Of a stretch of 64,000 bases of DNA, positions 1 through 64,000 are shown piece by piece (within the stretch, counting starts at the first letter, position 1; each line of letters opens with the position of its first letter). This stretch comes from Armatimonas rosea (GTDB lineage Bacteria > Armatimonadota > Armatimonadia > Armatimonadales > Armatimonadaceae). Where the stretch lies: positions 124,001 through 188,000 of the forward strand of contig NZ_JACHGW010000005.1 of the NCBI RefSeq assembly GCF_014202505.1, written 5' to 3'. The position numbers and the translations under genes are program-made. Below the pieces are notes generated by a model that was not told the origin of the DNA, searched no databases, and saw nothing but the letters and a program-made list of their open reading frames with translations.

Positions 1-318
1 GACGAAACCGATGCCGATATGTATCCCGAGTTTTGGGAGACGGACCCCACGCCGACTCCCCCCTTACGCTTCATCGGGGAGGACTCCGTGTACTTCTACG
101 CGCTGGACCTGCGAGGAGAGGGGCGACCGGTCTGGAGCATGGATCGGGAGCTGGGGATGTCGGTTTCGTTCTTGAGCCTGGAGGCAATGTTGGCAACACT
201 CAATGCTTGGCTCGCCGCAGGAGTCCTGATCTTTCGTGACGGCGAGTGGAGCGAGACAAGCCGTGAGCAGGCTCGAAAAATTGCAACCGACCTCAGCCCC
301 GGCGTTGACCACTGGTAA
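1..318 (+). CDS. C-terminal part of a hypothetical protein (truncated by window edge)
   Basis: The reading frame is open from base 1 to the TAA at 316-318, so the gene probably begins outside the window. An internal ATG at 19 could also be used. The visible ~105 residues contain a YFYALDLRG-type strand followed by a helix (LEAMLATLNAWL) and an acidic tail. This arrangement faintly recalls the C-terminal end of SMI1/KNR4 (SUKH) proteins, but the similarity is too weak for a call. The gene is followed directly by a twin-hairpin element. I cannot assign a function. Confidence 0.55.
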   Translation, partial: DETDADMYPEFWETDPTPTPPLRFIGEDSVYFYALDLRGEGRPVWSMDRELGMSVSFLSLEAMLATLNAWLAAGVLIFRDGEWSETSREQARKIATDLSPGVDHW

Positions 319-330
319 CCATAGCTCCCT

Positions 331-380
331 GCGTCCTCGGGACGCTCCCAAAATCGGAGGCGGGGCTTTCAATCCCCGCC
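331..380. repeat. Twin-hairpin palindromic element, copy 1
   Basis: Two inverted repeats lie side by side: 331-345 (GCGTCC-TCG-GGACGC) and 359-380 (GGCGGGG, 8-nt loop, CCCCGCC). The first 17 bases, 331-347, are identical to 3411-3427, where a second copy also has a downstream GC hairpin. Both copies sit immediately 3' of a minus-strand gene stop codon (the Uma2 gene here, recG in copy 2). A role as transcript 3'-end structure or a mobile REP-like element is inference. Confidence 0.75.
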
Positions 381-947
381 TTAGGGAAGCAAGTCGGCGA
401 CAGCGACGGGGCTATTGGGAGCGCTGAGGGGAGCAATGTTGCCAGTGGCGGCGATCACCTGGGTCTGTGTCCAGATGCCGTTTTGCGGGTGGCGGTGAAC
501 CTCTAGCTGGCGGTCGCGCAGGTTGACAATCCAGTACTCAGTGATCCCTGCTGTCGCGTAAAGAGCGCTTTTGGCGTTGCGGTCGTCGCTGAGGGTGGAG
601 TCGCTGACCTCGACGAGGAGCAAGACATCATCGGGGCCGGGATGACGGCTTGCATAGAGCCGAGGAGAACCCTGCGCCACGACAATATCTGGCTGTGGCT
701 GGCTATTGCTGCTGGTCAGAACAATGGGGTTCTCGGTGCGAAGGTGGCAGTCTATCCCTGTAAAGGCGCGGTTGAGGGCAACATGGCTCAGAGGAATCGT
801 AGACGAGTGGGGGGGATCGGGTGGCTTTTGTTCAAATATATCTCCGTCGAGGAGCTCCAGGCGCTCGTCTTCGCGGAACAGACCCAGGCGGATGGCGCAC
901 TGGAACTCCTCCACGCTCCAGCGGCGGCGGGCGAAAGCGGCACTCAT
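381..947 (-). CDS. Uma2 family (DUF820) putative endonuclease
   Basis: 188 residues. The N-terminal WSVEEF...LFREDERLELLDGDI segment, the central PDIVV strand, the LLLVEVSDST core and the KSALYATAGITEYWIVNLRDRQLEVHR segment are the hallmarks of Uma2/DUF820 proteins, which have a restriction-endonuclease-like (PD-(D/E)XK) fold. The biological substrate of these abundant proteins is unknown. The ATG is in a CATG tetranucleotide shared with the divergent barstar-like gene. A TAAAAT -10 box (954-959, minus strand) ends 6 nt before the ATG, so the mRNA is probably leaderless. The stop codon abuts the twin-hairpin element at 331-380. Confidence 0.88.
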   Translation of the reverse strand: MSAAFARRRWSVEEFQCAIRLGLFREDERLELLDGDIFEQKPPDPPHSSTIPLSHVALNRAFTGIDCHLRTENPIVLTSSNSQPQPDIVVAQGSPRLYASRHPGPDDVLLLVEVSDSTLSDDRNAKSALYATAGITEYWIVNLRDRQLEVHRHPQNGIWTQTQVIAATGNIAPLSAPNSPVAVADLLP

Positions 948-1494
948 GGGGGTATTTTATCAGGCATCAGAAAGTCGAGAGTGGCGTGTGGCAGCATTTA
1001 CAAACTTGGATTGGCGACGATTGGACACCCGCGCGGTTGTTGAGGCGGGGGGCCTTGCAACGATCACGAAGGCGCAGTGGGAGCGCTGTGTGTTTGAGCT
1101 GTTGGAGGAAGATTATGAGGTAGTTACGCTGGACTGCGGGGGGGATATCGATACGATGGCTCGCAATTTTGGGGTTTTGTGGCAGTGGGAAACGCTGTTT
1201 GGCTATACCGTGCAGAGAATGAACCTTGATGCAATACGCGATGGCTTGCTTGAGTCATGGCCCACGAAGGCTGGGCGGCTTGTGTTGGTGCTGGTAAACG
1301 CAGAGCGCATCTGGAAAGAGAGCCGTCGAGAGTTTCTCTATTTCCTAGATTTTGCTCGAGAAAAGAGTCGATGGGAGCTTGCTCTGGGAACCCGCTTCTT
1401 TACCCTTCTCGTGGTCGAAGCGGAAAAAGGGGTTATACCAGCACAAGGCTATTGTGGGTTTTCCTCGACACATTTCTTTCCCAATCAGAAGTAA
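946..1494 (+). CDS. Barstar-like (ribonuclease inhibitor family) protein
   Basis: About 182 residues from the ATG at 946. The second half carries a barstar-like pattern: a YEVVTLDC strand, a helix with aromatic residues (NFGVLWQWETLFGY), then MNLDAIRDGLLE, matching the N-x-DAL-x-D-x-L helix by which barstar family members contact their ribonuclease, followed by the LVLVLVNAERIW strand. The family neutralises barnase-like RNases; no such toxin gene is adjacent. The start is uncertain: ATG 946 overlaps the divergent Uma2 start, and a GTG at 988 is an alternative. The reading frame stays open upstream to about 706, but that part is antisense to Uma2 and unlikely to be coding. The family call is by pattern only. 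Confidence 0.6.
   Translation: MGVFYQASESREWRVAAFTNLDWRRLDTRAVVEAGGLATITKAQWERCVFELLEEDYEVVTLDCGGDIDTMARNFGVLWQWETLFGYTVQRMNLDAIRDGLLESWPTKAGRLVLVLVNAERIWKESRREFLYFLDFAREKSRWELALGTRFFTLLVVEAEKGVIPAQGYCGFSSTHFFPNQK
954..959 (-). promoter_or_regulatory. -10 box of the Uma2 gene
   Basis: TAAAAT on the minus strand with a 6-nt gap to the ATG at 947. It lies inside the 5' coding part of the divergent gene. No convincing -35 box was seen. Confidence 0.5.
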
Positions 1495-1572
1495 AGTAAC
1501 AATAGTGGGAGGGTACCCGGTGGGCCGCTTTAGCCACCCGAATTTATGCGCCCGAAACCGAAACGCCGCCCA

Positions 1573-2238
1573 TCACCACAGCCGCCAGTTGCCCGTCATC
1601 AGGACATAGGCCCCCAGCGCCGCGTTGGTCACCCCGTGCGCAACGACACAGGCAAGGAGCGACTTTGTGATCCGCAGGAGCCCTGCCATCAGTGCGGCGT
1701 AGCCCAGGGCTGCCAGCCACTCGGGGTGCGCGACTCCAAACATCCCCGCAACCATCGCCGCCGCGGGGAGCGAGAAGGCCGTGAGCGGGAGCTCGCTCCA
1801 CTTCTCCTGGTTGGTGCAGTAGCGCAGCAAGAACGAGCGCCAGAAAACCTCTTCCAGCACCGGAACCAGCAGCGCCAGCCCGATAAAGCGCATGGTGAGA
1901 AAGACGGTGCGTAGCGTGGGGTCGGGGATGGCCTCAAACGGGTTATAGGCAGTGCGCTTCCCGAGGGCGAGGCCCGCCGGTTGGATGCGCTCCAGCACCA
2001 GCCAGAGCCCCAGCCCAAGGAGCCCGGTGACTGTGCCAATCGCCACCGCTTTCCCGTCGCCGCGTAGCTCACCCTTCCAGGCGCGGCTACAGACAATCAG
2101 CGCGATCAGGACAAGCACCGCCTTGATGCAGTACACCACGGGGTAGCTGGAGCGCGGCAGGTAGCCCTCCAGGGTCGTTAAGACGAGAAAGAGCACCATC
2201 GGTGCGGCGTAGGGAAGCCAGTTGGGTTTGTTCGTCAT
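1573..2238 (-). CDS. CPBP-family intramembrane metalloprotease (CAAX protease-like)
   Basis: 221 residues with about seven hydrophobic segments. It has the three motifs of CPBP/Abi glutamic intramembrane proteases: EE-x3-R at residues 129-134 (EEVFWR), F-x3-H at 167-171 (FGVAH), and H-x3-N at 201-205 (HGVTN). The EEVFWRSFLLRY form is close to the subgroup often found near exosortase systems, but no exosortase is present here. It acts in the inner membrane; its substrate is unknown. It starts 4 nt after the SUKH-like gene and is probably co-transcribed with that gene and the PD-(D/E)XK-like gene upstream. Confidence 0.85.
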   Translation of the reverse strand: MTNKPNWLPYAAPMVLFLVLTTLEGYLPRSSYPVVYCIKAVLVLIALIVCSRAWKGELRGDGKAVAIGTVTGLLGLGLWLVLERIQPAGLALGKRTAYNPFEAIPDPTLRTVFLTMRFIGLALLVPVLEEVFWRSFLLRYCTNQEKWSELPLTAFSLPAAAMVAGMFGVAHPEWLAALGYAALMAGLLRITKSLLACVVAHGVTNAALGAYVLMTGNWRLW

Positions 2239-2242
2239 AGAA

Positions 2243-2776
2243 TTAGCGGGGACGGAAATCGTCGAGGATGTAGGGCCAGAAGCCTTGTGTCAGCGTCTTT
2301 TCATCGATACGGGCAAAGGCTGCGGTTAGTTGTTCGTAGCGCTCTGGCTCAAAGCCTTCGTCCCAGAGAGCATCGGTGTCGCCGACTGCTGCTTCAAAGC
2401 CATCGAAGGCATCTTGAAGTGCGGCAAGGCAGGCAGCAAACTCCGTGATGTGATCGTTGACCCAGACAGAGCGAAAACTCTCTTCATGATCCAGCCAGAC
2501 AATCTTGCAGTTGTCGTTGGCATCGAAGCAGATCGGATTTCCGCCACCATCATGGCCAAACTCGTAGTAGCGCATGAGGCTAGGTTTAAGTGACTCTGAT
2601 ATTCCCCATCTCTCTGGAACACGGCGAAGAGGAAGTCCAGGAGCGTTCTGAAAGGTAAGGCAGGGAATGGCATCCTCAGGCAAACCGATCGTGAGGAGAA
2701 ACTGTCTGTCCTCATCAGGTAGAGGGAGATGGTTAAGCTGATGTATTTGGAAAGGAGGGGAGAAAGTGAGTGGCAT
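2243..2776 (-). CDS. SUKH (SMI1/KNR4-like, SUKH-4-type) protein
   Basis: 177 residues. The pattern resembles SUKH-4/SMI1-KNR4 proteins: an N-terminal LPDEDRQFLLTIGLP helix, a YYEFGHDGGGNPICFD turn with a conserved glycine cluster, a KIVWLDHEESF strand, and the VNDHITEFAACLAALQDAF helix. Such proteins often act as immunity factors for polymorphic toxins, but they are also found as solitary genes. No toxin gene is recognisable nearby. It sits 2 nt after the PD-(D/E)XK-like gene and 4 nt before the CPBP gene, so the three probably form an operon. Confidence 0.7.
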   Translation of the reverse strand: MPLTFSPPFQIHQLNHLPLPDEDRQFLLTIGLPEDAIPCLTFQNAPGLPLRRVPERWGISESLKPSLMRYYEFGHDGGGNPICFDANDNCKIVWLDHEESFRSVWVNDHITEFAACLAALQDAFDGFEAAVGDTDALWDEGFEPERYEQLTAAFARIDEKTLTQGFWPYILDDFRPR

Positions 2777-2778
2777 GC

Positions 2779-3387
2779 CTAAGTCGCTCCTTGGGCTATC
2801 GTGGTGAGGATTCCCAAGAGCCGCTCCAGAGGGTTGAGATTTTCGTTGTCACGGTCTACCGTCAGCTCTGTCCCCTCTAGCTTGACGAAGCGCCAGAGCT
2901 CGCCTGTGGTGACAGCACCGTAGATCGGGGAGAGGGGCTTGTTGGCGCGCTGGTTAAAGAGCTGGGCGGCGATCATCTCCGCAACACACTGACCGAGTCC
3001 GGTGACCAGCTTTTCGTTCTTGGCCTCGACCAGTGCAAAGACCGGAGCTTGGATGGTGAACGGGTCGCGTGAGCGTGAGAGGAGGTAGTCACAGTAGCCA
3101 TTGAGCCCCTGCTTGGGATCGACATTGAAGTCCACGCCGGAGAAGAGACTGATCTGTGCGTGAAGCTGCCGGCGTACCTCGGCCAAGACAGGCATGATAA
3201 GCAGCTCCGAGCGCGCTTTTTCCGTCCCAATCGCCAGCGCTAGGGGTAAGTACTCATCTAGGGTTGCTACGAGAAGCTCACCTGGCGGTGCAGGCGTCAC
3301 GCTGGGGAATAGCTCTTGGTCATAGACCACACTCAGCCCGAACTTATCCAGAACCTCGGTGAGAGTCGTAAACTTCGAGTAGGACAT
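2779..3387 (-). CDS. PD-(D/E)XK-like nuclease-fold protein of unknown role
   Basis: 202 residues. A nuclease-like core is visible: Glu60 in a helix, Asp100 in NGYCDYLLS, then Glu121-Ala-Lys123 in FALVEAKNEKL, followed by the helix GLGQCVAEMIAAQLFN. This D-x20-EAK spacing is typical of restriction-endonuclease-like folds such as those in type I R-subunit N-termini. No methylase or specificity gene is nearby, so this is not a complete restriction system. A TAAAAT -10 box (3394-3399, minus strand) ends 6 nt before the ATG, suggesting a leaderless mRNA and the start of a three-gene operon. Confidence 0.6.
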   Translation of the reverse strand: MSYSKFTTLTEVLDKFGLSVVYDQELFPSVTPAPPGELLVATLDEYLPLALAIGTEKARSELLIMPVLAEVRRQLHAQISLFSGVDFNVDPKQGLNGYCDYLLSRSRDPFTIQAPVFALVEAKNEKLVTGLGQCVAEMIAAQLFNQRANKPLSPIYGAVTTGELWRFVKLEGTELTVDRDNENLNPLERLLGILTTIAQGAT

Positions 3388-3393
3388 GGTGCT

Positions 3394-3399
3394 ATTTTA
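3394..3399 (-). promoter_or_regulatory. -10 box of the PD-(D/E)XK/SUKH/CPBP operon
   Basis: TAAAAT on the minus strand, 6 nt from the ATG at 3387, in the same arrangement as at 954-959. Confidence 0.5.
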
Positions 3400-3410
3400 T
3401 CCCGTCTCCC

Positions 3411-3460
3411 GCGTCCTCGGGACGCTCTTGGCTGCTGCCGGGGTGTTTCTAACCCCCGGC
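3411..3460. repeat. Twin-hairpin palindromic element, copy 2
   Basis: Inverted repeat 3411-3425 (identical to 331-345) and hairpin 3437-3460 (GCCGGGG, loop, CCCCGGC). The last base of the element is also the last base of the recG stop codon. It lies between recG and the promoter of the next minus-strand operon, so it may serve as the recG 3' end. Confidence 0.75.
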
Positions 3461-5532
3461 TATCCAATCTGCAAGGCCTCGGCGGCGCGGCGGCGGCGAG
3501 CGACGGCTTCTTTGAGCAGTCCGTGGTCAGGGCGGGCGAGCTGCGGGTCGCGACTAAGGAGGTCGAAGGCGTCGGTGCGGGCCTCGATCAGGATGTCTTG
3601 GTCACGGAGCACGTCGGCGACTTTGAGGCTGGGAATGCCGGACTGGCGCGTGCCGAAGAACTCACCGGGGCCACGGAGCTTGAGGTCTTCCTCGGCGATC
3701 ACGAAGCCGTCGCTGGTGGCACACATCACCTCCATGCGGGCCGTGCCATCGGGCGTGCTGGGGTCGGCGAGGAGGACACAAAACGACGCGTGCTCGCCGC
3801 GCCCGACTCGGCCCCGGAGCTGGTGGAGCTGGGCCAGCCCAAAGTTGTCGGCGTCCTCAATCACGATCACGGCGGCATTGGGAACATCTACGCCGACCTC
3901 GATGACGGTGGTCGCGACCAAAATCTGGTGCTCGTTCTTACGAAACGCCTCCATGACGGCGTCTTTCTCATCGCTCTTGAGCTGCCCATGGAGCAGGCCG
4001 ATGGAGAGCTCGGGGAAGACATGGGCCTTGAGGTGCTCCGCCAGGTGCGTGGCGGCCTTGGCCTCGCGCTTCTCGGACTCCTCGACCAGCGGGCAGACAA
4101 TGTAGGCTTGGCGGCCCTGGGTTACCATCTGTTTAATGCCGGCGTAGACCTTGTCCTGCTCGGCGCGTTTCTTCCAGTGCGTGCGGATCGGCTTGCGGCC
4201 CGGTGGGAGCTGGTCGAGGATCGAGACATCAAGGTCGCCGTAGACCGTGAGAGTGAGCGTCCGTGGGATGGGGGTGGCCGTCATCACCAGTACATCGGGG
4301 CGGACGCCTTTATCCGAGAGGGCGGCGCGCTGGAGCACCCCGAAGCGGTGCTGCTCGTCGATCACCACGAGGCCGAGCTTGTGGAAACCGACACTCTCCT
4401 GAATCAGCGCGTGGGTGCCGACCACGATACTTGTCTCACCGGAGAGCAGGCGCTCCTTGACAGCGGCCTTTTCCTTGGCGGGCCGGGAGCCCGTGAGCAG
4501 ATCGACCCGCAGACCGAGCTCCTCCAGCCGGGCACGGATGCCCTTGAGGTGCTGCTCGGCGAGGATCTCCGTGGGGGCCATGAGCGCCGCCTGGTAGCCA
4601 CCGCGTGCGGCGATTGTCATGGCGGCCATCGCCACCGCGGTCTTACCCGCGCCCACATCGCCCTGGACAAGGCGGTTCATGGGGAGCGTGGAGGCCATGT
4701 CGCGGCCCAGCTCGCCGATCACGCGCTCCTGGGCCTCGGTGAGGGAGAAGGGGAGGACACCGCGCAGCTCCTCGACCGGACCAAGCACATCCGGGAAGGC
4801 GATTCCGGGCTGGATCGCGACTTCGCGCTTCTTCTCTGCCACCAGAATCTGCAACGCGAGCAGCTCTTCGTAGGCGAGGCGGTGGCGCGCCGCTTGCAGG
4901 GCGTCGTCGCTCTCAGGGTAGTGGATATTGCGCAGCGCCTCGGCGATTCCGGGCAGGCTACGGCGCTTGCGCAGAGCATCGGGGAGCGCATCCTCGAACT
5001 CATCGGCGCAGAGCTTGACCGCCTCGTAGGCAAAGCGGCGCAGGCGGGTCTGGGAGAGCCCCTCAGTGAGCGGGTAGACCGGGACAATCCGCCCGATCGC
5101 CAGCGAGTCTACGGCACCGTCTTCGTCGATCGCCTCCCACTCGGGGGTGTTGAGCTCAGGAGCATAGCGGCGCTTCACCTGCCCGTAGGCTACCACTTGC
5201 TTGCCGATCAGCTTCTCAAAGGTCGCCTTCATGCGCCACTGGTTGAACCAGGTCAGCGATGCCACCACCCGCGAGCCATCGTCGAGCGTCACTTTGGTGA
5301 TGACGAGCTTATTGCGCAGCGGCTTGTTCTCGACCGCCGTCACTTTCCCGAGAATGGTCGCAAACTCACCGTCGCGGACATCGCCGATCTTGACAAAGCG
5401 TGTCCGGTCTTCGTAGCGGCGGGGGAAGTGCCCGACCAGGTCCGCGAGCGTGCGAATCTGGAGCTTCCAGAGCGTCTCCGCCAGCTTCTCCCCGATTCCT
5501 TTGAGCTTGGTGACGGGCAGTTCGGGGTTCAT
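3460..5532 (-). CDS. recG: ATP-dependent DNA helicase RecG
   Basis: 690 residues, the usual RecG length. RecG remodels stalled forks and branch-migrates Holliday junctions. The N-terminal wedge/OB region begins with the LKGIGEKLAETLWKL helix and is followed by HFPRRYEDR. The helicase core has LVQGDVGAGKTAVA (Walker A), VVIDEQHRFGVLQR (DEQH box), LVMTATPIPRTL (motif III), and the C-terminal QLHQLRGRVGRG (motif VI). The final TRQSG-containing segment is the RecG-specific end. A TACAAT -10 box ends 8 nt before the ATG, so the transcript is probably leaderless or nearly so. The gene is followed by a twin-hairpin element. Confidence 0.97.
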   Translation of the reverse strand: MNPELPVTKLKGIGEKLAETLWKLQIRTLADLVGHFPRRYEDRTRFVKIGDVRDGEFATILGKVTAVENKPLRNKLVITKVTLDDGSRVVASLTWFNQWRMKATFEKLIGKQVVAYGQVKRRYAPELNTPEWEAIDEDGAVDSLAIGRIVPVYPLTEGLSQTRLRRFAYEAVKLCADEFEDALPDALRKRRSLPGIAEALRNIHYPESDDALQAARHRLAYEELLALQILVAEKKREVAIQPGIAFPDVLGPVEELRGVLPFSLTEAQERVIGELGRDMASTLPMNRLVQGDVGAGKTAVAMAAMTIAARGGYQAALMAPTEILAEQHLKGIRARLEELGLRVDLLTGSRPAKEKAAVKERLLSGETSIVVGTHALIQESVGFHKLGLVVIDEQHRFGVLQRAALSDKGVRPDVLVMTATPIPRTLTLTVYGDLDVSILDQLPPGRKPIRTHWKKRAEQDKVYAGIKQMVTQGRQAYIVCPLVEESEKREAKAATHLAEHLKAHVFPELSIGLLHGQLKSDEKDAVMEAFRKNEHQILVATTVIEVGVDVPNAAVIVIEDADNFGLAQLHQLRGRVGRGEHASFCVLLADPSTPDGTARMEVMCATSDGFVIAEEDLKLRGPGEFFGTRQSGIPSLKVADVLRDQDILIEARTDAFDLLSRDPQLARPDHGLLKEAVARRRRAAEALQIG

Positions 5533-5540
5533 GGCGTCCT

Positions 5541-5546
5541 ATTGTA
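5541..5546 (-). promoter_or_regulatory. -10 box of recG
   Basis: TACAAT on the minus strand, 8 nt from the ATG at 5532. Confidence 0.5.
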
Positions 5547-5595
5547 CCCGACCAAACTCCGCCATTTTGCAGAGTAAATTGACGGGAGGCTGTCC

Positions 5596-5601
5596 TAAGA
5601 T
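5596..5601 (+). promoter_or_regulatory. -10 box of the prepilin gene at 5608
   Basis: TAAGAT with a 6-nt gap to the ATG. No Shine-Dalgarno sequence fits in that gap. Confidence 0.5.
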
Positions 5602-5607
5602 AGGCAC

Positions 5608-6345
5608 ATGAAACGTGCTTTTACCCTGATCGAGCTTCTTGTCGTTATTGCCATTATCGCGATCCTCGCCGCGATTCTCTTTCCGGTCTTTGGCCGTGCG
5701 CGTGAGCAGGCCCGAAAGTCCGTGTGCTTGTCAAATCTGAAGCAGCTTGCCACCGCTGCGCTGATGTATAGCCAGGACTACGACGAGGTCTTCCCCAATG
5801 CCAGCTGGATTGGGCCGGATGCGTTTCCGCCGAACTGGTACTTCGGGGAGTCGTCGCGCACCTTGCTCGAGCCCTATGTCAAAAATAGCGCGGTCTTTGT
5901 GTGCCCCTCCGATACGGAGCTCGCCAAGCTTGTGGTGCGGGGGGCAAGCCAGCCCTTTGGTCTCTCGTATCAGTTTCATGGAAACCCCTTGGGAAATGGG
6001 ACCAATATCATCAAGAAAATCTATTTTGGAGGCGGGGGAAAGCTCATGGCAGAGCGGAATAATGCCGTTCCTCTCTCTCACCAGGTCCTTCCAGGGCAGC
6101 GTACCTCTTTGATTGAAGGAACTTCGCAGGCAGAAGTGAGCAACCCTGCGGAAAACTGGTTATTTGCCGATGCTTGGCCCAGCGTTCATGGAGGAGAAAT
6201 GACAAGCTATTTTTTGGGAACAAGAACCTATATGCTTTCGCTTGAAAATACACCCTTTCAGCGCTCATGTAATCTGGTTTACGTGGATGGTCACGCGAAA
6301 TTTAGTAATGTCAAAGCGGCTGCCTGGGATACGGATCCTTATTAA
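5608..6345 (+). CDS. Type IV prepilin-like protein with H-X9-DG-style C-terminus
   Basis: 245 residues. The N-terminus is a class III prepilin signal: [28 protein letters not shown], cleaved before Phe with Ala at -1. It is followed by [20 protein letters not shown], and the C-terminus carries VYVDGHAKF. This is the DUF1559/H-X9-DG-like architecture found in many copies in Planctomycetes and Armatimonadota. The mature protein is expected in the periplasm or on the surface as a pseudopilin of unknown cargo. It is transcribed alone, with its own -10 box and a terminator at 6368. It precedes the type II secretion operon, whose machinery might assemble it (inference). Confidence 0.9.
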
Positions 6346-6367
6346 GATTGATTAATTATAATATTGC

Positions 6368-6398
6368 AAAGCCAGAGAGCCACTCTGGCTTTTGCTTT
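6368..6398 (+). terminator. Rho-independent terminator after the prepilin gene
   Basis: A perfect 10-bp stem AAAGCCAGAG / CTCTGGCTTT (6368-6377 and 6383-6392) with a 5-nt loop and a T-rich tail. Confidence 0.85.
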
Positions 6399-6534
6399 TA
6401 TAACCGTACTTCAGGGCTTATCATTTATTTGTGAGGATATCTTGCTTAAGAACCTAAAGACATAAATGATTAAAAAATAATGAACACGGAGTTCGCTTCC
6501 TGTTTCATAGTTTTTTCACGAAGATAAATATAAT
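6399..6534 (+). promoter_or_regulatory. AT-rich promoter region of the type II secretion operon
   Basis: An AT-rich stretch between the terminator and gspE. A TATAAT hexamer at 6529-6534 directly touches the ATG at 6535. If it is the -10 box, transcription would begin near 6541 and the first usable start would be the in-frame ATG at 6589. Confidence 0.4.
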
Positions 6535-8154
6535 ATGAGTAAGGGATGCGAACCTTTAGAGACTTCCAGCGTCCCTGACTGTGAAACTATGACTGCTTCG
6601 GAACCGATCACTCTGCCCCCTCTGGAAGACGCTTTCGAGAGCGTGAACCTTGAGCTGACTCGTCCTCAGGACGAGGCCGTCGCGATGGTTCCGGGTGACT
6701 TTGCGCTCAAGCACCAGATCCTCCCGCTGATGGTGGACAACGGCACCCTTGTGGCCGCGGTGGGCTCACCGCTCTCGCTCGGGGCGGTCGATGAGCTGAG
6801 TGTCTTGCTCCAGCGCCCGACCCGTGCGGTGCTGGCTCCTGCTGCGGTCATCAAAGAGAAGATCGAGGAGATCTTCCTGGAGAAGATCCTCGCGGGGCTT
6901 CCGGGGCAGAGCGACGATAACAACAATATCGATGCGGATGAGAACACCGACCTCGCGGACCTGCAGAAGATGGCGGGGGAGACCGCAGTTGTCCAGATGG
7001 TCAACCTGGTCTTTGCCCAGGCGGTGCGCGATGGGGCATCGGATATCCATATCGAGCCCTACGAGAAAGAAGTCAAGGTGCGGTGCCGTATCGACGGCAT
7101 GCTGCGCGATATGATGGCCCCGCCCAAGCGCATGCACGCCGCAATTATCTCCCGCCTGAAGATCCTGGGCGAGATGAATATCGCGGAGCGCCGCTTGCCG
7201 CAGGACGGCCGCATCAAGATCACGATCGCCGGGCGCGCCATCGATGTCCGTGTCTCGATTGTCCCGACTGTCTTTGGGGAGCGTGCTGTGATGCGTATCC
7301 TCGACAAGGGGACGGCGATGCTGGGGCTGGCGGAGCTGGGAATCCAGCCCGATACCCTGGAGCGCTACCGGCAGATCATTAAAGTGCCCTACGGCGTCAT
7401 CCTGGCGACCGGTCCAACCGGTGCAGGAAAGTCAACCACGCTCTACGCCTCGCTCCAGGAGATCTGGTCTCCGACCACCAATATCCTGACGATCGAGGAC
7501 CCGGTTGAGTACCAGGTGGCGGGCATCAGCCAGATTCCGGTGCGCGCCGCGATCGGCCTGACTTTCGCCAACGGCCTGCGCAGTATTGTCCGCCAGGACC
7601 CCGATGTGATCATGGTCGGAGAGATCCGTGACCACGAGACCGCCGAGATCGCGATCCACGCGGCGCTGACCGGTCACTTGGTCTTCTCCACCCTGCACAC
7701 CAACGACTCCCCCGGCTCCGTGACCCGTCTGCTGGACATGGGAGTCGAGCCCTACCTGGTGGCATCGTCGCTGATCGGCGCGGTTGCCCAGCGGCTTGTG
7801 CGGCGTGTCTGTAGCAACTGTTCCCAGCCCTACACCCCCGAGGGGGAGATGCTAGAGGGCGTGGGGATCGTCGCGAGTGAGTGGGCGGGAACCACGCCGT
7901 TTCGCAAGGGAGTCGGCTGCGAGAAGTGCCAGGGGACGGGCTACAAGGGCCGTGTCGGTCTCTACGAGCTCTTTGTGGTCGATGAGCCGATCCGCCGCAT
8001 GACCGTGGATCGGGCAAGCTCCAACCAGATGAAAGACTATGCGATCAAGACCCACGGGATGCGGACGCTCCTGGGGGATGGCAAGCTCGCGGTTCTTGCC
8101 GGGAAGACTACACCCGAAGAGGTCCTGCGTGTCTGTCAGCGGGAGGCGTTCTAG
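6535..8154 (+). CDS. gspE: Type II secretion/type IV pilus assembly ATPase GspE/PilB
   Basis: 539 residues from ATG 6535; ATG 6589 is an equally good start because a TATAAT box abuts the first ATG. The N-terminal part is MshEN/GspE_N-like. The ATPase core shows Walker A GPTGAGKST (residues 293-301), the Asp box ILTIEDPVEYQ, Walker B with MVGEIRDHETAEIA, the His box STLHTND, and a C-terminal zinc-binding CSNC...CEKCQGTGYKGR. It is a hexameric cytoplasmic motor that powers pseudopilus assembly through GspF. It is the first gene of an eleven-gene operon. Confidence 0.95.
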   Translation: MSKGCEPLETSSVPDCETMTASEPITLPPLEDAFESVNLELTRPQDEAVAMVPGDFALKHQILPLMVDNGTLVAAVGSPLSLGAVDELSVLLQRPTRAVLAPAAVIKEKIEEIFLEKILAGLPGQSDDNNNIDADENTDLADLQKMAGETAVVQMVNLVFAQAVRDGASDIHIEPYEKEVKVRCRIDGMLRDMMAPPKRMHAAIISRLKILGEMNIAERRLPQDGRIKITIAGRAIDVRVSIVPTVFGERAVMRILDKGTAMLGLAELGIQPDTLERYRQIIKVPYGVILATGPTGAGKSTTLYASLQEIWSPTTNILTIEDPVEYQVAGISQIPVRAAIGLTFANGLRSIVRQDPDVIMVGEIRDHETAEIAIHAALTGHLVFSTLHTNDSPGSVTRLLDMGVEPYLVASSLIGAVAQRLVRRVCSNCSQPYTPEGEMLEGVGIVASEWAGTTPFRKGVGCEKCQGTGYKGRVGLYELFVVDEPIRRMTVDRASSNQMKDYAIKTHGMRTLLGDGKLAVLAGKTTPEEVLRVCQREAF

Positions 8155-8157
8155 GTC

Positions 8158-9384
8158 ATGGCAGCGCTGAGCTTTTCCTATGTCGCGATGGACTCTGCCG
8201 GGGCACGCCGCACCGGTGTGATCGAGGCGGAGACCAAAGAGGCCGCGCTGGTACGGCTGGAGTCCGAGGGACGCTTTGTTCTGGAGATCAACGAGGCCAA
8301 GGCATCTGCGGCGGCAGCGGCGGGCGCGGCGACCTTTGGGAGCCGGAAGGCCCCCTCGCGCCAGGAGCTCGCGCTCTTCACGCGCCGCCTCGCCGACCTC
8401 TCCCAGGCGGGCCTGCCGCTGGACCGGGTGCTTCAGGTCGTGGCGGAGCAGTCGGAGAGCATTGTGCTGAAAGAGGTCTCGGAGCAGACCCTGGAGGACG
8501 TCCGCGCGGGAATGCAGGTGAGCCAGGCGCTGGCCAAGCACCCCAAGTACTTCAATGAGGTCTTCACCCAGACCCTCCGTGCTGGTGAGGCCAGCGGCCA
8601 GTTCCCCGAGGTCGCGGGGCGGCTTGCGGACTTTCAGGAAAAAGAAGTGGCGCGTCGGAGCCAGATCACCAGTGCGCTGGTCTACCCCGCGATCCTGGCC
8701 TCGACCGCGGTCTTTGTGGTTCTCTTCTTGCTGCTCTTCGTGGTGCCCAAGCTCTCGGGAGTCTTCAAGGACCTGGGAAACAACCTTCCCGTGACCACCA
8801 AGATGCTGCTCTCCAGCACGGACTTTATCACCCAGAACTGGGTGCTGATGCTCGTGCTGATCGTGGGAACGACCGTGGGCATCAAGGGCTGGCTCGCCAC
8901 TCCCGGCGGGGCGTTTCTGCGGGATAAGTTCTTGCTGAAGGCACCGCTGATTGGGCCCGTGGTGCTCAAGGCAACCATCTCGCGCTTCGCCCGTGTGCTG
9001 GGCACCCTGGTCTACGGCGGCGTGCCGATCCTGGAGGCGCTGGATATCGCAGGGCTCTCGGCGGGAAACCGGGTGTTTCATACCAGTGCGCAAAAAGTCT
9101 CCGAAGAGGTGCGCGAGGGCCGTCCTATCGCCGAGTCGATGCGCGACACGGGGGTCTTTCCGCCCGTTCTGACCCACATGGTCGCGATTGGGGAGGAGAC
9201 CGGCGATCTGCCCCGGATGCTAGGACGGGTCTCGGATAGCCTGGACTTCGAGGTAGACACCGGGATGCGTCGTCTTGTCTCTCTGGTGGAGCCGGTGATC
9301 GTTCTGACCATGGGGACATTCGTGGGGTTTGTGGTTCTATCGGTGCTCTTGCCGATCTTTCAAGCGCAGGAAACAGTCAAATGA
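8158..9384 (+). CDS. gspF: Type II secretion inner-membrane platform protein GspF
   Basis: 408 residues, the standard length. It contains two T2SF domains, each beginning with a helix-rich cytoplasmic part: FTRRLADLSQAGLPLDRVL near residue 75, and FARVLGTLVYGGVPILEALD near 278. There are three hydrophobic segments: ITSALVYPAILAS onward, WVLMLVLIVGTTVG, and the C-terminal VIVLTMGTFVGFVVLSVLLP. GspF is the membrane platform that contacts GspE and receives pseudopilins. It starts 3 nt after gspE and overlaps gspG by 4 nt. Confidence 0.95.
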   Translation: MAALSFSYVAMDSAGARRTGVIEAETKEAALVRLESEGRFVLEINEAKASAAAAAGAATFGSRKAPSRQELALFTRRLADLSQAGLPLDRVLQVVAEQSESIVLKEVSEQTLEDVRAGMQVSQALAKHPKYFNEVFTQTLRAGEASGQFPEVAGRLADFQEKEVARRSQITSALVYPAILASTAVFVVLFLLLFVVPKLSGVFKDLGNNLPVTTKMLLSSTDFITQNWVLMLVLIVGTTVGIKGWLATPGGAFLRDKFLLKAPLIGPVVLKATISRFARVLGTLVYGGVPILEALDIAGLSAGNRVFHTSAQKVSEEVREGRPIAESMRDTGVFPPVLTHMVAIGEETGDLPRMLGRVSDSLDFEVDTGMRRLVSLVEPVIVLTMGTFVGFVVLSVLLPIFQAQETVK

Positions 9385-9794
9385 AAAAACAAAAACGTGC
9401 GTTTACGCTCATTGAGATGCTGGTCGTGGTGCTGATCCTTGCGATCTTGGCCGCGCTGATTGTCCCCCGTGTGGTCAACCGCACCGGAGATGCCAAGCGC
9501 GCCAAGGCCGCCAGCGATATCGCGACCCTGACCGGGCTTTTGCAGCAGTACAAAGTCGATACCGATCAGTTCCCCACGACCGAGCAGGGCCTCAACGCGC
9601 TCCGTGTCGCTCCGGGCGATGTGAGCAACTGGCGCGGCCCGTACTCCCAGAAGGATATCCCCGGCGATCCGTGGCAGAACGAGTATGTCTATGAGTCGCC
9701 TGGCCCCAATGGGGAGGACTTTGTGATCGCTTCCTACGGGGCGGATGGCGCTCCGGGCGGCGAGGGCGACAACGCGGACATCACGAGCCTCTAA
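9381..9794 (+). CDS. gspG: Major pseudopilin GspG
   Basis: 137 residues. The prepilin signal is [28 protein letters not shown]. The body has the GspG signature YKVDTDQFPTTEQGLNAL, GPYSQKDIPGDPWQNEYVYESPG, and the calcium-loop region near FVIASYGADGAPGGEGDNADI. It is the main subunit of the periplasmic pseudopilus. The -1 residue is Ala rather than the usual Gly. It overlaps gspF (ATGA-type) and is followed by gspH after 3 nt. Confidence 0.95.
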   Translation: MKKQKRAFTLIEMLVVVLILAILAALIVPRVVNRTGDAKRAKAASDIATLTGLLQQYKVDTDQFPTTEQGLNALRVAPGDVSNWRGPYSQKDIPGDPWQNEYVYESPGPNGEDFVIASYGADGAPGGEGDNADITSL

Positions 9795-9797
9795 GCC

Positions 9798-10403
9798 ATG
9801 CAAACGGTCTCCCCCCTAACCCCCGCCCGGCGGGGGGACAAAAAGGAAATTCCTTTAGTTCTCCCCCGCTTGCGGGGGCTAGGGGGCGCATTCACTCTTA
9901 TCGAGGCGACCGTGGTGATTACGATCCTAGCCCTGCTGGCCGCGCTCGTGCTCCCCAATGTCGTGGCGATGAAGCGCTCACGGGATGTGCAGAGCCTGAA
10001 GGCCCGTGTTCTGCGCCTGCCCGCCGAGGCGCTAAATGAAGCGCGCAAGAGCAAGCTCGCCGTGACCCTTCGGGCCGAGGGAAGCGATACCCTTATCATG
10101 GAGCGTGCCGGGGCCGAGGGGGAGGACTCCACGGAGGTGAAGCGCCTCCCCCTCAGCCAAGACCTTCAGCTGGATGCCGCAACGAGCGAGGGAAAGAGTG
10201 TCGATCTGGGCACCTGGGAGTGGACGGTCTATCCGGATGGCTCCGCGAAGGCGGGGCACTTGGAGCTGCTGGAGGGCAACCGGATCCTCGATCTGCGTCT
10301 CCCGGGCGAGGGCGAGCTGCCCCGCTGGAACACGGCAACCACGACACAGACCGACGACGAGCGCTGGAGCGCGGGAGAGCTGGAGCAACGTGGGCAGAGC
10401 TAG
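9798..10403 (+). CDS. gspH: Minor pseudopilin GspH-like, with palindrome-derived leader
   Basis: 201 residues. The prepilin helix A/FTLIEATVVITILALLAALVLPN begins near residue 31, so the leader is about 30 residues rather than the usual 6-10. That extra leader is encoded by a GC palindromic element (9814-9888) containing an inner AAAGGA-AAT-TCCTTT hairpin. The leader is basic and proline-rich (RRGDKKEIPLVLPRLRG). Either the true start is a short-leader codon not obvious here, or the element has lengthened the leader. The assignment as GspH is by position between gspG and gspI; the body has few recognisable motifs. Confidence 0.8.
   Translation: MQTVSPLTPARRGDKKEIPLVLPRLRGLGGAFTLIEATVVITILALLAALVLPNVVAMKRSRDVQSLKARVLRLPAEALNEARKSKLAVTLRAEGSDTLIMERAGAEGEDSTEVKRLPLSQDLQLDAATSEGKSVDLGTWEWTVYPDGSAKAGHLELLEGNRILDLRLPGEGELPRWNTATTTQTDDERWSAGELEQRGQS
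9814..9888. repeat. GC palindromic element inside the gspH leader
   Basis: A C-rich arm (CCCCCCTAACCCCCGC) at the left is complementary to a G-rich arm (GCGGGGGCTAGGGGG) at the right. Each arm also contains its own small hairpin, and a small A/T-rich palindrome sits in the middle. A half-length relative (CCCCCCAACCCCCGTCCGAC) lies in the rplT-pheS spacer. Confidence 0.7.
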
Positions 10404-10791
10404 GGGGCGCGGCTTTACGCTGATCGAGGTGCTCGTGACGAGCGCCTTGGTTGGGGTGGCTATCGCAGGGTCACTCACCGCGCTAGGGCGGCTCTCCCGT
10501 GCCGATGCCTACGCCCGAAATGCGGAGCTACTCCAGCGGCTTGGGGCACAAAAGCTGGTCACCCTGCAGGTCGAGGGAGACCTACGCACCGCAGATACGT
10601 CGGGGGATTTCTCTGCGGAGGGCTACCCCGAGGCACAGTGGCGGCTGGAGCTCCAGACCACCACCGATGAGAATGTGGAAGAGGCGACCATCACGGTCAC
10701 GAAGGGCGAGTCGGAGCAAGCGCTCTCGGAGCTGATCTTCTTCCGACCGACGACCACAACAACTGCAGCGACAGGAACAGGCGGACAGTGA
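10390..10791 (+). CDS. gspI: Minor pseudopilin GspI-like
   Basis: 133 residues from GTG 10390, chosen because it leaves a normal 8-residue leader (VGRARGRG/FTLIEVLVTSALVGVAIAG) and has GGAGAGCTGGAG upstream. It overlaps gspH by 14 nt. Residue -1 is Gly here. The short body with AQKLVTLQVEGDLRTADTSG fits GspI/PilV-type pseudopilins, which sit at the pseudopilus tip with GspJ and GspK. The C-terminus is a threonine run. Confidence 0.82.
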   Translation: MGRARGRGFTLIEVLVTSALVGVAIAGSLTALGRLSRADAYARNAELLQRLGAQKLVTLQVEGDLRTADTSGDFSAEGYPEAQWRLELQTTTDENVEEATITVTKGESEQALSELIFFRPTTTTTAATGTGGQ

Positions 10792-11528
10792 GCCAGAAAC
10801 GACGAAAGGTCAGGGCAGGGGTCTCTCTGCTGGAGCTAATGGTAGTCCTCGTGATGATGGGCTTCCTGACCTATGCGCTCATCTATGCTTTTGTGGGGGG
10901 GATCGACCTGGAGCGACGGCAGGCACAGCGCCAGAACGAGGAGAACCCGGCGGCTCGGGTGGAGCGGCGCGTGAGCCGCCTACTGACCGAGGCCCTGCTC
11001 TCCGAGGACACGACCGACCTGAAGACCTACTTTGTTGCCGCAACCGAGAACGATGGGGCGCTCGGGGCGGATCGGCTGACCTTCACCACGACCGCGCCCG
11101 GTCTCTCACTTGCGACCCAGGAGAGCACCGACGATTTCGAGACCCAGCACGAGCAACACGGTCCGCAGGGGGGCGTGACCGAGGTCTCGCTGGGACTCAC
11201 ACCCACCGGCGAGGCAGGAAGCCACACGGGGCTCTTTGAGCGGCTACAGACACCCGCGGATGGCGACGCGACCCAGGGCGGCACTGAGGGAGTCCTGGAG
11301 ACGAGTGTCTCCCAGCTTGGCTTTCAGTTCTTCGATGGCACCCAGTGGACCAGTGAGTGGGATACGCTCACCAGCGGGACACGGCGGCTCCCGGCGGCGG
11401 TGCGGGTGAGCTACACCCTGACCAGCGATAGCAATAATCAGGTGCACACGTTCGATGTGCGGCTGCCTGCCAGCGATGTCGATGCGAATAACCCCATCAC
11501 GGGCACCACGGCGGGAGGCGCGTCATGA
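10788..11528 (+). CDS. gspJ: Minor pseudopilin GspJ-like
   Basis: 246 residues from GTG 10788, overlapping gspI by 4 nt. The signal is KVRAG/VSLLELMVVLVMMGFLTYALIYAF, with Gly at -1 and the Glu5 equivalent present. The large soluble part with LGFQFFDGTQWTSEWDT and PAAVRVSYTL matches the PulJ/GspJ pattern ("dG..W...W.....lP.aV"). It is expected at the tip complex with GspI and GspK. Confidence 0.88.
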   Translation: MSQKRRKVRAGVSLLELMVVLVMMGFLTYALIYAFVGGIDLERRQAQRQNEENPAARVERRVSRLLTEALLSEDTTDLKTYFVAATENDGALGADRLTFTTTAPGLSLATQESTDDFETQHEQHGPQGGVTEVSLGLTPTGEAGSHTGLFERLQTPADGDATQGGTEGVLETSVSQLGFQFFDGTQWTSEWDTLTSGTRRLPAAVRVSYTLTSDSNNQVHTFDVRLPASDVDANNPITGTTAGGAS

Positions 11529-12814
11529 GCCGAAGAGCACGACGGCACGAGCGTGGTGGCGTGATGGTGCTGGCACTGGTGATCCTGGCGGGGCTGCTGG
11601 CACTGCTCGCCACCTTTGCCGCAAACCAGCGTGTCTACCAAGAGGCAACCCTCAACACCCTGCGTGAGCGCCGCGCCGAAGCCGCCGCCCGCAGTGGTAT
11701 CGCCGTCGGGCTCTCGGCCCTCGTGGAGGTAAATACCAACCTGGTCAAGCTCGACGATACCTGGGCGACTCTGGGGCAGGGGAGCGGCACGGTGGGGGGG
11801 GCGGAGGCGACCACGCTGACCAATGGAGCGACCTACCGGGTGCAGGTGGTCGATGCGGGGAGCTTCCTCAATATCAACACCCTCACCGAGGCCCAGCTCC
11901 AGACCCTCCCCCTGACGACCGAGCAGATCGCGAGCCTGCTGGACTGGCGTGAAGCCGGGACAACGCCTCGAAACGAGGGGGGGAAAGACGAGTACTACAA
12001 CGCGCTCACCACCCCCTACAACACGAAGCTAGGCAGGCTCACAACGCTTAAGGAGCTGGCGCTGGTCAAGGGCTGGACCGCACGGACACTCTACACGCCC
12101 GATGCGGAGGGGACGACCAGCACGGTCAGCTCTAGCCCGACAGCCGCCGCGAACACACCGCTGGAGGATGCAAGTGGGAACCCACTGGCGCTGGCGGGAG
12201 TTCTGACGGTATCCAGCGGTGCGCCCAATACGACCGCTACCGGGACGGCACGTACGAACCTGAACCAGCAGAACCTGAACCTGGTGCAGCTGGTCCAGCT
12301 AGGGCTACCCGCACAGCTGGCGACCCAGGGGCCGTTTACATCGTTTGCGAACCTGCTTGGACGGGGGGGGATCTCGACCCAGGCGGCGCAGCAGGTCCTC
12401 GACTCCGTGGGCTTCACAACCGATACCCGGCTGACGGGCAAGGTCAATATCAACACCGCGACGGAGGCTGTCTTAGGCAAGCTTCCCGGCGCGACCTCCG
12501 ATATTGTCAGCGCGATTGTGAGCCGCCAGAGCAGTGGCTTTGCCAGCCTGGGAGAGCTCTCCACGATCCCCGGACTCACGGGGACAGCGCTGGGAACCCT
12601 CGCCGATGCGGTCTGTGTGGGCAGTGATACGTTTATTGTCCGTGCTTGGGGCGAGAGTGGCGGGGTCGGAGTGGCCCTGGAGGCGCTGGTGGGAATTCGC
12701 AATAGTCGTCCACAGATTCTAATGGTGGAGCGCATCAACTCAACAACGATACCGGCGTGGTGGCGCTGGGAAGAGCAACCAACAACGACGGTTTCTCTGG
12801 GAGCAACGCAATGA
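11525..12814 (+). CDS. gspK: Minor pseudopilin GspK-like (general secretion protein K)
   Basis: 429 residues. The N-terminus RRHERGGVMVLALVILAGLLALLATFA is a pseudopilin helix, with Gly before VMVLAL and no Glu5, as is normal for GspK. Two helix-hairpin-helix-like segments are visible: SFLNINTLTEAQLQTLPLTT and VNINTATEAVLGKLPG. The second is followed by SGFASLGELSTIPG. These match the alpha domain of GspK, which caps the pseudopilus. It overlaps gspJ by 4 nt and the next gene by 4 nt. Confidence 0.9.
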   Translation: MSRRARRHERGGVMVLALVILAGLLALLATFAANQRVYQEATLNTLRERRAEAAARSGIAVGLSALVEVNTNLVKLDDTWATLGQGSGTVGGAEATTLTNGATYRVQVVDAGSFLNINTLTEAQLQTLPLTTEQIASLLDWREAGTTPRNEGGKDEYYNALTTPYNTKLGRLTTLKELALVKGWTARTLYTPDAEGTTSTVSSSPTAAANTPLEDASGNPLALAGVLTVSSGAPNTTATGTARTNLNQQNLNLVQLVQLGLPAQLATQGPFTSFANLLGRGGISTQAAQQVLDSVGFTTDTRLTGKVNINTATEAVLGKLPGATSDIVSAIVSRQSSGFASLGELSTIPGLTGTALGTLADAVCVGSDTFIVRAWGESGGVGVALEALVGIRNSRPQILMVERINSTTIPAWWRWEEQPTTTVSLGATQ

Positions 12815-14079
12815 ACGGGAGACAGCTGCCAACCCTACATCTCGAGTGGGCACCAGGCAACGTGCTCGCACTGGATCGCAGCGACAATCGTACCGCACGT
12901 GGGGCGGATATCTCGGAGCTGGGACGCTTTGTCCGTGGGCACAAAGAGGCACTGGTTGGCGTGAGCCGCGGGAGTGTTTTTCTGAAGACCATCCGGCTTC
13001 CGAAGGCAACCCCCGATGAGCTACGACGCCTGGTCAACCTCCGGCTGGGGCAGCTCTTCCCGCTCCCCGCGAGCGAGCTCGCCTTCGATGCCTACCAGAC
13101 CAACGACCAGAACATGGAGGGCTGGCTGACCGTGGTCGCGGCGATGCGCTCTCAGGACCTTGTCCAGCTCCGCTCCGAGCTCGCGCAAGCCGGCCTGAAG
13201 GCGACTCGGATCTTCCCGGTAGCTCTGGCCGCGCCCGCGGTCGCCAAGCAGAGCGATGCCCTCGTGGTGGATAAGCTCCCCAATGGGCTGGCTCTGGATG
13301 TGGTCAAGGACGGTGTCCTGCGCTTTAGCCGCCTGGCCCCCGAGGACTCCCCGACCGGGCTGGAGGTGCAGCGGACGCTCATGGCCGCCGGGGTGGAGGA
13401 CCTCGATGCCGTTCGAGGCCGTACCCTCGATGAGCTACACCGAGCGCCGGAGTTCTCTTTTTCGCTGAACGAAGACCGCGCGAAGGAAGAGAAGCACCTA
13501 ATTGCGGGAAAGACCCGGCTCTCGATCCTGCTCTTGGTCTCGTCGCTGCTACTGGCAGGCTTTATCTGGGTGGAGCACGCCGAGGCGCAGGCTCGAAAAG
13601 ACAAGGCCAGTGCGGTCTGGGAGACCAAGCTCAAGACCCTGCGTGTGATCCGGGATGCGGAGCTCGCCAAGGCGGGCCGGGCCGTGAGTGTTCGGGGGAG
13701 CCTAGATCGGGCGTTTGTGACTGCCCAGCCCCTCAGCGATATTGTCCAGGCGGCGGCCACCGCCCTGCCCGAGGGAAGCTGGCTGATCGGGGTGAACGCC
13801 GAGCGCGGCAAGCCGCTCCAGCTCCGTGGCACCGCGATGAACGGCCAGCAGGTCGCCAAGCTTGTGGATGGGCTAAGCCGGACGCCCCGCTTCCGGGATG
13901 TCCGCCTGGTCTTTGCCAATGGGGCCAAGATTGAGGAGACCCCTGTGGTGCAGTTTAATATCGCGGCGACCGCGGTGGGGAACCTCCCCATGCCCCAGCC
14001 CGAGAAGACCAAGAAGGGGGCAGTCAAGCGCGCTGCCACCGCGACTCCCCGTGTGGCAAGCGCAGGAGGAACCCCGTGA
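12811..14079 (+). CDS. gspL: GspL/PilM-PilN-like assembly protein
   Basis: 422 residues from ATG 12811. An upstream in-frame start at 12757 would lie inside gspK. The N-terminal part (LHLEWAPGNVLALDRSD, then VFLKTIRLPKATPDELRRLVNLRL) is the actin-like PilM/GspL cytoplasmic domain. A single transmembrane helix near residues 231-250 (LSILLLVSSLLLAGFIWVEH) precedes a periplasmic PilN-like domain. GspL links GspE to the inner-membrane platform. The gene overlaps gspK by 4 nt and gspM by 4 nt. Confidence 0.85.
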   Translation: MNGRQLPTLHLEWAPGNVLALDRSDNRTARGADISELGRFVRGHKEALVGVSRGSVFLKTIRLPKATPDELRRLVNLRLGQLFPLPASELAFDAYQTNDQNMEGWLTVVAAMRSQDLVQLRSELAQAGLKATRIFPVALAAPAVAKQSDALVVDKLPNGLALDVVKDGVLRFSRLAPEDSPTGLEVQRTLMAAGVEDLDAVRGRTLDELHRAPEFSFSLNEDRAKEEKHLIAGKTRLSILLLVSSLLLAGFIWVEHAEAQARKDKASAVWETKLKTLRVIRDAELAKAGRAVSVRGSLDRAFVTAQPLSDIVQAAATALPEGSWLIGVNAERGKPLQLRGTAMNGQQVAKLVDGLSRTPRFRDVRLVFANGAKIEETPVVQFNIAATAVGNLPMPQPEKTKKGAVKRAATATPRVASAGGTP

Positions 14080-14696
14080 AGAACTCCCTGATCAACTTTA
14101 AAAACCCGCAGGAGGTCGGGCCGAGCGCGGTCACTCTGGCCGCCCTGCTGATCCTGGCGGGCTCCCTGGCGTACATGCTCTTCGTGCCCAAGGCCACGAC
14201 CGACGGCCTCGCGCGGGGCAAGGAGCGGAGCCGCAAGCAGATCTTGGAGCAGATCGAGTCGGCCCAGGCGAGTGGTCAGGCGGCGCAGGCCGCGACCGCA
14301 GGGAAGCTCTGGCAGGGCGATACCGACACGATCTCGGCGGCGATCCTGGCACAGCTCACCCAAGAGGCGAACCTGCTCAAGGTCAAGGTCTCGGCGTTTC
14401 GACCGCAGCGCACTCTCACGCTCCCGGAGCTGACCGAGCTGCCCTTTACCGTCCAGCTCGCCGGCCCCTATCCCGCGATCCAGGCCTTTGCGGCGAGCTT
14501 TGATCGGCCCTCCAGTAAGCTGGCGCTCCGCTCGATCCAGCTCGCCAGTAGCGATGCCAGCTCCGATGCCGTGACCGCGACTCTGGGAATCTCGGCCTAT
14601 GTCTCCGGCCAGGTGACCGTGGCTCCGAAGAAACCGACGGTGTCCGCGACACCCGCACCGTCGAAGGGAGGGACCAGCAATGGCCAAGCTCAGTAA
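14076..14696 (+). CDS. gspM: GspM/PilO-like assembly protein
   Basis: 206 residues from GTG 14076. One transmembrane helix near residues 18-37 (AVTLAALLILAGSLAYMLFV) is followed by a coiled-coil stretch (KERSRKQILEQIESAQA) and a small periplasmic domain containing LPFTVQLAGPYPAIQAFAAS, which resembles the ferredoxin-like PilO fold. It is expected to pair with the preceding GspL-like protein. It overlaps the next ORF by 17 nt. Confidence 0.8.
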   Translation: MKNSLINFKNPQEVGPSAVTLAALLILAGSLAYMLFVPKATTDGLARGKERSRKQILEQIESAQASGQAAQAATAGKLWQGDTDTISAAILAQLTQEANLLKVKVSAFRPQRTLTLPELTELPFTVQLAGPYPAIQAFAASFDRPSSKLALRSIQLASSDASSDAVTATLGISAYVSGQVTVAPKKPTVSATPAPSKGGTSNGQAQ

Positions 14697-15318
14697 ACCC
14701 ATGCAGTGGATCGTGATCATCGCTATCACCGGTGGGGTCGCGGCCTACGTCCTCACCGAGCAGGAAGGCGGAGGCAAGCGCATGAAGCCGAAGACGGTCG
14801 CAAGCAAGTCCACCGCACCCGAGGGGTTTAAGGAAGAGGACATGACCGCTCGCTTCCCCCGCCTGAACGCACCGGTTCGGAATGTCTTTGTCCCGAAGGT
14901 CGCCACGAAGAAGGCACAGCCTGCCGCCGCCGCGCCGCACCCGGCGATTGGGGCACGGGTGAAGCCGACCTGGACCCTGACAGGGATCTATGTCCAGAAC
15001 GGCACCCGGCTTGCGCTGCTGGAGAACAGCTCCACCGGCGAGTCCCAGACCCTCGCGGTTGGGCAGAGCTGGCAAGGGCAGCCCATTATCGCCATCAAGA
15101 CCGATGGGATTCTCTTTGCCAATGGGACCCGGATGGTCTTTGAGGAGCCTGAGGAGGCTGAGCCCGCAGCGGTCGCTCCCGTGGTTCTTCCCGGTGGCAC
15201 CACACCTGGCGCGGGCGTACGGCCCGGGGTTGCTGCCGATACCTCGCCGAATCGTCCGATCACTATCAACCTGCCACCTGGCGTGGCACCAACGCAACCT
15301 ACGGGGAGCCGACCATGA
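14680..15318 (+). CDS. GspC/PilP-like periplasmic linker protein
   Basis: 212 residues. An N-terminal membrane anchor (QWIVIIAITGGVAAYVL, residues 9-25) is followed by a linker and a small beta domain: TWTLTGIYVQNGTRLALLENSSTGESQ, VGQSWQGQPIIAIKTDGILFANGTRMVFE. The pattern matches the homology region of PilP/GspC, which couples the inner-membrane platform to the secretin. The C-terminal tail is proline/glycine-rich. Its position just before gspD agrees with this role. Confidence 0.75.
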   Translation: MAKLSKPMQWIVIIAITGGVAAYVLTEQEGGGKRMKPKTVASKSTAPEGFKEEDMTARFPRLNAPVRNVFVPKVATKKAQPAAAAPHPAIGARVKPTWTLTGIYVQNGTRLALLENSSTGESQTLAVGQSWQGQPIIAIKTDGILFANGTRMVFEEPEEAEPAAVAPVVLPGGTTPGAGVRPGVAADTSPNRPITINLPPGVAPTQPTGSRP

Positions 15319-18032
15319 AAACATCTAGAATCTTTCGCCATTTCCCGCTACTGCTACTTGCGGTGGCCGTCACCCCCCGCGCGGCTCTCGCCCAGTTTGG
15401 CCAGGGAGGGTTTGGGGACTTTGGAGGGGGGATGGACATCCCCAAGCCCGCGTGGGAGAACTTCAAGCTCAACCCCAAGACCCGCCTGAAGCTGGACTTT
15501 CGCAATGCGAGTGTCGATGCGGTACTGAGTGTCTTTAGCAAGGCCAGTGGGATTCCCATTATCAAGGACCCCGCGCTCAAGGACCCGATCACGATCCAGA
15601 GCCCGGTCGATCTTAACCTCAAGGATGCCTTTGCGCTCCTCAATGCCGCACTGGGTGTCCGCAACTTTGACCTGACCAAGAGCGGCAATATCCTGATGAT
15701 CAAGAGCCGCGCGCAGGCAAGCTCCGGGCGCGGAAATCGCTTTGGGGGCATGAGCGGTGGTTTTGACCCGAGCATGTTTGGAGGCGGGAGCAGCCGCAGT
15801 AGCGCGGCACCCAAGGTCTATGCGCTCAAGTACGCCAATGCGACCCAGGTTGCTCGTGTCATCAACGATGTCTTTGCCAACTCGGGGCAGCAGGCGATCA
15901 ATCCGGCCGCACTGGGGGCGATGTTTGGCGGGGCTGCGACAGGAGCTCCCGCAACCCCACCCGCGGCACCTCCCGGCGGAGGAAATGGCCCCAGTGCCGG
16001 CCCTGATCCCGACCCACAGCGCGGCGGCGGTGGTGGTGGCCGCGGTGGATTTGGCGGCTTCGGGGGCGGTGGATTTGGCGGCCAGGGGGGCTTCGGTGGC
16101 TTTGGCCAAGGTGGCTTCGGTGGGATGGGCGGCTTCGGCGGCTTTGGACGCGGCGGTGCGAATACATCGGTGGTCCGCGCCTCGGCTGATGACTACTCCA
16201 ACTCCGTGATCGTCAATGCCCCCACCCGTGAGCAGGATCAGGTTGCAGACCTGATCGAAGAGATCGACAAGCAGACCGATCAGCCTCAGAAATCGCAGGT
16301 TGTTCCGCTTCAGTTTGCGCTCGCCACCGATCTTGTGACCGTGGTACAGAATGTCTTGGTCGCCAATATGCCCCGTGGGCGGGGGGGCTCCACCACGGGA
16401 CAGACACCGATCGACCAGCGCTTCGGAGGGGGCGGCGGCTTCGGCGGGTTTGGCGGCTTCGGACGTAACGGGGCATCGTCGCTGGCGGCAGGGAACGTGG
16501 TGGCAGAGTCACGCACCAACTCTCTGATCATCACGGCGACCCAGGAGAACCTTGATCTGATTACCAAGGTTGTCAAGGAGCTCGACAAGCCCATTACCTT
16601 TGAGAATAGTACGTTTGTCATCACCCTGGAGAATGCCCGCGCCGACCAGATGGCCGATGTGCTCAACCAGAGCTTTGGGAGCCGCAATGGCACCCGCTCG
16701 ACCACGGGACGCACCACGACCGGCCAGACCGGGGCTTCGTCGCGTGCCAACACCAATAACCGAACCAATACCCCCGCCACCTTGGGACGAAGCGTGCCCC
16801 AGAACGACGATCCTGTCCAGGTGGGGCTGGCCGATCCGATGGCGGGTGCAGGAGAGCTCGCGACCAACGTGACCGTCCAGCAGGGCTTCCCTGGCTTTGG
16901 CGGAGGGGGCTTCGGAGGCGGTGGCTTCGGTGGCTTTGGCGGCGGCGGCACGACAAACCGGACACAGCAGAGCACGGGCACCCGTGGCCTCGATAGCCAG
17001 GGGCGCGTGGTGAACCTGCGCGATCTCACGGGACAGGTAACCGTGATCCCGGATATCAATACCAATAGCGTTGTGATTGTTACGTCGCCACAGAACCGTG
17101 ACCTTCTCCAGCAGATTGTGGAGCAGCTCGATAAGATTCCCGAGCAGGTGATGATCGAGACCGTGATTGTCGAGGCGAGCCTGGATGCGACCGACAAGCT
17201 GGGGATCGAGTGGAACCTGACTCAGGGAACCGGTAGCGTGCTGGGAGCGCTTGGGGCCACGGATACCAAGGGCGCCGCGTCGTCGTCGTTTGGCAACCAG
17301 GCCACGACCACCCAGCCGCAGGGCTTCCGCTACACGCTCACGGGCGGCCAGTACGGGGCGTTTATGAACGCGCTCAAGACCGATGCACGCTTTGAGATTC
17401 TCTCGACCCCGCGCATCTTCACGAGCAACAACTCCACTGCGGAGATCAATATCAGCCAGAGCCTGCCCTACGTCACCAGCACCCAGACCAACGCCAACGG
17501 CGTCTCGACCTTTAACTACTCCTTCCTCGACGTGGGCATCATCCTGACGGTTACGCCCCGGATTACATCCAATGGCTTTGTCACGATGGATGTCACCCAG
17601 ACCGCCAACGACTTTGTCCGCTACACCGACTTCAACGCCCCCGTGGTCAACCAGCGCGAGGCGCAGACCACGGTCAGCGTGAAGGATGGGGAGACCATTG
17701 TCCTCGGCGGAATCATCAAGAACTCCGTCTCCGCGACTACCAACAAGCTCCCGGTGCTGGGCGATATCCCGGTTCTGGGCAAGCTCTTCCAGTCCAACTC
17801 GACCACCAAGAGCAAGACCGAGCTGCTTGTCTTCCTCACCCCACGTATCGTCCGCGATGCCGACGAGGCCCGCAAGCTCCGTGAGGACACGCAGAAGCAG
17901 ATGCAGTCTAAGCTCAAGGACAAGCTCCCGGAGTTCAGCATGCCCGACAAGGATAAAGTCAAAGAAAAGACGATTGTCAAGCCAAAAGAGGGTGTGACTA
18001 CATCAAAGGATCCTAAGAAAACCGGCGGGTAG
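15315..18032 (+). CDS. gspD: Type II secretion outer-membrane secretin GspD
   Basis: 905 residues with a signal peptide ending near PRAALA. An STN/N0-like domain (LDFRNASVDAVLSVFSKASG) is followed by three N-domains, each with the typical ITATQENLDLITKVVKELDK-type repeat, and the secretin barrel: MIETVIVEASLDATDKLGIEWNL, LSTPRIFTSNN, PVLGDIPVLGKLFQ, LLVFLTPRIV. Unusual glycine/phenylalanine-rich insertions interrupt the N-domains at about residues 234-280, 370-385 and 525-550. It forms the outer-membrane exit pore and is the last gene of the operon, followed by a strong terminator. Confidence 0.96.
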   Translation: MKTSRIFRHFPLLLLAVAVTPRAALAQFGQGGFGDFGGGMDIPKPAWENFKLNPKTRLKLDFRNASVDAVLSVFSKASGIPIIKDPALKDPITIQSPVDLNLKDAFALLNAALGVRNFDLTKSGNILMIKSRAQASSGRGNRFGGMSGGFDPSMFGGGSSRSSAAPKVYALKYANATQVARVINDVFANSGQQAINPAALGAMFGGAATGAPATPPAAPPGGGNGPSAGPDPDPQRGGGGGGRGGFGGFGGGGFGGQGGFGGFGQGGFGGMGGFGGFGRGGANTSVVRASADDYSNSVIVNAPTREQDQVADLIEEIDKQTDQPQKSQVVPLQFALATDLVTVVQNVLVANMPRGRGGSTTGQTPIDQRFGGGGGFGGFGGFGRNGASSLAAGNVVAESRTNSLIITATQENLDLITKVVKELDKPITFENSTFVITLENARADQMADVLNQSFGSRNGTRSTTGRTTTGQTGASSRANTNNRTNTPATLGRSVPQNDDPVQVGLADPMAGAGELATNVTVQQGFPGFGGGGFGGGGFGGFGGGGTTNRTQQSTGTRGLDSQGRVVNLRDLTGQVTVIPDINTNSVVIVTSPQNRDLLQQIVEQLDKIPEQVMIETVIVEASLDATDKLGIEWNLTQGTGSVLGALGATDTKGAASSSFGNQATTTQPQGFRYTLTGGQYGAFMNALKTDARFEILSTPRIFTSNNSTAEINISQSLPYVTSTQTNANGVSTFNYSFLDVGIILTVTPRITSNGFVTMDVTQTANDFVRYTDFNAPVVNQREAQTTVSVKDGETIVLGGIIKNSVSATTNKLPVLGDIPVLGKLFQSNSTTKSKTELLVFLTPRIVRDADEARKLREDTQKQMQSKLKDKLPEFSMPDKDKVKEKTIVKPKEGVTTSKDPKKTGG

Positions 18033-18054
18033 GATTTTTTAAGGATTTATTCAG

Positions 18055-18086
18055 GAAGCCACGCAGGTGCGTGGCTTCTTTTTTTT
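18055..18086 (+). terminator. Rho-independent terminator of the type II secretion operon
   Basis: A perfect 10-bp stem GAAGCCACGC / GCGTGGCTTC (18055-18064, 18069-18078), an AGGT loop and eight or more Ts. It isolates the secretion operon from the photoreceptor operon. Confidence 0.93.
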
Positions 18087-18266
18087 GAAATTCCGGGAAC
18101 TGTTTTTGAATATTTTTGTTTTATTACAATTTGGATTTTATTTAAATAAATTGGTTTCTATTGGTTTTGTTTTGGTAAAAATACTTATTTTGGTGCTTTG
18201 GTCTACAGGGAATAGGTTCATTGCCAATAATAAATTTGTTGTTGAATTATTGTCAAGGATGGGGAA
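18087..18266 (+). promoter_or_regulatory. AT-rich promoter region of the PYP operon
   Basis: 180 bp that are very AT-rich compared with both flanks and have no credible coding content. A candidate promoter is TTGGTG (18190-18195), 17 nt, TAGGTT (18213-18218). It would give a leader of about 42 nt with AAGGA at 18255-18259 before the TTG start at 18267. A second possibility is TTGCCA (18221-18226) with AATTAT (18245-18250), but that would cut into the ribosome-binding site. Confidence 0.4.
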
Positions 18267-19232
18267 TTGGTTGATACGAATTTTATAGAGGCTGAGCTGA
18301 ATGGCGCTGCGCTCAATGGGATATGGAAAGATTGCTTGGATAGCTATGATTACATCAGTAGCTCCGATAAGATTGAGTGCTTGGGGCAGGTAATCGAGCT
18401 AAGGGATCATATCATTGAGGTCTTGCGGGATATCTCGGATGGCATAGAGCGGCAGTCTTGTTTGGGACTCTTTTACCTGGAGCTAAAGACCGAGTGGATG
18501 CTGCTCAACACGCAGTACACCTACCAGCTTGAGGCTCAAAAACTAGATCATCAGACCGTTTGCCGGGCAGGACTCTTCTCTGCACTCTTAGGTGCGCTTG
18601 AGCCACACTGTCGCCCGGCGGATATCACCCGCATTGAAGCGCTCCTGGCGCAGCTTCCCAATAACGATGAGACGAGCCTGCTAGACGATACCCAGCTGGT
18701 GCTTCGGGGACAAATTCAAGAGCTTAGTGAGACCCTCGCCTGTAAAGATTCCGCACTACAGCGTCTGCAAGACGAGTGGCAGCTCCTGGAGGTCGGGCTG
18801 GGAAAGCGCTCGGCGCGGGAGATTGTAGAGTGTGTGCGCGAGCTCAAGGACGATCTCCTTCAGCTCCAGCGCACCGGCGGCAGTGTCCTCCCCGAGAAGT
18901 ACCTGGAGTTTGACCGAGAGTTCGGCGGCCTCAGCGCCCACCAAGTTGCCAGCCAGCTGGAGCGCTTGGAGACAAAGGTGCGGGTCTTGGAGAAAGAGTC
19001 CCTGGCTGCCACGGAGGGGCAGGAGCTCCTCCTGCGCGAGCTCGGCGATGCCGATCCACGCCGGCTGATCGCGCGCTTTGGAGAGCTACAGGACTCCGTT
19101 ACCCACCTCACCATGGAGCTTGCCCGCCTCAAGGCTAGCTCTCCCCAAAACGCGCCTCTGGCCGCCCCCGACGAGGACCTGACGTCCTTGCTTGGGAGCC
19201 TCGAAAGCGCCCTACACGCCTTCAATCACTAA
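18267..19232 (+). CDS. Coiled-coil protein of the PYP operon, first gene
   Basis: 321 residues from TTG 18267, supported by AAGGATGGGG just upstream; no better ATG lies before the conserved-looking region. No known domain is recognised. Residues 1-130 look like a helical bundle (IELRDHIIEVLRDISDGIER, LFYLELKTEWMLLNTQYTY). The remainder is predicted coiled coil, with a repeat in the form LLE-VGLGKRSAREIVECVRELKDDLLQLQ and LLRELGDADPRRLIARFGELQDSVTHLTMEL. The same repeat occurs in the next gene. No signal peptide or membrane segment is visible, so it is probably cytoplasmic. Its place at the head of the photoreceptor operon suggests a partner or scaffold role (inference). Confidence 0.8.
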   Translation: MVDTNFIEAELNGAALNGIWKDCLDSYDYISSSDKIECLGQVIELRDHIIEVLRDISDGIERQSCLGLFYLELKTEWMLLNTQYTYQLEAQKLDHQTVCRAGLFSALLGALEPHCRPADITRIEALLAQLPNNDETSLLDDTQLVLRGQIQELSETLACKDSALQRLQDEWQLLEVGLGKRSAREIVECVRELKDDLLQLQRTGGSVLPEKYLEFDREFGGLSAHQVASQLERLETKVRVLEKESLAATEGQELLLRELGDADPRRLIARFGELQDSVTHLTMELARLKASSPQNAPLAAPDEDLTSLLGSLESALHAFNH

Positions 19233-19261
19233 ATCTATCCCCCTTGTATTAGGAGAGAAAT

Positions 19262-19804
19262 ATGTCCGTCCCCTTCACCGCTGAGCAGTACCAGCAGTGT
19301 CTGAAAGAAAACCAAGAGCTACGCTTGCAAAACGAGACCCTTGCCCAGGCCAACTCGACCCTCACCCAGACCGTTGAGCAGCTTGCAAAAGGTAGTGTCA
19401 ACGAGAGCACGATCACCAAGACCCCCGACGAGATCCTGCGCAAAGTGCGCTCCTTTGCCCAACAGGTTGAGGCGCTGAACACCACGGTCGTCAGCATGGA
19501 GTCGCAGCTCACGAGCCTCTACGGAGACAAAGAGCGCCTTGAGGCGGAGATTGGTGCCTCGGAAGTGGATGATGTGGTCGGTGCCTTTCGCCGACTCGAG
19601 AATGTCATCTCCAGCATGGAGTTTCAGCTCATGTCGCTCTATGCGGGCAAAGAGCTCCTGGAAGTGGAGCTTGGAAAATCCGATCCGAAGGCGATTGTTG
19701 CGATGTTCCGAAACATGACCCAGATGGTGGATGGGCTTCGTAATGAGCTAGCAGTGGTGGGTAGCACCGAGGATGAGTTTTCGTCCGAGGCACTTGCAGC
19801 CTAA
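19262..19804 (+). CDS. Coiled-coil protein of the PYP operon, second gene
   Basis: 180 residues, ATG at 19262 preceded by AGGAGAGAAAT. It is almost entirely heptad-rich helix. Two repeats of about 50 residues are visible: LTSLYGDKERLEAEIGASEVDDVVGAFRRLENVISSMEFQ and LMSLYAGKELLEVELGKSDPKAIVAMFRNMTQMVDGLRNE, matching the repeat in the preceding protein. The spacing to the PYP gene is 29 nt. No family was recognised. A structural or signal-relay partner of the photoreceptor is a reasonable guess but unproven. Confidence 0.82.
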   Translation: MSVPFTAEQYQQCLKENQELRLQNETLAQANSTLTQTVEQLAKGSVNESTITKTPDEILRKVRSFAQQVEALNTTVVSMESQLTSLYGDKERLEAEIGASEVDDVVGAFRRLENVISSMEFQLMSLYAGKELLEVELGKSDPKAIVAMFRNMTQMVDGLRNELAVVGSTEDEFSSEALAA

Positions 19805-19833
19805 GCGGTTAAAAGAATTAGATAAGGAATCAA

Positions 19834-20382
19834 ATGAATCTCTTCAGTAAACTTGCCGAGCTTGCCCGTTTTCTCTTTCAGGTCGAGGGAATCTCCGATG
19901 CGACCGAGAGCACAAAAAAAGAAGCTCGTCGCGACGACCTCATCCGCAAGCCAACCTCTGTCGCGGAGGCGGTCGGGGGCACCAGCACGCCGCCGCCACA
20001 GCACGCCTTTGTCCCTCAGGAGCTACTGAGCAATCTTCCCAATATGAAGCAGAGCCAGCTCGATATGCTAGATTTTGGAGCGATCCGTGTCAGCGATGAG
20101 GGCGTGATCCTCTCCTACAACCGCTGGCAGTCCGAGTTTGCCCAGGTCGATCAGGACGAGGCACTCGGGAAGAACTTCTTCCGCGAGCTGGCACCCTGCA
20201 CCAACAACCGCCTCGTCTTTGGCCGCTTCAAGCAAGGTGTCGCGGATGGGAGCCTGGATGTCGTGGTCTCGTATGCCTTCACCTATCGCATGCGTCCCAC
20301 CCTCGTGAAGGTCCATCTCTACCGCGAGCCAAAGACCAAGGCCAACTGGATTCTGGTCGCACGGGTGGGGGGGAACAAGTAG
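19834..20382 (+). CDS. pyp: Photoactive yellow protein (PYP) with N-terminal extension
   Basis: 182 residues. From about residue 73 the sequence aligns without gaps, at an offset of 53, to Halorhodospira halophila PYP through the chromophore site: LDFGAIRVSDEGVILSYN, GKNFFRELAPCTNN, FKQGVADGSLDV, FTYRMRPTLVKVH. Cys122 equals the chromophore-binding Cys69, Tyr95 equals Tyr42, Met153 equals Met100 and Phe149 equals Phe96. Gln99 replaces Glu46, Ala103 replaces Thr50 and Val105 replaces Arg52. PYP is a cytosolic PAS-fold blue-light sensor that binds p-coumarate through a thioester. The first ~70 residues are an extra, partly helical extension of unknown function. The next gene makes the chromophore. 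Confidence 0.96.
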   Translation: MNLFSKLAELARFLFQVEGISDATESTKKEARRDDLIRKPTSVAEAVGGTSTPPPQHAFVPQELLSNLPNMKQSQLDMLDFGAIRVSDEGVILSYNRWQSEFAQVDQDEALGKNFFRELAPCTNNRLVFGRFKQGVADGSLDVVVSYAFTYRMRPTLVKVHLYREPKTKANWILVARVGGNK

Positions 20383-20383
20383 C

Positions 20384-23209
20384 GTGCCTCTCTCCTCTCT
20401 CCGTGAGCGACTCTACCAGCGGCTGCGTGGGCGGCCCTATCCCCTGTTTGTCTTTGCCCACGAGGCGACCTTCCCTGCGGCTGCCCTCTGGACCGGTGCA
20501 CGCGCTTGGACACGTGCCTTCCGCGAGGCAGGTGTGCAGCCTGGCGACCGGCTGGTGCTGGGACTGCCACCATCGGCGGCCTTTGTCCAGGTCGTGATCG
20601 CGGCGCTCTGGGAGGGGATCACGCTGGTTCCCATCGGAGAAGGAGGAGAGCTCAGCGCCCTGATGGAGTGCACCGATGCCCGCTGGGGTGTCGCGCTCTC
20701 GGGGGAGGCGAGCCAAGGAATCTTTATCCCGGAGGGGTGCTCCGGTCCCGATCCCAAGGTGGCTGTGGTGCCGCGTACGCCCCGTTTCAGCCCCACCCCC
20801 GATGCCGCTCTCTTGATGCGGACATCGGGCACGGGCGGGGAAGGGCGCTGGATCGCGCTCTCGCTCGCTGGGGTACTGGCAGCGCTAGACTCCCATCTCG
20901 ACGTGCTGGGCCTACCGGAGGAAGAGAGCCGCATGCTCTCGGTGCTTCCCTGGCACCATGTCTTTGGCTTTGTCTTTGATCTACTCGTGGGCATGTTTTC
21001 TGGGGCAGAGATCGTCCGCGACCCCGCTGCGGGGCGCGATACCGCCGCTCTATTGGCACTGGCTGCCGAGGTCGAGCCTACCTGGCTCAATGCCGTCCCA
21101 CTGACCATCCAGCGCCTCGCCCAAGAGAGTGAGGGCCGGGCTCTTCTCCAGGCACTCAAAGGCGGCGTGATTGGCGGCGCACCGATCCCGGAGGCGCTGG
21201 TTCCCTTACTCCAGACCACTAAGCTGCGCGTTGGCTACGGCCAGACCGAGGCATCGCCGGGAATCGCACTCGGGGAGCCGGGGAGCTTTCTGGGCCGTGG
21301 CTACCTAGGGCAAGCCCGGGGCTGTGAGACGCGCCAAGAGCCCGATGGCACGCTGGCCTTCCGCGGTGCCAATGTCTGCCTGGGCTACTGGGACTCCACT
21401 CAGGGGCTCGTGCGCTGGGAAGCCGACCGCTGGCACAACACAGGGGATCTCGTTGCACCTTCGGGGGATGGCGGCTGGCTCTACCAAGGCCGGATCGACG
21501 ATGGATTTAAGCTGAGCAACGGGGTACGTGTCGAGGCCGGGCCTCTAGAGCAGGCGGTACTCGTCAAGCTAGGAGACTTTCTCGATCAGGCGCTCCTGCA
21601 CTCGCCCGATGGCGCGACCCTAGAGCTCTTGGTGGCCTGCAAGCCGGGGCGCCAGCTTCCTTGCCGCGAGCACTTCTTCGAGCCACTGGGCAAGCTGGCG
21701 GGGCGACTGCAGAGTGTTCGCGTGCTTCCCCCTAGTGCCTGGGTGACGACACCCAAAGGTACGTTACGACGTCTACCTACCCTGAAGAGCGCCCAGTACA
21801 CGCCGCTTGCCCTAGGACCCGACAGCCGCCTTACTTGTGAGGAAATCGAGCGGATCGCCTCCAACCCGGCACTGACCGCCACTCTCACGCCCGCGGCACG
21901 CGTGGCCATGGAGCAGAGTGTTGGTTGGCTGGAGGAGCTGCGCCGCGCGGATACCCCGATCTACGGAACCACGACGGGATTTGGGCCTTTTGTGCGCTAC
22001 GGCGCGGGGAGTGGAGTCGCGCAGGGAGCGGGGCTGATCGCACACTTAGGGGCGGGTTTTGGTGACGATGCCCCAGCCTGCGTTGTCCGGGCGACCCTTG
22101 TCTGCCGGGCGCAAAACCTTGCCCAGGGCCACTCCGCCATCCGCCCCGCGCTGCTAGAAGCCTATCTCAAGCTCCTGGGTGAGGAGCATATCGCGGTTCC
22201 CCTGATTGGCTCGGTGGGGGCGAGCGGCGATCTCGTTCCGCTGGGGCATATCGCCCGCGTCCTAGCCGAGCGCATCCCGCTGGAAGGCCGCGAGGCGCTC
22301 TCGCTTACCAACGGAACATCGTTTCTCACCGCCTACGCCGCCCTGGCTACCGCGCGCGCCGCTCGCCTGCTTGCCCATGCCGAGGCGCTGACCGGCTGGC
22401 TCTACCGGACACTGGGCTGCCGCGCCAGTGCGCTCGACCCACGCCTCCACCGAGCGCGGGGGCACCAGGGGCAGATCGAGAGCGCGGCGCAGATCGCGCG
22501 GGAGGCAGGGCGCTTTGGGGAGTTCGAGGATAAAAATCGTCCTCTGCAAGAGGTCTACTCCCTGCGCTGCGCCCCACAGGTGCTGGGCGCGTGCCGGGAG
22601 AACCTGAGCCACGCCCGCCGGATTGTAGAGACCGAGCTCAATGGGGTGAGCGACAACCCGCTGTTCTTCGACGGCCCTGCCGTGGCCCACGGCGGCAACT
22701 TCCATGGACAGCAGGTGGCGTTTGCCGCTGATGCCCTCAATGCGGCGCTGGTGCAAGCGGCGGTCCTGGCGGAGCGCCAGCTCGATGCCTTGATTACGCC
22801 CAGTGTCACCAATGGCCACGCGCCGCTCTTGCTTGCCTGGGAGCCGGGGCGGCACTCCGGGCTCGCTGGTGCCCAGCTCACGGCCACCGCGCTCGTGGCG
22901 GAGATGCGTGCCCACGGCGGCCCCGCGGCGACCCTCTCGATCCCCACCAACGGGGGCAACCAGGATGTGGTCTCGATGGGAACCCTCGCGGCGCGCCTCG
23001 CCTATGCCCAGACCGAGCGCCTCGCCGGGGTGCTGGGGATTCTGGCGCTGGCGCTGACCCAGTACGCCCACCTGCAAGCCCATGACAAAGCCCCTGGTCC
23101 TCCCACTCCCCCGGTTGCGGGCCTGCCGGAGATTGTCGGGCTAAACGAAGACCGGCCCCTGCGCGAAGACATCGCGCGGCTGGTCGGGCACTTTCTCACT
23201 CCGGGCTAG
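20384..23209 (+). CDS. Fused p-coumarate:CoA ligase-tyrosine ammonia-lyase (PYP chromophore synthesis)
   Basis: 941 residues from GTG 20384, only 1 nt after the PYP stop. Residues 1 to ~465 form an adenylate-forming ligase: TSGTGGEGR (147-155), GYGQTEASPG, NTGDLVAPSGDGGW, GRIDDGFKLSNGVRVE, and a shortened C-terminal TPKGTLRR. Residues ~475-941 form an aromatic-amino-acid lyase: YGTTTGFGP, MIO-forming Ala613-Ser614-Gly615 in GSVGASGDLVPLGH, VYSLRCAPQVLG, and NGVSDNPLFF. His554-Leu555 match the His89-Leu90 pair that selects tyrosine in Rhodobacter TAL. Expected chemistry: tyrosine to p-coumarate to p-coumaroyl-CoA for the PYP cysteine. In characterised PYP clusters these are separate genes (tal/hutH-like and pcl). 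Confidence 0.93.
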   Translation: MPLSSLRERLYQRLRGRPYPLFVFAHEATFPAAALWTGARAWTRAFREAGVQPGDRLVLGLPPSAAFVQVVIAALWEGITLVPIGEGGELSALMECTDARWGVALSGEASQGIFIPEGCSGPDPKVAVVPRTPRFSPTPDAALLMRTSGTGGEGRWIALSLAGVLAALDSHLDVLGLPEEESRMLSVLPWHHVFGFVFDLLVGMFSGAEIVRDPAAGRDTAALLALAAEVEPTWLNAVPLTIQRLAQESEGRALLQALKGGVIGGAPIPEALVPLLQTTKLRVGYGQTEASPGIALGEPGSFLGRGYLGQARGCETRQEPDGTLAFRGANVCLGYWDSTQGLVRWEADRWHNTGDLVAPSGDGGWLYQGRIDDGFKLSNGVRVEAGPLEQAVLVKLGDFLDQALLHSPDGATLELLVACKPGRQLPCREHFFEPLGKLAGRLQSVRVLPPSAWVTTPKGTLRRLPTLKSAQYTPLALGPDSRLTCEEIERIASNPALTATLTPAARVAMEQSVGWLEELRRADTPIYGTTTGFGPFVRYGAGSGVAQGAGLIAHLGAGFGDDAPACVVRATLVCRAQNLAQGHSAIRPALLEAYLKLLGEEHIAVPLIGSVGASGDLVPLGHIARVLAERIPLEGREALSLTNGTSFLTAYAALATARAARLLAHAEALTGWLYRTLGCRASALDPRLHRARGHQGQIESAAQIAREAGRFGEFEDKNRPLQEVYSLRCAPQVLGACRENLSHARRIVETELNGVSDNPLFFDGPAVAHGGNFHGQQVAFAADALNAALVQAAVLAERQLDALITPSVTNGHAPLLLAWEPGRHSGLAGAQLTATALVAEMRAHGGPAATLSIPTNGGNQDVVSMGTLAARLAYAQTERLAGVLGILALALTQYAHLQAHDKAPGPPTPPVAGLPEIVGLNEDRPLREDIARLVGHFLTPG

Positions 23210-23219
23210 GCTCGTCTGA

Positions 23220-23225
23220 TACAAT
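23220..23225 (+). promoter_or_regulatory. -10 box upstream of the ylxP-rbfA block
   Basis: TACAAT 11 nt after the fusion-gene stop. It gives the downstream housekeeping operon its own promoter, with a leader of about 45 nt that contains a GTCCGC/GCGGAC hairpin (23248-23270). Confidence 0.5.
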
Positions 23226-23276
23226 GGGGTATCTCACTTCGGGTTGTCCGCCCCAAGCGCTGCGCGGACTGCTTGT

Positions 23277-23558
23277 ATGCATATCGGTGTTCTCACCCTC
23301 TCGCTCTCCATCGGCTATGCCGACTCCCTCAAAGACAAGCGCCAGGCGATAAAGTCCTTGGTCGCACGGGTTCGTAATAAATTCAATGTCTCTGTCGCCG
23401 AGGTCGATGACCTGGATGCCTGGCGGCGTGCCACCGTGGGAGTGACCGTTGTCAGCAATAGCGCGGTCTTTGCGACCCAGGTGCTCCAAAAGGTGATAGA
23501 TTACGTCGATAACGATGCCAATGTGGTTCTAGACGACTACGGCATCGAGCTCCTTTAG
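23277..23558 (+). CDS. ylxP: DUF503 (YlxP-like) protein
   Basis: 93 residues from ATG 23277; an upstream in-frame ATG (23244) would add non-conserved residues. The sequence MHIGVLTLSLSI, the SLKDKRQAIKSLVARVRNKFNVSVAEVDD signature and VVSNSAVFATQVLQKVIDYV are diagnostic of the DUF503/YlxP family. Its genes normally lie beside rbfA and truB, as here. The role is undefined but is thought to be linked to ribosome or RNA maturation. Unlike many bacteria, no infB lies directly upstream; the PYP operon is there instead. Confidence 0.92.
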   Translation: MHIGVLTLSLSIGYADSLKDKRQAIKSLVARVRNKFNVSVAEVDDLDAWRRATVGVTVVSNSAVFATQVLQKVIDYVDNDANVVLDDYGIELL

Positions 23559-23567
23559 AAAGAAACT

Positions 23568-23987
23568 ATGCCAACACTACGACAGGCACGGGTTGCCGAG
23601 ATGATCAAGCGCGACCTGTCCGAGATTTTAAGTAAAGATGTCGGGGATCCCCGGGTTGCTCTGGTGAGTGTCACCGATGTCGAGGTCGCGCAGGACTTCT
23701 CGATCGCGAAGGTCTTTATCTCCGTGATGGGGGACGAGAGTGAGAAGCAGGCGGCGATGAAGGCGCTCCGTAACGGCGCGGGCTTTATCCGTGGCCGTCT
23801 GGGCGCGATGCTGGAGCTGCGCACCGTGCCCATGCTGGTCTTCCGCTTCGATGAGGGAATCGACCGGGGAGTGCGGATGTTCGAGCTCCTGCGCGAGGAG
23901 AAGCAGTTCGCCGAGAGCCTGCCGCCTGCCACCGAAGAGGAGCTCGCCGCCGTGCGCGAGGAGATGGCCGAGGAGTCGGAAAAGTAG
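23568..23987 (+). CDS. rbfA: Ribosome-binding factor A
   Basis: 139 residues, slightly longer than average because of an acidic C-terminal tail. The RbfA pattern is clear: RVAEMIKRDLSEILSKDVGDPRVALVSVTDVEVAQDFSIAKVFISVMGD, ALRNGAGFIRGRLGAMLELRTVPMLVFRFDEGIDRG. RbfA has a KH-type fold and assists late maturation of the 30S subunit and 16S rRNA 5' end. It is 9 nt after ylxP and 1 nt before the DHH phosphoesterase gene. Confidence 0.96.
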   Translation: MPTLRQARVAEMIKRDLSEILSKDVGDPRVALVSVTDVEVAQDFSIAKVFISVMGDESEKQAAMKALRNGAGFIRGRLGAMLELRTVPMLVFRFDEGIDRGVRMFELLREEKQFAESLPPATEEELAAVREEMAEESEK

Positions 23988-23988
23988 C

Positions 23989-24972
23989 ATGGCGCTCAAT
24001 CCCAATGCCCCGCTCGACCGAGAGGGGCTCGATGAGGCCGTGCAGGCGATCTGGAGCGCGACCGAGATCGTGCTGGCCTGCCATGTCAACCCCGATGGCG
24101 ACGCGATCGGCTCGATGCTGGGGCTTGGCTTGGGGCTGGAGGCGCTGGAGAAGAAGGTCACCTACCTCTCCGCCGATGGCTTCCCCGAGACCTTGGCTTT
24201 CCTACCGGGGATTGAGCGGGTCCAGACCCACACCGAGCGCCGAGACTTTCAGCTGGGAGTGGGGCTGGATGCGGGTGAGGTCAAGCGCCTCGGAAGCAAT
24301 GCGGAGACCATCCTCTCCGCGCCGCTGGTAATGGATATCGACCACCATGTGACGGGCGGGCAGTTCGGCCAGGTCCAGCTACTGGATGCCACCTCGGCGT
24401 CCACCGCTGAGCTGGTCTACGATCTGCTCTTGGCGCTCGGCGTGGAGCTGACTCCCGAGATCGCCCAGTGCCTCCTCTGTGGCATCCTGACCGACACGGG
24501 GAGCTTCCGCTTCTCCAACACCAAGCCGCGCACGATGGCGGTCGGTGGGGCTCTGATCGCCGCGGGGGCGTCTCCGACCACGATCTACGAGAGTGTCTAC
24601 GAGAACGCCAGCTTTGGGGCGCAGAAGCTTTTAGGGCGCGCCATGGACCGTATGACCCGCAGCGCCGATGGCAAGCTGGTCTGGTCGTGGGTGACCCAGG
24701 CGGACTTTTCCGAGCTCGATGCCACCGACAAAGACACCGACGGAATCGCCACCGCGCTTCGTGCCGTCCGCGGCTCCGAGGTCGCGGTCTTCCTGCGCGA
24801 GATGCCCACCGGGAAGCTGCGTGTCAGCCTACGCGCCAAAGACCCCTGGGATGTCGCCGCGGTCGCCGCACAGTTTGGCGGGGGCGGTCACCGCCTCGCC
24901 TCCGGGTGCTCCCTCGACGGTCCCCCCGAGGCCGCCATCGCCGCGCTTCTAGGGGCCTTGACTGCCGCATGA
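23989..24972 (+). CDS. nrnA: DHH/DHHA1 bifunctional oligoribonuclease/PAP phosphatase (NrnA-like)
   Basis: 327 residues from ATG 23989; upstream in-frame sequence overlaps rbfA. The DHH-family motifs are present: HVNPDGDAIGSMLGL (motif I, DxD), LDAGE (motif II), VMDIDHHVTG (DHH), and LLCGILTDTGSFRFSNT. The C-terminal DHHA1 domain ends with the GGGGHRLASGC glycine motif. NrnA degrades short RNA oligonucleotides and pAp using Mn2+. It sits in the conserved rbfA-nrnA-truB arrangement. The stop overlaps the start of the GNAT gene (ATGA). Confidence 0.94.
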   Translation: MALNPNAPLDREGLDEAVQAIWSATEIVLACHVNPDGDAIGSMLGLGLGLEALEKKVTYLSADGFPETLAFLPGIERVQTHTERRDFQLGVGLDAGEVKRLGSNAETILSAPLVMDIDHHVTGGQFGQVQLLDATSASTAELVYDLLLALGVELTPEIAQCLLCGILTDTGSFRFSNTKPRTMAVGGALIAAGASPTTIYESVYENASFGAQKLLGRAMDRMTRSADGKLVWSWVTQADFSELDATDKDTDGIATALRAVRGSEVAVFLREMPTGKLRVSLRAKDPWDVAAVAAQFGGGGHRLASGCSLDGPPEAAIAALLGALTAA

Positions 24973-25721
24973 GCCTGCTCGCACTGATCGACGACTACCT
25001 CGATGCCGCTCCCGCGCAGGCCTGTGACGTGGAGCGGATCGGGCCGTTTCGCTTGTTCTTCCGGCGCGACTCGGAGATGCCCGAGATCTCCTATGCCCGC
25101 CCGGTGCGTGGGGAGCGCGCGGGGACGCTGGAGGAGATCGCGGCGGTGCGGGCGGCGTTTCTGGCACGGGGGCGCCGTCCCCGCTGGGAGTACTTGGAGG
25201 AGCTCAACCCGGAGCTCGGGGCACTTCTGGTGCAAGCAGGGATTCCCGCCCCGACCCGACGTCCGCTGCAAGTTGTCACGGCGGAGCGCTTTCACCCCGA
25301 GAGTAGCACGCTTGCCCAGGTGCGGTACATCACCCCCGATGAAGCCCCGGCGACCGATGCCGTGCTCGCGACCGCGTTTGGTGGCGACCCTGCCGAGGCG
25401 GATGGCTCGTTTCTGCGCGGCTTGATTGAGCGCGGCGCGTGCGCGGTTGCGGCGTTTGTGGGCGGCAAGCCGGTTGCGGCGGGGCTCCACTCGCCCGTGG
25501 GCTCGGCCACCGAGGTCGCGGGAGTCGGCACCCACCCCGAGTGGCGGCGCAAGGGGCTGGCGGGAGCGGTCACCAGCGCCCTGGTCGCAGATGCTCTTGC
25601 CCGAGGCTGTGGCTGTATCTTCCTCAGTGCCGGGGACGAGAGTGTCGCGCGTGTGTATGGACGCCTGGGGTTTGAGCGCGTTGGCACGGCGCTAGACACC
25701 ATGCTCCCGCCCGAGCTGTGA
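24969..25721 (+). CDS. GNAT-family N-acetyltransferase
   Basis: 250 residues from ATG 24969, overlapping the nrnA stop by 4 nt. The C-terminal half is a GNAT domain: VRYITPDEAPATDAVLATAF, GKPVAAGLHSPVGSATEVAGVGTHPEWRRKGLAGAVTSAL (the V-G-T-x-P-x-x-R-x-x-G-L-A acetyl-CoA loop), and SVARVYGRLGFERVGT. The N-terminal ~110 residues resemble the first, degenerate half seen in double-GNAT proteins. The acceptor substrate cannot be predicted. It is an unusual insertion between nrnA and truB. Confidence 0.88.
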   Translation: MSLLALIDDYLDAAPAQACDVERIGPFRLFFRRDSEMPEISYARPVRGERAGTLEEIAAVRAAFLARGRRPRWEYLEELNPELGALLVQAGIPAPTRRPLQVVTAERFHPESSTLAQVRYITPDEAPATDAVLATAFGGDPAEADGSFLRGLIERGACAVAAFVGGKPVAAGLHSPVGSATEVAGVGTHPEWRRKGLAGAVTSALVADALARGCGCIFLSAGDESVARVYGRLGFERVGTALDTMLPPEL

Positions 25722-25730
25722 GCGTCGCGG

Positions 25731-25736
25731 TACAAT
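25731..25736 (+). promoter_or_regulatory. -10 box of truB
   Basis: TACAAT 21 nt before the truB ATG. The short leader carries a GACGAGAG ribosome-binding-like sequence. Confidence 0.45.
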
Positions 25737-25757
25737 AGCCGGGTTGCGACGAGAGTA

Positions 25758-26651
25758 ATGGACGGATTTCTAAATATACACAAACCGGCAGGGATGACGA
25801 GCCACGATGTGGTGGGGCGGGTCCGGCGGGCACTGAAGACCAAGCGGGTGGGGCACGCGGGAACACTCGACCCAGATGCCACGGGCGTCTTGGTTGTCGC
25901 GGTGGGGCAGGCGACTCGCCTCTTGCCGTACCTGCCGCTGGAGCCCAAGGTCTATCTCGCAACAGTCGGCTTTGGCACCGCCACCGACACGGAAGATGCC
26001 AGTGGGCAGGTCACGGCGACGGCGGATGCATCGGGGCTGACCGAGGAGGCACTTCGGAGTGTGCTTCCCCGCTTTGTCGGAGAGATCGCGCAGGTTCCCC
26101 CGATGGTCTCCGCGCTCCATCACAATGGCCAGCGCCTCTACGACTTGGCGCGGCAGGGGATCACGGTCGAGCGCGAGGCCCGGACGATCACGATCCACGC
26201 GCTTGAATTAGTCGCGCCCCCAAGCTTGGGGGCGGGGGGGGCGATCCGCGTCACCTGCGGCGGGGGGACCTACATCCGCACGCTCTGCAAGGATATCGGG
26301 GAGGCGCTCGGGCTCCCGGCGCACATGGCGACCCTCGTGCGCGAGGCGGTCGGCCCCTACGCCCTCGCCGATGCGATCCCGCTCGAGGAGATAGACGAGA
26401 GCAAGCTCCTCCCCATGCACGAGGCACTCGGCTGGCCGCTGCTGGATGTCTCGGATGCCGATGCCGCAGAGCTTAAGCTAGGGCGCACCATACAGCTTAC
26501 GCCCCCCTTCGCGAAGCCGGAGGGGGTGCCTGAGCCGTGCGAAGGCGGGGGAGGCGAAAACACATGTGCCGCGCTCCACAACGGGCAGCTCCTGGCGCTC
26601 CTGCGCTACGAAACCGGGCGCTGGCAGCCCTTCAAGGTATTTGCCGGATGA
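25758..26651 (+). CDS. truB: tRNA pseudouridine-55 synthase TruB
   Basis: 297 residues. The start MDGFLNIHKPAGMTSHDVV, the catalytic motif HAGTLDPDATGVLVV (Asp in GTLDP), FVGEIAQVPPMVSALHHNGQRLYDLAR, and GGGTYIRTLCKDIG identify TruB, which makes pseudouridine 55 in the T loop of tRNAs. Two GC palindromic elements lie in frame: 26216-26233, encoding PSLGAGG before the catalytic-domain strand, and about 26502-26555, encoding PFAKPEGVPEPCEGGGGE in the C-terminal PUA-like part. The stop overlaps ribF by 4 nt. Confidence 0.96.
   Translation: MDGFLNIHKPAGMTSHDVVGRVRRALKTKRVGHAGTLDPDATGVLVVAVGQATRLLPYLPLEPKVYLATVGFGTATDTEDASGQVTATADASGLTEEALRSVLPRFVGEIAQVPPMVSALHHNGQRLYDLARQGITVEREARTITIHALELVAPPSLGAGGAIRVTCGGGTYIRTLCKDIGEALGLPAHMATLVREAVGPYALADAIPLEEIDESKLLPMHEALGWPLLDVSDADAAELKLGRTIQLTPPFAKPEGVPEPCEGGGGENTCAALHNGQLLALLRYETGRWQPFKVFAG
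26216..26233. repeat. Perfect 18-bp palindrome in truB
   Basis: GCCCCCAAGCTTGGGGGC is self-complementary over all 18 bases and is followed by another G run. It is translated in frame as part of a loop. Confidence 0.7.
26502..26555. repeat. Palindromic element in truB, shared with 62027-62075
   Basis: The CCCCCTTCGCGAAGCCGGAG-type core is identical over 26 bases to the copy at about 62027-62052. The 3' part (GGCGGGGGAGG) is also related to the end of that copy. Here it is translated in frame within truB. Confidence 0.8.
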
Positions 26652-27541
26652 GAGCGATCACCATTGGGGTCTTCGATGGGGTGCACCGGGGGCACCAGGC
26701 ACTCTTAGCCACCGCCCGCGCGAGCGGCTTGCCCGTCACCGCGCTGACCTTCGACCCGCATCCCGCGGCGCTCCTCTCACCCGCCCGCACCCCCAAGCTC
26801 CTAGGAACCCTCGCGGAGCGCACCGCACTCCTCAAGGCGGCGGGGGCGGAGCGGGTGGAAGTGATTCCCTTCGACCCCGCTTTTGCCGCACTCACCCCCG
26901 CGGCCTTTATCGAGCAGGTACTTCGCCCCGTTCAGCCCGAGTGGATTGTCGTGGGCGATGACTTCCGCTTTGGCTGCGAGCGGCGTGGGGATGTGGAGAC
27001 GCTTAGGGCGGCGGGCTTGCGGGTCGAGGCCGTGCCGGGGGTCTTTGTAGACGGCGTTCCTGCCCGCTCGACCGTGATCCGGCAGATGCTCTCTGGGGGG
27101 CAGGTCGCAGAGGCGGCGCGGCTGCTGGGGCGGCCCTACACGCTCTCAGGCGAGGTGGTGCACGGGCGAAAGCTGGGGCGGACGATCGGCTACCCGACCG
27201 CAAATCTGGCCTCCGATCCGCGCGTGCTGATTCCCGCACCGGGGGTCTACGCCGGCCAAGCGACTCTTGCAGACGGCCGTGTCTTTCGCGCCGCGATCTC
27301 GATTGGCACGAATCCGACTGTCACGGAGAACGGCCCGCTGACGGTCGAGGCGTTCCTGCTGGAGGGCTTTGATGAGGATCTCTACGGACAAGTACTGACG
27401 CTCTCGTTCGTGCATTTTCTCCGGGGTACGGTAAAATTCGACGGTTTGGATGCACTTCTTCAACAAATGGCCGCGGATGTCGCCTGGATCGAGAGCTGCC
27501 CCCTAGCCCCCGTGGAACGGGGGAACGAATATGAATCGTGA
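26648..27541 (+). CDS. ribF: Bifunctional riboflavin kinase/FMN adenylyltransferase RibF
   Basis: 297 residues from ATG 26648, which overlaps the truB stop. The FAD synthetase domain begins at once with ITIGVFDGVHRGHQALL (nucleotidyltransferase HxGH-like motif) and has VVGDDFRFGCERRGD. The riboflavin kinase domain has GRPYTLSGEVVHGRKLGRTIGYPTANL and GVYAGQATL...SIGTNPTV, then VEAFLLEGFDEDLYGQ. It makes FMN and FAD. The C-terminal tail (CPLAPVERGNEYES) is encoded by a C/G palindrome (27501-27525). It overlaps the methyltransferase gene by 11 nt. Confidence 0.95.
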   Translation: MRAITIGVFDGVHRGHQALLATARASGLPVTALTFDPHPAALLSPARTPKLLGTLAERTALLKAAGAERVEVIPFDPAFAALTPAAFIEQVLRPVQPEWIVVGDDFRFGCERRGDVETLRAAGLRVEAVPGVFVDGVPARSTVIRQMLSGGQVAEAARLLGRPYTLSGEVVHGRKLGRTIGYPTANLASDPRVLIPAPGVYAGQATLADGRVFRAAISIGTNPTVTENGPLTVEAFLLEGFDEDLYGQVLTLSFVHFLRGTVKFDGLDALLQQMAADVAWIESCPLAPVERGNEYES

Positions 27542-28268
27542 CTACTACCTGCAGATGCGGCGCTTGGAGGACAAGCACTGGTGGTTTGTGGCGCGCCGGA
27601 ACCTGATCTGCGCGGCACTCCAGCGCTTTGGTAAGACCGCAAACCCGCTCGTGCTGGACATGGGCTGTGGGACGGGGGGGACGCTGGATCGCTTGCGGGA
27701 GTTCGCCCGGCCCGTTGGCCTAGACCTAGAGCCGCTGGCGCTGGAGCTCTGCCGCGAGCGGGGGCACCAGAACCTCGTGCTGGCGTCGGCGACCCAGCTT
27801 CCGTTTGACACGGCAACCTTCGATGCGGCGGTGGCTTTAGATGTCCTAGAGCACATCCCCGACGATGCCACGGCGGCGGCGGAGCTGGCGCGGGTGCTCA
27901 AGCCGGGGGGGATTGCGGTGGTGACCGTCCCGGCCTACCAGTCGCTGTGGAGTGGGCACGATGTGGCACTGATGCACCAGCGTCGCTACCGTGCCGAGGA
28001 GGTGCGAAAGCGCCTGCAAGAGAGCGGGCTCATTGTCGAGCGGCTCTCCTACACGGTCTCGGCGCTCTTTCCCGCGGTCTGGGTGGTGCGTAAGCTTCAG
28101 AATGCGCTGGCGAAGAAAGATGCGCTGCCACGCGCCGATGCCCTGCCGACCCCGGAGCCGCTCAATGGAGTCCTGCGCTGGCTCCTTGACCGGGAGACAG
28201 GGATCGTCTTAGGGCGCTCCCTGCCGTTTGGGCTGACGGTGTTTGCGGTGGCGCGAAAGCCGGACTAA
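27531..28268 (+). CDS. Class I SAM-dependent methyltransferase
   Basis: 245 residues. The SAM-binding Rossmann motifs are clear: VLDMGCGTGGTLDRLREF (motif I), GLDLEPLALELCRERG, FDAAVALDVLEHIPDD (motif post-I), and LKPGGIAVVTVPAYQSLWSGHDVALMHQRRY. This ubiE-like subgroup often carries the WSGHD...HQRRY segment and is found near glycan or lipid genes, but the substrate here is unknown. It overlaps ribF by 11 nt and converges on the ABC ATPase gene with a 4-nt overlap. Confidence 0.88.
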   Translation: MNRDYYLQMRRLEDKHWWFVARRNLICAALQRFGKTANPLVLDMGCGTGGTLDRLREFARPVGLDLEPLALELCRERGHQNLVLASATQLPFDTATFDAAVALDVLEHIPDDATAAAELARVLKPGGIAVVTVPAYQSLWSGHDVALMHQRRYRAEEVRKRLQESGLIVERLSYTVSALFPAVWVVRKLQNALAKKDALPRADALPTPEPLNGVLRWLLDRETGIVLGRSLPFGLTVFAVARKPD

Positions 28269-29260
28269 GCAGCGGCTGCTGTCGCCGCCGCTTCGTTTAT
28301 CTCCGCATCCGCACTCTGGACCGAGAAGACGGTCACGTAGATATCGTGCAGGCTGGCGGGCTCGGCGAGGATCTCGGTGAGGCGCATGCGCTGCTTGGCG
28401 AAGTTGAGGACATCGTTGCGAGGAACCGCAGCACTCACCAGCATCCGAATATCGCCGCTGGCGGTGCGCTCGATCGAGCGAATCGCGGGGTGCTCACGGA
28501 AGGGCTTGAGGTCCACCGCCATCGGGTCCACGACACGCAGGCGCACGCTCAGCCCCACTTGGGAGCGCTGGCGCAGTGTCGGGAGGGTGCCATCGGCGAC
28601 CAGCTTGCCCTGGTGCATGATGAGAATCCGGTCTGCGATCCGCTCCAGCAGGTGCATGTGGTGGTCGCTGATCAGGATGGTCATCCCGGTCTCTTGCAGC
28701 TCACGGATCAGCCCAATAAACCACTCCTGGTTCACGGGGTCGAGGCCGTTGAAAGGCTCGTCGAGGTAGACAATGCTCGGCCCATGGAGCACCGACTCGG
28801 CGAACTGAATTTTTTGTTGGTTGCCCTTGGAGAAGCTAGAGAGCGCTTGGTTGGGGCGGTTGGTCATGCCCAGCCGGTCTAGCCAGTACTGGGTCGCCTC
28901 CGCTGCCTCGCTCCCCGAGAGGCCCTTGCGAGTTGCGGCGTGGTAGAGCAGGCGCTCGACCGCCAGGCTCATGTAGAAGCTACTGTCGCCTGGGAAGAAG
29001 CCAATCTGAGAGAGATCGGGGTCCTCCGTCTCTCCTTCATCCAGATAGTACACCACTTTCCCAAGGTCGGGCTTCTCCCGCTGGGCAATGATGGCACCGA
29101 TCGTCGTCTTGCCCGCACCATTGGGCCCGACCAGTGCAATTACCTCGCCTCGTCGCGCCTTGAAGCTCACACCCTTGAGTGCGTGCGTGGGGTCGTAGTG
29201 ACGATGGACGTTCTGAATATCAAGTATGATGTCGTCAACCGGGGCCGCTGTATCCGGCAT
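28265..29260 (-). CDS. ABC transporter ATP-binding protein (orphan)
   Basis: 331 residues. Walker A GPNGAGKTT, a signature variant LSSFSKGNQQKIQFAESVL, Walker B IVYLDEPFNGLDP and ILISDHHMHLLE (H-loop) identify an ABC-2-type exporter ATPase. A ~90-residue C-terminal extension (LRVVDPMAVDLKPFREHPAI...) is the DUF4162-like tail seen in such ATPases. No permease gene is adjacent, so its partner is elsewhere. The start has a good ribosome-binding site, AGGAGGCTAGGAG, unlike the leaderless genes nearby. Confidence 0.92.
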   Translation of the reverse strand: MPDTAAPVDDIILDIQNVHRHYDPTHALKGVSFKARRGEVIALVGPNGAGKTTIGAIIAQREKPDLGKVVYYLDEGETEDPDLSQIGFFPGDSSFYMSLAVERLLYHAATRKGLSGSEAAEATQYWLDRLGMTNRPNQALSSFSKGNQQKIQFAESVLHGPSIVYLDEPFNGLDPVNQEWFIGLIRELQETGMTILISDHHMHLLERIADRILIMHQGKLVADGTLPTLRQRSQVGLSVRLRVVDPMAVDLKPFREHPAIRSIERTASGDIRMLVSAAVPRNDVLNFAKQRMRLTEILAEPASLHDIYVTVFSVQSADAEINEAAATAAAA

Positions 29261-29425
29261 CTCCTAGCCTCCTGCACAAGGGGAACTCGCTTTACACAAG
29301 TCGCCCCGTAGAAGTATCGGCGAAAAGGCGTGCTGACTGAAGCCCTTACACGGAATCTTCCGGGAGAAAAATTGTAACCAAGGCAAGAAATTTAGTGTCT
29401 TAATTACATTAATTAAGAATTGAGG

Positions 29426-29431
29426 TAAGAT
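29426..29431 (+). promoter_or_regulatory. -10 box of nadE
   Basis: TAAGAT with a 6-nt gap to the ATG at 29438, in the AT-rich end of the 29261-29437 spacer. Confidence 0.5.
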
Positions 29432-29437
29432 TGAACC

Positions 29438-31435
29438 ATGTTGCCCTTCCTGACTCCCTACCGCCACGGCTTTGTCCGCGCGGCGGTCTGTGTGCCCCTG
29501 GTGCGCGTCGCTGACCCCGCCTACAACGCCGAGCGGACCATCGCGCTGGCCGAGCGTGCCGCCGCGCAGCACGCCGCCGTGGCGCTCTTTCCCGAGCTGG
29601 GGCTCTCGGGGTACACCTGCGACGATCTCTTCCACCAGAGTGCGCTGCTGGATGCCACGGAGAAAGCCCTCGGAAAGGTGCTCGCGGCCAGTGAGGACTG
29701 GGAGACCGTGCTCCTGCTGGGCCTGCCGCTGCGGGTGGAGCACCGCCTGCTCAATGTCTGCGCGGTGGTGCAGAAGGGGACGCTCCTTGGGCTGGTTCCC
29801 AAGACCTATCTGCCCAACTACCGCGAGTTCTACGAGAAGCGCCAGTTTGCGTCGGGGCGGGACGTGGCGACCCGCGAGGTCGTGCTCTTAGGTCAGACCG
29901 TCCCCCTCGGCTCCGATCTGGTCTTTACCTGCACCAACCTGCCCGACTTTGCGCTCCATGTCGAGATCTGTGAGGATGTCTGGACCCCGCTGCCACCGTC
30001 GACCTTCGGCGCACTCGCCGGGGCGACTATTCTGGCCAACCTCTCCGCGAGCAATATCACCGTGGGCAAGGCCGACTACCGCAAGGCGCTCGCGGCCGGG
30101 CAGTCGTCGCGGTGTCTGTCGGCCTACCTCTACTCCGCGGCGGGGCCGGGGGAGAGCACCAACGACCTGGCCTGGGACGGCCACGCGCTGATCTACGAGA
30201 ACGGGGAGCGCCTCGCCGAGTCTGCGCGCTTCTCGGAGGACGAGGACCTGATCCTGGCCGATATCGACCTGGAGCGCCTGACCCAAGAGCGCATGCGCCA
30301 GACCAGCTTTGCCGACTCCGTGCACGACCAGCGGGAGCGGCTTTCCGCGATGCGCCGGGTGCCGTTTCTGTTCGAGCTGCCCAACGCCGAGCTTCCGTTG
30401 TTGCGCCACATCGAGCGCTTCCCGTTTGTCCCCGACGATCCCACGCTGCGCGATGCCCACTGCTACGAGGCCTACAACATCCAGGTCCACGGCCTGCACA
30501 AGCGCCTCCAGAGCGCCAAGATCGAGAAGCTCGTGATCGGGGTGAGCGGCGGCCTAGACTCGACCCACGCGCTGATTGTCGCCTGTAACACGATGGACAA
30601 GCTGGGGCTGCCCCGCACGAATATCCTGGCCTACACCATGCCCGGCTTCGCCACCAGCGACCACACCAAGTCCAACGCCCACGCCCTGATGCAGGCGCTG
30701 GGCGTGACCGCCACGGAGCTGGACATTCGGCCGTCGTGCCTGCAGATGCTCAAGGACCTAGGCCACCCGTTCCACGACGGCGAGCCGGTCTACGACATTA
30801 CCTTTGAGAATGTCCAAGCGGGGGACCGCACCAGCCATCTGTTCCGCCTCGCCAACTTTCACAACGGCATTGTCCTCGGAACCGGCGACCTCTCGGAGCT
30901 GGCGCTGGGCTGGTGTACGTACGGCGTGGGGGACCACATGAGCCACTACAATGTCAACGCGTCGGTGCCAAAAACGCTCATCCAGTACCTCATCCGCTGG
31001 GTCGCCGCGAAAAATCTCTTTGGCGAGGAGGCTAGCCGGATTCTCATCAGCATCGCCGACACCGAGATCTCCCCCGAGCTCATCCCTGGCGGCGAGGGCA
31101 GCGACAAGCCCGCGCAAAAGACCGAGGAGAAGATCGGGCCGTACGCCCTGCAAGACTTCAACCTCTACTACCTCACGCGCTTTGGCTTCGCCCCGAGTAA
31201 AGTCGCCTATCTCTCGCTCTCGGTCGGGGACTCCTACGACCTGCCGACCATCAAAAAGTGGCTCGAAGTCTTCCTCTGGCGCTTCTTCAAGACCAGCCAG
31301 TTCAAGCGCACGTGTGTCCCCAACGGCCCCAAGGTCGGCAGCGGCGGGAGCCTCTCCCCAAGAGGCGACTGGCGTGCGCCGTCGGACTCGGAAGCGACCC
31401 TCTGGCTGGACGAGCTACGAGCCAATGTGCCCTAG
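29438..31435 (+). CDS. nadE: Glutamine-dependent NAD+ synthetase
   Basis: 665 residues, the length of the two-domain form. The N-terminal nitrilase-like glutaminase domain has the triad Glu53 (FPELGLSG), Lys122 ([12 protein letters not shown]) and Cys178 (VEICEDVW). The C-terminal synthetase has the PP-loop [12 protein letters not shown] and [16 protein letters not shown]. It converts nicotinic-acid adenine dinucleotide to NAD+ using ammonia from glutamine. A short GC palindrome near 31350 encodes SLSPRGD in the C-terminal part. It overlaps the convergent lipoprotein gene by 4 nt. Confidence 0.96.
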
Positions 31436-31932
31436 AGCTTGAAACCACCGGATTTTTCAACCTCCGCTCGCTCAGCAGGGGACATTCGGGCAAAGAGCAC
31501 GCGCTCCGTGTGGCCCCCGACGAGCTTGCCATTTTCGACATACATCCAGTCCGAGATTTGGTTGCCTGGGATTTTCACGGGATCTCCGAGCTTGACACTC
31601 TTGACCCAGTTGGGCTCATTGGCAAGAACTCCCACGATGTTTTGTCCATCCCACTCGGGGCGGGCAATCCACATGTGCTCACTCCCATTGGCATCTTTAA
31701 ACTCCGCCTTCACCGAAAAGCCCTGCATCGCCGTGGTAGGGCTCTGGAGCGCTTTGACAAACGCGGGGAGTGTCTGACGGGCTTTCGCAATCGCCGCGTT
31801 CATCTCGCGGTCATCGTCCTTGACCATGTCGATATCCGGCTGGCCGTCGCGCTGCACTTTTTCCAAGGCGCTTTTTGAGCAGCCGACGACGAGAAGAGGG
31901 AGCAAGAGGAGGGAGAGGGCAGCCGTTTTCAT
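31432..31932 (-). CDS. DUF2314-domain lipoprotein
   Basis: 166 residues from ATG 31932; an upstream ATG would add seven residues before an otherwise normal signal. The lipobox is LLVVG/C18. The body ([79 protein letters not shown]) is the DUF2314/YegJ pattern. It is expected to be a membrane-anchored periplasmic protein of unknown role. Its -10 box overlaps that of the divergent sialidase gene. Confidence 0.85.
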
Positions 31933-31939
31933 GGCGTCC

Positions 31940-31949
31940 ATTGTACAAT
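31940..31949. promoter_or_regulatory. Symmetric bidirectional -10 element (lipoprotein / sialidase fusion)
   Basis: ATTGTACAAT is self-complementary and reads as TACAAT on both strands. It lies 7 nt from the minus-strand ATG (31932) and 8 nt from the plus-strand ATG (31958). Both divergent transcripts would be leaderless or nearly so. Confidence 0.6.
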
Positions 31950-31957
31950 ACAAGGCG

Positions 31958-33640
31958 ATGAAAACCGAAGTCTTATGGAAAAGTGGCCAGGGTGGCTACA
32001 AGTCCTACCGGATTCCGGCGCTTGCGGTGACAAAGAAGGGCACCGTGCTGGCGTTTTGTGAGGGGCGGCGTGCCGGAGCGGGTGACAGCGGGGCGATTGA
32101 GATCCTCCTGCGCCGCTCGACCGACAATGGCGCACACTGGAGCGAGCAGCAGGTGGTCTGGGCCGATGGGGGCAACACCTGCGGCAACCCCGCGCCGGTC
32201 GTGGACCTGCAAACGGGGACGATCTGGCTGCTACTGACCTGGAACCGCGGCGACGACAAAGAACCCCAGATTATCGCCCAGACGAGTAAAGACACGCGTC
32301 GGGTCTTTGTCACATCGTCGGTGGACGATGGCGTGACGTGGGCGACTCCCAAAGAGATCACTGAGAGTGTCAAGCTGCCCGAGTGGACCTGGTACGCAAC
32401 GGGGCCAGGGGCGGGGATTCAGCTCGGAAAAACGGGGCGCTTGGTGGTTGCGTGCGACCATATCGAGGCCAAGACCAAGCGCTATTTCTCACACGTGATC
32501 TACAGCGACGACCACGGGGCGAGCTGGAAACTGGGGGGAACCACGCCACGTGACCAGGTGAACGAGTGCGAGGTGGTCGAGCGGAGCGATGGGAGCCTGC
32601 TGCTCAACATGCGGAGCTACGACCCGAGCTCGCGGGCGCGGCAAGTGGCGGTCAGCAAAGACGGCGGCCTCACTTGGGGCGAGCAGCGGCCCGATTTCTC
32701 CCTGATCGAGCCCATCTGCCAGGCCAGTGTCCGCCGCGCCGACTCCAAGACACTGCTCTTCTCCAACCCCGCCAGCCGCGAGGCCCGTAAGAACCTGACC
32801 GTGCGTGTCAGCAGCGACGACGGCAAGACCTGGGAGCGGCGGCTGACCCTGCACAGCGGGCCAAGCGCGTACTCGGACCTGGCGGTGCTGAAGCGCAACA
32901 CCCTCGCGTGCCTCTACGAGTGCGGCGACAAGGGCGCCTACGAGACCATCACGCTGGCCCGCTTTGCCCTCAAGGAGCTCACCCGAACCCCGACAATCTT
33001 TCTGGCGGGCGACTCGACCATGGCGGAGAAGCTCCCGGAGAAGCGCCCCGAGACCGGCTGGGGCGAGGGGCTGCGGCTCCTCGTGGACGAGAGCAAGCTA
33101 CGTATCGAGAACCACGCGATGAACGGGCGTAGCACCAAGAGCTTTCTGGCGGAGAAGCGCTGGGAGGCACTGATCGGGCGGGTGCGGAAGGGCGACTGGG
33201 TCCTGATCCAGTTCGGCCACAACGACCAAGCCAAGGACAAGGGCGAGCGCTACACGCCCCCCGACGACTACAAGGCCAACCTGACCCGTTTTGTGGCCGA
33301 GGTGCGCCAGAAAGGGGGGACTCCCGTGCTCCTCACCCCCGTGATGCGCCGCCGCTTCGATCCCAAGGGCGAGTTCTTCGACACCCACGGCGTCTACCCC
33401 GACCTCGTGCGGGAGGTGGCGGCGGCGACCAAGGTGCTGCTGATCGACCACCACCGGCTCAGTGAGAAGGTGCTCCGTGAGCTCGGCGCGGAGCCCTCGC
33501 GCAAGCTCTTCTTACAGCTCAAGCCGGGCGAAAATCCCAACTATCCCAAAGGGGTGGAGGACAACACGCACTTCAACGCCGAGGGCGCAAAGGTCATGGC
33601 GCAGCTGGTCTGGGAAGTGCTCAGCTTAGCTGTGACATAA
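31958..33640 (+). CDS. Sialidase-SGNH acetylesterase fusion
   Basis: 560 residues from ATG 31958. Residues 1-345 are a GH33-like sialidase: the SYRIPAL arginine motif near residue 16, EGRRAGAGDSGAIEILLRRS, and five Asp boxes (STDNGAHW, SVDDGVTW, SDDHGASW, SKDGGLTW, SSDDGKTW). Residues ~350-560 are an SGNH/GDSL esterase of the rhamnogalacturonan-acetylesterase type: FLAGDSTMA (Ser), NGRSTKSF (Gly), FGHNDQ (Asn) and DNTHFN (Asp-His). The pair could remove O-acetyl groups and cleave sialic acid or a related sugar. No signal peptide is visible at this start or upstream, which is odd for enzymes of this kind. It overlaps the 3' end of the cysteine desulfurase gene by 20 nt. Confidence 0.85.
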   Translation: MKTEVLWKSGQGGYKSYRIPALAVTKKGTVLAFCEGRRAGAGDSGAIEILLRRSTDNGAHWSEQQVVWADGGNTCGNPAPVVDLQTGTIWLLLTWNRGDDKEPQIIAQTSKDTRRVFVTSSVDDGVTWATPKEITESVKLPEWTWYATGPGAGIQLGKTGRLVVACDHIEAKTKRYFSHVIYSDDHGASWKLGGTTPRDQVNECEVVERSDGSLLLNMRSYDPSSRARQVAVSKDGGLTWGEQRPDFSLIEPICQASVRRADSKTLLFSNPASREARKNLTVRVSSDDGKTWERRLTLHSGPSAYSDLAVLKRNTLACLYECGDKGAYETITLARFALKELTRTPTIFLAGDSTMAEKLPEKRPETGWGEGLRLLVDESKLRIENHAMNGRSTKSFLAEKRWEALIGRVRKGDWVLIQFGHNDQAKDKGERYTPPDDYKANLTRFVAEVRQKGGTPVLLTPVMRRRFDPKGEFFDTHGVYPDLVREVAAATKVLLIDHHRLSEKVLRELGAEPSRKLFLQLKPGENPNYPKGVEDNTHFNAEGAKVMAQLVWEVLSLAVT

Positions 33641-34757
33641 CCAGGCGCTCGACCACACCGGCGGCCTTATCCAGCTCCGCGTCGGTGGTGTGGCGGCCCA
33701 GGGAGAAGCGCACCGCCCCCAGCGCACGCTCCCGCGGCACGCCCATGGCGGTGAGAACATGCGACGGATCGATACTCCCCGACGAGCACGCGCTCCCCGA
33801 CGACGCGCAGATGCCCCAGAGGTCGAGCGCGAGCAGCATCGTCTCACCGTCGGGCTTGACAAACGAGAGGTTGATGTTGCTGGCCAGCCGCTCGGTGGGG
33901 TGGCCGTTGAGGAAGGCTTGGGGAAAGCGCGCGATAAACTTGTCCCGCAGCGGAGCCAGGCGTAGCGCGGTCTCGTCGCGCCAGGTCGGTAGGAGCGCGA
34001 CCGCCTTGCCGAAGCCGACGATGCCGGGGACGTTCTCGGTGCCGGGGCGCTTCTGCCGCTCCTGGCTGCCACCGTGGAAGAGAGGCGTGCACTTCACCCC
34101 GCTCTTGATGTAGAGCGCGCCCACGCCCTTGGGGCCGTAGATCTTGTGCGACGAGACACTCAGCAGGTCCACGCCGAGCGCGGTGACATCGATCGGGAGC
34201 GCGCCCAGGGTCTGGACCGCATCGGTGTGGAAGAGCGCCCCGTGGGCGTGGGCCAGCGCCGCCAGCTCCGTGATCGGGTTGATCGTCCCCACCTCGTTGT
34301 TGGCGTGCATCACCGAGACCAGCGCGGTCTTGTCTGTCAGCGCCTCCGCGAGTGCCTCCGGGTGAACCTTACCAAACTCGTCCACGGGGAGGACCGTCAC
34401 GGCAAAGCCCAGCTCACGGGCAAAGAGGGCGGTGTCGATCACCGCGTGGTGCTCCGCGGAGGCGGTGATGAGGTGGTTGCGGCCCTGCTCCTTGGCGGCC
34501 ATCAGCACCCCGAGGAGCGCGAGATTGTTGGCCTCGGTGCCCCCCGATGTAAAGAAAATCTCCCCAGACTCAGCCCCCAAGGCCTTTGCCAGCGTGTCTC
34601 GGGCCGCATCGAGAGCGCGGCGAACCTCTTGGCCCACACGGTGGACCGACGACGGGTTCCCAAAGCTCTCCCCGAGAAACGGGAGCATCGCCTCGCGCAC
34701 CTCGGGATCGGTCGGGGTCGTGGCGGCGTAGTCAAGATACAGCGCTGTTTGGCTCAT
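33621..34757 (-). CDS. iscS: Cysteine desulfurase (IscS/NifS family)
   Basis: 378 residues. It is a PLP-dependent enzyme that provides sulfur for Fe-S clusters and tRNA thiolation. Visible features: DYAATTPTDPEV at the start, FTSGGTEANNLAL, the PLP Lys205 in SSHKIYGPKG, and the persulfide Cys324 in CASSGSACSSGS. The length and the SGSACSSG loop fit group I (IscS/NifS). No iscU or regulator lies next to it, so the exact subtype is not set by context. TATAAT (34765-34770, minus strand) ends 7 nt before the ATG. Confidence 0.95.
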   Translation of the reverse strand: MSQTALYLDYAATTPTDPEVREAMLPFLGESFGNPSSVHRVGQEVRRALDAARDTLAKALGAESGEIFFTSGGTEANNLALLGVLMAAKEQGRNHLITASAEHHAVIDTALFARELGFAVTVLPVDEFGKVHPEALAEALTDKTALVSVMHANNEVGTINPITELAALAHAHGALFHTDAVQTLGALPIDVTALGVDLLSVSSHKIYGPKGVGALYIKSGVKCTPLFHGGSQERQKRPGTENVPGIVGFGKAVALLPTWRDETALRLAPLRDKFIARFPQAFLNGHPTERLASNINLSFVKPDGETMLLALDLWGICASSGSACSSGSIDPSHVLTAMGVPRERALGAVRFSLGRHTTDAELDKAAGVVERLVMSQLS

Positions 34758-34764
34758 GGAAGAA

Positions 34765-34770
34765 ATTATA
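34765..34770 (-). promoter_or_regulatory. -10 box of the cysteine desulfurase gene
   Basis: A consensus TATAAT on the minus strand, 7 nt from the ATG at 34757. Confidence 0.6.
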
Positions 34771-34822
34771 CCGTGTGTGAACGAATGTAGACTGTCCTAG
34801 CTGAAAAATAATGACACTATGT

Positions 34823-34828
34823 TACACT
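34823..34828 (+). promoter_or_regulatory. -10 box of the gene at 34836
   Basis: TACACT with a 7-nt gap to the ATG. Confidence 0.45.
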
Positions 34829-34835
34829 AGCAGGG

Positions 34836-37253
34836 ATGCCTCAGCCTACCCGTTCCCGTCAGGGGGTCTCCTCGCTGGCACCGCTTCTCCCCAACCTCCG
34901 CTGGAGCCCCGAGCGCCAGGGAGTCTTCTTAGTCGTGGCTCCTGAGTCCTATCCCGTCCAGGTTGGCAATTCCCCCCCGCCCCCCGACGGCTGGCGACCC
35001 GAGGAGCTGGCGCGGCTGGGGCGCGGGCTCCTGCGCCGCTTTGGTGCCGTCACGGTTCTCGCTCCCGCGGCCATGCGCGTGCTGAAGCGCTCCTTCCCCC
35101 AGGGGGCGCTGGGCACCGAGGCAGAGGAAGAGACCGCTCTGCTAGCCTTGCTTGCCAGCTGTAGCCCTACCCAGTGGCGCAAGCTTGCCAGTTCTCAGGG
35201 GTTGCGCCTGCGGGAGCTGAGCGGCACGCAGCGCACCCTGGCCGAGAAGCTCGTCCCCCCCGTGGTCCGCTTTACCCTGCGCGGAAGTGGGGGGGCTCAG
35301 CCCACACCTGAGCGCACGCTCACCGACGCGCAGCGGCAGGGGATCGGGATTCGGGTGAAGCTGATCGGGGGGATCGAGGGCAAGAAGCTTAATGAGAAGA
35401 ATGGCGTCTTCCCTCTTGTGTTCCACCGCGAGATCGGCAATGACCCAGACGCGAAGACACGAATCGACCTAGAGGCCTCCACTCTGTCCGAAGAGCAGGA
35501 GCGTGCTGCGGGGATTACGCAGGAGGTGCCCAATCGCCTCAAGTCCCTACCGGGGGAGCTGGCACGCTTGCGGACACCGGTCGTACTGGGAACCGAGCCG
35601 CTCACCGTGGGACACTTGGTCGAGCGTATCGCCCAGGCAACCGGGGTGCCTCTGCTCGTGGATGCACGGCTGGGAAAGCACACGGTCTGGACTCGGGGGA
35701 GCCAGGCACCCGCAGGGGAGCTGCTCCAGGCACTGTGTCTGAGCACGACCGCCGCCATCCGTACGCTGGACGCGCTCTGGCTCCTCGCCCCGGATAACCT
35801 CCCCCTGGATGTAGGGCGCATACCGCTTGAGGAAGCGCTCTTGGAGACCCGCCAGCAGAGTAGCCAGGGCGAGGCAGTGCTCAACCGGCGGATCGCGGCG
35901 CTCAAGCCTCTGGACTACCTGACCTTCGACACCGACGATCCCGCGGCACTCTCTCCCGCGCTCCTGAAGAAGGCACTTGCCGTGCACAAGAGCACCCGTA
36001 GCGAGCTCGGCGCTGAGGTCCGCCTGAGCGAGCTTCCCAGTGCTCTCCAAGGGCGGCTACTACAGACGATCGAGGAGTTTGCCCGCCTAAGCGATACCCC
36101 GGAGTACCAGAAAAGTGGGCTGGACCTCAAGCTGGATAGCCAGAGTGTCATGGTTGGCTGTCACCCGTGGTGGAGCCTGGTGATCCCCGGAGTGGGGGAG
36201 GCCAATGAGGCTCCTCTTGTCCCCCTACACCACTGGCTTCCCAACCCGCCCGCCCCCCCGCTCACTCTCTCCGGGCGAGCCTGGCTGGCACGCGCTCGTA
36301 CCCCCAACGACGCACGTGCGCTTGTCGAGGCGGCGCGGGCCGCAGGGGCAAGCGCCCTCTGGCTCGAAGCCCCCCCCGAGGTGCTGGCAGCCGCCCTAGA
36401 GCCCCCCTCGCTCCCGGTCTGGGGAGTCTTGCCCGTGCTCCGTGGTACTGCGGGAAGGCCGGACCTCAATGTCCTGGGAGATACCTCGGCCCAGTACGCA
36501 AGGCGTCGTGGGAAAGCCAGCGAGCTGCCCTGGCTCGATCTGCAAGACCGCAGCACGGTCGAGAGCGCCCGCCGTGCTCTGCGTGCGCTGGGGCGGGTCT
36601 CGGGGCTGGCGGGGATTGTCCTGCGCCATGTCCTGCCGCCCGGCTATGGCATGCTCACGGACCCTTCCTATGGGCGCTATGCCTACGGCGCGGCGGGCGA
36701 TCTGGGGTACGCGAAAGAAAACCGGCTGGCGTTTCTCCGAGAGAAAGGGGTGGACCCCGCCGATGTACTCTCCGAGAGGCTCTATCTGGAAGGGGAGGAG
36801 CTCAATCTCTTGGTGAAGCACGACGATGCATGGGGCGCGAGCTGGAAGCAGTGGCGTGTCGAGCGCGCGGAGGCGCTGGCGCGCTCGCTTCGGCAGGAGC
36901 TGGCCCGAGCGGCACCTAAGCTCCCCGTGCTCTTGGAGCGTGCGGCGCTCTGGCAGGACGATGGCTGGCTCTACCAGACGTGTCCCTGGTTCTTGCGCTG
37001 GCCCGCGGACAAGCCGCTCCCGAAGGTCGAGCGGCGTGCCCTCGGTGGTGGGGCCGCGAAGCGACCGGGCTGGCGCTTGCTGGGAAGCGATCCCGAGGCC
37101 AACGCGGTGCTCCGGGCATCGACTGGACAGTCGGAGAGCGAGGTGGTGGACCTCTCCGAGCTACGTGTCGCCGAGGTCGTGAAGCTGCTGGAAAAGACAG
37201 CGCCCCGCGGAGAGGCTCCGCAGGGCGCTGCACAAGAGAGAGGCCAGCCCTAG
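34836..37253 (+). CDS. Large unknown protein, family A (STN-like plus TIM-barrel-like)
   Basis: 805 residues with no recognised family. Residues ~245-330 (LGTEPLTVGHLVERIAQATGVPLLVDARLG...GELLQALCLSTTAAIRTLDALWLLAP) resemble the STN/secretin N0 fold. The C-terminal third has the alternating strands and helices of a glycosidase-like barrel (ARTPNDARALVEAARAAGASALWLE, VSGLAGIVLRHVLPPGYGML, SYGRYAYGAAGDLGYAKENRLAFLREKGVDPADVL). The minus-strand protein at 46111-48489 has the same layout and is a clear distant paralogue. No signal peptide is obvious. The 3' end includes a GC hairpin (37199-37231). Confidence 0.75.
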   Translation: MPQPTRSRQGVSSLAPLLPNLRWSPERQGVFLVVAPESYPVQVGNSPPPPDGWRPEELARLGRGLLRRFGAVTVLAPAAMRVLKRSFPQGALGTEAEEETALLALLASCSPTQWRKLASSQGLRLRELSGTQRTLAEKLVPPVVRFTLRGSGGAQPTPERTLTDAQRQGIGIRVKLIGGIEGKKLNEKNGVFPLVFHREIGNDPDAKTRIDLEASTLSEEQERAAGITQEVPNRLKSLPGELARLRTPVVLGTEPLTVGHLVERIAQATGVPLLVDARLGKHTVWTRGSQAPAGELLQALCLSTTAAIRTLDALWLLAPDNLPLDVGRIPLEEALLETRQQSSQGEAVLNRRIAALKPLDYLTFDTDDPAALSPALLKKALAVHKSTRSELGAEVRLSELPSALQGRLLQTIEEFARLSDTPEYQKSGLDLKLDSQSVMVGCHPWWSLVIPGVGEANEAPLVPLHHWLPNPPAPPLTLSGRAWLARARTPNDARALVEAARAAGASALWLEAPPEVLAAALEPPSLPVWGVLPVLRGTAGRPDLNVLGDTSAQYARRRGKASELPWLDLQDRSTVESARRALRALGRVSGLAGIVLRHVLPPGYGMLTDPSYGRYAYGAAGDLGYAKENRLAFLREKGVDPADVLSERLYLEGEELNLLVKHDDAWGASWKQWRVERAEALARSLRQELARAAPKLPVLLERAALWQDDGWLYQTCPWFLRWPADKPLPKVERRALGGGAAKRPGWRLLGSDPEANAVLRASTGQSESEVVDLSELRVAEVVKLLEKTAPRGEAPQGAAQERGQP

Positions 37254-37267
37254 CCGAGGCTGGCGGC
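37199..37267. terminator. Hairpins at a convergent gene junction
   Basis: CAGCGCCC...GGGCGCTG (37199-37231, about 15 bp with one mismatch), then GCCAGCC/GGCTGGC across both stop codons (37243-37267). It could act as a bidirectional 3'-end structure; there is no T run. Confidence 0.45.
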
Positions 37268-37945
37268 TTGGAGGGAGATATTGCCCTCGCCACGGCTCTT
37301 CTTCCAGACCACGCGGACGGACTGTCCGGGGGTCTGGGCACGGAACTGGACCTTGTAGGCCCGGCTATAGTAGCCCTCCCCGAGGGAGATGTCGCTACTG
37401 GTGACGGTCGCCTTGGAGCCATCGGTGACCGTGACACTAAAGTCGCCGCCGGCCTTGTAGCCCCCCACGTAGACCGTGAGCGTGTGCGGTGCCGTGTCGA
37501 TCTTGGTCGAGAAGGCAAAGCCACTGTCGGTATGGAAGCCGGGGTAGGCGACCGGGCTAGGGGCCGCGCTGTCTCCGTCGGACCAGATGAAAGCGCGAGA
37601 AGGACCCGTCTTTGTCTTCTCCATACTCGGGGCCTGGCCGCTGACCAGCTTGAGCTCCGAGAAGAGGCCCGTGCCCGCCTTACGACGGACGGTAGGGTGG
37701 GAGTCATCGCTGCGCCAGCAGACCCAGTCGATCTTCCCCTCGCTTGTCAGGTTGACCGGATGCATCTCTGTCTTGGAGTTAAAGACCCCTGCGCGATTTT
37801 TACGGGTCGTCAGTCCCTCGATTGGCTTAAGCTCCGGCAACGTCTCCACACTGGACTTGATCGGGCGGACCACTGCAAGGGCTGCCAGGGTGGCGATACT
37901 GCCCACAAGGAGCAGGAGACCGGCAGGTTTTAGAATAACGTGCAT
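37250..37945 (-). CDS. Exported or membrane-anchored hypothetical protein
   Basis: 231 residues from ATG 37945, chosen because MHVILKPAGLLLLVGSIATLAALAVV then forms a normal N-terminal signal anchor. The mature part (KIDWVCWRSDDSHPTVRRKAGTG, FSTKIDTAPHTLTVYVGGYKAGGDFSVTVTDGS, YYSRAYKVQFRAQTPGQSVRVVW) is all-beta and reminiscent of galactose-binding-like or jelly-roll domains with a terminal VYVGGYKA motif. No named family was assigned. It is last in a run of four minus-strand genes that encode exported proteins. Confidence 0.7.
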   Translation of the reverse strand: MHVILKPAGLLLLVGSIATLAALAVVRPIKSSVETLPELKPIEGLTTRKNRAGVFNSKTEMHPVNLTSEGKIDWVCWRSDDSHPTVRRKAGTGLFSELKLVSGQAPSMEKTKTGPSRAFIWSDGDSAAPSPVAYPGFHTDSGFAFSTKIDTAPHTLTVYVGGYKAGGDFSVTVTDGSKATVTSSDISLGEGYYSRAYKVQFRAQTPGQSVRVVWKKSRGEGNISLQAASLG

Positions 37946-37955
37946 TGCATAACTT

Positions 37956-38261
37956 TCAGTGTTTCGGAACCTGAACCCCGTGTGCCGCCAGGGCCCCAAG
38001 CGCCATGCGCTTGGCCTGGGGGGGCATGTGGGGATCGTTCTGGATGCGGGCCACCTCTTTTTGCATCATCGCAGGGATCTGCGCGGCATCGTAGGTGTGC
38101 CCGGCATCCGTCGGGTTTAACTGCTGTGACATCAGAACCGCCGCTCCCAGGGTGAAGGCGCAGGCGACGGAAGTGATGAGCGGGTTGACCGCGGCTTCCA
38201 GCTTGTTTTCCTTCTTCGGTGGAGGAGGGGAGAAGCGATTATCTCTGATTTCAATAAACAT
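37956..38261 (-). CDS. Small hypothetical membrane protein
   Basis: 101 residues. There is one hydrophobic segment at about 27-45 (NPLITSVACAFTLGAAVLM) after a proline/lysine-rich N-terminus. The C-terminal segment (VARIQNDPHMPPQAKRMALGAL) resembles NAHIPPQAKAAAM in the neighbouring lipoprotein, so the two may share a short motif or origin. Function unknown. It starts 8 nt after the lipoprotein gene. Confidence 0.65.
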   Translation of the reverse strand: MFIEIRDNRFSPPPPKKENKLEAAVNPLITSVACAFTLGAAVLMSQQLNPTDAGHTYDAAQIPAMMQKEVARIQNDPHMPPQAKRMALGALAAHGVQVPKH

Positions 38262-38269
38262 GGCAGTCG

Positions 38270-38509
38270 TTATCGTCCTGTATTCTGGTTCATGGCTTGG
38301 CCCATCTTGCGCCCCATCTCCTGCCCATGCATCGCGGCCGCTTTGGCCTGAGGCGGGATATGGGCGTTCTGGATGTTCTGGGGGATCGCCGCCTCGATTT
38401 GTTTCTGATCGTTGGCCGCAATCACCTTGCCTTCGTCGTTCTTATTGCTACAGCCCAGCGCCGTGAGGGCGAGGCCTAGGAGTAGTATCAGTACAAGAGG
38501 ATTTTTCAT
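38270..38509 (-). CDS. Small lipoprotein
   Basis: 79 residues. The signal MKNPLVLILLLGLALTALG/C20 has a good lipobox. The mature 60 residues contain IQNAHIPPQAKAAAMHGQEMGRKMG, similar to a segment of the next gene. It follows the prepilin stop directly, so it is probably co-transcribed. Function unknown. Confidence 0.72.
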   Translation of the reverse strand: MKNPLVLILLLGLALTALGCSNKNDEGKVIAANDQKQIEAAIPQNIQNAHIPPQAKAAAMHGQEMGRKMGQAMNQNTGR

Positions 38510-39361
38510 TTAGTACGGGTACCAGCCTTCCCGAGTCCAGCCCAGCGCCGAGCCCGCGGGGACATAGATATTCTTGTACCACTTGATCCCGCCGCGGGGC
38601 ATCGCCTTGGCGTGGCCGTCGAGGAAGACCACGCTGACGGTCTTGTTGTGGCGGAAGCGGGGCATCATCCCACAGGTCGCCCAGTTGTTAAAGCCTGAGT
38701 TGACGCTCTCGCTGGCGACAAAGTCGCAGTCGGCTTTGCCGGGGGTATCCAGGGCGAGCTGCATCCCATCGAGCTTGTCATCGACCTCGCCGTTGTTCTT
38801 GACATAGGCGACCCAGTCCCACTCCCAGGTAGCGAAGTTCAGCCAGCCGTTGTTGCCGTCGTTGATCCCTTTTTCCATGATCCCGATCTTCTCGGTGGGG
38901 GCCTCGATCTGGGACATGGTCACCACGGGAAACGGGGACGGGTTCCAGGGGGTCTCGCCATCGCCAAAGACATCGAGGTGGAAGCCGTAGATATTGGGCT
39001 GAAACTGAGCGGGCGACGACGGGCAGCTATACGTGCCGGTGCGTGCCGCGACCCAGTCGCCGGTCTTGACACCTTGCTTGGTGTAGGGGTAGAGCATCTC
39101 CGCGATCCCGATCTGGCGACCGGAGCCGGCAACATCGTAGTACTGGACACGGGGGTAGGTCTCGTCGTAGTCCTGGAGGTACTGGACCAGCCCGAGAGCA
39201 AGCTGCTTCTGGTTGGAGAGGCAGGAGACACCGCGCGCTTTCTCACGGGCTTGGGCAAAGACAGGGAAGAGGATCGAGGCAAGGATCGCAATAATTGCAA
39301 TCACAACGAGGAGCTCAATCAGCGTGAACGCCTGTTGTGGGCGTGTGTGACTTGATTTCAT
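38510..39361 (-). CDS. Type IV prepilin-like protein with H-X9-DG-style C-terminus
   Basis: 283 residues. Prepilin signal [47 protein letters not shown] with Ala at -1. The C-terminus has [22 protein letters not shown], the DG-type motif of this family. It is similar in design to the prepilin at 5608. It heads a four-gene minus-strand group with two small exported proteins and one signal-anchored protein. Confidence 0.9.
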
Positions 39362-39489
39362 AAACGAGAGATCTTTCTAGGTAGAGTGTTGGTGCAGTGC
39401 CGCTGCGAGATTTAGTAAAGGTAGTTAAATACTCGGTTTTCCTATGTCTCTTTCTGCAGGGGGAAGGGAAATTATTTTGGGAGTTGTGG

Positions 39490-39495
39490 TAAAAT
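39490..39495 (+). promoter_or_regulatory. -10 box of uvrA
   Basis: TAAAAT with a 6-nt gap to the GTG at 39502, which supports the GTG start. Confidence 0.5.
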
Positions 39496-39501
39496 CTCCC
39501 A

Positions 39502-42360
39502 GTGAACACTCGTTCGTCTCATGCCTCCTCGTCTCTGCACTCTCATATCGTCGTCCGTGGTGCCCGCCAGAACAACCTCAAGAACATCGACATCGATATT
39601 CCGCGCGACCAGCTGGTGGTGATCACGGGGCTCTCCGGGTCGGGGAAGTCGTCGCTGGCCTTCGACACGCTCTTTGCCGAGGGGCAGCGGCGCTATGTCG
39701 AGTCGCTCTCCGCCTACGCCCGGCAGTTCCTGGGGCAGATGGACAAGCCCGATGTGGACCAGATCGAGGGCCTCTCACCGGCGGTCTCCATCGACCAGAA
39801 GAGCACGTCGAAGAACCCCCGCTCGACCGTCGGCACAGTCACCGAGATCTACGATTATCTACGCCTGCTCTTTGCGCGTGTCGGGACGCCCCACTGCCCC
39901 AAGTGCGGCAAGCCGGTCACCCAGCAGCAGCCTAGCCAGATTGTCGATGTGGTGATGACGATGGAGGAGGGGGCGCGCATCCAGGTGCTCGCTCCGATCA
40001 TCCGGGGCCGCAAGGGCGAGTACAAGAAAGAGCTGGAGGAGCTCAAGAAAGAGGGCTTTGCCCGTGTCCGAGTGGATGGCACGGTCTATGACCTAGAGAG
40101 TGTCCCCACTCTGGATCGCTACAAACAGCACGACATTGACATCGTTGTCGATAGAATTGTTGTCAAGCCCGGTGTCGAGAAGCGTGTCGCGGACTCCGTC
40201 GAGACGGCGCTAAAACGTAGTAAGGGCCTGGTCGGGGTGGAGATTGTCGGCGGCGAGGTGCTGCTCTTCTCCGAGAACTTTGCGTGTACCAGCTGTGGCA
40301 TCTCCCTCCCCGAGATCGAGCCGCGGACGTTCTCGTTCAACTCCCCGTTTGGTGCTTGTGAGACCTGCCACGGCCTCGGCACCCAGTCCGAGTTCGACCC
40401 GGAGCTGATCGCCCCGGACCGCGAGATGAGTATCGGGCAGGGCGGCATCAAGTACTTTGTCTACAAGTCCGGCAAGGAGATCATGAGCGAGGGGCGCACA
40501 GCGCTCTTTGCCGCGGTCGCCAAGAAGCTGGGCTTCACGATGGAGACCCCGCTCAAGAAGCTCACCGAGACCCAGCTCCACTCGCTCTTCTATGGCATCA
40601 AGGGCAACGTGACCATGGAGTCCAAGAACCGCTTTGGGCGCACACGGCACTTCGACACCGAGTTTCCGGGGGTGATCGCCATCATGGAGCGCCACTGGAA
40701 CGAGACCAGCTCGGACTACATCAAGCAGGACCTGGAGCAGTACCGCCGCAACAACCCGTGCCCTGCGTGCAAGGGCCAGCGCCTCAAGCCCGAGGCACTG
40801 GGCGTCCTCTTTGGCGGCAAGAACATCTCCCAGATCACCGCCTTCTCCATCGCCGCCGCCGTGGACTTTGTCGAGAAGCTCACCCTCACCGAGCGCGAAA
40901 TGCTCATCGCCCGGCAGATATTAAAAGAGATCGGGGCGCGCCTGGGCTTCCTCAAGAATGTTGGGCTGGGCTACCTGACCCTAGATCGGGCCGCAGGCTC
41001 GCTCTCGGGTGGGGAGGCGCAGCGCATCCGCCTCGCCACCCAGATCGGCTCGGGCCTGATGGGGGTCTTGTATATCCTCGACGAGCCGAGTATCGGTCTG
41101 CACCAGCGCGACAACACCCGACTGATCGAGACCCTCGTGCGTCTGCGCGACCTAGGCAACACCATCTTAGTGGTCGAGCACGACGAAGAGACCATGGAAG
41201 CGGCGGACTGGCTGATCGATATCGGGCCGGGCGCAGGGATTCATGGTGGCTACGTGGTCGCACAAGGCCCGCCCAGTGTCGTGAAAGAGTCGCCGGACTC
41301 GGTCACGGGGGCCTACCTCTCTGGCCGCAAGAAGATCGCGCCGCCCGCCGAGCGGCGTAAAGGGGATGGTCGCAACCTGACCATTGTGGGCGCACGCGGC
41401 AACAACCTCAAGAACGTCACCGCGCAGATTCCGCTGGGCACCATGACCGTGGTCACGGGGGTCTCTGGCTCGGGCAAGTCCACCCTCATCCAGGACACGC
41501 TCTACCCCCGCCTGATGAATGAGGTCTACCGCTCGCACATGGTGGCCTCGCCGCATACCGGGATTTCGGGGATCGAGCATATCGAGAAGGTGATCGATAT
41601 CGACCAGTCCCCGATTGGCCGGACGCCGCGCTCCAACCCCGCCACCTATACCGGCACCTTCGACCTAATCCGCGACCTCTTCGCCGCCACCCCCGAGGCA
41701 AAAGTGCGCGGCTACGGCCCCGGTCGCTTCAGCTTCAACGTGAAAGGCGGTCGCTGCGAAGCCTGCCAGGGCGATGGCATCCTGAAGATCGAGATGCACT
41801 TCCTCCCGGATGTCTATGTCCCCTGCGAGGTCTGCAAGGGCGCGCGCTACAGCCGGGAGACCCTGCAAGTGACCTACAAGGGCAAGAGCATCAGCGATGT
41901 CCTGAACATGTCGGTAGGGGAGGCAGTTGAGTTCTTCGAGGCCGTCCCACGCATCGCCCGCAAGGTGAAAACCATCGCCGATGTGGGTTTGGACTACATC
42001 AAGCTCGGCCAGCCCGCCACCACTCTCTCGGGCGGCGAAGCGCAGCGTGTCAAGCTCGCCACCGAGCTCTCCAAGCGCAGCCACGCTGGGACTATCTACA
42101 TCCTCGATGAGCCCACCACCGGCCTGCACTTCGCCGATATCGAAAAGCTCCTCACCCTCCTTCAGCGCTTAGTGGATGCTGGAGCCACCGTCCTCGTCAT
42201 CGAGCACAACCTCGATGTCATCAAGTGCGCCGACTGGGTGCTAGACCTCGGCCCCGAAGGCGGCGACGGCGGCGGGATGATCGTCGCCACCGGCACCCCC
42301 GAACAAATCGCCCAGTGCGACACAAGCCACACTGGGCGATACTTGAAGAAGATGCTGTAG
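39502..42360 (+). CDS. uvrA: Excinuclease ABC subunit UvrA
   Basis: 952 residues from GTG 39502; the -10 spacing supports this start. It is the damage-recognition ATPase of nucleotide excision repair. Features: [22 protein letters not shown], Walker [16 protein letters not shown], zinc modules CPKCGKP, CTSCG...CETC and CEACQGDGI...CEVCKGARY, two [11 protein letters not shown] signatures, second Walker [16 protein letters not shown], and [18 protein letters not shown]. The last ~70 codons are duplicated downstream at 43173-43373. Confidence 0.97.
42133..42349 (+). repeat. uvrA 3'-end segment duplicated downstream (source copy)
   Basis: This coding segment recurs at 43173-43373 with scattered substitutions and small deletions, including one of 6 nt in a GGC-repeat stretch. 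The DUF4058 gene lies between the two copies. Confidence 0.85.
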
Positions 42361-42363
42361 AGT
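42358..42363 (+). promoter_or_regulatory. -10 box of the DUF4058 gene
   Basis: TAGAGT, overlapping the uvrA stop codon, with a 6-nt gap to the ATG at 42370. Confidence 0.4.
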
Positions 42364-42369
42364 ATTCCT

Positions 42370-43161
42370 ATGCCGCCATTTCCTGGAATGAATCCGTACC
42401 TGGAGAGTGTGGAGCTGTGGCACAACCTGCACCACGCCCTGATTACCTGCATTGCGGGTGAGCTAAACCAGACCCTCCCTCAAGGCTTCGCTGCCGAAAT
42501 GGAGGAGCAGGTCTATCTCTTGCCCCCTCAGGACTCGCTCTACCCCGATGTCGCTATCGTTCGGCGCCCCAGCTCCACACCCAACTTTGCCAGCGCACCC
42601 AATCCCACCGCAGGAGCCGTTGCGCTTGCTCCCTCTCCCTCGCTGGAGATTCGCGCCGAGCCACAAGAGATTCATACGTCGCGTGTGCGCGTCGTGACCA
42701 CCAGAGGACGGCGAGAAGTCGTGGCGTTTATCGAGGTCCTCAGCCCAACCAATAAAGAGGGCGAGGGCCGCGAGGAGTACTGGGCAAAGCAAGCGGAGCT
42801 ACTCGATAGCGACACGCATCTCCTAGAAATAGACTTTCTACGCGGTGGTAAGCATACCATCGCCGCTCCTGCGTCCACGCTCGCCGAGCAAACGGGCTTC
42901 TGGGACTACGTTGTCTGTCTCCACCGCGCCGGAAGTGGCCCCGTCTACCAGTGCTGGCCCTTCACCCTCCGCGATCCGCTGCCCATTGTGGTCGTCCCGC
43001 TGACGCAAGGCCACCCGGATATTGCCCTCAACCTCCCCGCGATCTTTGCGCAAGCCTGCACCCTCGGCCCCTTCGCCCGCGTCGTAGACTACTCTGCTCC
43101 CCCGAGGCCACGCCTGTCACCAAACGATGCTGCGTGGGCTGAGGAATTGCTTCGGCGCTAA
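42370..43161 (+). CDS. DUF4058 family protein
   Basis: 263 residues. The start [11 protein letters not shown], the [33 protein letters not shown] segment, PDVAIV, and the ...[44 protein letters not shown] core are diagnostic of DUF4058. The family is common in Cyanobacteria, Planctomycetes and Armatimonadota, often in multiple copies, with unknown function. The [13 protein letters not shown] strand suggests a nuclease-like fold, by analogy with Uma2. The gene is flanked by the original and duplicated ends of uvrA, which suggests it arrived by a duplicative insertion. Confidence 0.9.
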
Positions 43162-43172
43162 AGAGCGTCGAG

Positions 43173-43375
43173 AAGACATCGAAAAGCTCCTCACCCTTCG
43201 CCAGCGCTTGGTCTATGCCGGAGCCACCGTCCTCGTGATCGAGCACAACCTAGATGTCATCAAGTGCGCCGACTGGGTGCTAGACCTCGGCCCCGAAGGC
43301 GGCGACGGGATGATCGTCGCCTCCAGCACCCCCGAACAAATCGCCCAGTACGACACAAGTCACACTGGGCAATAG
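43173..43375 (+). pseudogene. Duplicated 3' fragment of uvrA
   Basis: It encodes [27 protein letters not shown] in the same frame as the UvrA C-terminus, then an early stop (CAATAG) where intact UvrA continues with RYLKKML. There is no start codon of its own beyond one inside the DUF4058 gene. It cannot form a functional ATPase. Confidence 0.88.
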
Positions 43376-43414
43376 TTGAAAAGAGCTTAGAGTTTTGAAA
43401 TGATTAGCAATATT

Positions 43415-44686
43415 TTACTTGATCCCAAATTGTCTTACATTTCCATTACTTGGACCTGATATACCCACGTTTTCCTGTCTTAGATTTAATTCGATAATAT
43501 ATTTCTTGATGCTTTCGTCAGATAAATCGCTTGATTTGACTTTATTTCCAATTGATATAGTTTTTTCATTGTACTTTTTGGCTGATTGGTCGTATTCTTG
43601 GATTTTTATTACGGACCCTGTGTTTTTTCTGTATCCATTTATAATAGATATTAAGTTGTTATATTCGTTTATTCCTGTATAAAGACGAACTGTGTCTGCT
43701 AGCGCTGTAAGATAATTTGCATCGCTATCCGTCAGGAATTTTCCGTCAAGAGAAACTGCTTTTTTAATTAATGCATTGGATATTTTATCTGTACTGACAG
43801 TTGCTGTGTTGTTAGAAGGGATATATTGTGTTATATCGAATGTGATGTTGATGGCAGGTTCAGTAAATGAGGGGATTGATCTGTTAGTCTTGAATACATT
43901 TTTTAAACTGGCATTTGTGAATGATGTGAAAATAATGTTAGGTTTAAAATCTCCAATATTAAGTGCCAGAATTATTTCTGGGCCATGAAAAAATCTATAA
44001 CTCTTATTTGAGAAAATATTAGACTTAAAATCAGATGAAGAGAGACCTGAAATGATTGATCTAAAAGAATAACCCATCTTTAAATTTGCACCTATGCGAC
44101 TATCATTATTTCCAAATTGACGATAGTTTTCAAATTTACCTAACGATCCATATGCAAGCCATCCTTGATCACTAGAAGTATCTTTCTTCCATTGAAGCGG
44201 CGTAAAGCCGATGTTGAAATAGTGTCCATGTTTTGACTTAAGATCACTTTCTGTGTCTATATCGGGATTTGGTTTTGCACCTTTAAATAAACTATGAATG
44301 TTACTATCGCTTGCTATGTATAAATTATATACAAATCCAGATTGTGTTGGTAATAAGAGCTTTTTACCAAATTCATTTGCGTCTTCAGACGAGAATATAT
44401 CTGATATCTGGAATACAGACGAAGTGATTTTCTTATTGTAGTCTTTAATTGTGTAACCAAATAATGAATTGAAACCAGTAGTGCCAAATACATTAGATTT
44501 TGCTTTTTGGTTGGGTGATACTGAAATCCCATAAGCCATTCCATATTTTATAGAGCTTTGATCTGATATTTGATTGAGTATATTTTCAGCGTCAGACTTT
44601 GTTTTTTGATTGTCTTGACCAAGTGAAATGGACTGGTTGGCCATGATAAGTAATGCTGTTGTTATTATTGTGTTGGTTAGTTTCAT
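43415..44686 (-). CDS. AT-rich exported hypothetical protein
   Basis: 423 residues with a signal peptide (MKLTNTIITTALLIMANQSISLGQ). The ribosome-binding site is AAAGG, 8 nt before the ATG. The mature protein is rich in Ser, Asn, Ile and Lys and has many short beta-like segments (YGMAYGISVSPNQ, IGANLKMGYSFRSI), so an outer-membrane or surface protein is possible. No known family. Base composition and codon use (AAT, AAA, TTT) differ sharply from all neighbours, which points to recent acquisition. It is monocistronic, with no recognisable mobile-element genes beside it. Confidence 0.8.
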   Translation of the reverse strand: MKLTNTIITTALLIMANQSISLGQDNQKTKSDAENILNQISDQSSIKYGMAYGISVSPNQKAKSNVFGTTGFNSLFGYTIKDYNKKITSSVFQISDIFSSEDANEFGKKLLLPTQSGFVYNLYIASDSNIHSLFKGAKPNPDIDTESDLKSKHGHYFNIGFTPLQWKKDTSSDQGWLAYGSLGKFENYRQFGNNDSRIGANLKMGYSFRSIISGLSSSDFKSNIFSNKSYRFFHGPEIILALNIGDFKPNIIFTSFTNASLKNVFKTNRSIPSFTEPAINITFDITQYIPSNNTATVSTDKISNALIKKAVSLDGKFLTDSDANYLTALADTVRLYTGINEYNNLISIINGYRKNTGSVIKIQEYDQSAKKYNEKTISIGNKVKSSDLSDESIKKYIIELNLRQENVGISGPSNGNVRQFGIK

Positions 44687-44960
44687 TCTTTTGCCTTTGA
44701 AGATTCTTTATATTGATTCGGCTACGGGTGCATACCCCGGAGCTTGCTCCAGTCGGGTAGTTGTATTGTAGAAACGATTATACATAGACTTTATTTGTGG
44801 CGCAAGAGCTAAATAAGAATTTTCCTAGAATATTTATTACCTTATAGTGCTTAACAATCTATTACCTAATTGTTGGCAAATCGTTGTCAAGGTGGGGTCG
44901 GCACAAATAAAGCCATACTGAGGTGAGATGCGTGGCTATGAGTTGTAGATCGGTAGTCCT
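44687..44960. other. Non-coding AT-rich spacer
   Basis: 274 bp upstream of the AT-rich gene. It contains a small GGAGCTTGCTCC palindrome (about 44739-44750) and A/T runs. No gene, tRNA or clear promoter was seen. Confidence 0.5.
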
Positions 44961-45175
44961 TCAGGGAACGCTAGCTTTGGGCTTACGCTTGGGGGGCTTG
45001 CGTTCGCTGGTGATAGTGCCTCCGGCTTGCTTATATTGCTTGCTATCGGCACCATAAACTGATCGGAAGCCATCACGGGCGCGTATGGTGTAGTCAGTGA
45101 GGGTATCTACTTTCTTATCGCACTCCTGGAGTATTCCAGTAAGTTTGTTACGCTGCGCTTCTTTGCATCCTGGAG
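44961..45175 (-). pseudogene. 3' remnant of a hypothetical gene
   Basis: On the minus strand the frame reads CKEAQRNKLTGILQECDKKVDTL...RDGFRSVYGADSKQYKQAGGTITSERKPPKRKPK followed by a stop. The (F)RSVYGADSKQYKQAGGT tail resembles the end of helical hypothetical proteins found in several phyla. Upstream the frame runs into the epimerase promoter and gene without a plausible start, so only the 3' end survives. Confidence 0.45.
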
Positions 45176-45224
45176 AGAAACGACGAACTGTGCCAAATTT
45201 CGGGGAGGCGGTTCGTGCGGCAGG

Positions 45225-45230
45225 TACAAT
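45225..45230 (+). promoter_or_regulatory. -10 box of the epimerase gene
   Basis: TACAAT with a 6-nt gap to the ATG at 45237. Confidence 0.55.
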
Positions 45231-45236
45231 CCAGGA

Positions 45237-46124
45237 ATGGGAAAAGCAAGAGTGTTGGTGACCGGTGCGGCAGGAGTGGCGGGGCGGGAGACGGCTCGGC
45301 AGCTGCTGGTGGCGGGGTTTGAGGTGCGGATGGCGGATGTCGGGGCGCCGCCTAAGGATGCCGAGCTGGCGGGAGTGGAGTTTGTGCGCTGCGACACGCG
45401 CTCGCCGCAGGATGTGGAGGCGGCGGTGGAGGGCTGCGAGGGGGTCGTGCACCTAGCGGCGTGGCACTGCGGGCATATTCCTCCCGTGAGTGATGCGACC
45501 ATCTTCGCGGTGAATGTCGATGGGACGTTCTATGTTTTAGAGGCGTGTGTGAAGTTCGGCGTGAAGGCCGTGGCGTATGCCTCGTCGATGGCGTATGGGC
45601 ACGGCGGGGTCTACTCGGTGACCAAGGTGATTGGCGAGGACCTGTGCCGGACATGGCACAACCGAACCCGGCGGCCGATCACGCTTTTGCGCTACCATGA
45701 CTTTGTGCCCAAGCCCTATCTTGCGTTTGGGGAGAAGCTATTGCGTAATGGGGTCGATGCCCGCGATGTGGCTGCGTCGAATGTGGCTTCTATTTCGAAG
45801 GGGCTCGAAGGTGGCTTTGGGGTCTTGCGCTCCGTGATCCACACCAACCATGGGATGCCCGCCGACGTCGTGGGGGACTTTAAGACCCACGGCTTGGCGT
45901 GGTGTGAGGCGCAGGTGCCGGGCAGTGGTGCTCTGATCGCCAAGTACGGCATCACCTTCCCCGAGCGCGTGGAGCAGCACGATATGAGCGAGGCCGCGAG
46001 TGTGCTGGGCTGGACTCCCCAGATCAGCTTTGTCACCTTCTTGCAGGACCTCGCCGCGCGCGAGGCACGCGGCGAGGACATTCGGGCGCTCTGGGCACCG
46101 GGGCTCCTGCCTACAGCTGGCTAA
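45237..46124 (+). CDS. NAD(P)-dependent epimerase/dehydratase (extended SDR)
   Basis: 295 residues. The Rossmann motif VLVTGAAGVAGRETARQLLVAGFEVRMADV, VVHLAAWH, the Ser-Tyr-Lys catalytic region (YASSMAYGHGGVYSVTKVIGEDLCR, Tyr and Lys in YSVTK), and LRYHDFVPKP place it in the extended SDR family that epimerises or dehydrates nucleotide sugars. The typical GxxGxxG is present as GAAGVAG. The substrate is unknown. It converges on the next minus-strand gene, overlapping by 14 nt. Confidence 0.85.
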   Translation: MGKARVLVTGAAGVAGRETARQLLVAGFEVRMADVGAPPKDAELAGVEFVRCDTRSPQDVEAAVEGCEGVVHLAAWHCGHIPPVSDATIFAVNVDGTFYVLEACVKFGVKAVAYASSMAYGHGGVYSVTKVIGEDLCRTWHNRTRRPITLLRYHDFVPKPYLAFGEKLLRNGVDARDVAASNVASISKGLEGGFGVLRSVIHTNHGMPADVVGDFKTHGLAWCEAQVPGSGALIAKYGITFPERVEQHDMSEAASVLGWTPQISFVTFLQDLAAREARGEDIRALWAPGLLPTAG

Positions 46125-48489
46125 GGGCGGCGAGCACCTGAGAGAGCGGCTGGTCCGAGGCATCAAAGACGATGCTCTCGGGCTTTGTTTTTGTGTTGAA
46201 GACCCCGTGCCAGTCCTGACGGAAGCGGGCCTTGCTGGGGGAGTCTGTCGATGAGGGCACTTGGAGCCGGGCTTGGGTGGGGGCGAAGTGACGGCCATCG
46301 CGGGCCAGCCGGGTGAGGGCGAGGTGGGGATAGGCGGACTTGAGGGCGGTGAGAAGCTGGTCCCCAAAGCCCTCGGCGGCGTCTTGGCGCACTCTATAGA
46401 AACTGTCCCAGAGCCAGCCCGAGGGGGCATACCAGTTCAGGGTGGGCTTGCTCACTCCCCCCATAGAGAGAGACACACTAAAGCTGACTCGCCCGGAATA
46501 GAGCATCTGGGTATCGAGCCTGGCGCTGGTGAGATCGACCGGGTCGGGGCCTTGCTGGCGCAGGCAGGCTAGGCGCAGGTTCTCGCTGTAGCCCAGGAGC
46601 TCTTTCCAGTCGGCGGTGCCACGCTGGTAGCCCGTGGGGTAGAGGTCGGTGAGGGCGAGGCCGGCGAGCCCTGGGGTTGCCGCGAGGGTGCGGAGGCGGG
46701 GGAGGACGGCGGCTTGGGTCTCCAGAGCATCCGGTCGCAGATAGAGGGGGGAGCGCTTGGCCTCGACAGTCGTGTCGGTGCCTTGGGGCGCACGAAGAGG
46801 GCGGACGAGCGCATGGACGGGGAGCTGGGCGGCCTGCCCGGCCTTGACCGCGGCGGCGAGGAGGGCGGTGTCGCCCAGCCCGACTTGGACCCAGAGCGCG
46901 GCGAAGCCCTGTGCCTTTGCGGCCTGCACCGCTCTCTCCGCGTCTTGTGGGCTCTGGATCGCCACGGCCAGCGTGCGGGGGAGCTGGCGGAGGGGCGCGG
47001 GGAGAATCTCAGGCTCATCGGCGGTCTCGGGGCGGTGCCCGCGTGGGTAGCCCTCCGCTGCCCAGCTCACCCGAATCGGCGGGTAGCTTGGGGGAAGGAG
47101 CTCCAGCACGGTCTGGGGTTCGTAGACCACGCGATCTGTAAAGACCGAGCTGACGGCCTTGGTGAGCTGCTGCTCGGCCTGGGCACGGAGGGTGTCGGGG
47201 AGGTCACTGAGGCGAAGCGTGAGCTCATTGGGGCGCCAGCCACCGTCGGGGGTCTTCAGGAAGGGCTGCTGTTGCCACTGTGCCTCAAACGCGGCGAGGC
47301 GCTCGGCAAGAGTGCCGGTTGGGCGGCTGGGATCGTCGGGATGCCAGCGAAGAAGCGCCGCTTTTTGCGCCTCAGAGCGCTCCTCGGCACCGGCCCGCGC
47401 GGTTTCTAGAGCGTCTTGAGCGGCGGTGAGCCAGTCGTGGATGCGGCCCATGCGGATGGCAAGGGGCGTTAGGTCGTCGGTGAGGACATAGCCCGGCCCC
47501 ACTTTGCGCCAGGTTCCCGCGACACCGCGTGCCAGCGCTTGTAGGACATCGCCCGTGCGTGCTTGGGTGCCGCGCAGGTGCACCTGTCGGTCGGCGTAGC
47601 GCGGGTCGCAGAACAGCTCGTTGCCGGTTGTCTCCCCACAGCGCCGCACCAGCTCCCCGACCGTCTTGGCGTCTTTGAGGGAGACGGGCTTATCGAGCGC
47701 ACTCGCCGTAAAGTCGAGCTGGCCTGGCTTGGCGCTATTGCTCTGTGGGGTCGTAAAGGTCGCGCCGAAGCTCCCCCCCGAGCGGAAGTTAGAGAGGGAA
47801 GACGCTCTCGCAATCGTGACGCCGCTGATCTCCGTCAGGCTGGTCACAAAGGCGATGTCCGTGGTGGAGAACACGTTTGCAGTGTTACTATTGTTATCCC
47901 CGAGGACAAGGCCCGGAATCGCTCCGACAGGCGAGCGCTGCGCCGGGGCACCGAGCTGCCAGGCCGGCGTGCTGGGCGCTTCGCTGGGAAGCTGGATGTA
48001 GGCACCGTTGGCATTGGTAAAGTGGTAGCCGAACCGGCGCGAGAGGCGCAGGCGGGTCTGGGTGCGCTCGGTCTCGCTGAGGGTGACACTCTCGGTGCCG
48101 CGGGTGAGCGGAAACGGACGGGGAATCAGGAGCAGAAAGAGCTTGCGCTGGTCGCGGCTTAGGTCACTTAGGCCCAGGCCAGCGCTGCTACAGAGCTTTT
48201 CCCACTGCTTATCGGTGAGGCTGGCTTCGAGGAGCTCGTATTTCTCGGGCGCACTCAGGCTGTCGTAGAGATCGGGCTTGGGCAGGTTCTCCCAGCGGAG
48301 CTCCGTGCGCTCTCGTGGGATATAGGCCGACAGCGAGCCAAAGGTCGCCAGCTGGAGCGATCTTTCGTCACCGGGCAAGACAATCAGGAGTGGGCCGCGG
48401 GTCTCGGGGTTCCAGGCCAGCGACTCGGGGAAGGCGAGGGTCGGCGCCTGCGCGAGAAGGGCCGCCGGTGTGGCGAGGATCGGTATCAT
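46111..48489 (-). CDS. Large unknown protein, family A paralogue
   Basis: 792 residues. A hydrophobic N-terminus (MIPILATPAALLAQA) could be a short signal peptide. The region KTVGELVRRCGETTGNELFCDPRYADRQVHLRGTQARTGDVLQALARG is an STN-like module. The C-terminal part has alternating barrel-like elements (IQSPQDAERAVQAAKAQGFAALWVQVG, TPGLAGLALTDLYPTGYQRG, ELLGYSENLRLACLRQQGPDPVDL). The same order of blocks is found in the protein at 34836-37253. Function unknown; the STN module suggests periplasmic or envelope work. Confidence 0.75.
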   Translation of the reverse strand: MIPILATPAALLAQAPTLAFPESLAWNPETRGPLLIVLPGDERSLQLATFGSLSAYIPRERTELRWENLPKPDLYDSLSAPEKYELLEASLTDKQWEKLCSSAGLGLSDLSRDQRKLFLLLIPRPFPLTRGTESVTLSETERTQTRLRLSRRFGYHFTNANGAYIQLPSEAPSTPAWQLGAPAQRSPVGAIPGLVLGDNNSNTANVFSTTDIAFVTSLTEISGVTIARASSLSNFRSGGSFGATFTTPQSNSAKPGQLDFTASALDKPVSLKDAKTVGELVRRCGETTGNELFCDPRYADRQVHLRGTQARTGDVLQALARGVAGTWRKVGPGYVLTDDLTPLAIRMGRIHDWLTAAQDALETARAGAEERSEAQKAALLRWHPDDPSRPTGTLAERLAAFEAQWQQQPFLKTPDGGWRPNELTLRLSDLPDTLRAQAEQQLTKAVSSVFTDRVVYEPQTVLELLPPSYPPIRVSWAAEGYPRGHRPETADEPEILPAPLRQLPRTLAVAIQSPQDAERAVQAAKAQGFAALWVQVGLGDTALLAAAVKAGQAAQLPVHALVRPLRAPQGTDTTVEAKRSPLYLRPDALETQAAVLPRLRTLAATPGLAGLALTDLYPTGYQRGTADWKELLGYSENLRLACLRQQGPDPVDLTSARLDTQMLYSGRVSFSVSLSMGGVSKPTLNWYAPSGWLWDSFYRVRQDAAEGFGDQLLTALKSAYPHLALTRLARDGRHFAPTQARLQVPSSTDSPSKARFRQDWHGVFNTKTKPESIVFDASDQPLSQVLAALSQL

Positions 48490-48516
48490 GCCTTGATAGA
48501 CTCCTTGGGGGCCGGG

Positions 48517-48545
48517 TTTGCTTCGTTATTTTAGCACGATATAAT
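48517..48545 (+). promoter_or_regulatory. Promoter of the Lon-domain gene
   Basis: TTTGCT (48517-48522), 17-nt spacer, consensus TATAAT (48540-48545), then 5 nt to the ATG at 48551, giving a probable leaderless mRNA. Confidence 0.6.
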
Positions 48546-48550
48546 CGGGC

Positions 48551-49246
48551 ATGGGATCGTCGCAGGGGGGACGCATTACAGAGGTTCCGCTCTTTCCGCT
48601 GGACCTGGTACTCTTTCCGCAGATGGTGATGCCGCTGCATATCTTCGAGATGCGCTACCGCCTGATGGTGCAGCACTGCCTCAAAGAGAACCTCCCCTTT
48701 GGGATTGTCTTGCTGACGGGAAGCGATGACGCGACCAAGACTGTCGAGACCGCAGAAGTGGGGTGCCTGGCCAAGATCGTCGAGTCGGAGCCGCTCCCGG
48801 ATGGCCGCTTTCGGATTCAGATTGTCGGCACCGAGCGCTTTCGCCTATTGGATACCCACGACAACCGGCCCTACCGCTCGGGGCTCATCGAGCTGCTCTA
48901 CGACCAACCGACCAACGAGGGCAACTGGGAACCGTTAGTGGACTCGCTGAAAGAGGCGCTCAAGGACTACCTGACCCGGCAGCTCGCGCGGGCGGGCAAG
49001 CGGGTCGCGGGCTTTCGCCTGCCGGAGGAGCCCGAGCTTCTCTCCTTTGCTGCGGCCTATGTCCTGCCGATTGCCAACCTGGACAAGCAGACCTTGCTGG
49101 AGCTGACCGACACGCCCGCTCGCCTGCTCTCCGCGCGGGATGTGCTCCGTCGCGCAACCCGGAAGCTGGAGCAAGAGGCCCCGGTTCCCCGTGAGTGGGA
49201 GCCCCTCACGAGCGAGCGGTTTCGTCGCTACCGCTGCTGGAACTAA
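48551..49246 (+). CDS. Lon N-terminal (substrate-binding) domain protein
   Basis: 231 residues. The start EVPLFPLDLVLFPQMVMPLHIFEMRYRLMVQHCLKENLPFGIVLL is the LON-substrate-binding (PUA-like) domain, as is CLAKIVESEPLPDGRFRIQIVGTERFRL. There is no AAA+ or protease domain. Such stand-alone proteins are common and poorly understood. The C-terminal helical part (FAAAYVLPIANLDKQTLLELTDTPARLLSARDVLRR) matches the same family. It overlaps the convergent membrane-protein gene by 41 nt. Confidence 0.92.
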   Translation: MGSSQGGRITEVPLFPLDLVLFPQMVMPLHIFEMRYRLMVQHCLKENLPFGIVLLTGSDDATKTVETAEVGCLAKIVESEPLPDGRFRIQIVGTERFRLLDTHDNRPYRSGLIELLYDQPTNEGNWEPLVDSLKEALKDYLTRQLARAGKRVAGFRLPEEPELLSFAAAYVLPIANLDKQTLLELTDTPARLLSARDVLRRATRKLEQEAPVPREWEPLTSERFRRYRCWN

Positions 49247-49745
49247 GCAGCGCCAGCGCAAAAGGCCCGAGCAAGAGCCCTGAGTAGGTGAGGAGTCCTA
49301 GGGGAGTAAAGTTGTGGCGCAGCCCATGGAGCAGGCTCCGTGTGGGCAGGACACTCCACTGAATGCCGAGGACGAGCCCAAAGACCCCCGCTCCCAGAAG
49401 CAAGCGCTTTGTCCCCGAGCGTAGGCGCGGCAGCGAGGCGGGCCAGAAGGCGAGCACTCCCACCCCAAGTCCCAGGATCGCCAGCTCCGGGAGGAAGGCA
49501 CGGTAGGCCACGGCAAAAAAGATCGCGCGCAGTGCCAGGGGCAGGGCCACCAGCCCGACCACGATCAGAGCCAGGCGCGGCAAGCGTCGCAGGAGTGCCA
49601 CCAGGACCAGCAGGACCAGCAAGAGGCTCGCTAGGAGGCAGAGAAGGGCAGCGAGGCGTGTCGCCACCGGCTCTAGGGTAGAGTGGGTGAGCAGGGCACC
49701 AGCCACCCCGCCCAGCACAAAGGCAAGCGGCACAAAACGGTTCAT
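49206..49745 (-). CDS. Hypothetical multi-pass membrane protein
   Basis: 179 residues with about five hydrophobic segments (for example LAALLCLLASLLLVLLVLVALL and LALIVVGLVALPLALRAIFF). No conserved catalytic motif is seen. A cluster of Ser ends the protein (LLSSSSGSDETARS). Its 3' end overlaps the Lon-domain gene by 41 nt on the other strand. It follows the PilX-like gene by 42 nt and may be part of that transcript. Confidence 0.65.
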   Translation of the reverse strand: MNRFVPLAFVLGGVAGALLTHSTLEPVATRLAALLCLLASLLLVLLVLVALLRRLPRLALIVVGLVALPLALRAIFFAVAYRAFLPELAILGLGVGVLAFWPASLPRLRSGTKRLLLGAGVFGLVLGIQWSVLPTRSLLHGLRHNFTPLGLLTYSGLLLGPFALALLSSSSGSDETARS

Positions 49746-49787
49746 GCTACTTTGTACGACAAAGCCTCAGCCTTGCGTTCCCACTTC

Positions 49788-51560
49788 TTAGGGGAGCGCC
49801 GTGACACCGCTCTGGAAGGAGAGGACTTTGTACGTGCGGTTTGCCAGGGGGAAGTACACGGGAGAGAGCTCCAGAAAGCGCAGGTCGTAGAGGCGGTGGC
49901 GGCTGAAGCCAAACTGGTCGAGCAGAGCGCCGGTGACCGAGTCGTAGTGGAACTCGCCAAAGGGACCGTCTTTTTTGATGATCAGAGCGCCGAGGTGCTT
50001 GTAGATGCCATTGGTGCGGGTGTTGTAGTTGGTGCAGCCGACACTGGGCGTCCCCCCGCTGGAGTCCATGGCAAGGAGTGCCCCGTGGATCGTGATATTG
50101 TCGATGTGTCCGCCGGCCTTGTCGCTCTCGACCACCCACATACGGCCGGTGATCATCCCAAAGACCCCACAGAGCGGGTCGGCGGCAGTTGCATCGGAGT
50201 CGGAGTTCTTGGACTTGTTCTTGAGGAGCCGCTGGTAGACAATCCCGCCGTCGATCTGGATGCGCCGGTCGGGTGGGGTTGCGATTGTCAAGCGGCTGGG
50301 GGTGGTGGCGCTGGTATTGTTGGCCACGACCCCGGAGAGCCCGTGTGTCTGGGTGGTCGTGTCACCGATATCGCCATCGACATAGACTAGGCCATTGGTT
50401 ACCCCCGAGTAGCTCTCGGTGGCGGTGAGGGACTCCGGGCCACCGCTGGGCGTGGTGTAGCGTGCCACCGTGGTCTGGCTGGCGAGGCGGTCGATCGTCA
50501 CTACCGTGCGCCAGGTAGTCGCGCCATCGGTCTGGTTAAAGGTCAGGAACTGGTTGACATCGCCGGCTCCCGTGGTATCGAGCTCCAGGCTTGTCACGGT
50601 TCCGGAGACATAGATCCCTCCCACGGTGCTTCCACTGGCGCTGGGGACGATCAGCCCCGGCGTGCTAGGGGCGGCGACACTGCCCAGTGCTGCATCGTGG
50701 AGGTCGGTCGTGCTCTGGGGATAGGGAATCACCGGGACATTGAACTGGGGCGTGGTGCCTGCCGTGGCGATCAGGGGCCAGTCGCTGGCGGTGGGGGTCT
50801 GGACACTCACGAGCCCGTGGTCCCACTCGATCTGCGACGGTGCTCCGGCGCAGGTGAAGTAGTCACTGCCCGCGTAGGTGAAGAGCGGTGTGCTCGTGTC
50901 CCAGACAATGGTGTGTTTGGCGTTGGGATCGACCGTATCGGTGCCAGGAAGGCGCATGTTGAGGTGTACCGGTCCAGAGAAGACATGCATTCCCGTCATC
51001 CAGACAAAGCCGTCGAGGGGCTCGTCGTAGAAGAGCCCGTACTCCGCAAAGCCCTTGGGACGCACGACCAAGCGGCTGGTGTGGCTCGCGTTGCCGCAGG
51101 TGCCGATTGCCTGGATCGCAAAGAACTTCTGGCCCGTGGCGGCATCGGTGCCGGGGTAGAGCCGAACCGCGATTGTCCCGTTCTTGCCACGGCCACTCGG
51201 GCTCTCGGTCGCCGTGGGGGCCTGGCTGAGCGTGAGGGTGTTGTAGCCATTAACCACGGGGGCACCGTAGAAGCTAGCCCCCTTCTCCGATGGCGCAAAG
51301 GGGAGGTTGGCATCGTTGATCGTGTCCTGCTCCAGCATCCAGGAGTAGGTGATCCGGACACCCGTCTCGGCGAGATCACGGGCGGTCTGGGCCTCGGCCT
51401 GAATATCGATCTGCTGGAGCGCGGCGGTGGCGCTACTGCTCACGGAGCTGACCCGGCCCAGGGTTCCCAGGAGGATCACACCGAGGATAAAGAACAGGAG
51501 CACCATGGTCCCGAGCAGGGCCATCCCGCGCGGTGCGGGTCGCTGGTGTGTTCGGCTCAT
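49788..51560 (-). CDS. PilX-like pilus-associated protein
   Basis: 590 residues. The N-terminus RPAPRGMALLGTMVLLFFILGVILLGTLGRVSSVSSSATAALQQIDIQAEAQTARDLAETGVRIT is a PilX/GspK-like helix lacking Glu5, followed by a typical AR-x-LAETG-type stretch. The rest is a large beta-rich secreted domain with repeated GGIYVSG, GGIVYQ and MDSSGG-like turns. It sits behind two pseudopilin genes with overlaps, so it is probably assembled with them. Its ligand is unknown. Confidence 0.75.
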   Translation of the reverse strand: MSRTHQRPAPRGMALLGTMVLLFFILGVILLGTLGRVSSVSSSATAALQQIDIQAEAQTARDLAETGVRITYSWMLEQDTINDANLPFAPSEKGASFYGAPVVNGYNTLTLSQAPTATESPSGRGKNGTIAVRLYPGTDAATGQKFFAIQAIGTCGNASHTSRLVVRPKGFAEYGLFYDEPLDGFVWMTGMHVFSGPVHLNMRLPGTDTVDPNAKHTIVWDTSTPLFTYAGSDYFTCAGAPSQIEWDHGLVSVQTPTASDWPLIATAGTTPQFNVPVIPYPQSTTDLHDAALGSVAAPSTPGLIVPSASGSTVGGIYVSGTVTSLELDTTGAGDVNQFLTFNQTDGATTWRTVVTIDRLASQTTVARYTTPSGGPESLTATESYSGVTNGLVYVDGDIGDTTTQTHGLSGVVANNTSATTPSRLTIATPPDRRIQIDGGIVYQRLLKNKSKNSDSDATAADPLCGVFGMITGRMWVVESDKAGGHIDNITIHGALLAMDSSGGTPSVGCTNYNTRTNGIYKHLGALIIKKDGPFGEFHYDSVTGALLDQFGFSRHRLYDLRFLELSPVYFPLANRTYKVLSFQSGVTALP

Positions 51561-52312
51561 GGGTGACCTCCGGTTGCCGTGGGAAGTGCGGCGCTGGGGA
51601 CGCCCTCCCCGGCGTAGTTGAGCAGGCTAATGGCGTAGTCCGAGGTCTCCAGAGCGCTCTCGTGGTTTGCGCCAAGCGCGGATCTGTCCTGCTGGTAGGA
51701 GTCCTTATCGACTAGGAGGAGCCGGTAGCGCAGGACCTGGCCGGACTGGCTCCCGCGCCGGAAGGCAACCGCATCCCAGGTCGAGGCGAGCTTGCGGTAG
51801 AGAACGGTCTTCGAGGTCACCACGCCGTTTTCGTAGCCCCACTGCCACAGAAAGGTCCCATTGCTGGGCGCGGGAGTGCCTTGGGAGTCGCCGCGGTAGA
51901 GCAGGGCACCGCGGGTGACGCTGCGGCGGTTGGCGATATCGGCCGTGGAGAGCTGTGTCGCCGAGGTTCGGAACGAGAGGCTCTGGGGGGTGGTGAGGCT
52001 CACGTAGAGTCCTGTATTGAGGGTGGTGTTGCCCTGCTGCACTTGGTAGTGGCTCTGGGAACCCAAGAGCGCGCTGGACCAGGGTGTCAGGGGGGCGTCG
52101 TCGTCGGGGAGCTGGACCGCGGTCGCCTCTTCGAGCCCTTGTCGCATCCGATCGATACTACTGGAGCCGTTTTGTAGGGCGTGGCTACCCGCTTGGAGTC
52201 CCAGGGAGAGGCGTATCCCCCCCGTGAAGATCAGCAGGGCTCCCACGATCACGATCGCACCGAGCACGGCCGCGACAAGCACCTCTAGCATCGAGTGTCC
52301 ACGGCGTGTCAT
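51557..52312 (-). CDS. PilW/GspJ-like prepilin
   Basis: 251 residues. Prepilin signal MTRRG/HSMLEVLVAAVLGAIVIVGALLIFTGG, with Gly at -1 and Glu5 present. The body includes DRMRQGLEEATAV and a series of beta segments. It overlaps the following gene by 4 nt and follows the other pseudopilin by 1 nt. The order V-W-X agrees with a minor-pilin operon separate from the main secretion operon. Confidence 0.8.
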   Translation of the reverse strand: MTRRGHSMLEVLVAAVLGAIVIVGALLIFTGGIRLSLGLQAGSHALQNGSSSIDRMRQGLEEATAVQLPDDDAPLTPWSSALLGSQSHYQVQQGNTTLNTGLYVSLTTPQSLSFRTSATQLSTADIANRRSVTRGALLYRGDSQGTPAPSNGTFLWQWGYENGVVTSKTVLYRKLASTWDAVAFRRGSQSGQVLRYRLLLVDKDSYQQDRSALGANHESALETSDYAISLLNYAGEGVPSAALPTATGGHP

Positions 52313-52313
52313 T

Positions 52314-52841
52314 TTAGAGTGCCCCCTGCGGAATCAGCGTGGTCTCGGAGTAGGTGTGGGGGAGGCCGTTGCTGTCGCTCCACTGCACCTCGACCGTCGC
52401 CCGCACGAGCGGGTAGCTATCGACCCCAGCCACGGTGCGCTTGGCGGGCAGATACGGGGCGATAAAGATCCGGCCCTGGGGGGCGCTGTTTCCGCTTGCT
52501 GACGGGAAGTACTGGGTGAGCTGGTTGGTCTGGGTGAAGGTGAAGGTCGCGCTGGCAGCACCCTGGGCATTGTCCTGCGGGGTGGGGGTGGTGGGAGTGC
52601 CATCGACAATCCCCGCGCCGCTCTGTCCGAGTCCGGGGCCATTGAGGGCAGTGTAGCCGGCGGCCTGGAGCTGGCTGAGCTTGCTGGCAACCAGGGTGCG
52701 TGCCACGAGGAAACCACCGGACTGGTGGTTCGAGCGGGCAGACGTTCCCAGGACAATCGCGACCATGAATCCGAGGACAACGAGGAGGACAAGGCTAAGG
52801 AGAACTTCTGTCAGGGAAAAGGCGCGGAGGCGGTCTTTCAC
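52314..52841 (-). CDS. PilV/GspI-like prepilin
   Basis: 175 residues from GTG 52841, chosen because it gives a 6-residue leader VKDRLRA/FSLTEVLLSLVLLVVLGFMVAIVLG with Ala at -1. An upstream ATG (52958) would add 39 residues and run into the rpmI promoter. No strong ribosome-binding site precedes the GTG. It is the first gene of the three-gene pseudopilin group and faces away from rpmI. Confidence 0.75.
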   Translation of the reverse strand: MKDRLRAFSLTEVLLSLVLLVVLGFMVAIVLGTSARSNHQSGGFLVARTLVASKLSQLQAAGYTALNGPGLGQSGAGIVDGTPTTPTPQDNAQGAASATFTFTQTNQLTQYFPSASGNSAPQGRIFIAPYLPAKRTVAGVDSYPLVRATVEVQWSDSNGLPHTYSETTLIPQGAL

Positions 52842-52881
52842 ACATAGAAGTATTGGAATGACTTTGGTTAAAGGTGAGGGT

Positions 52882-52910
52882 TTGCCGAACGGATTTTTGC
52901 GTGGTACAAT
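52882..52910 (+). promoter_or_regulatory. Promoter of rpmI-rplT
   Basis: TTGCCG (52882-52887), 17-nt spacer, TACAAT (52905-52910). It gives a leader of about 44 nt. Confidence 0.65.
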
Positions 52911-52960
52911 CCCCCCTTGGCGCAGTTGTAACTCTACTGCGTCTGGGAGAAATATCAATC

Positions 52961-53167
52961 ATGCCGAAGATGAAGAGCCACAAGAGCGCGGTCAAGCGAT
53001 TTCATGGCACCGGCACCGGTAAGCTGATGCACCGTCACAGCAAGCGGCACCACTCGATGGTCAAGAAGAGCCCCCAGTGCCTTCGCCGCCTGTACGCCGA
53101 GGCAGTGCTCGATCCGGGCAAGGCCAAGGCCCTGGGACGACAGCTTCCCTACGGAGCCAACTACTAG
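52961..53167 (+). CDS. rpmI: 50S ribosomal protein L35
   Basis: 68 residues. PKMKSHKSAVKRFHGTGTGKLMHRHSKRHH is the L35 signature, and the protein is highly basic as expected. ATG 52961 is the conserved start; upstream in-frame sequence is part of the leader. In many bacteria infC comes first in this operon, but here rpmI is first with its own promoter. Confidence 0.97.
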   Translation: MPKMKSHKSAVKRFHGTGTGKLMHRHSKRHHSMVKKSPQCLRRLYAEAVLDPGKAKALGRQLPYGANY

Positions 53168-53285
53168 TAATTGCAGACCCCTCGCCGCCCGGAGTGACGC
53201 TACACAGACAGCGCCGGGCTGGGAACCGGGAAGAAACAGCGGCCAGTCGTTAAGGGGCCGCGCCCGATAAGGAACAGAAGAAAAG
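53168..53285 (+). promoter_or_regulatory. Structured rpmI-rplT spacer
   Basis: 118 nt, long for this pair. It contains several GC complementary segments (GCGCCGGGCTGGGAACCGG, CGGCCAG...GGGGCCGCG). It could hold an L20-binding autoregulatory structure, which is known from other bacteria, but this is not demonstrated. Confidence 0.35.
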
Positions 53286-53639
53286 ATGCCTAGAGTCAAG
53301 CGTGGCGTGATGGTCAAGAAGCGCCACAATAAGATCATCAAGCAAGCGAAGGGCTATTTCAGCTCACGCAAAAATGTTTTTCAGACCGCCAATGAGGCCG
53401 TCGCCAAGGCCGGAAACTACGCCTACCGCGACCGCCGTGTCAAGAAGCGCGACTTCCGCCGCCTCTGGATCGCCCGTATCGGGGCCGCCTGCCGCAACGG
53501 GGGCACCCGCTACTCGGTGTTCATCCATGCCCTCGGTCAGGCTGGGATCGACCTGGACCGCAAGGTCCTGGCCGACATGGTCATCAACGACCCGGCAGCG
53601 TTTACCGCCCTCCTCAAGCAGGTGGGCGTCGCGGGCTAA
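53286..53639 (+). CDS. rplT: 50S ribosomal protein L20
   Basis: 117 residues. [38 protein letters not shown] and [26 protein letters not shown] are typical of L20. It binds 23S rRNA early in assembly and, in other bacteria, represses its own operon. AACAGAAGAAAAG precedes the ATG. A strong terminator follows. Confidence 0.98.
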
Positions 53640-53664
53640 CCCCGCCTGTGGAGAAAAAATAAAG

Positions 53665-53696
53665 AAAGCCCGTGGCACCCGCCACGGGCTTTTTTT
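53665..53696 (+). terminator. Rho-independent terminator after rplT
   Basis: Perfect 12-bp stem AAAGCCCGTGGC / GCCACGGGCTTT with an ACCC loop and a seven-T tract. Confidence 0.95.
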
Positions 53697-53703
53697 ACAC
53701 CAA

Positions 53704-53731
53704 CCCCCCAACCCCCGTCCGACGGGGGGGA
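53704..53731. repeat. Half-length GC palindrome before pheS
   Basis: CCCCCCAACCCCCGTC followed by CGACGGGGGGG. It resembles one arm of the element inside gspH. Confidence 0.55.
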
Positions 53732-53741
53732 TACTAGGAAC

Positions 53742-54758
53742 ATGACAGACGAACTGAGACAAGTGGAGGCCGAGGCGCTCGCCGCGATTGCGGAGGCACA
53801 GTCCACGGCCGCGCTCGAAGAAGCCGATATCGCCTATCTGGGCCGCAAGAATGGCAAGCTGAGCGGGATGATGCGCCAGCTCGGGAGCCTGCCCGTCGAC
53901 CAGAAGCCGCTCTTTGGGCAGGCGCTCAACGAGGCCAAGGGGCGTGTGGAGACCGCACTGTCGGAGCGAAAAGCCGCGCTCGCCGCCGCGGAGCGTGCGC
54001 TTCGGGAGCAGGCCGAGGCAATCGATGTCACCCTGCCGGGCCGCGGACGCACGCCGGGGCGCTTGCACCCGCTCACGCGCACCTTTGCGGATGTGAAGCA
54101 GGTCTTTCTGGGGCTGGGCTTCACGTTTGTGGACGGCCCCGATGTCGAGGACTATCTCTTTAACTTCGACTGGCTCAACTACCCGCAGGACCACCCGGCC
54201 ATGGACGAGCAAGACACGTTCTATGTCGAGGGCGGGGCACCGTCGGGGCAGCCCGGCGCGTGGCTCCTGCGCACCCACACCACCGGCTCGCTCCAGGGCC
54301 GCAACTTTAGCAACCTGCCCGCCGTGCCGTTTCGCATGGCGACCATGGGCCGCTGCTTCCGGCGCGATGCCATGGACGAGACCCACTCGCACACCTTCCA
54401 CCAGATCGACGGCTTCTCGGTCGCGGAGGGAATCTCCCTCGCCGATCTCAAGGGGGTCTTGGCCGAGATCGCCCGTGGCCTCTTCGGCCCCGATGCCATC
54501 GTGAGATTCCGCCCCGACTTCTTCCCGTTTGTCGAGCCAGGCGTCGAGGTGGCGGTGTGGTGGAACAACCGCTGGCTGGAGCTGGGCGGCGCGGGGCTGA
54601 TCCACCCCAATATCCTCAAGCGCGCCGGCTATGACACTGAGAAATACACTGGCTGGGCCTTCGGTCTGGGCCTCGATCGCATGCCCATGATCCGCTACGG
54701 CGTCAAAGACCTGCGGCTCTTCCTCGACAACGACCTCCGATTTTTAGGGCAGTTCTGA
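53742..54758 (+). CDS. pheS: Phenylalanyl-tRNA synthetase alpha subunit
   Basis: 338 residues. The N-terminal coiled coil (LRQVEAEALAAIAEAQSTAALEEADIAYLGRKNGKLSGMMRQLGSLP) and the class II catalytic core (GRRHPLT-like PGRLHPLTRTFADVKQVFLGLGFTFVDGPDVEDYLFNFDWLNYPQDHPAMDEQDTFY, LLRTHTTGSLQ, RCFRRDAMDETHSHTFHQIDGF, GLGLDRMPMIRYGVKDLRLFLDNDLRFL) are all present. It charges tRNA-Phe together with PheT. The pair is split by an unrelated gene. Confidence 0.97.
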   Translation: MTDELRQVEAEALAAIAEAQSTAALEEADIAYLGRKNGKLSGMMRQLGSLPVDQKPLFGQALNEAKGRVETALSERKAALAAAERALREQAEAIDVTLPGRGRTPGRLHPLTRTFADVKQVFLGLGFTFVDGPDVEDYLFNFDWLNYPQDHPAMDEQDTFYVEGGAPSGQPGAWLLRTHTTGSLQGRNFSNLPAVPFRMATMGRCFRRDAMDETHSHTFHQIDGFSVAEGISLADLKGVLAEIARGLFGPDAIVRFRPDFFPFVEPGVEVAVWWNNRWLELGGAGLIHPNILKRAGYDTEKYTGWAFGLGLDRMPMIRYGVKDLRLFLDNDLRFLGQF

Positions 54759-54771
54759 CCCTCCTCCCCGT

Positions 54772-54799
54772 CCCCTCCTCCCAATCCTGGGAGGAGGGG
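54772..54799. repeat. Hairpin after pheS
   Basis: A 12-bp inverted repeat CCCCTCCTCCCA / TGGGAGGAGGGG with an ATCC loop and no T run. It may be a member of the local GC-palindrome set. Confidence 0.6.
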
Positions 54800-54817
54800 A
54801 GAAGGTTTAAGCAAGAT

Positions 54818-55414
54818 ATGGGACCACTTGTGCGTTTGCTGTTGCCCTCAGGAAAAACTGAGGAGGTACTCCAAACTGCCAATACCATTTTTCCCAGGAT
54901 GGGTCAAAAAATTGAGAGCAACCAGGTGGATCGTTGGGATTGTTGGGTAGAGGATGACTCACTGATTGGTGGCAAGTATCTGGGTGAAGGTAGACCTATC
55001 TATAGTTCCTTCTCTCAAGTGGAGCTGGAGCAAGAAGAGATGCTAGTGCTTCAGAAGCATTTCGGCATCACACCCAAACGGGAATGGCATTGCGATGCTG
55101 GTTGCAACCAGCTAGAGGATCATCTAATTCTTGGGCAATTGATAACCTACCTCATAGATACTGTTGGGGGAGTGGTGGACTTCTACGGAGCTTTGATCCC
55201 ATCATTGCCAGAAGATATGGGGAGGCGAGGTTTCTGGCACTATGACTGGTCTGACATTGAGCCGTACTTTGAGGAAATGATCCGGGGGATGCCGGGGAAG
55301 ATCGTGAGCGTTCCGTATGATGCTGGTGAAGGGCGTACCTGGGTTTCCCATTACGCGGAGGTTGAGTTTATGAAAGCGTGGTTGAAGCATCCCCGTTTTC
55401 ATATGGTGAAGTAG
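54818..55414 (+). CDS. Hypothetical protein inserted between pheS and pheT (possibly DUF6368-like)
   Basis: 198 residues. It is tryptophan-rich with segments such as RWDCWVEDDSLIGGKYLGEG, DHLILGQLITYLIDTVGGVVDFYGAL, and EGRTWVSHYAEVEFMKAWLKHPRFHMVK. The pattern recalls small immunity-like or DUF6368-type proteins, but this is from memory and uncertain. GC content and codon use are lower than in pheS and pheT, and GC hairpins flank it on both sides (54772-54799 and 55418-55497). These are signs that it was inserted into the pheST operon. Confidence 0.65.
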   Translation: MGPLVRLLLPSGKTEEVLQTANTIFPRMGQKIESNQVDRWDCWVEDDSLIGGKYLGEGRPIYSSFSQVELEQEEMLVLQKHFGITPKREWHCDAGCNQLEDHLILGQLITYLIDTVGGVVDFYGALIPSLPEDMGRRGFWHYDWSDIEPYFEEMIRGMPGKIVSVPYDAGEGRTWVSHYAEVEFMKAWLKHPRFHMVK

Positions 55415-55417
55415 TCC

Positions 55418-55497
55418 CCCTCTGGCTCCCCTCCCTTCCCCCCTCGGAACGAGGCGGGTACCCTTTGGGTGCGGGGAAGGGAGGGGCTGGGGGAGGG
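55418..55497. repeat. Long imperfect GC hairpin before pheT
   Basis: The left arm (CTCCCCTCCCTTCCCC) pairs with the right arm (GGGGAAGGGAGGGG), enclosing two small hairpins (CCTCGGAACGAGG and GGGTACCC). It lies between the inserted gene and pheT. Confidence 0.65.
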
Positions 55498-55515
55498 ATG
55501 CCGGAGTAAACAATT

Positions 55516-57558
55516 ATGAGAATTCCACTGAGTTGGTTAAATGACTACATCGCGGTTTCCGACGACGAGCAAGAGGCCGTCGCCGATGCGCTGACCATGG
55601 CGGGGCTGGAGGTCGAGGAGACGCTGGAGACGCCGTTTGGGAAGGTCTGGTACACCAAGATCACCCCCAACCGCGGCGACTGGGCCAGTGTCTACGGCAC
55701 GGCAAGAGAGCTTGCCGCCATCTATCCAAACAAAAAACTCCAACCACCACATCCCCCCCGCTTGGCGGGGGCAGGGGGGGGAGTCTCCATCCGCATCGAC
55801 GACACGGCCAACTGCCACCGGTTCCGGGCGACGGTCATTAAGAACGTCAAGATCGGCCCGACCCCGCAGTGGATTCAGGACCGCCTGACTGCCGCGCTGG
55901 GCGACCGCTACCGCATGATCAACAATGTCGCGGACATCACCAACTACGTCATGCTGGAGCTGGGGCAGCCGCTCCATGCCTTTGATCTAGACACGATCCC
56001 CAATAGTGAGATTGTCGTGCGGCAGGCGCTTCCGGGCGAGAAGCTGGTGACCCTGGATGGCACGGAGCACGAGCTTCCGCAGGGGACGCTCTGCATCTGC
56101 GACAATCAGCGGGCGATCTCGATTGCGGGGATCATGGGCGGCAAGGAGACCGAGATCACGGAGGGGACGACCAATGTCCTGCTGGAGACCGCGCACTTCG
56201 ACCCGTTCTGCGTGCGGCGCACCGCCAAGAAGGTCGTGCGCTCCGAGGCGAGCTACCGGTTCGAGCGCTATGTCGATCCCAACCTCGTGGCGATTGCCGG
56301 CGACCGCGCGGCGCAGCTGATTGTCGAGCACTGTGGCGGCGAGATTGTCGGGGTTTCGGAGGCCGTGGCGCAGCCGATTCCCAAGCGACGGTTCCTGGCG
56401 CGGCTGGACCGTGTCCGGGCACTGCTGGGTGTCGATGTGGACCGCGATGCGGCGATTGCGGCCCTCACGCGTCTGGGGCTGGAGGTGGAGCAGTCCGCTG
56501 GGGCGCTCGACTGCCTGATTCCCGCCTGGCGGCCCGACCTGACCATCGAGGACGATATCGCGGAGGAGGTGGGGCGGATCGCGCTGGGCTACGCCAACCT
56601 CCCCGAGAAGATCGCCTGGCAGATCGGGCAGCGCGGGCAGGACTCGCCGCGGGCTGCGTTTATCCTGCGCCTGAAAAATGCCCTCGTGCAGCAGGGCTTG
56701 CAGGAGGTCATCACGCACTCCTTGGTCGCCGATGGCGGTGAAGGGGCGCTTGTCCTGCGGAACCCGATGGCCCCCGAGTACAGCCAGCTGCGAACATCGC
56801 TGGTGCCCGGCCACATCGGAATCGCCCAGCGTGCTGTTCGCGAGGGCATCCGTGATATCGCGATCTTCGAGGTGGCGAGCGTCTACTTGGCCCCCTCCGC
56901 CCCCACGAGTGGGGGAACCCTGAGTGAGCCGCTACGCGTCTCGGGATTGGTGGCCGGCTCGGCGAGCGCCAGTCTCTGGGCGATCAAGGGCGAGAGCTAC
57001 CCCGCGGACTTCTACTTCGCCAAGGGGATTGTCGAGAGCCTCCTGGCAAGCCTGGGGATTGTCGCGGAGTATGTTGCGGACAGCTCGCCGCTGACACATC
57101 CCTATCGGACCGCGCGTGTGGTGGTCGGAGGGCAGCCCCTCGGCATTATCGGGGAGCTCTCCGCGGCGACCATCGAGGCCAATGACCTGCCCAAGCGCAC
57201 CTGCATCTTCGACCTGGACGGCGAGGCACTGCTAGCGCTTGCGCAGGAGACCAAGGTCGGGTTCTCCGCGCTGCCGGAGTTCGCCTCGGCCACCCGCGAT
57301 GTGGCACCGGTCTTCTCCAAGGATGTGTCTTATGCGACGATCGAGCGCGTGGCACGGGAGAGTGCTGGGCCACTTCTGGAGGCGCTGCGCCTCGCGGATG
57401 TCTTTGAGGATGCCAGTAAGCTGGGCGAGGGCAAGCGCTCGCTGACCCTACGCTTCACGCTTCGGGCTCCGGATCGGACACTCACGGGCGAGGAGATCGA
57501 CTCCACGCTGGCAGGGATTCGTGCGGCTCTTGTCGGGATCGGTGCCGAGCGACTCTAA
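55516..57558 (+). CDS. pheT: Phenylalanyl-tRNA synthetase beta subunit, lacking the EMAP-type domain
   Basis: 680 residues, versus about 800 in most bacteria. The start RIPLSWLNDYIAVSDDEQEAVADALTMAGLEVEE is normal, but it passes directly to PFGKVWYTKITPNRGDWASVYGTARELAAI, so the ~110-residue tRNA-binding OB domain is missing. B3/B4 (MINNVADITNYVMLELGQPLHAFD), B5 and the C-terminal FDX-ACB domain (FASATRDVAPVFSKDVSYATIE...) are present. Two GC palindromes lie in frame: about 55749-55781 (PHPPRLAGAGGG) and 56898-56913 (PTSGG). Catalysis resides mainly in PheS, so the enzyme should still work. Confidence 0.93.
   Translation: MRIPLSWLNDYIAVSDDEQEAVADALTMAGLEVEETLETPFGKVWYTKITPNRGDWASVYGTARELAAIYPNKKLQPPHPPRLAGAGGGVSIRIDDTANCHRFRATVIKNVKIGPTPQWIQDRLTAALGDRYRMINNVADITNYVMLELGQPLHAFDLDTIPNSEIVVRQALPGEKLVTLDGTEHELPQGTLCICDNQRAISIAGIMGGKETEITEGTTNVLLETAHFDPFCVRRTAKKVVRSEASYRFERYVDPNLVAIAGDRAAQLIVEHCGGEIVGVSEAVAQPIPKRRFLARLDRVRALLGVDVDRDAAIAALTRLGLEVEQSAGALDCLIPAWRPDLTIEDDIAEEVGRIALGYANLPEKIAWQIGQRGQDSPRAAFILRLKNALVQQGLQEVITHSLVADGGEGALVLRNPMAPEYSQLRTSLVPGHIGIAQRAVREGIRDIAIFEVASVYLAPSAPTSGGTLSEPLRVSGLVAGSASASLWAIKGESYPADFYFAKGIVESLLASLGIVAEYVADSSPLTHPYRTARVVVGGQPLGIIGELSAATIEANDLPKRTCIFDLDGEALLALAQETKVGFSALPEFASATRDVAPVFSKDVSYATIERVARESAGPLLEALRLADVFEDASKLGEGKRSLTLRFTLRAPDRTLTGEEIDSTLAGIRAALVGIGAERL
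55749..55781. repeat. GC palindromic element inside pheT
   Basis: CCCCCCCGCTTGGCGGGGGC followed by a G run. It is translated as a proline/glycine-rich loop that replaces, or sits where, the tRNA-binding domain boundary would be. Confidence 0.6.
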
Positions 57559-57580
57559 GAGAGACTCTTGTACCCTCGCC

Positions 57581-58969
57581 TTAGCCGTCCAGTAAGTACC
57601 GGGCGGCGGCGGCGGGGGTGCGGTCGATGGCGACCACGGGGCGTCCGACCTCTGTGTTCACTTGCTCTAAGGTCATCTCGTCCAGGAAGACCTCGGTGCC
57701 GTCGCGGAGCATGACATTGGGGATGAGGACTTCGTCGCCGAGCTCGGGGAAGGCCTTGAGCGCATCGACCAAGTCCCGCCCGACAATCAGGCCCGCGATA
57801 TTGATATTGCCCTCGAAGAACTTGTTGTGGATCGCGCAGACATTTATTTCTAGCCCCTCGACCTTATTGAAGATCTCGGCGAGCTGCGTTAAAAGCGGCC
57901 CGGCGATCTCTCCCGTGGCGAAGGTGACTTTTCGAGGGCGCGGGGCGCGCTTGGGCAGGTCCCGCTTGAGTTTTTCACACTCGTCTAAGAACAAACGCAC
58001 GAGGCCGATACCATCTTCGAGCTGCGGGAAGCCCTCGTACTGGGAGCGCGACGGAATCGGGAGGCCGCCGCCGAGGTAGAACTCGTCGGAGAGGTAGACA
58101 AAGCGGGTGCCCAGCTCCTTGAGGTACCAGTTGCGGAGCGGCTCCAGCTCGTGCACCCACCAGGCTTTCTGCTCGCCGTTCCAGGTATCGACCGGCGCGA
58201 GGCGCTCGCGGAACTGGGTGATACCAATCGGGACCACGGCCACGGAGATAATCCCCCCAAACGCGCCGCGCTTCTTGGGGTGGAGATTGGCCAGGTCGGT
58301 GATGGTCTGGAAGAATATCTCACCGTCGTTGTAGTGCGGCACCAGCACGACTTGTGCATGGATCTGAATCCGGGCCTCGACCAAGCGCTCCAAGATCGGC
58401 AGGATCGGCTCCGGGCCACGGCGGCCCAGGATCTTGCCGCGCGCCTCGGGGTCGGTGGCGTGGACCGAGACATACAAGGGCGAGAGGCGCTGCTCACAGA
58501 TACGGTCCAGCTCGCCCGGCTTGAGGTTGGTCAGCGTGACATAGTTGCTGTGGAGAAACGAGAGCCGGAAGTCGTCGTCCTTGACGTAGAGGCTGGGGCG
58601 CAGGCCCTTGGGCTGCTGGTAGAGGAAGCAGAAGACACACTTGTTCTTGCAGATGTGCATCCGGTCAAAGAGATCTTCCGCAAACGTAATTCCCAGCGGC
58701 TCGTCGAAGCCCTTTTCGAGCGAGAATGTCAGTAGGTCGTCGCCGCGCTTCACCGCGAGCGTGACCTCCTCGGCGGCGGAGTAGAAGCGCCAGTCCACGA
58801 CATCGGTGAGCGGGTGCCCATTGACCGAGAGCACGACATCCCCGAGCTGCAAGCCTGCCTCCTGGGCGATACTGCCGGCGTCGAGCGCCTCGATGGCATT
58901 GCGGGGAAGGGTCGGGCGCTCCAGGTGCTCAAGACGCTCGTGGGTCGCGACGGGAAGGGTTAGGGCCAT
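57581..58969 (-). CDS. DUF512 family protein (PDZ plus radical-SAM-like)
   Basis: 462 residues. An N-terminal PDZ-like domain (AGSIAQEAGLQLGDVVLSVNGHPLTDVVDW) is followed by a radical-SAM-like CKNKCVFCFLYQQPKGLRPSLYVKDDDFRLSFLHSNYVTLTNL segment (CxxxCxxC) and the DUF512 C-terminal domain (ATGEIAGPLLTQLAEIF, LIVGRDLVDALKAF, LRDGTEVFLDEMTLEQV). The family is widespread but its reaction is not established. A TACAAT box (58978-58983, minus strand) ends 8 nt before the ATG. It converges with pheT. Confidence 0.92.
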   Translation of the reverse strand: MALTLPVATHERLEHLERPTLPRNAIEALDAGSIAQEAGLQLGDVVLSVNGHPLTDVVDWRFYSAAEEVTLAVKRGDDLLTFSLEKGFDEPLGITFAEDLFDRMHICKNKCVFCFLYQQPKGLRPSLYVKDDDFRLSFLHSNYVTLTNLKPGELDRICEQRLSPLYVSVHATDPEARGKILGRRGPEPILPILERLVEARIQIHAQVVLVPHYNDGEIFFQTITDLANLHPKKRGAFGGIISVAVVPIGITQFRERLAPVDTWNGEQKAWWVHELEPLRNWYLKELGTRFVYLSDEFYLGGGLPIPSRSQYEGFPQLEDGIGLVRLFLDECEKLKRDLPKRAPRPRKVTFATGEIAGPLLTQLAEIFNKVEGLEINVCAIHNKFFEGNINIAGLIVGRDLVDALKAFPELGDEVLIPNVMLRDGTEVFLDEMTLEQVNTEVGRPVVAIDRTPAAAARYLLDG

Positions 58970-58977
58970 AGGGCTCT

Positions 58978-58983
58978 ATTGTA
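58978..58983 (-). promoter_or_regulatory. -10 box of the DUF512 gene
   Basis: TACAAT on the minus strand, 8 nt from the ATG at 58969. Confidence 0.5.
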
Positions 58984-58990
58984 CCGTGGA

Positions 58991-59015
58991 GTCCCGCCCC
59001 TCCAACGGGCGGGAC
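58991..59015. repeat. 25-bp palindromic repeat, copy 1
   Basis: GTCCCGCCC-CTCCAAC-GGGCGGGAC, identical over 25 bases to 62080-62104. Confidence 0.85.
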
Positions 59016-59019
59016 ATGG

Positions 59020-59025
59020 TAAAAT
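59020..59025 (+). promoter_or_regulatory. -10 box of ndk
   Basis: TAAAAT with about 57 nt of leader. The leader contains the hairpin at 59037-59060. Confidence 0.4.
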
Positions 59026-59036
59026 GTTACCTTGGC

Positions 59037-59060
59037 GGGCGCACTGCGTGCAGTGCGCCC
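59037..59060 (+). repeat. Perfect hairpin in the ndk leader
   Basis: GGGCGCACTGC-GT-GCAGTGCGCCC, an 11-bp stem with a 2-nt loop, 28 nt before the ndk start. It may affect mRNA stability or translation. Confidence 0.65.
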
Positions 59061-59088
59061 AAACTCTGTGTCAGGAAAAACAACTACG

Positions 59089-59502
59089 ATGGAACGAACC
59101 TACATCATGGTCAAGCCCGATGGCGTCCAGCGCCGTCTGGTCGGAGAGATCATTCGCCGTTTTGAGAACCGTGGCCTCAAGCTGGTCGGGCTCAAGCAGC
59201 TTGTCCCCAGCCGCGCCACCGCCGAGGCCCACTACGCCGTCCACGCCGAGCGCCCTTTCTTTGGTGAGCTGGTCGACTTTGTCACCAGCGGCCCCGTGGT
59301 CGCCATGGTCTGGGAAGGCCCCGATGCGATCCAGCTCTGCCGCAACATGATCGGTGCCACCAAGCCCGTCAATGCCACGTCGGGGACCATCCGTGGGGAC
59401 TACACCTGCGACATGATGCTCAACCTGATCCACGGCTCCGATGCGCCCGAGACCGCGGCCGACGAGATCGCGCTCTGGTTCAAGCCGGAGGAGCTTCTCT
59501 AG
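59089..59502 (+). CDS. ndk: Nucleoside diphosphate kinase
   Basis: 137 residues from ATG 59089. [65 protein letters not shown] and the catalytic His in NLIHGSD identify NDK, which balances NTP pools by a ping-pong phosphohistidine mechanism. It is normal length and very conserved. It is followed after 4 nt by queA. Confidence 0.98.
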
Positions 59503-59506
59503 TCTC

Positions 59507-60547
59507 GTGCAGCTCTCGGACTTTGACTACGCGCTCCCCGACGAGCGCATTGCCCAGACCCCTTTGGAGCCGCGAGATTCCTCGCGGCTCCTTTGTGTCG
59601 ATCGGGTGAGCGGCGCTCGCTCGCACCGGATCTTTCGTGAGCTCCCGGAGCTTCTCCATCCCAGCGACCTCTTAGTGCTCAACGAGACCCGTGTCTCCGC
59701 GCTGCGGCTCTTTGGGGAGCGACCCGGCACAGGCGGGCAGATCGAGGTCTTTCTCCTGCGTCCCGCGATCGAGCACGGCGAGGCGGTCTTTGAGGCGCTG
59801 GTACGGCCCGGTAGGAAGCTCCTCCCCGGTCAGCGCGTCGCCTTCCCCGAGGTGGCGCTGGAGGCGGAGGCCCTGGCGACCCTGGAGAGTGGGGGACGGC
59901 TCCTGCGCTTTGTGGGCGACGATATCCTGGGGAAACTCGATGCGATTGGGCGTGTGCCCCTGCCGCCCTACATCACCGCGCCACTGGAGAATAAAGAGCG
60001 CTACCAGACCGTCTACGCCACGACCCCGGGCTCGGCGGCGGCCCCAACCGCGGGGCTCCACTTCACGCCTGAGCTGCTTGCTAGGATCGAGGCCAAGGGG
60101 GTGGGGATCGCCCGGCTCCGGCTCGATGTGGGGATCGGCACGTTCCGCCCCATCAAGACCGAGAACATCGCCGAGCACGTCATGCACACCGAGACCTACG
60201 CGATCCCCGACGCGACGGCGGCGGCGGTCAATGGCTGCACCGGGCGTGTGATCGCCGTGGGAACGACCGCGCTTCGGGCACTGGAGTCGGCGGGGCAGCT
60301 CGCGCTCCAGCAGGGCACGGGCCAGCGCGTGGTCGCCACCGAGAGTGAGACCGGAATCTTTATCACGCCGGGCTACACCTTCCGTGCGATCGATGGCTTG
60401 ATCACCAATTTTCATCAGCCGCGCTCTACCTTGCTCCTACTGGTCGCGGCGTTCATGGGCTACGAGAGTATGCGAAGGACGTATGAAGAGGCCCTCGAAA
60501 AGCAGTACCGTTTTTTAAGCTTTGGGGATGCACTCTTCGCGGTATAA
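59507..60547 (+). CDS. queA: S-adenosylmethionine:tRNA ribosyltransferase-isomerase QueA
   Basis: 346 residues from GTG 59507; the earlier ATG frame overlaps ndk. LSDFDYALPDERIAQTPLEPRDSSRLL, LLVLNETRVSALRLFG, GRVPLPPYI, QTVYATTPGSAAAPTAGLHFT, VGIGTFRPIKTENI and NFHQPRSTLLLLVAAFMG are standard QueA blocks. It makes epoxyqueuosine in tRNA. The last base of its stop lies in the -10 box of the next gene. Confidence 0.97.
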   Translation: MQLSDFDYALPDERIAQTPLEPRDSSRLLCVDRVSGARSHRIFRELPELLHPSDLLVLNETRVSALRLFGERPGTGGQIEVFLLRPAIEHGEAVFEALVRPGRKLLPGQRVAFPEVALEAEALATLESGGRLLRFVGDDILGKLDAIGRVPLPPYITAPLENKERYQTVYATTPGSAAAPTAGLHFTPELLARIEAKGVGIARLRLDVGIGTFRPIKTENIAEHVMHTETYAIPDATAAAVNGCTGRVIAVGTTALRALESAGQLALQQGTGQRVVATESETGIFITPGYTFRAIDGLITNFHQPRSTLLLLVAAFMGYESMRRTYEEALEKQYRFLSFGDALFAV

Positions 60548-60548
60548 T
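60543..60548 (+). promoter_or_regulatory. -10 box of the helix-turn-helix gene
   Basis: TATAAT overlapping the queA stop, 11 nt from the ATG at 60560. Confidence 0.5.
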
Positions 60549-60559
60549 GCGGAACACAC

Positions 60560-61243
60560 ATGCCAGGCCTCGACGAATTTTACCGCTACATTGAACGCAG
60601 AGAGAAAGAAGCGGAAGACGCTGTCTCTCAAGAGCGAGCCCCCGTCCCACCCCCTGGGACCATAGAGAATGTCCGCTACGTTGTCCGAGGGGGGATCACG
60701 ATTGCCGTCCCTATCGACGAGCCCGATCCACCACTCCTGATTGCCGAGCAGGCAACCGCGGTGGCGCTCGCCGACCCGCTCCAACCCGCACTCCCGCTCG
60801 ACGTTCCCACGGCGCGTGAGGCAGGCGTGCCGCGGACGATGGTCCGGCCCGCCTTTAAGATTCCCGGCCCCAAGCAAGCCACCGAGCAGCTGCTCATCCC
60901 GCCCCTGCCGCCGCAGATCCCCAGCACCGATGCCGAGGGCGCCCAGCTCTGGGAGGGCCTACCGCGCCACGTCCAGATTCTCGCATCGATGGCCCCCGAG
61001 ACCATCCCGCCGTCGCGGACCTTTGAGGAGACCCGTGAGCAGCTGATCGTCCGCCTGCTCGACCCCATTCTCACCCTGGAGGAGACTGCCAAGCTCCTGG
61101 ATGTCTGTCCGGCGACCGTGCGGCGCTACGCCAACCGTGGGCACCTGACCCACCACCGGACACTTGGGCAGCAGCGGCGCTTCAAGCTCTCCGATGTCAT
61201 GGCGTTTTTGGACAAGCGTGCCGCCAAGCAGCGCCGCCTCTAG
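60560..61243 (+). CDS. MerR/excisionase-type helix-turn-helix protein
   Basis: 227 residues. The C-terminal ~55 residues (ILTLEETAKLLDVCPATVRRYANRGHLTHHRTLGQQRRFKLSDVMAFLDKR) form a winged helix-turn-helix of the excisionase/MerR type. Residues 1-165 are proline-rich with no known domain, although VRGGITIAVPIDEPDP may form a short strand. It could be a DNA-binding regulator. It overlaps the DUF192 gene by about 26 nt. Confidence 0.8.
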   Translation: MPGLDEFYRYIERREKEAEDAVSQERAPVPPPGTIENVRYVVRGGITIAVPIDEPDPPLLIAEQATAVALADPLQPALPLDVPTAREAGVPRTMVRPAFKIPGPKQATEQLLIPPLPPQIPSTDAEGAQLWEGLPRHVQILASMAPETIPPSRTFEETREQLIVRLLDPILTLEETAKLLDVCPATVRRYANRGHLTHHRTLGQQRRFKLSDVMAFLDKRAAKQRRL

Positions 61244-61571
61244 CCTCCGCACCGAGTCGGGGCGTGTGCTGGCCACCGATGCCCGCTGGCTGGCACACTT
61301 CTGGGAGCGCGGTCGTGGCTGGCTCGCCCGCAAGCCCGACCCAAACCTCGCACTGGGAGTCCCCCTCACCGAGGGGGAGCGCCTCCACTCGATTGGGATG
61401 CGCTTCTCCCTTGACATTGCCTACTGCGACTCCGAGGGCAGTGTTCTCGCTGTCTGCACCCTGGCCCCCGCTCGGGTCGCTCCGCCTGTCCCCCGCGCCG
61501 TGGTCGCCTGGGAGCTCCTCGCGGGGCAGCTTGCGGGGCTCTCGCTGGGGGAGCGGCTCCGATGCGACTGA
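61218..61571 (+). CDS. DUF192 family protein
   Basis: About 117 residues from GTG 61218; the start is uncertain because other GTGs are nearby and it overlaps the upstream gene. The DUF192 pattern is visible: LATDARWLAHFWERGRGWLARKP..., LHSIGMRFSLDIAYCDSEGSVLAVCTLAPARVAPPVPRAVVAWELLAGQLAGLSLGERL. Many members are exported, but this one has no clear signal peptide. A GC palindrome (TCCCCCTCACCGAGGGGGAG) lies in frame. Function unknown. Confidence 0.78.
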   Translation: MPPSSAASSLRTESGRVLATDARWLAHFWERGRGWLARKPDPNLALGVPLTEGERLHSIGMRFSLDIAYCDSEGSVLAVCTLAPARVAPPVPRAVVAWELLAGQLAGLSLGERLRCD

Positions 61572-61963
61572 CCCTGGCGATGGCCGATGCGCCGCGCTAT
61601 CTAGTGGCCCTCGGCGACACCCAGCACGCCCCTCAGAACCCGGATGGCCTCCGCGTGATCCCACTCGCCCGCCCCGAGGCGACAATCGCAGCCGTGCGCT
61701 ATGTCCAGCTTCCCCAGTGGAAGGAGATGCGGGTCGTGGCAGCGCGGGTGACTCTCTCCATCGGGCACGCCGACCTACTCGCCACCCTCGGGGACGAGTA
61801 CTTCGCCGCCGCCGCCTACCCGCGCTTTGTCGAGCATGTCCACGCGATCCGTGCAGAGCTTCCCGCCCTCTGTGAGCCCGGAGTCGTGCTGGAGCTAGCG
61901 CCGCTCACGGGCTTCGACGGCTGGGAGTGGGCGGAGCGCTTCGCCGCCGCGCTCGCTTTGTGA
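61562..61963 (+). CDS. Hypothetical protein
   Basis: 133 residues, overlapping DUF192 by 10 nt. It contains TLSIGHADLLATLGDEYFAAAAYPRFVEHVHAIRAELPALCEPGVVLELAPLTGFDGWEWAERF, with no family recognised. The frame is open for its full length and has the high GC3 typical of the region, which supports coding. It probably belongs to the queA-HTH-DUF192 run. Confidence 0.6.
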   Translation: MRLTLAMADAPRYLVALGDTQHAPQNPDGLRVIPLARPEATIAAVRYVQLPQWKEMRVVAARVTLSIGHADLLATLGDEYFAAAAYPRFVEHVHAIRAELPALCEPGVVLELAPLTGFDGWEWAERFAAALAL

Positions 61964-62026
61964 TCCCCCCGATCAGAATGGGGGGACTGGAGAGCGTCGC
62001 AGGCTCCGCTGCAAAGCCCGTGCCGC

Positions 62027-62104
62027 CCATCCCCCTTCGCGAAGCCGGAGGGGGTGGCCGAGGAACGAGGCCGGGGGAGGTCCCGCCCCTCCAACGGGCG
62101 GGAC
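62027..62104. repeat. Composite palindromic block before the ferredoxin gene
   Basis: The first part (62027-62075) shares a 26-base identical core with the in-gene element of truB. The second part (62080-62104) is identical over 25 bases to 58991-59015. The 61964-62112 spacer otherwise holds nothing recognised. Confidence 0.85.
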
Positions 62105-62112
62105 ACCTCGCT

Positions 62113-62373
62113 CTAACCCGTCACGTGAAAGAACGCCGCGTTTCGCGCCACGGACGTGCGCCACTTCTCGGGGAGCGTGTCGATGGAAAAGATCGCCTCG
62201 ACCGGGCACTCGGGCTCACAGAGGCCGCAGTGGATACACTCATCGGGGTTGATGTAGAGCTGCGGGGAGTCGTCGTCGCCCTGGATGCAGTCCATCGGGC
62301 AGACCGCGACACAGGACTTATCTTTCACACCGACACAGGGCTCGGCGATGACATAGAATGGGTTGGTTTGCAT
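62113..62373 (-). CDS. fdxA: 7Fe ferredoxin (3Fe-4S plus 4Fe-4S, FdxA type)
   Basis: 86 residues. Cysteines 13, 21, 25 and 29 (C-x7-C-x3-CP) and 46, 49, 52 and 56 (CIHCGLCEPEC) match the 7Fe/8Fe ferredoxins of the FdxA group, with the PMDCI and PVEAI turns. It is a cytosolic electron carrier. It is divergent from the Crp/Fnr gene, with a perfect palindrome between them. Confidence 0.93.
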   Translation of the reverse strand: MQTNPFYVIAEPCVGVKDKSCVAVCPMDCIQGDDDSPQLYINPDECIHCGLCEPECPVEAIFSIDTLPEKWRTSVARNAAFFHVTG

Positions 62374-62413
62374 GGCCCCAGCGTACGGCGGGGGCGCTGG
62401 TCTCGTCCGTGAC

Positions 62414-62434
62414 TTTTGTCATCGAGTGACAAAA
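62414..62434. promoter_or_regulatory. Palindromic operator candidate between fdxA and the Crp/Fnr gene
   Basis: TTTTGTCA-TCGAG-TGACAAAA, 8-bp arms with a 5-nt centre. Its left arm contains TTGTCA (62416-62421), placed 18 nt before a TAGAAT -10 box, so it overlaps the likely -35 box of the Crp/Fnr gene. Confidence 0.6.
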
Positions 62435-62439
62435 CGCCA

Positions 62440-62445
62440 TAGAAT
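62440..62445 (+). promoter_or_regulatory. -10 box of the Crp/Fnr gene
   Basis: TAGAAT, 7 nt from the ATG at 62453. It favours that ATG over the in-frame ATG at 62444. Confidence 0.5.
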
Positions 62446-62452
62446 GCAAGCG

Positions 62453-63115
62453 ATGACCCGAGACGAGGCGCTACGGCGTGTGGTTTTCCTCAAAGACGCC
62501 CCCGAGGCCGCGGTGGCCGCACTGCGCCAAGCCGGCGTGGTCCTGACCCTCACCGAAGGCGAGGTGTTGTTTTTGGAGACGGAGCCCTCGCGCGGGCTGC
62601 TGGTAGTGCTCGAAGGGGCGCTCAAGGAGAGCAAGACCGACACGCGGGGTAGAGAGCTGATCCTCGCCATTCACAAGCCCGGCGCGAGTGTCGCGGAGCT
62701 GCCGCTCTTCGACGGCGGCAACCACCCCACGCAAGCCATCGCGCTGGAGGCTCCCACGCGCATCTTCTGTGTCGCCCGCCCCGCGTTTGAGGCGGTCTTG
62801 GAGCGCCACCCGAGCCTGGCACACAGCGCGCTCCGGGCGCTGGCGATCCAGCAGCGCAAGCTCTTGGAGATGCTCAAGGCCCAGGCGCTCCACACCGTCC
62901 GCTCCCGGCTGGCGGCCTACCTCCTCGCCCAAGACACCCCGAGCTTCACCCTCCCTGAGACCAACGAGAGCATCGCCGCGCAGGTCGGGACCGTGCGCGA
63001 GGTCATCTCCCGCACCCTCCACCAGCTCGCTGATCTGGGGTATCTCACACTTGACGGCCGCACGGTGACGGTTCTCAGCCGTGCGGCGCTGGAAAAAATC
63101 GCCGCGGGGGAGTGA
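62453..63115 (+). CDS. Crp/Fnr family transcription regulator
   Basis: 220 residues from ATG 62453. An N-terminal cyclic-nucleotide-binding-like barrel (LTEGEVLFLETEPSRGLLVVLEGALKESKTDTRGRELILAIHKPGASVAELPLFDGG) is followed by the long dimer helix and a Crp-type winged helix (SIAAQVGTVREVISRTLHQLADLGYLTLDGRTVTVL). There is no N-terminal cysteine cluster like that of FNR, so the effector is unknown. The perfect palindrome just upstream suggests autoregulation and control of the divergent ferredoxin gene. Confidence 0.93.
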   Translation: MTRDEALRRVVFLKDAPEAAVAALRQAGVVLTLTEGEVLFLETEPSRGLLVVLEGALKESKTDTRGRELILAIHKPGASVAELPLFDGGNHPTQAIALEAPTRIFCVARPAFEAVLERHPSLAHSALRALAIQQRKLLEMLKAQALHTVRSRLAAYLLAQDTPSFTLPETNESIAAQVGTVREVISRTLHQLADLGYLTLDGRTVTVLSRAALEKIAAGE

Positions 63116-63131
63116 GCGGGTGCGGGCGAGC

Positions 63132-63797
63132 CTATGCCTTTTTCTTGCTGGAGCGGGTCAGGTCGGTGATGAGGAGGGGGGACTGCGCGGTGAGGGCGTC
63201 TAGGACCTCGGCGACGGTCTTTTTCTTGCCCTTGATAGCATCAAGCTCGCTCTGGGTGAGCCCCACCATCTGGAGAAACTGGACCTTCCCGTGGGGCGTC
63301 TCGATCACGCCCAGCGCCGGGTCAGTGAGGAAGGCCAGGCCGACAATCTCGGTCTTGGTGTCGAGGCGGATGGGGCCATTGGCAGGAATCCAGTGGAAGT
63401 CATCGAAGACACGCTGCGTCTCAAAGACATAGCGCGCCAGGTTCTGGAAGAGATCACAGACCCACGTGGGCGGCTCCTTACCATCTTTTGCGAAGGGGCG
63501 CAGGCGAAAGGTGAGCTCAAACCCAAACGCGCTGTACTCCCCGCCCACCGCCTCTTCGTCGTAGTAGAGGTTCGAGAGGCCGTAGGTGACATAGTGGAAG
63601 TGACTGCCGCCGGGATCGTCGGCCTGGTAGGCGCTGATGCCATCGAGGGGATCGGGGCCGCCCAGGTTCCAGCTCACAATCGTCCCCCAGTGCATCGGCT
63701 CCTGGGTCGGGTAGAGCGTCTTGAGGTGCGACGTGATAGCGTCCCAGCCCACGGGCGACTCGGAGGAGTAGGTTTTTTTATAGGTCTCGAGGTCCAC
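63132..63797 (-). CDS. Suppressor-of-fused (SUFU) domain protein
   Basis: 221 residues from GTG 63797. The bacterial SUFU pattern is clear: VGWDAITSHLKTLYPTQEPMHWGT, GGPDPLDGISAYQADD, HFHYVTYGLSNLYYDEE, FGFELTFRLRPFAKDGKEPPTWVCDLFQNLARYVFE, and WIPANGPI. In bacteria these proteins are thought to belong to the same immunity and regulatory pool as SUKH proteins. The tail ends in a Lys-rich SSKKKA. A GAGAAAG sequence about 9 nt upstream fits a ribosome-binding site. Confidence 0.88.
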   Translation of the reverse strand: MDLETYKKTYSSESPVGWDAITSHLKTLYPTQEPMHWGTIVSWNLGGPDPLDGISAYQADDPGGSHFHYVTYGLSNLYYDEEAVGGEYSAFGFELTFRLRPFAKDGKEPPTWVCDLFQNLARYVFETQRVFDDFHWIPANGPIRLDTKTEIVGLAFLTDPALGVIETPHGKVQFLQMVGLTQSELDAIKGKKKTVAEVLDALTAQSPLLITDLTRSSKKKA

Positions 63798-63843
63798 AAA
63801 AAATCTTTCTCAGGAAGTGAAGAATCCTGGTGCGAAGCTGCGT

Positions 63844-63849
63844 TATTCT
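63844..63849 (+). promoter_or_regulatory. -10 box of the sigma-factor gene
   Basis: TATTCT with a 7-nt gap to the ATG at 63857. Confidence 0.4.
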
Positions 63850-63856
63850 AACAGCA

Positions 63857-64000
63857 ATGGACGCCCTCAGCACCCTCTCCGACTTCGAAGCCTTTGTCCG
63901 AGCGCACCAAGCTCGGGCGCTGCGAATCGGTGTACGCCTCGCGTTTGGCGATGCAGCGGCGGCGCAAGATGCGGTCCAAGAGGCGTTTCTGCGGCTCTGG
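63857..64000 (+). CDS. ECF-type RNA polymerase sigma factor (N-terminal part, truncated by window edge)
   Basis: 48 codons to the end of the window. FEAFVRAHQARALRIGVRLAFGDAAAAQDAVQEAFLRLW matches region 2 of ECF sigma factors: the F..hy.....AyrlvGd...A.D..QeaFlr.W consensus. It is divergent from the SUFU gene. The group and the anti-sigma partner cannot be seen. Confidence 0.85.
   Translation, partial: MDALSTLSDFEAFVRAHQARALRIGVRLAFGDAAAAQDAVQEAFLRLW

Follow-up and report, generated by a model that had tools for sequence, protein, structure and literature searches.

The DNA analyzed here, referred to as the window, is a stretch of 64,000 nucleotides from the Armatimonas rosea assembly. Four co-directional genes occupy positions 18267-23209 of its plus strand. 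Their intact open reading frames are separated by only 29, 29 and 1 bp and start behind Shine-Dalgarno-like sequences, confirming the four-gene unit that had been proposed in an earlier sequence-only reading. The genes and the elements on their 5' side are as follows.

18053..18088, plus strand: intrinsic terminator (12-pair stem with 7 G-C pairs, 4-nt loop, T-run), which ends a type II secretion operon
18202..18250, plus strand: promoter-like sites in the AT-rich gap 5' of CC1 (two sigma70-like matches of 9/12 each, by consensus match only)
18267..19232, plus strand: CC1 (321 aa, TTG start), an N-terminal helical domain followed by coiled-coil repeats
19262..19804, plus strand: CC2 (180 aa), a coiled-coil protein
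19834..20382, plus strand: photoactive yellow protein, PYP (182 aa), with an N-terminal helical extension, identified by TIGR02373 and PYPs in the PDB
20384..23209, plus strand: pCL-TAL fusion (941 aa), identified by Pfam, with a GTG start 1 bp past the PYP stop

The type II secretion operon lies directly upstream and runs from GspE to the secretin GspD (window 6535-18032). The same reading had bounded the unit by a strong terminator upstream, which is present, and by a new promoter downstream; a promoter scan of the sequence after 23209 found none. An rbfA/truB/ribF-like housekeeping cluster starts after 23209.

The photoreceptor matched solved PYPs in the PDB (E=3e-28) and TIGR02373 (E=1.4e-31), although its TIGR02373 score of 109 bits is below the curated cut-off of 143 and does not by that cut-off place it in the family. 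According to PMC9664959, which defines membership by Cys69, only about 20% of PYPs are captured by this model. In our alignment, Tyr42, Asn43, Cys69, Tyr94, Met100 and Trp119 were all kept, which dismisses the concern that the gene might be a broken copy. Two positions of the window PYP were located on the DNA.

20128..20130, plus strand: Gln codon at the Glu46 position (alignment)
20197..20199, plus strand: Cys codon equivalent to Cys69, the chromophore attachment site (residue 122 of the window PYP, by alignment)

In the hydrogen-bond pair Tyr42/Glu46, Tyr42 is present and Glu46 is replaced by Gln; Thr50 is replaced by Ala. Gln46 occurred in only 1 of the 83 main PYP rows of this alignment, and its share among 984 published PYPs is 2.6% (PMC12826048). 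Ala50 is the consensus of the PYP family and tends to go with red-shifted absorption (PMC12826048), and the E46Q mutant of H. halophila PYP shows a red shift and an altered photocycle (PMC9664959). The nearest PYPs of the window protein include those of Leptospiraceae, Kapaibacteria and Rhodothermia.

The last gene of the unit encodes both halves of a predicted chromophore pathway.

20384..21793, plus strand: p-coumarate:CoA ligase-type domain (Pfam; relatives lie directly 3' of pyp)
21818..23206, plus strand: tyrosine ammonia-lyase-type domain (Pfam; His-Leu selectivity pair)
22043..22048, plus strand: His-Leu substrate-selectivity pair, at the position of RsTAL His89-Leu90
22220..22228, plus strand: Ala-Ser-Gly triad cyclising to the MIO cofactor (read from the sequence and alignment)

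Pfam placed AMP-binding (PF00501; 95.5 bits, cut-off 29.9) at residues 34-336 and the main Lyase_aromatic match at residues 630-907. The lyase half retains the MIO-forming triad and the catalytic motifs, and reads LIAHLGAG where armatimonad histidine lyases (HAL) have Ser-His. We take this His-Leu pair to be the tyrosine-selectivity position known from Rhodobacter TAL. Around the A10 catalytic lysine, where xGK/GK was sought, the ligase half of the window protein reads KG (TPKGTLRR), a shift that the alignment also showed in several other PYP-linked ligases. A stretch of about 25 residues present in relatives is missing from the lyase half, and the same gap occurs in PYP-linked lyases of Bdellovibrionota.

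Linkage of such enzymes to PYP, as supposed in the sequence-only reading, recurs in relatives. Similar ligase-lyase fusions were found close to PYP in G087/L096 and G126/L076; that of G017 is on a contig other than that of PYP. In G015 and G016, which belong to the family of the window genome, pCL adjoins pyp and TAL is located elsewhere in the genome. In Leptospiraceae L074, ligase and lyase are separate, overlapping genes. The lyase tree placed the window protein and that of G017 as sister to the split enzymes of G015 and G016, and L096 and L076 stood apart in both trees, indicating that either there were two fusion events or a single fusion was later split.

Both CC1 and CC2 contain coiled coil, in agreement with their initial description as two coiled-coil proteins, but the first 130 residues of CC1 constitute a compact domain, which we call CC1N.

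18267..18656, plus strand: CC1N domain, covering CC1 residues 1-130 and predicted as six helices (W77 and N81 invariant; neither Pfam nor the PDB gave a match)
19493..19732, plus strand: two 40-residue repeats of CC2 (SMESQLTSLYGDKERLEAEIG.. / SMEFQLMSLYAGKELLEVELG..), read from the sequence

AlphaFold predicted six helices for CC1N with a pLDDT of 95.7 and a pTM of 0.88. Neither a Pfam family nor a PDB sequence match was obtained for this domain, and Foldseek searches for its fold in the PDB gave best E values of 0.73 (CC1N) and 0.6 (full CC1). Window CC1 matches the CC1N profile, in whose alignment Trp77 and Asn81 are invariant; no conserved His was seen in the alignments, and a phosphotransfer (Hpt) role for CC1N was discarded. 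Pfam likewise gave no match to Hpt, ATPase or CheW-like domains in window CC1. The coil of CC1 resembles CC2 (E 2.6e-5). Similarity scores for CC2, a coiled coil whose Pfam matches are generic coil families, are accordingly less specific than for CC1N.

We then considered how these genes are distributed within the phylum. True PYP was found in 7 of 291 Armatimonadota genomes: that of the window (G000), G015, where it occurs twice, G016, G017, where it is cut by a contig end, G020, G087 and G126. The other matches to PYP queries in the phylum were weak and lay in large open frames, as those of ordinary PAS proteins would. With a 42-sequence profile, CC1N was detected in 8 of the 291 genomes, namely all seven with PYP and G122, a 72% complete bin that was the only hit among the 284 genomes without PYP. 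Relatives found with CC1 as query adjoin PYP in G015, G016, G017 and G020, and the order CC1-CC2-PYP is kept in these four genomes (in both copies in G015). Gene order in relatives therefore upholds CC1 and CC2 as conserved partners of PYP. G020 retains the arrangement even though its PYP has Ser at position 69 and Ala at position 46; no enzymes lie beside this PYP, and no lyase match was obtained genome-wide. A gene 5' of CC1 in G017 was suspected by eye to be Roadblock/LC7-like, but it had no Pfam or PDB match and was set aside. The cassette is missing from G008, a member of the same genus as the window genome. Its absence from close relatives and the presence of related modules in distant phyla suggest, without establishing, that the cassette is portable.

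To place these observations in a wider frame, we collected 80 PYP loci, spread over about 12 phyla, by means of a single conserved motif and ordered them by their similarity to the window PYP, so that the published clade C (Burkholderiales) probably contributes too few loci. The PYP tree divided them into 24 classical loci (H. halophila, Idiomarina and Halomonas kin) and 56 non-classical loci. CC1N and/or CC2-type repeats were found beside PYP at 53 of the 56 non-classical loci versus 0 of 24 classical loci (Fisher 1.8e-17, with no correction for the non-independence of related loci; 4 changes on the tree suffice). CC1N lay within 4 kb of PYP in 33 of 36 matches, and 67 of 98 CC2 matches fell within 2 kb directly 5' of PYP. 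Genome-wide, CC1N was present in 50 of the 56 non-classical-PYP genomes and in 0 of 24 classical ones; of the 19 non-classical genomes whose PYP locus itself had no CC1N, 13 carried a single distal copy. How often CC1N occurs in the absence of PYP (1/284) was measured in Armatimonadota only. These distributions bear on the alternative that PYP and the fusion enzyme are real and the coiled-coil genes are passengers or composition-driven matches. The repetitive nature of CC2 and its generic coil matches in Pfam would fit such a chance neighborhood. CC1N, however, is not coil but a folded domain that has invariant residues, the matches are confined to the neighborhood of PYP with the 53/56 versus 0/24 split, and CC1N co-occurs with PYP throughout Armatimonadota, so that we regard chance as very improbable.

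Gene fusions connect these parts further. In L099 and related Bdellovibrionota, a CheA that has Hpt and ATPase domains carries CC1N at its C-terminus and is encoded directly upstream of PYP. In L098, L109 and L096, CC1N is followed by a degenerate CheA region, recognized by a CheW-like Pfam match or by CheA-only PDB matches. The part common to these CheA-fused homologues and window CC1 is CC1N only. In L081 (Planctomycetota), and weakly in L099, CC2-type repeats are joined in-frame to PYP; in L123, L110 and L100 they are fused to PYP-like domains that do not have Cys69. An apparent PYP-CC1N fusion in L075 was rejected, as the PYP sequence at the front of its open frame is in the wrong reading frame. 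Taken together, the fusions and the tight co-occurrence argue for a joint complex of PYP, CC2 and CC1N, in which CC1N would face a CheA-type output in other phyla.

CC1 and CC2 could instead be assembly factors that load or store p-coumaroyl-CoA or stabilize PYP and have no part in signaling. The surroundings of some distal CC1N genes would agree with this: they adjoin TAL or pCL and not PYP in L184 and L193, and CC1N lies between pCL and TAL in L194. Such a role is difficult to reconcile with the fusion of CC1N to CheA kinases, with the joining of CC2-type coils to PYP-like domains that have no Cys69, and with the retention of CC1-CC2 in G020, whose PYP also has no Cys69 and whose genome has no TAL match. 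We therefore consider a pure assembly function improbable.

Based on these findings, the operon is probably a self-sufficient blue-light sensing unit of the non-classical PYP branch, in which the signal would pass from PYP through CC2 to CC1/CC1N. The TAL half is predicted to make p-coumarate from tyrosine, and the pCL half to activate it to p-coumaroyl-CoA, which would load Cys69 of the neighboring PYP. The KG order at the A10 lysine of the ligase half weighs against this model. Blue light would isomerize the chromophore and thereby alter the surface of PYP; CC2, in complex with PYP, would read this surface and hand the change to CC1 via the homologous coiled-coil repeats and CC1N. Since other phyla have CC1N joined to CheA, intact or degenerate, the ancestral output of the module may have been a chemotaxis-type pathway.

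A classical Che output can be discarded for the window genome itself. No match to the MCP or CheW/CheA families was obtained in this genome (98% complete) or in G015, G016 and G017, and the output here must thus differ from a CheA readout. This lineage would have lost CheA, CheW and the receptors, and CC1, which carries coiled coil in place of a kinase part, would act on another target. PilT-type motors were found in every genome tested, and secretion or pilus genes are neighbors of the module in three genomes only, those of the window, G020 and G126; both facts limit the case for a pilus link. These observations nevertheless make pili a weak favorite, and our guess for the target of CC1 is the type IV pilus/secretion apparatus.

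The same neighborhoods lend themselves to another explanation, by analogy with cyanobacterial pilus phototaxis of the HmpF type: PYP might be an addition to a cytoskeletal or pilus-positioning scaffold made of CC1 and CC2, with light merely tuning independent twitching or secretion. The operon directly follows the type II secretion operon, G020 carries type II secretion-type genes downstream of its PYP module, pilT genes lie 1.8 and 7.3 kb from PYP in G126, and the window genome has PilT and no Che proteins. Pilus genes are nevertheless not found beside the module in G015-G017, and CC1N is nearly absent from Armatimonadota genomes without PYP, which argues against its being a general scaffold. 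We consider this explanation unlikely and favor signaling from PYP to CC1.

A broader version of the signaling model can be put forward tentatively, at somewhat less than even confidence. CC1N and the CC2-type repeats may form a dedicated relay of one PYP branch, spanning about ten phyla, that joins PYP to CheA in place of receptor/CheW coupling, and that in Armatimonadota was rewired into a kinase-free form with a new output.

PYP is among the best-studied photoreceptors, and its signal-transduction chain was still called an important gap in 2025 (PMC12826048). Because of its presence in 50 of 56 versus 0 of 24 genomes and its fusion to CheA in some lineages, CC1N offers a concrete partner to test for the missing chain. 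As judged from sequence, its occurrence almost only with this PYP branch, often joined to CheA, makes it a concrete candidate for the long-missing PYP output. The pCL-TAL fusion, in turn, represents a compact single-gene chromophore source for PYP work.

The locus can now be compared with known systems. PYP homologues in Armatimonadota have already been published (PMC9664959, PMC12826048), and the window PYP is accordingly not the first in the phylum. The earlier suggestion that the cassette had not been described holds in part: PYP in this phylum and pyp-pCL-TAL operons, as in H. halophila, are published, and the main texts of these two surveys and the literature searched make no mention of a ligase-lyase fusion or of coiled-coil partners of PYP. 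The new part is the two "coiled-coil" genes with CC1N. In the clade B PYPs of Xing et al. 2022 (Leptospira, Salinibacter), a chemoreceptor without sensory domains adjoins PYP (PMC9664959), whereas the window genome gave no chemoreceptor match and its PYP carries Gln46; the main text of that paper contains no description of CC1N or CC2 for clade B. In chemotaxis-based phototaxis systems, PYP is fused to the receptor (MCP-PYP; PMC12826048). Some CheA and degenerate CheA proteins of other phyla have CC1N joined to them; window CC1 differs from CheA systems in having no Hpt, ATPase or CheW part, in a genome without MCP or CheW matches. Classical-PYP systems of the H. halophila type have no CC1N in any of the 24 genomes. 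The H. halophila pyp-pCL-TAL operon resembles that of the window in placing PYP before the chromophore-making ligase and lyase (PMC12826048); in the window, the two enzymes are fused in one protein, and CC1 and CC2 precede PYP.

The chromophore attachment residue, Cys69, is missing from several PYP-like domains, and in our PYP alignment all of these domains share the pair Ala46 and Ser69, where position 46 is Glu in classical PYP numbering:

L036:7741-8118, in the PYP locus of the armatimonad G020, Cys69-less domain with Ala46 and Ser69
L101, L110, L114, L115, L123 and L124, loci each with such a domain

In Rhodothermia/Bacteroidota, Cys69-less domains form the ends of long proteins with coiled-coil repeats of the CC2 type, adjoined by a normal PYP; in G020, the gene order CC1-CC2-PYP is retained. 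Judged by sequence, the Ala46/Ser69 domains possibly constitute a dark PYP subclass. Three PYP or PYP-like domains occur within one locus in L100 and also in L110.

Among armatimonad PYPs, a hydrophobic N-terminal helical extension was found in those of the window and G017, and was missing from all the others:

19834-20000, window PYP extension, including MNLFSKLAELARFLF
L037:3990-4170, G017 PYP extension, including MNLLQRILKFVAFFG

ANL enzymes usually carry a catalytic GK near the C-terminus. At this position, KG was read in PYP-linked ligases, including that of the window (21739-21780).

Type II secretion genes adjoin the PYP module in two families:

6535-18032, window, upstream of the module
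L036:2-5566, G020, downstream of the module

Because these genes lie upstream in the window but downstream in G020, their order is not shared synteny. In G126 (Fimbriimonadaceae), PilT-type ATPase genes and a chemoreceptor lie near PYP and the fusion (L032:9136-15738).

In Silvanigrellales, a weak copy of CC1N, the N-terminal helical domain of CC1, lies inside an apparent gas-vesicle gene cluster (L195:2114-6742). Some 12 kb separate this copy from PYP, and the two seem to share a contig. The spirochaete PYP loci L103, L105, L113 and L121 have one neighbouring gene cluster in common, comprising a MerR-like regulator, DUF1365-like and cyclopropane-fatty-acid-synthase-like genes, and a putative amine oxidase. 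With its gene names assigned by eye, this cluster resembles light-induced LitR-type clusters.
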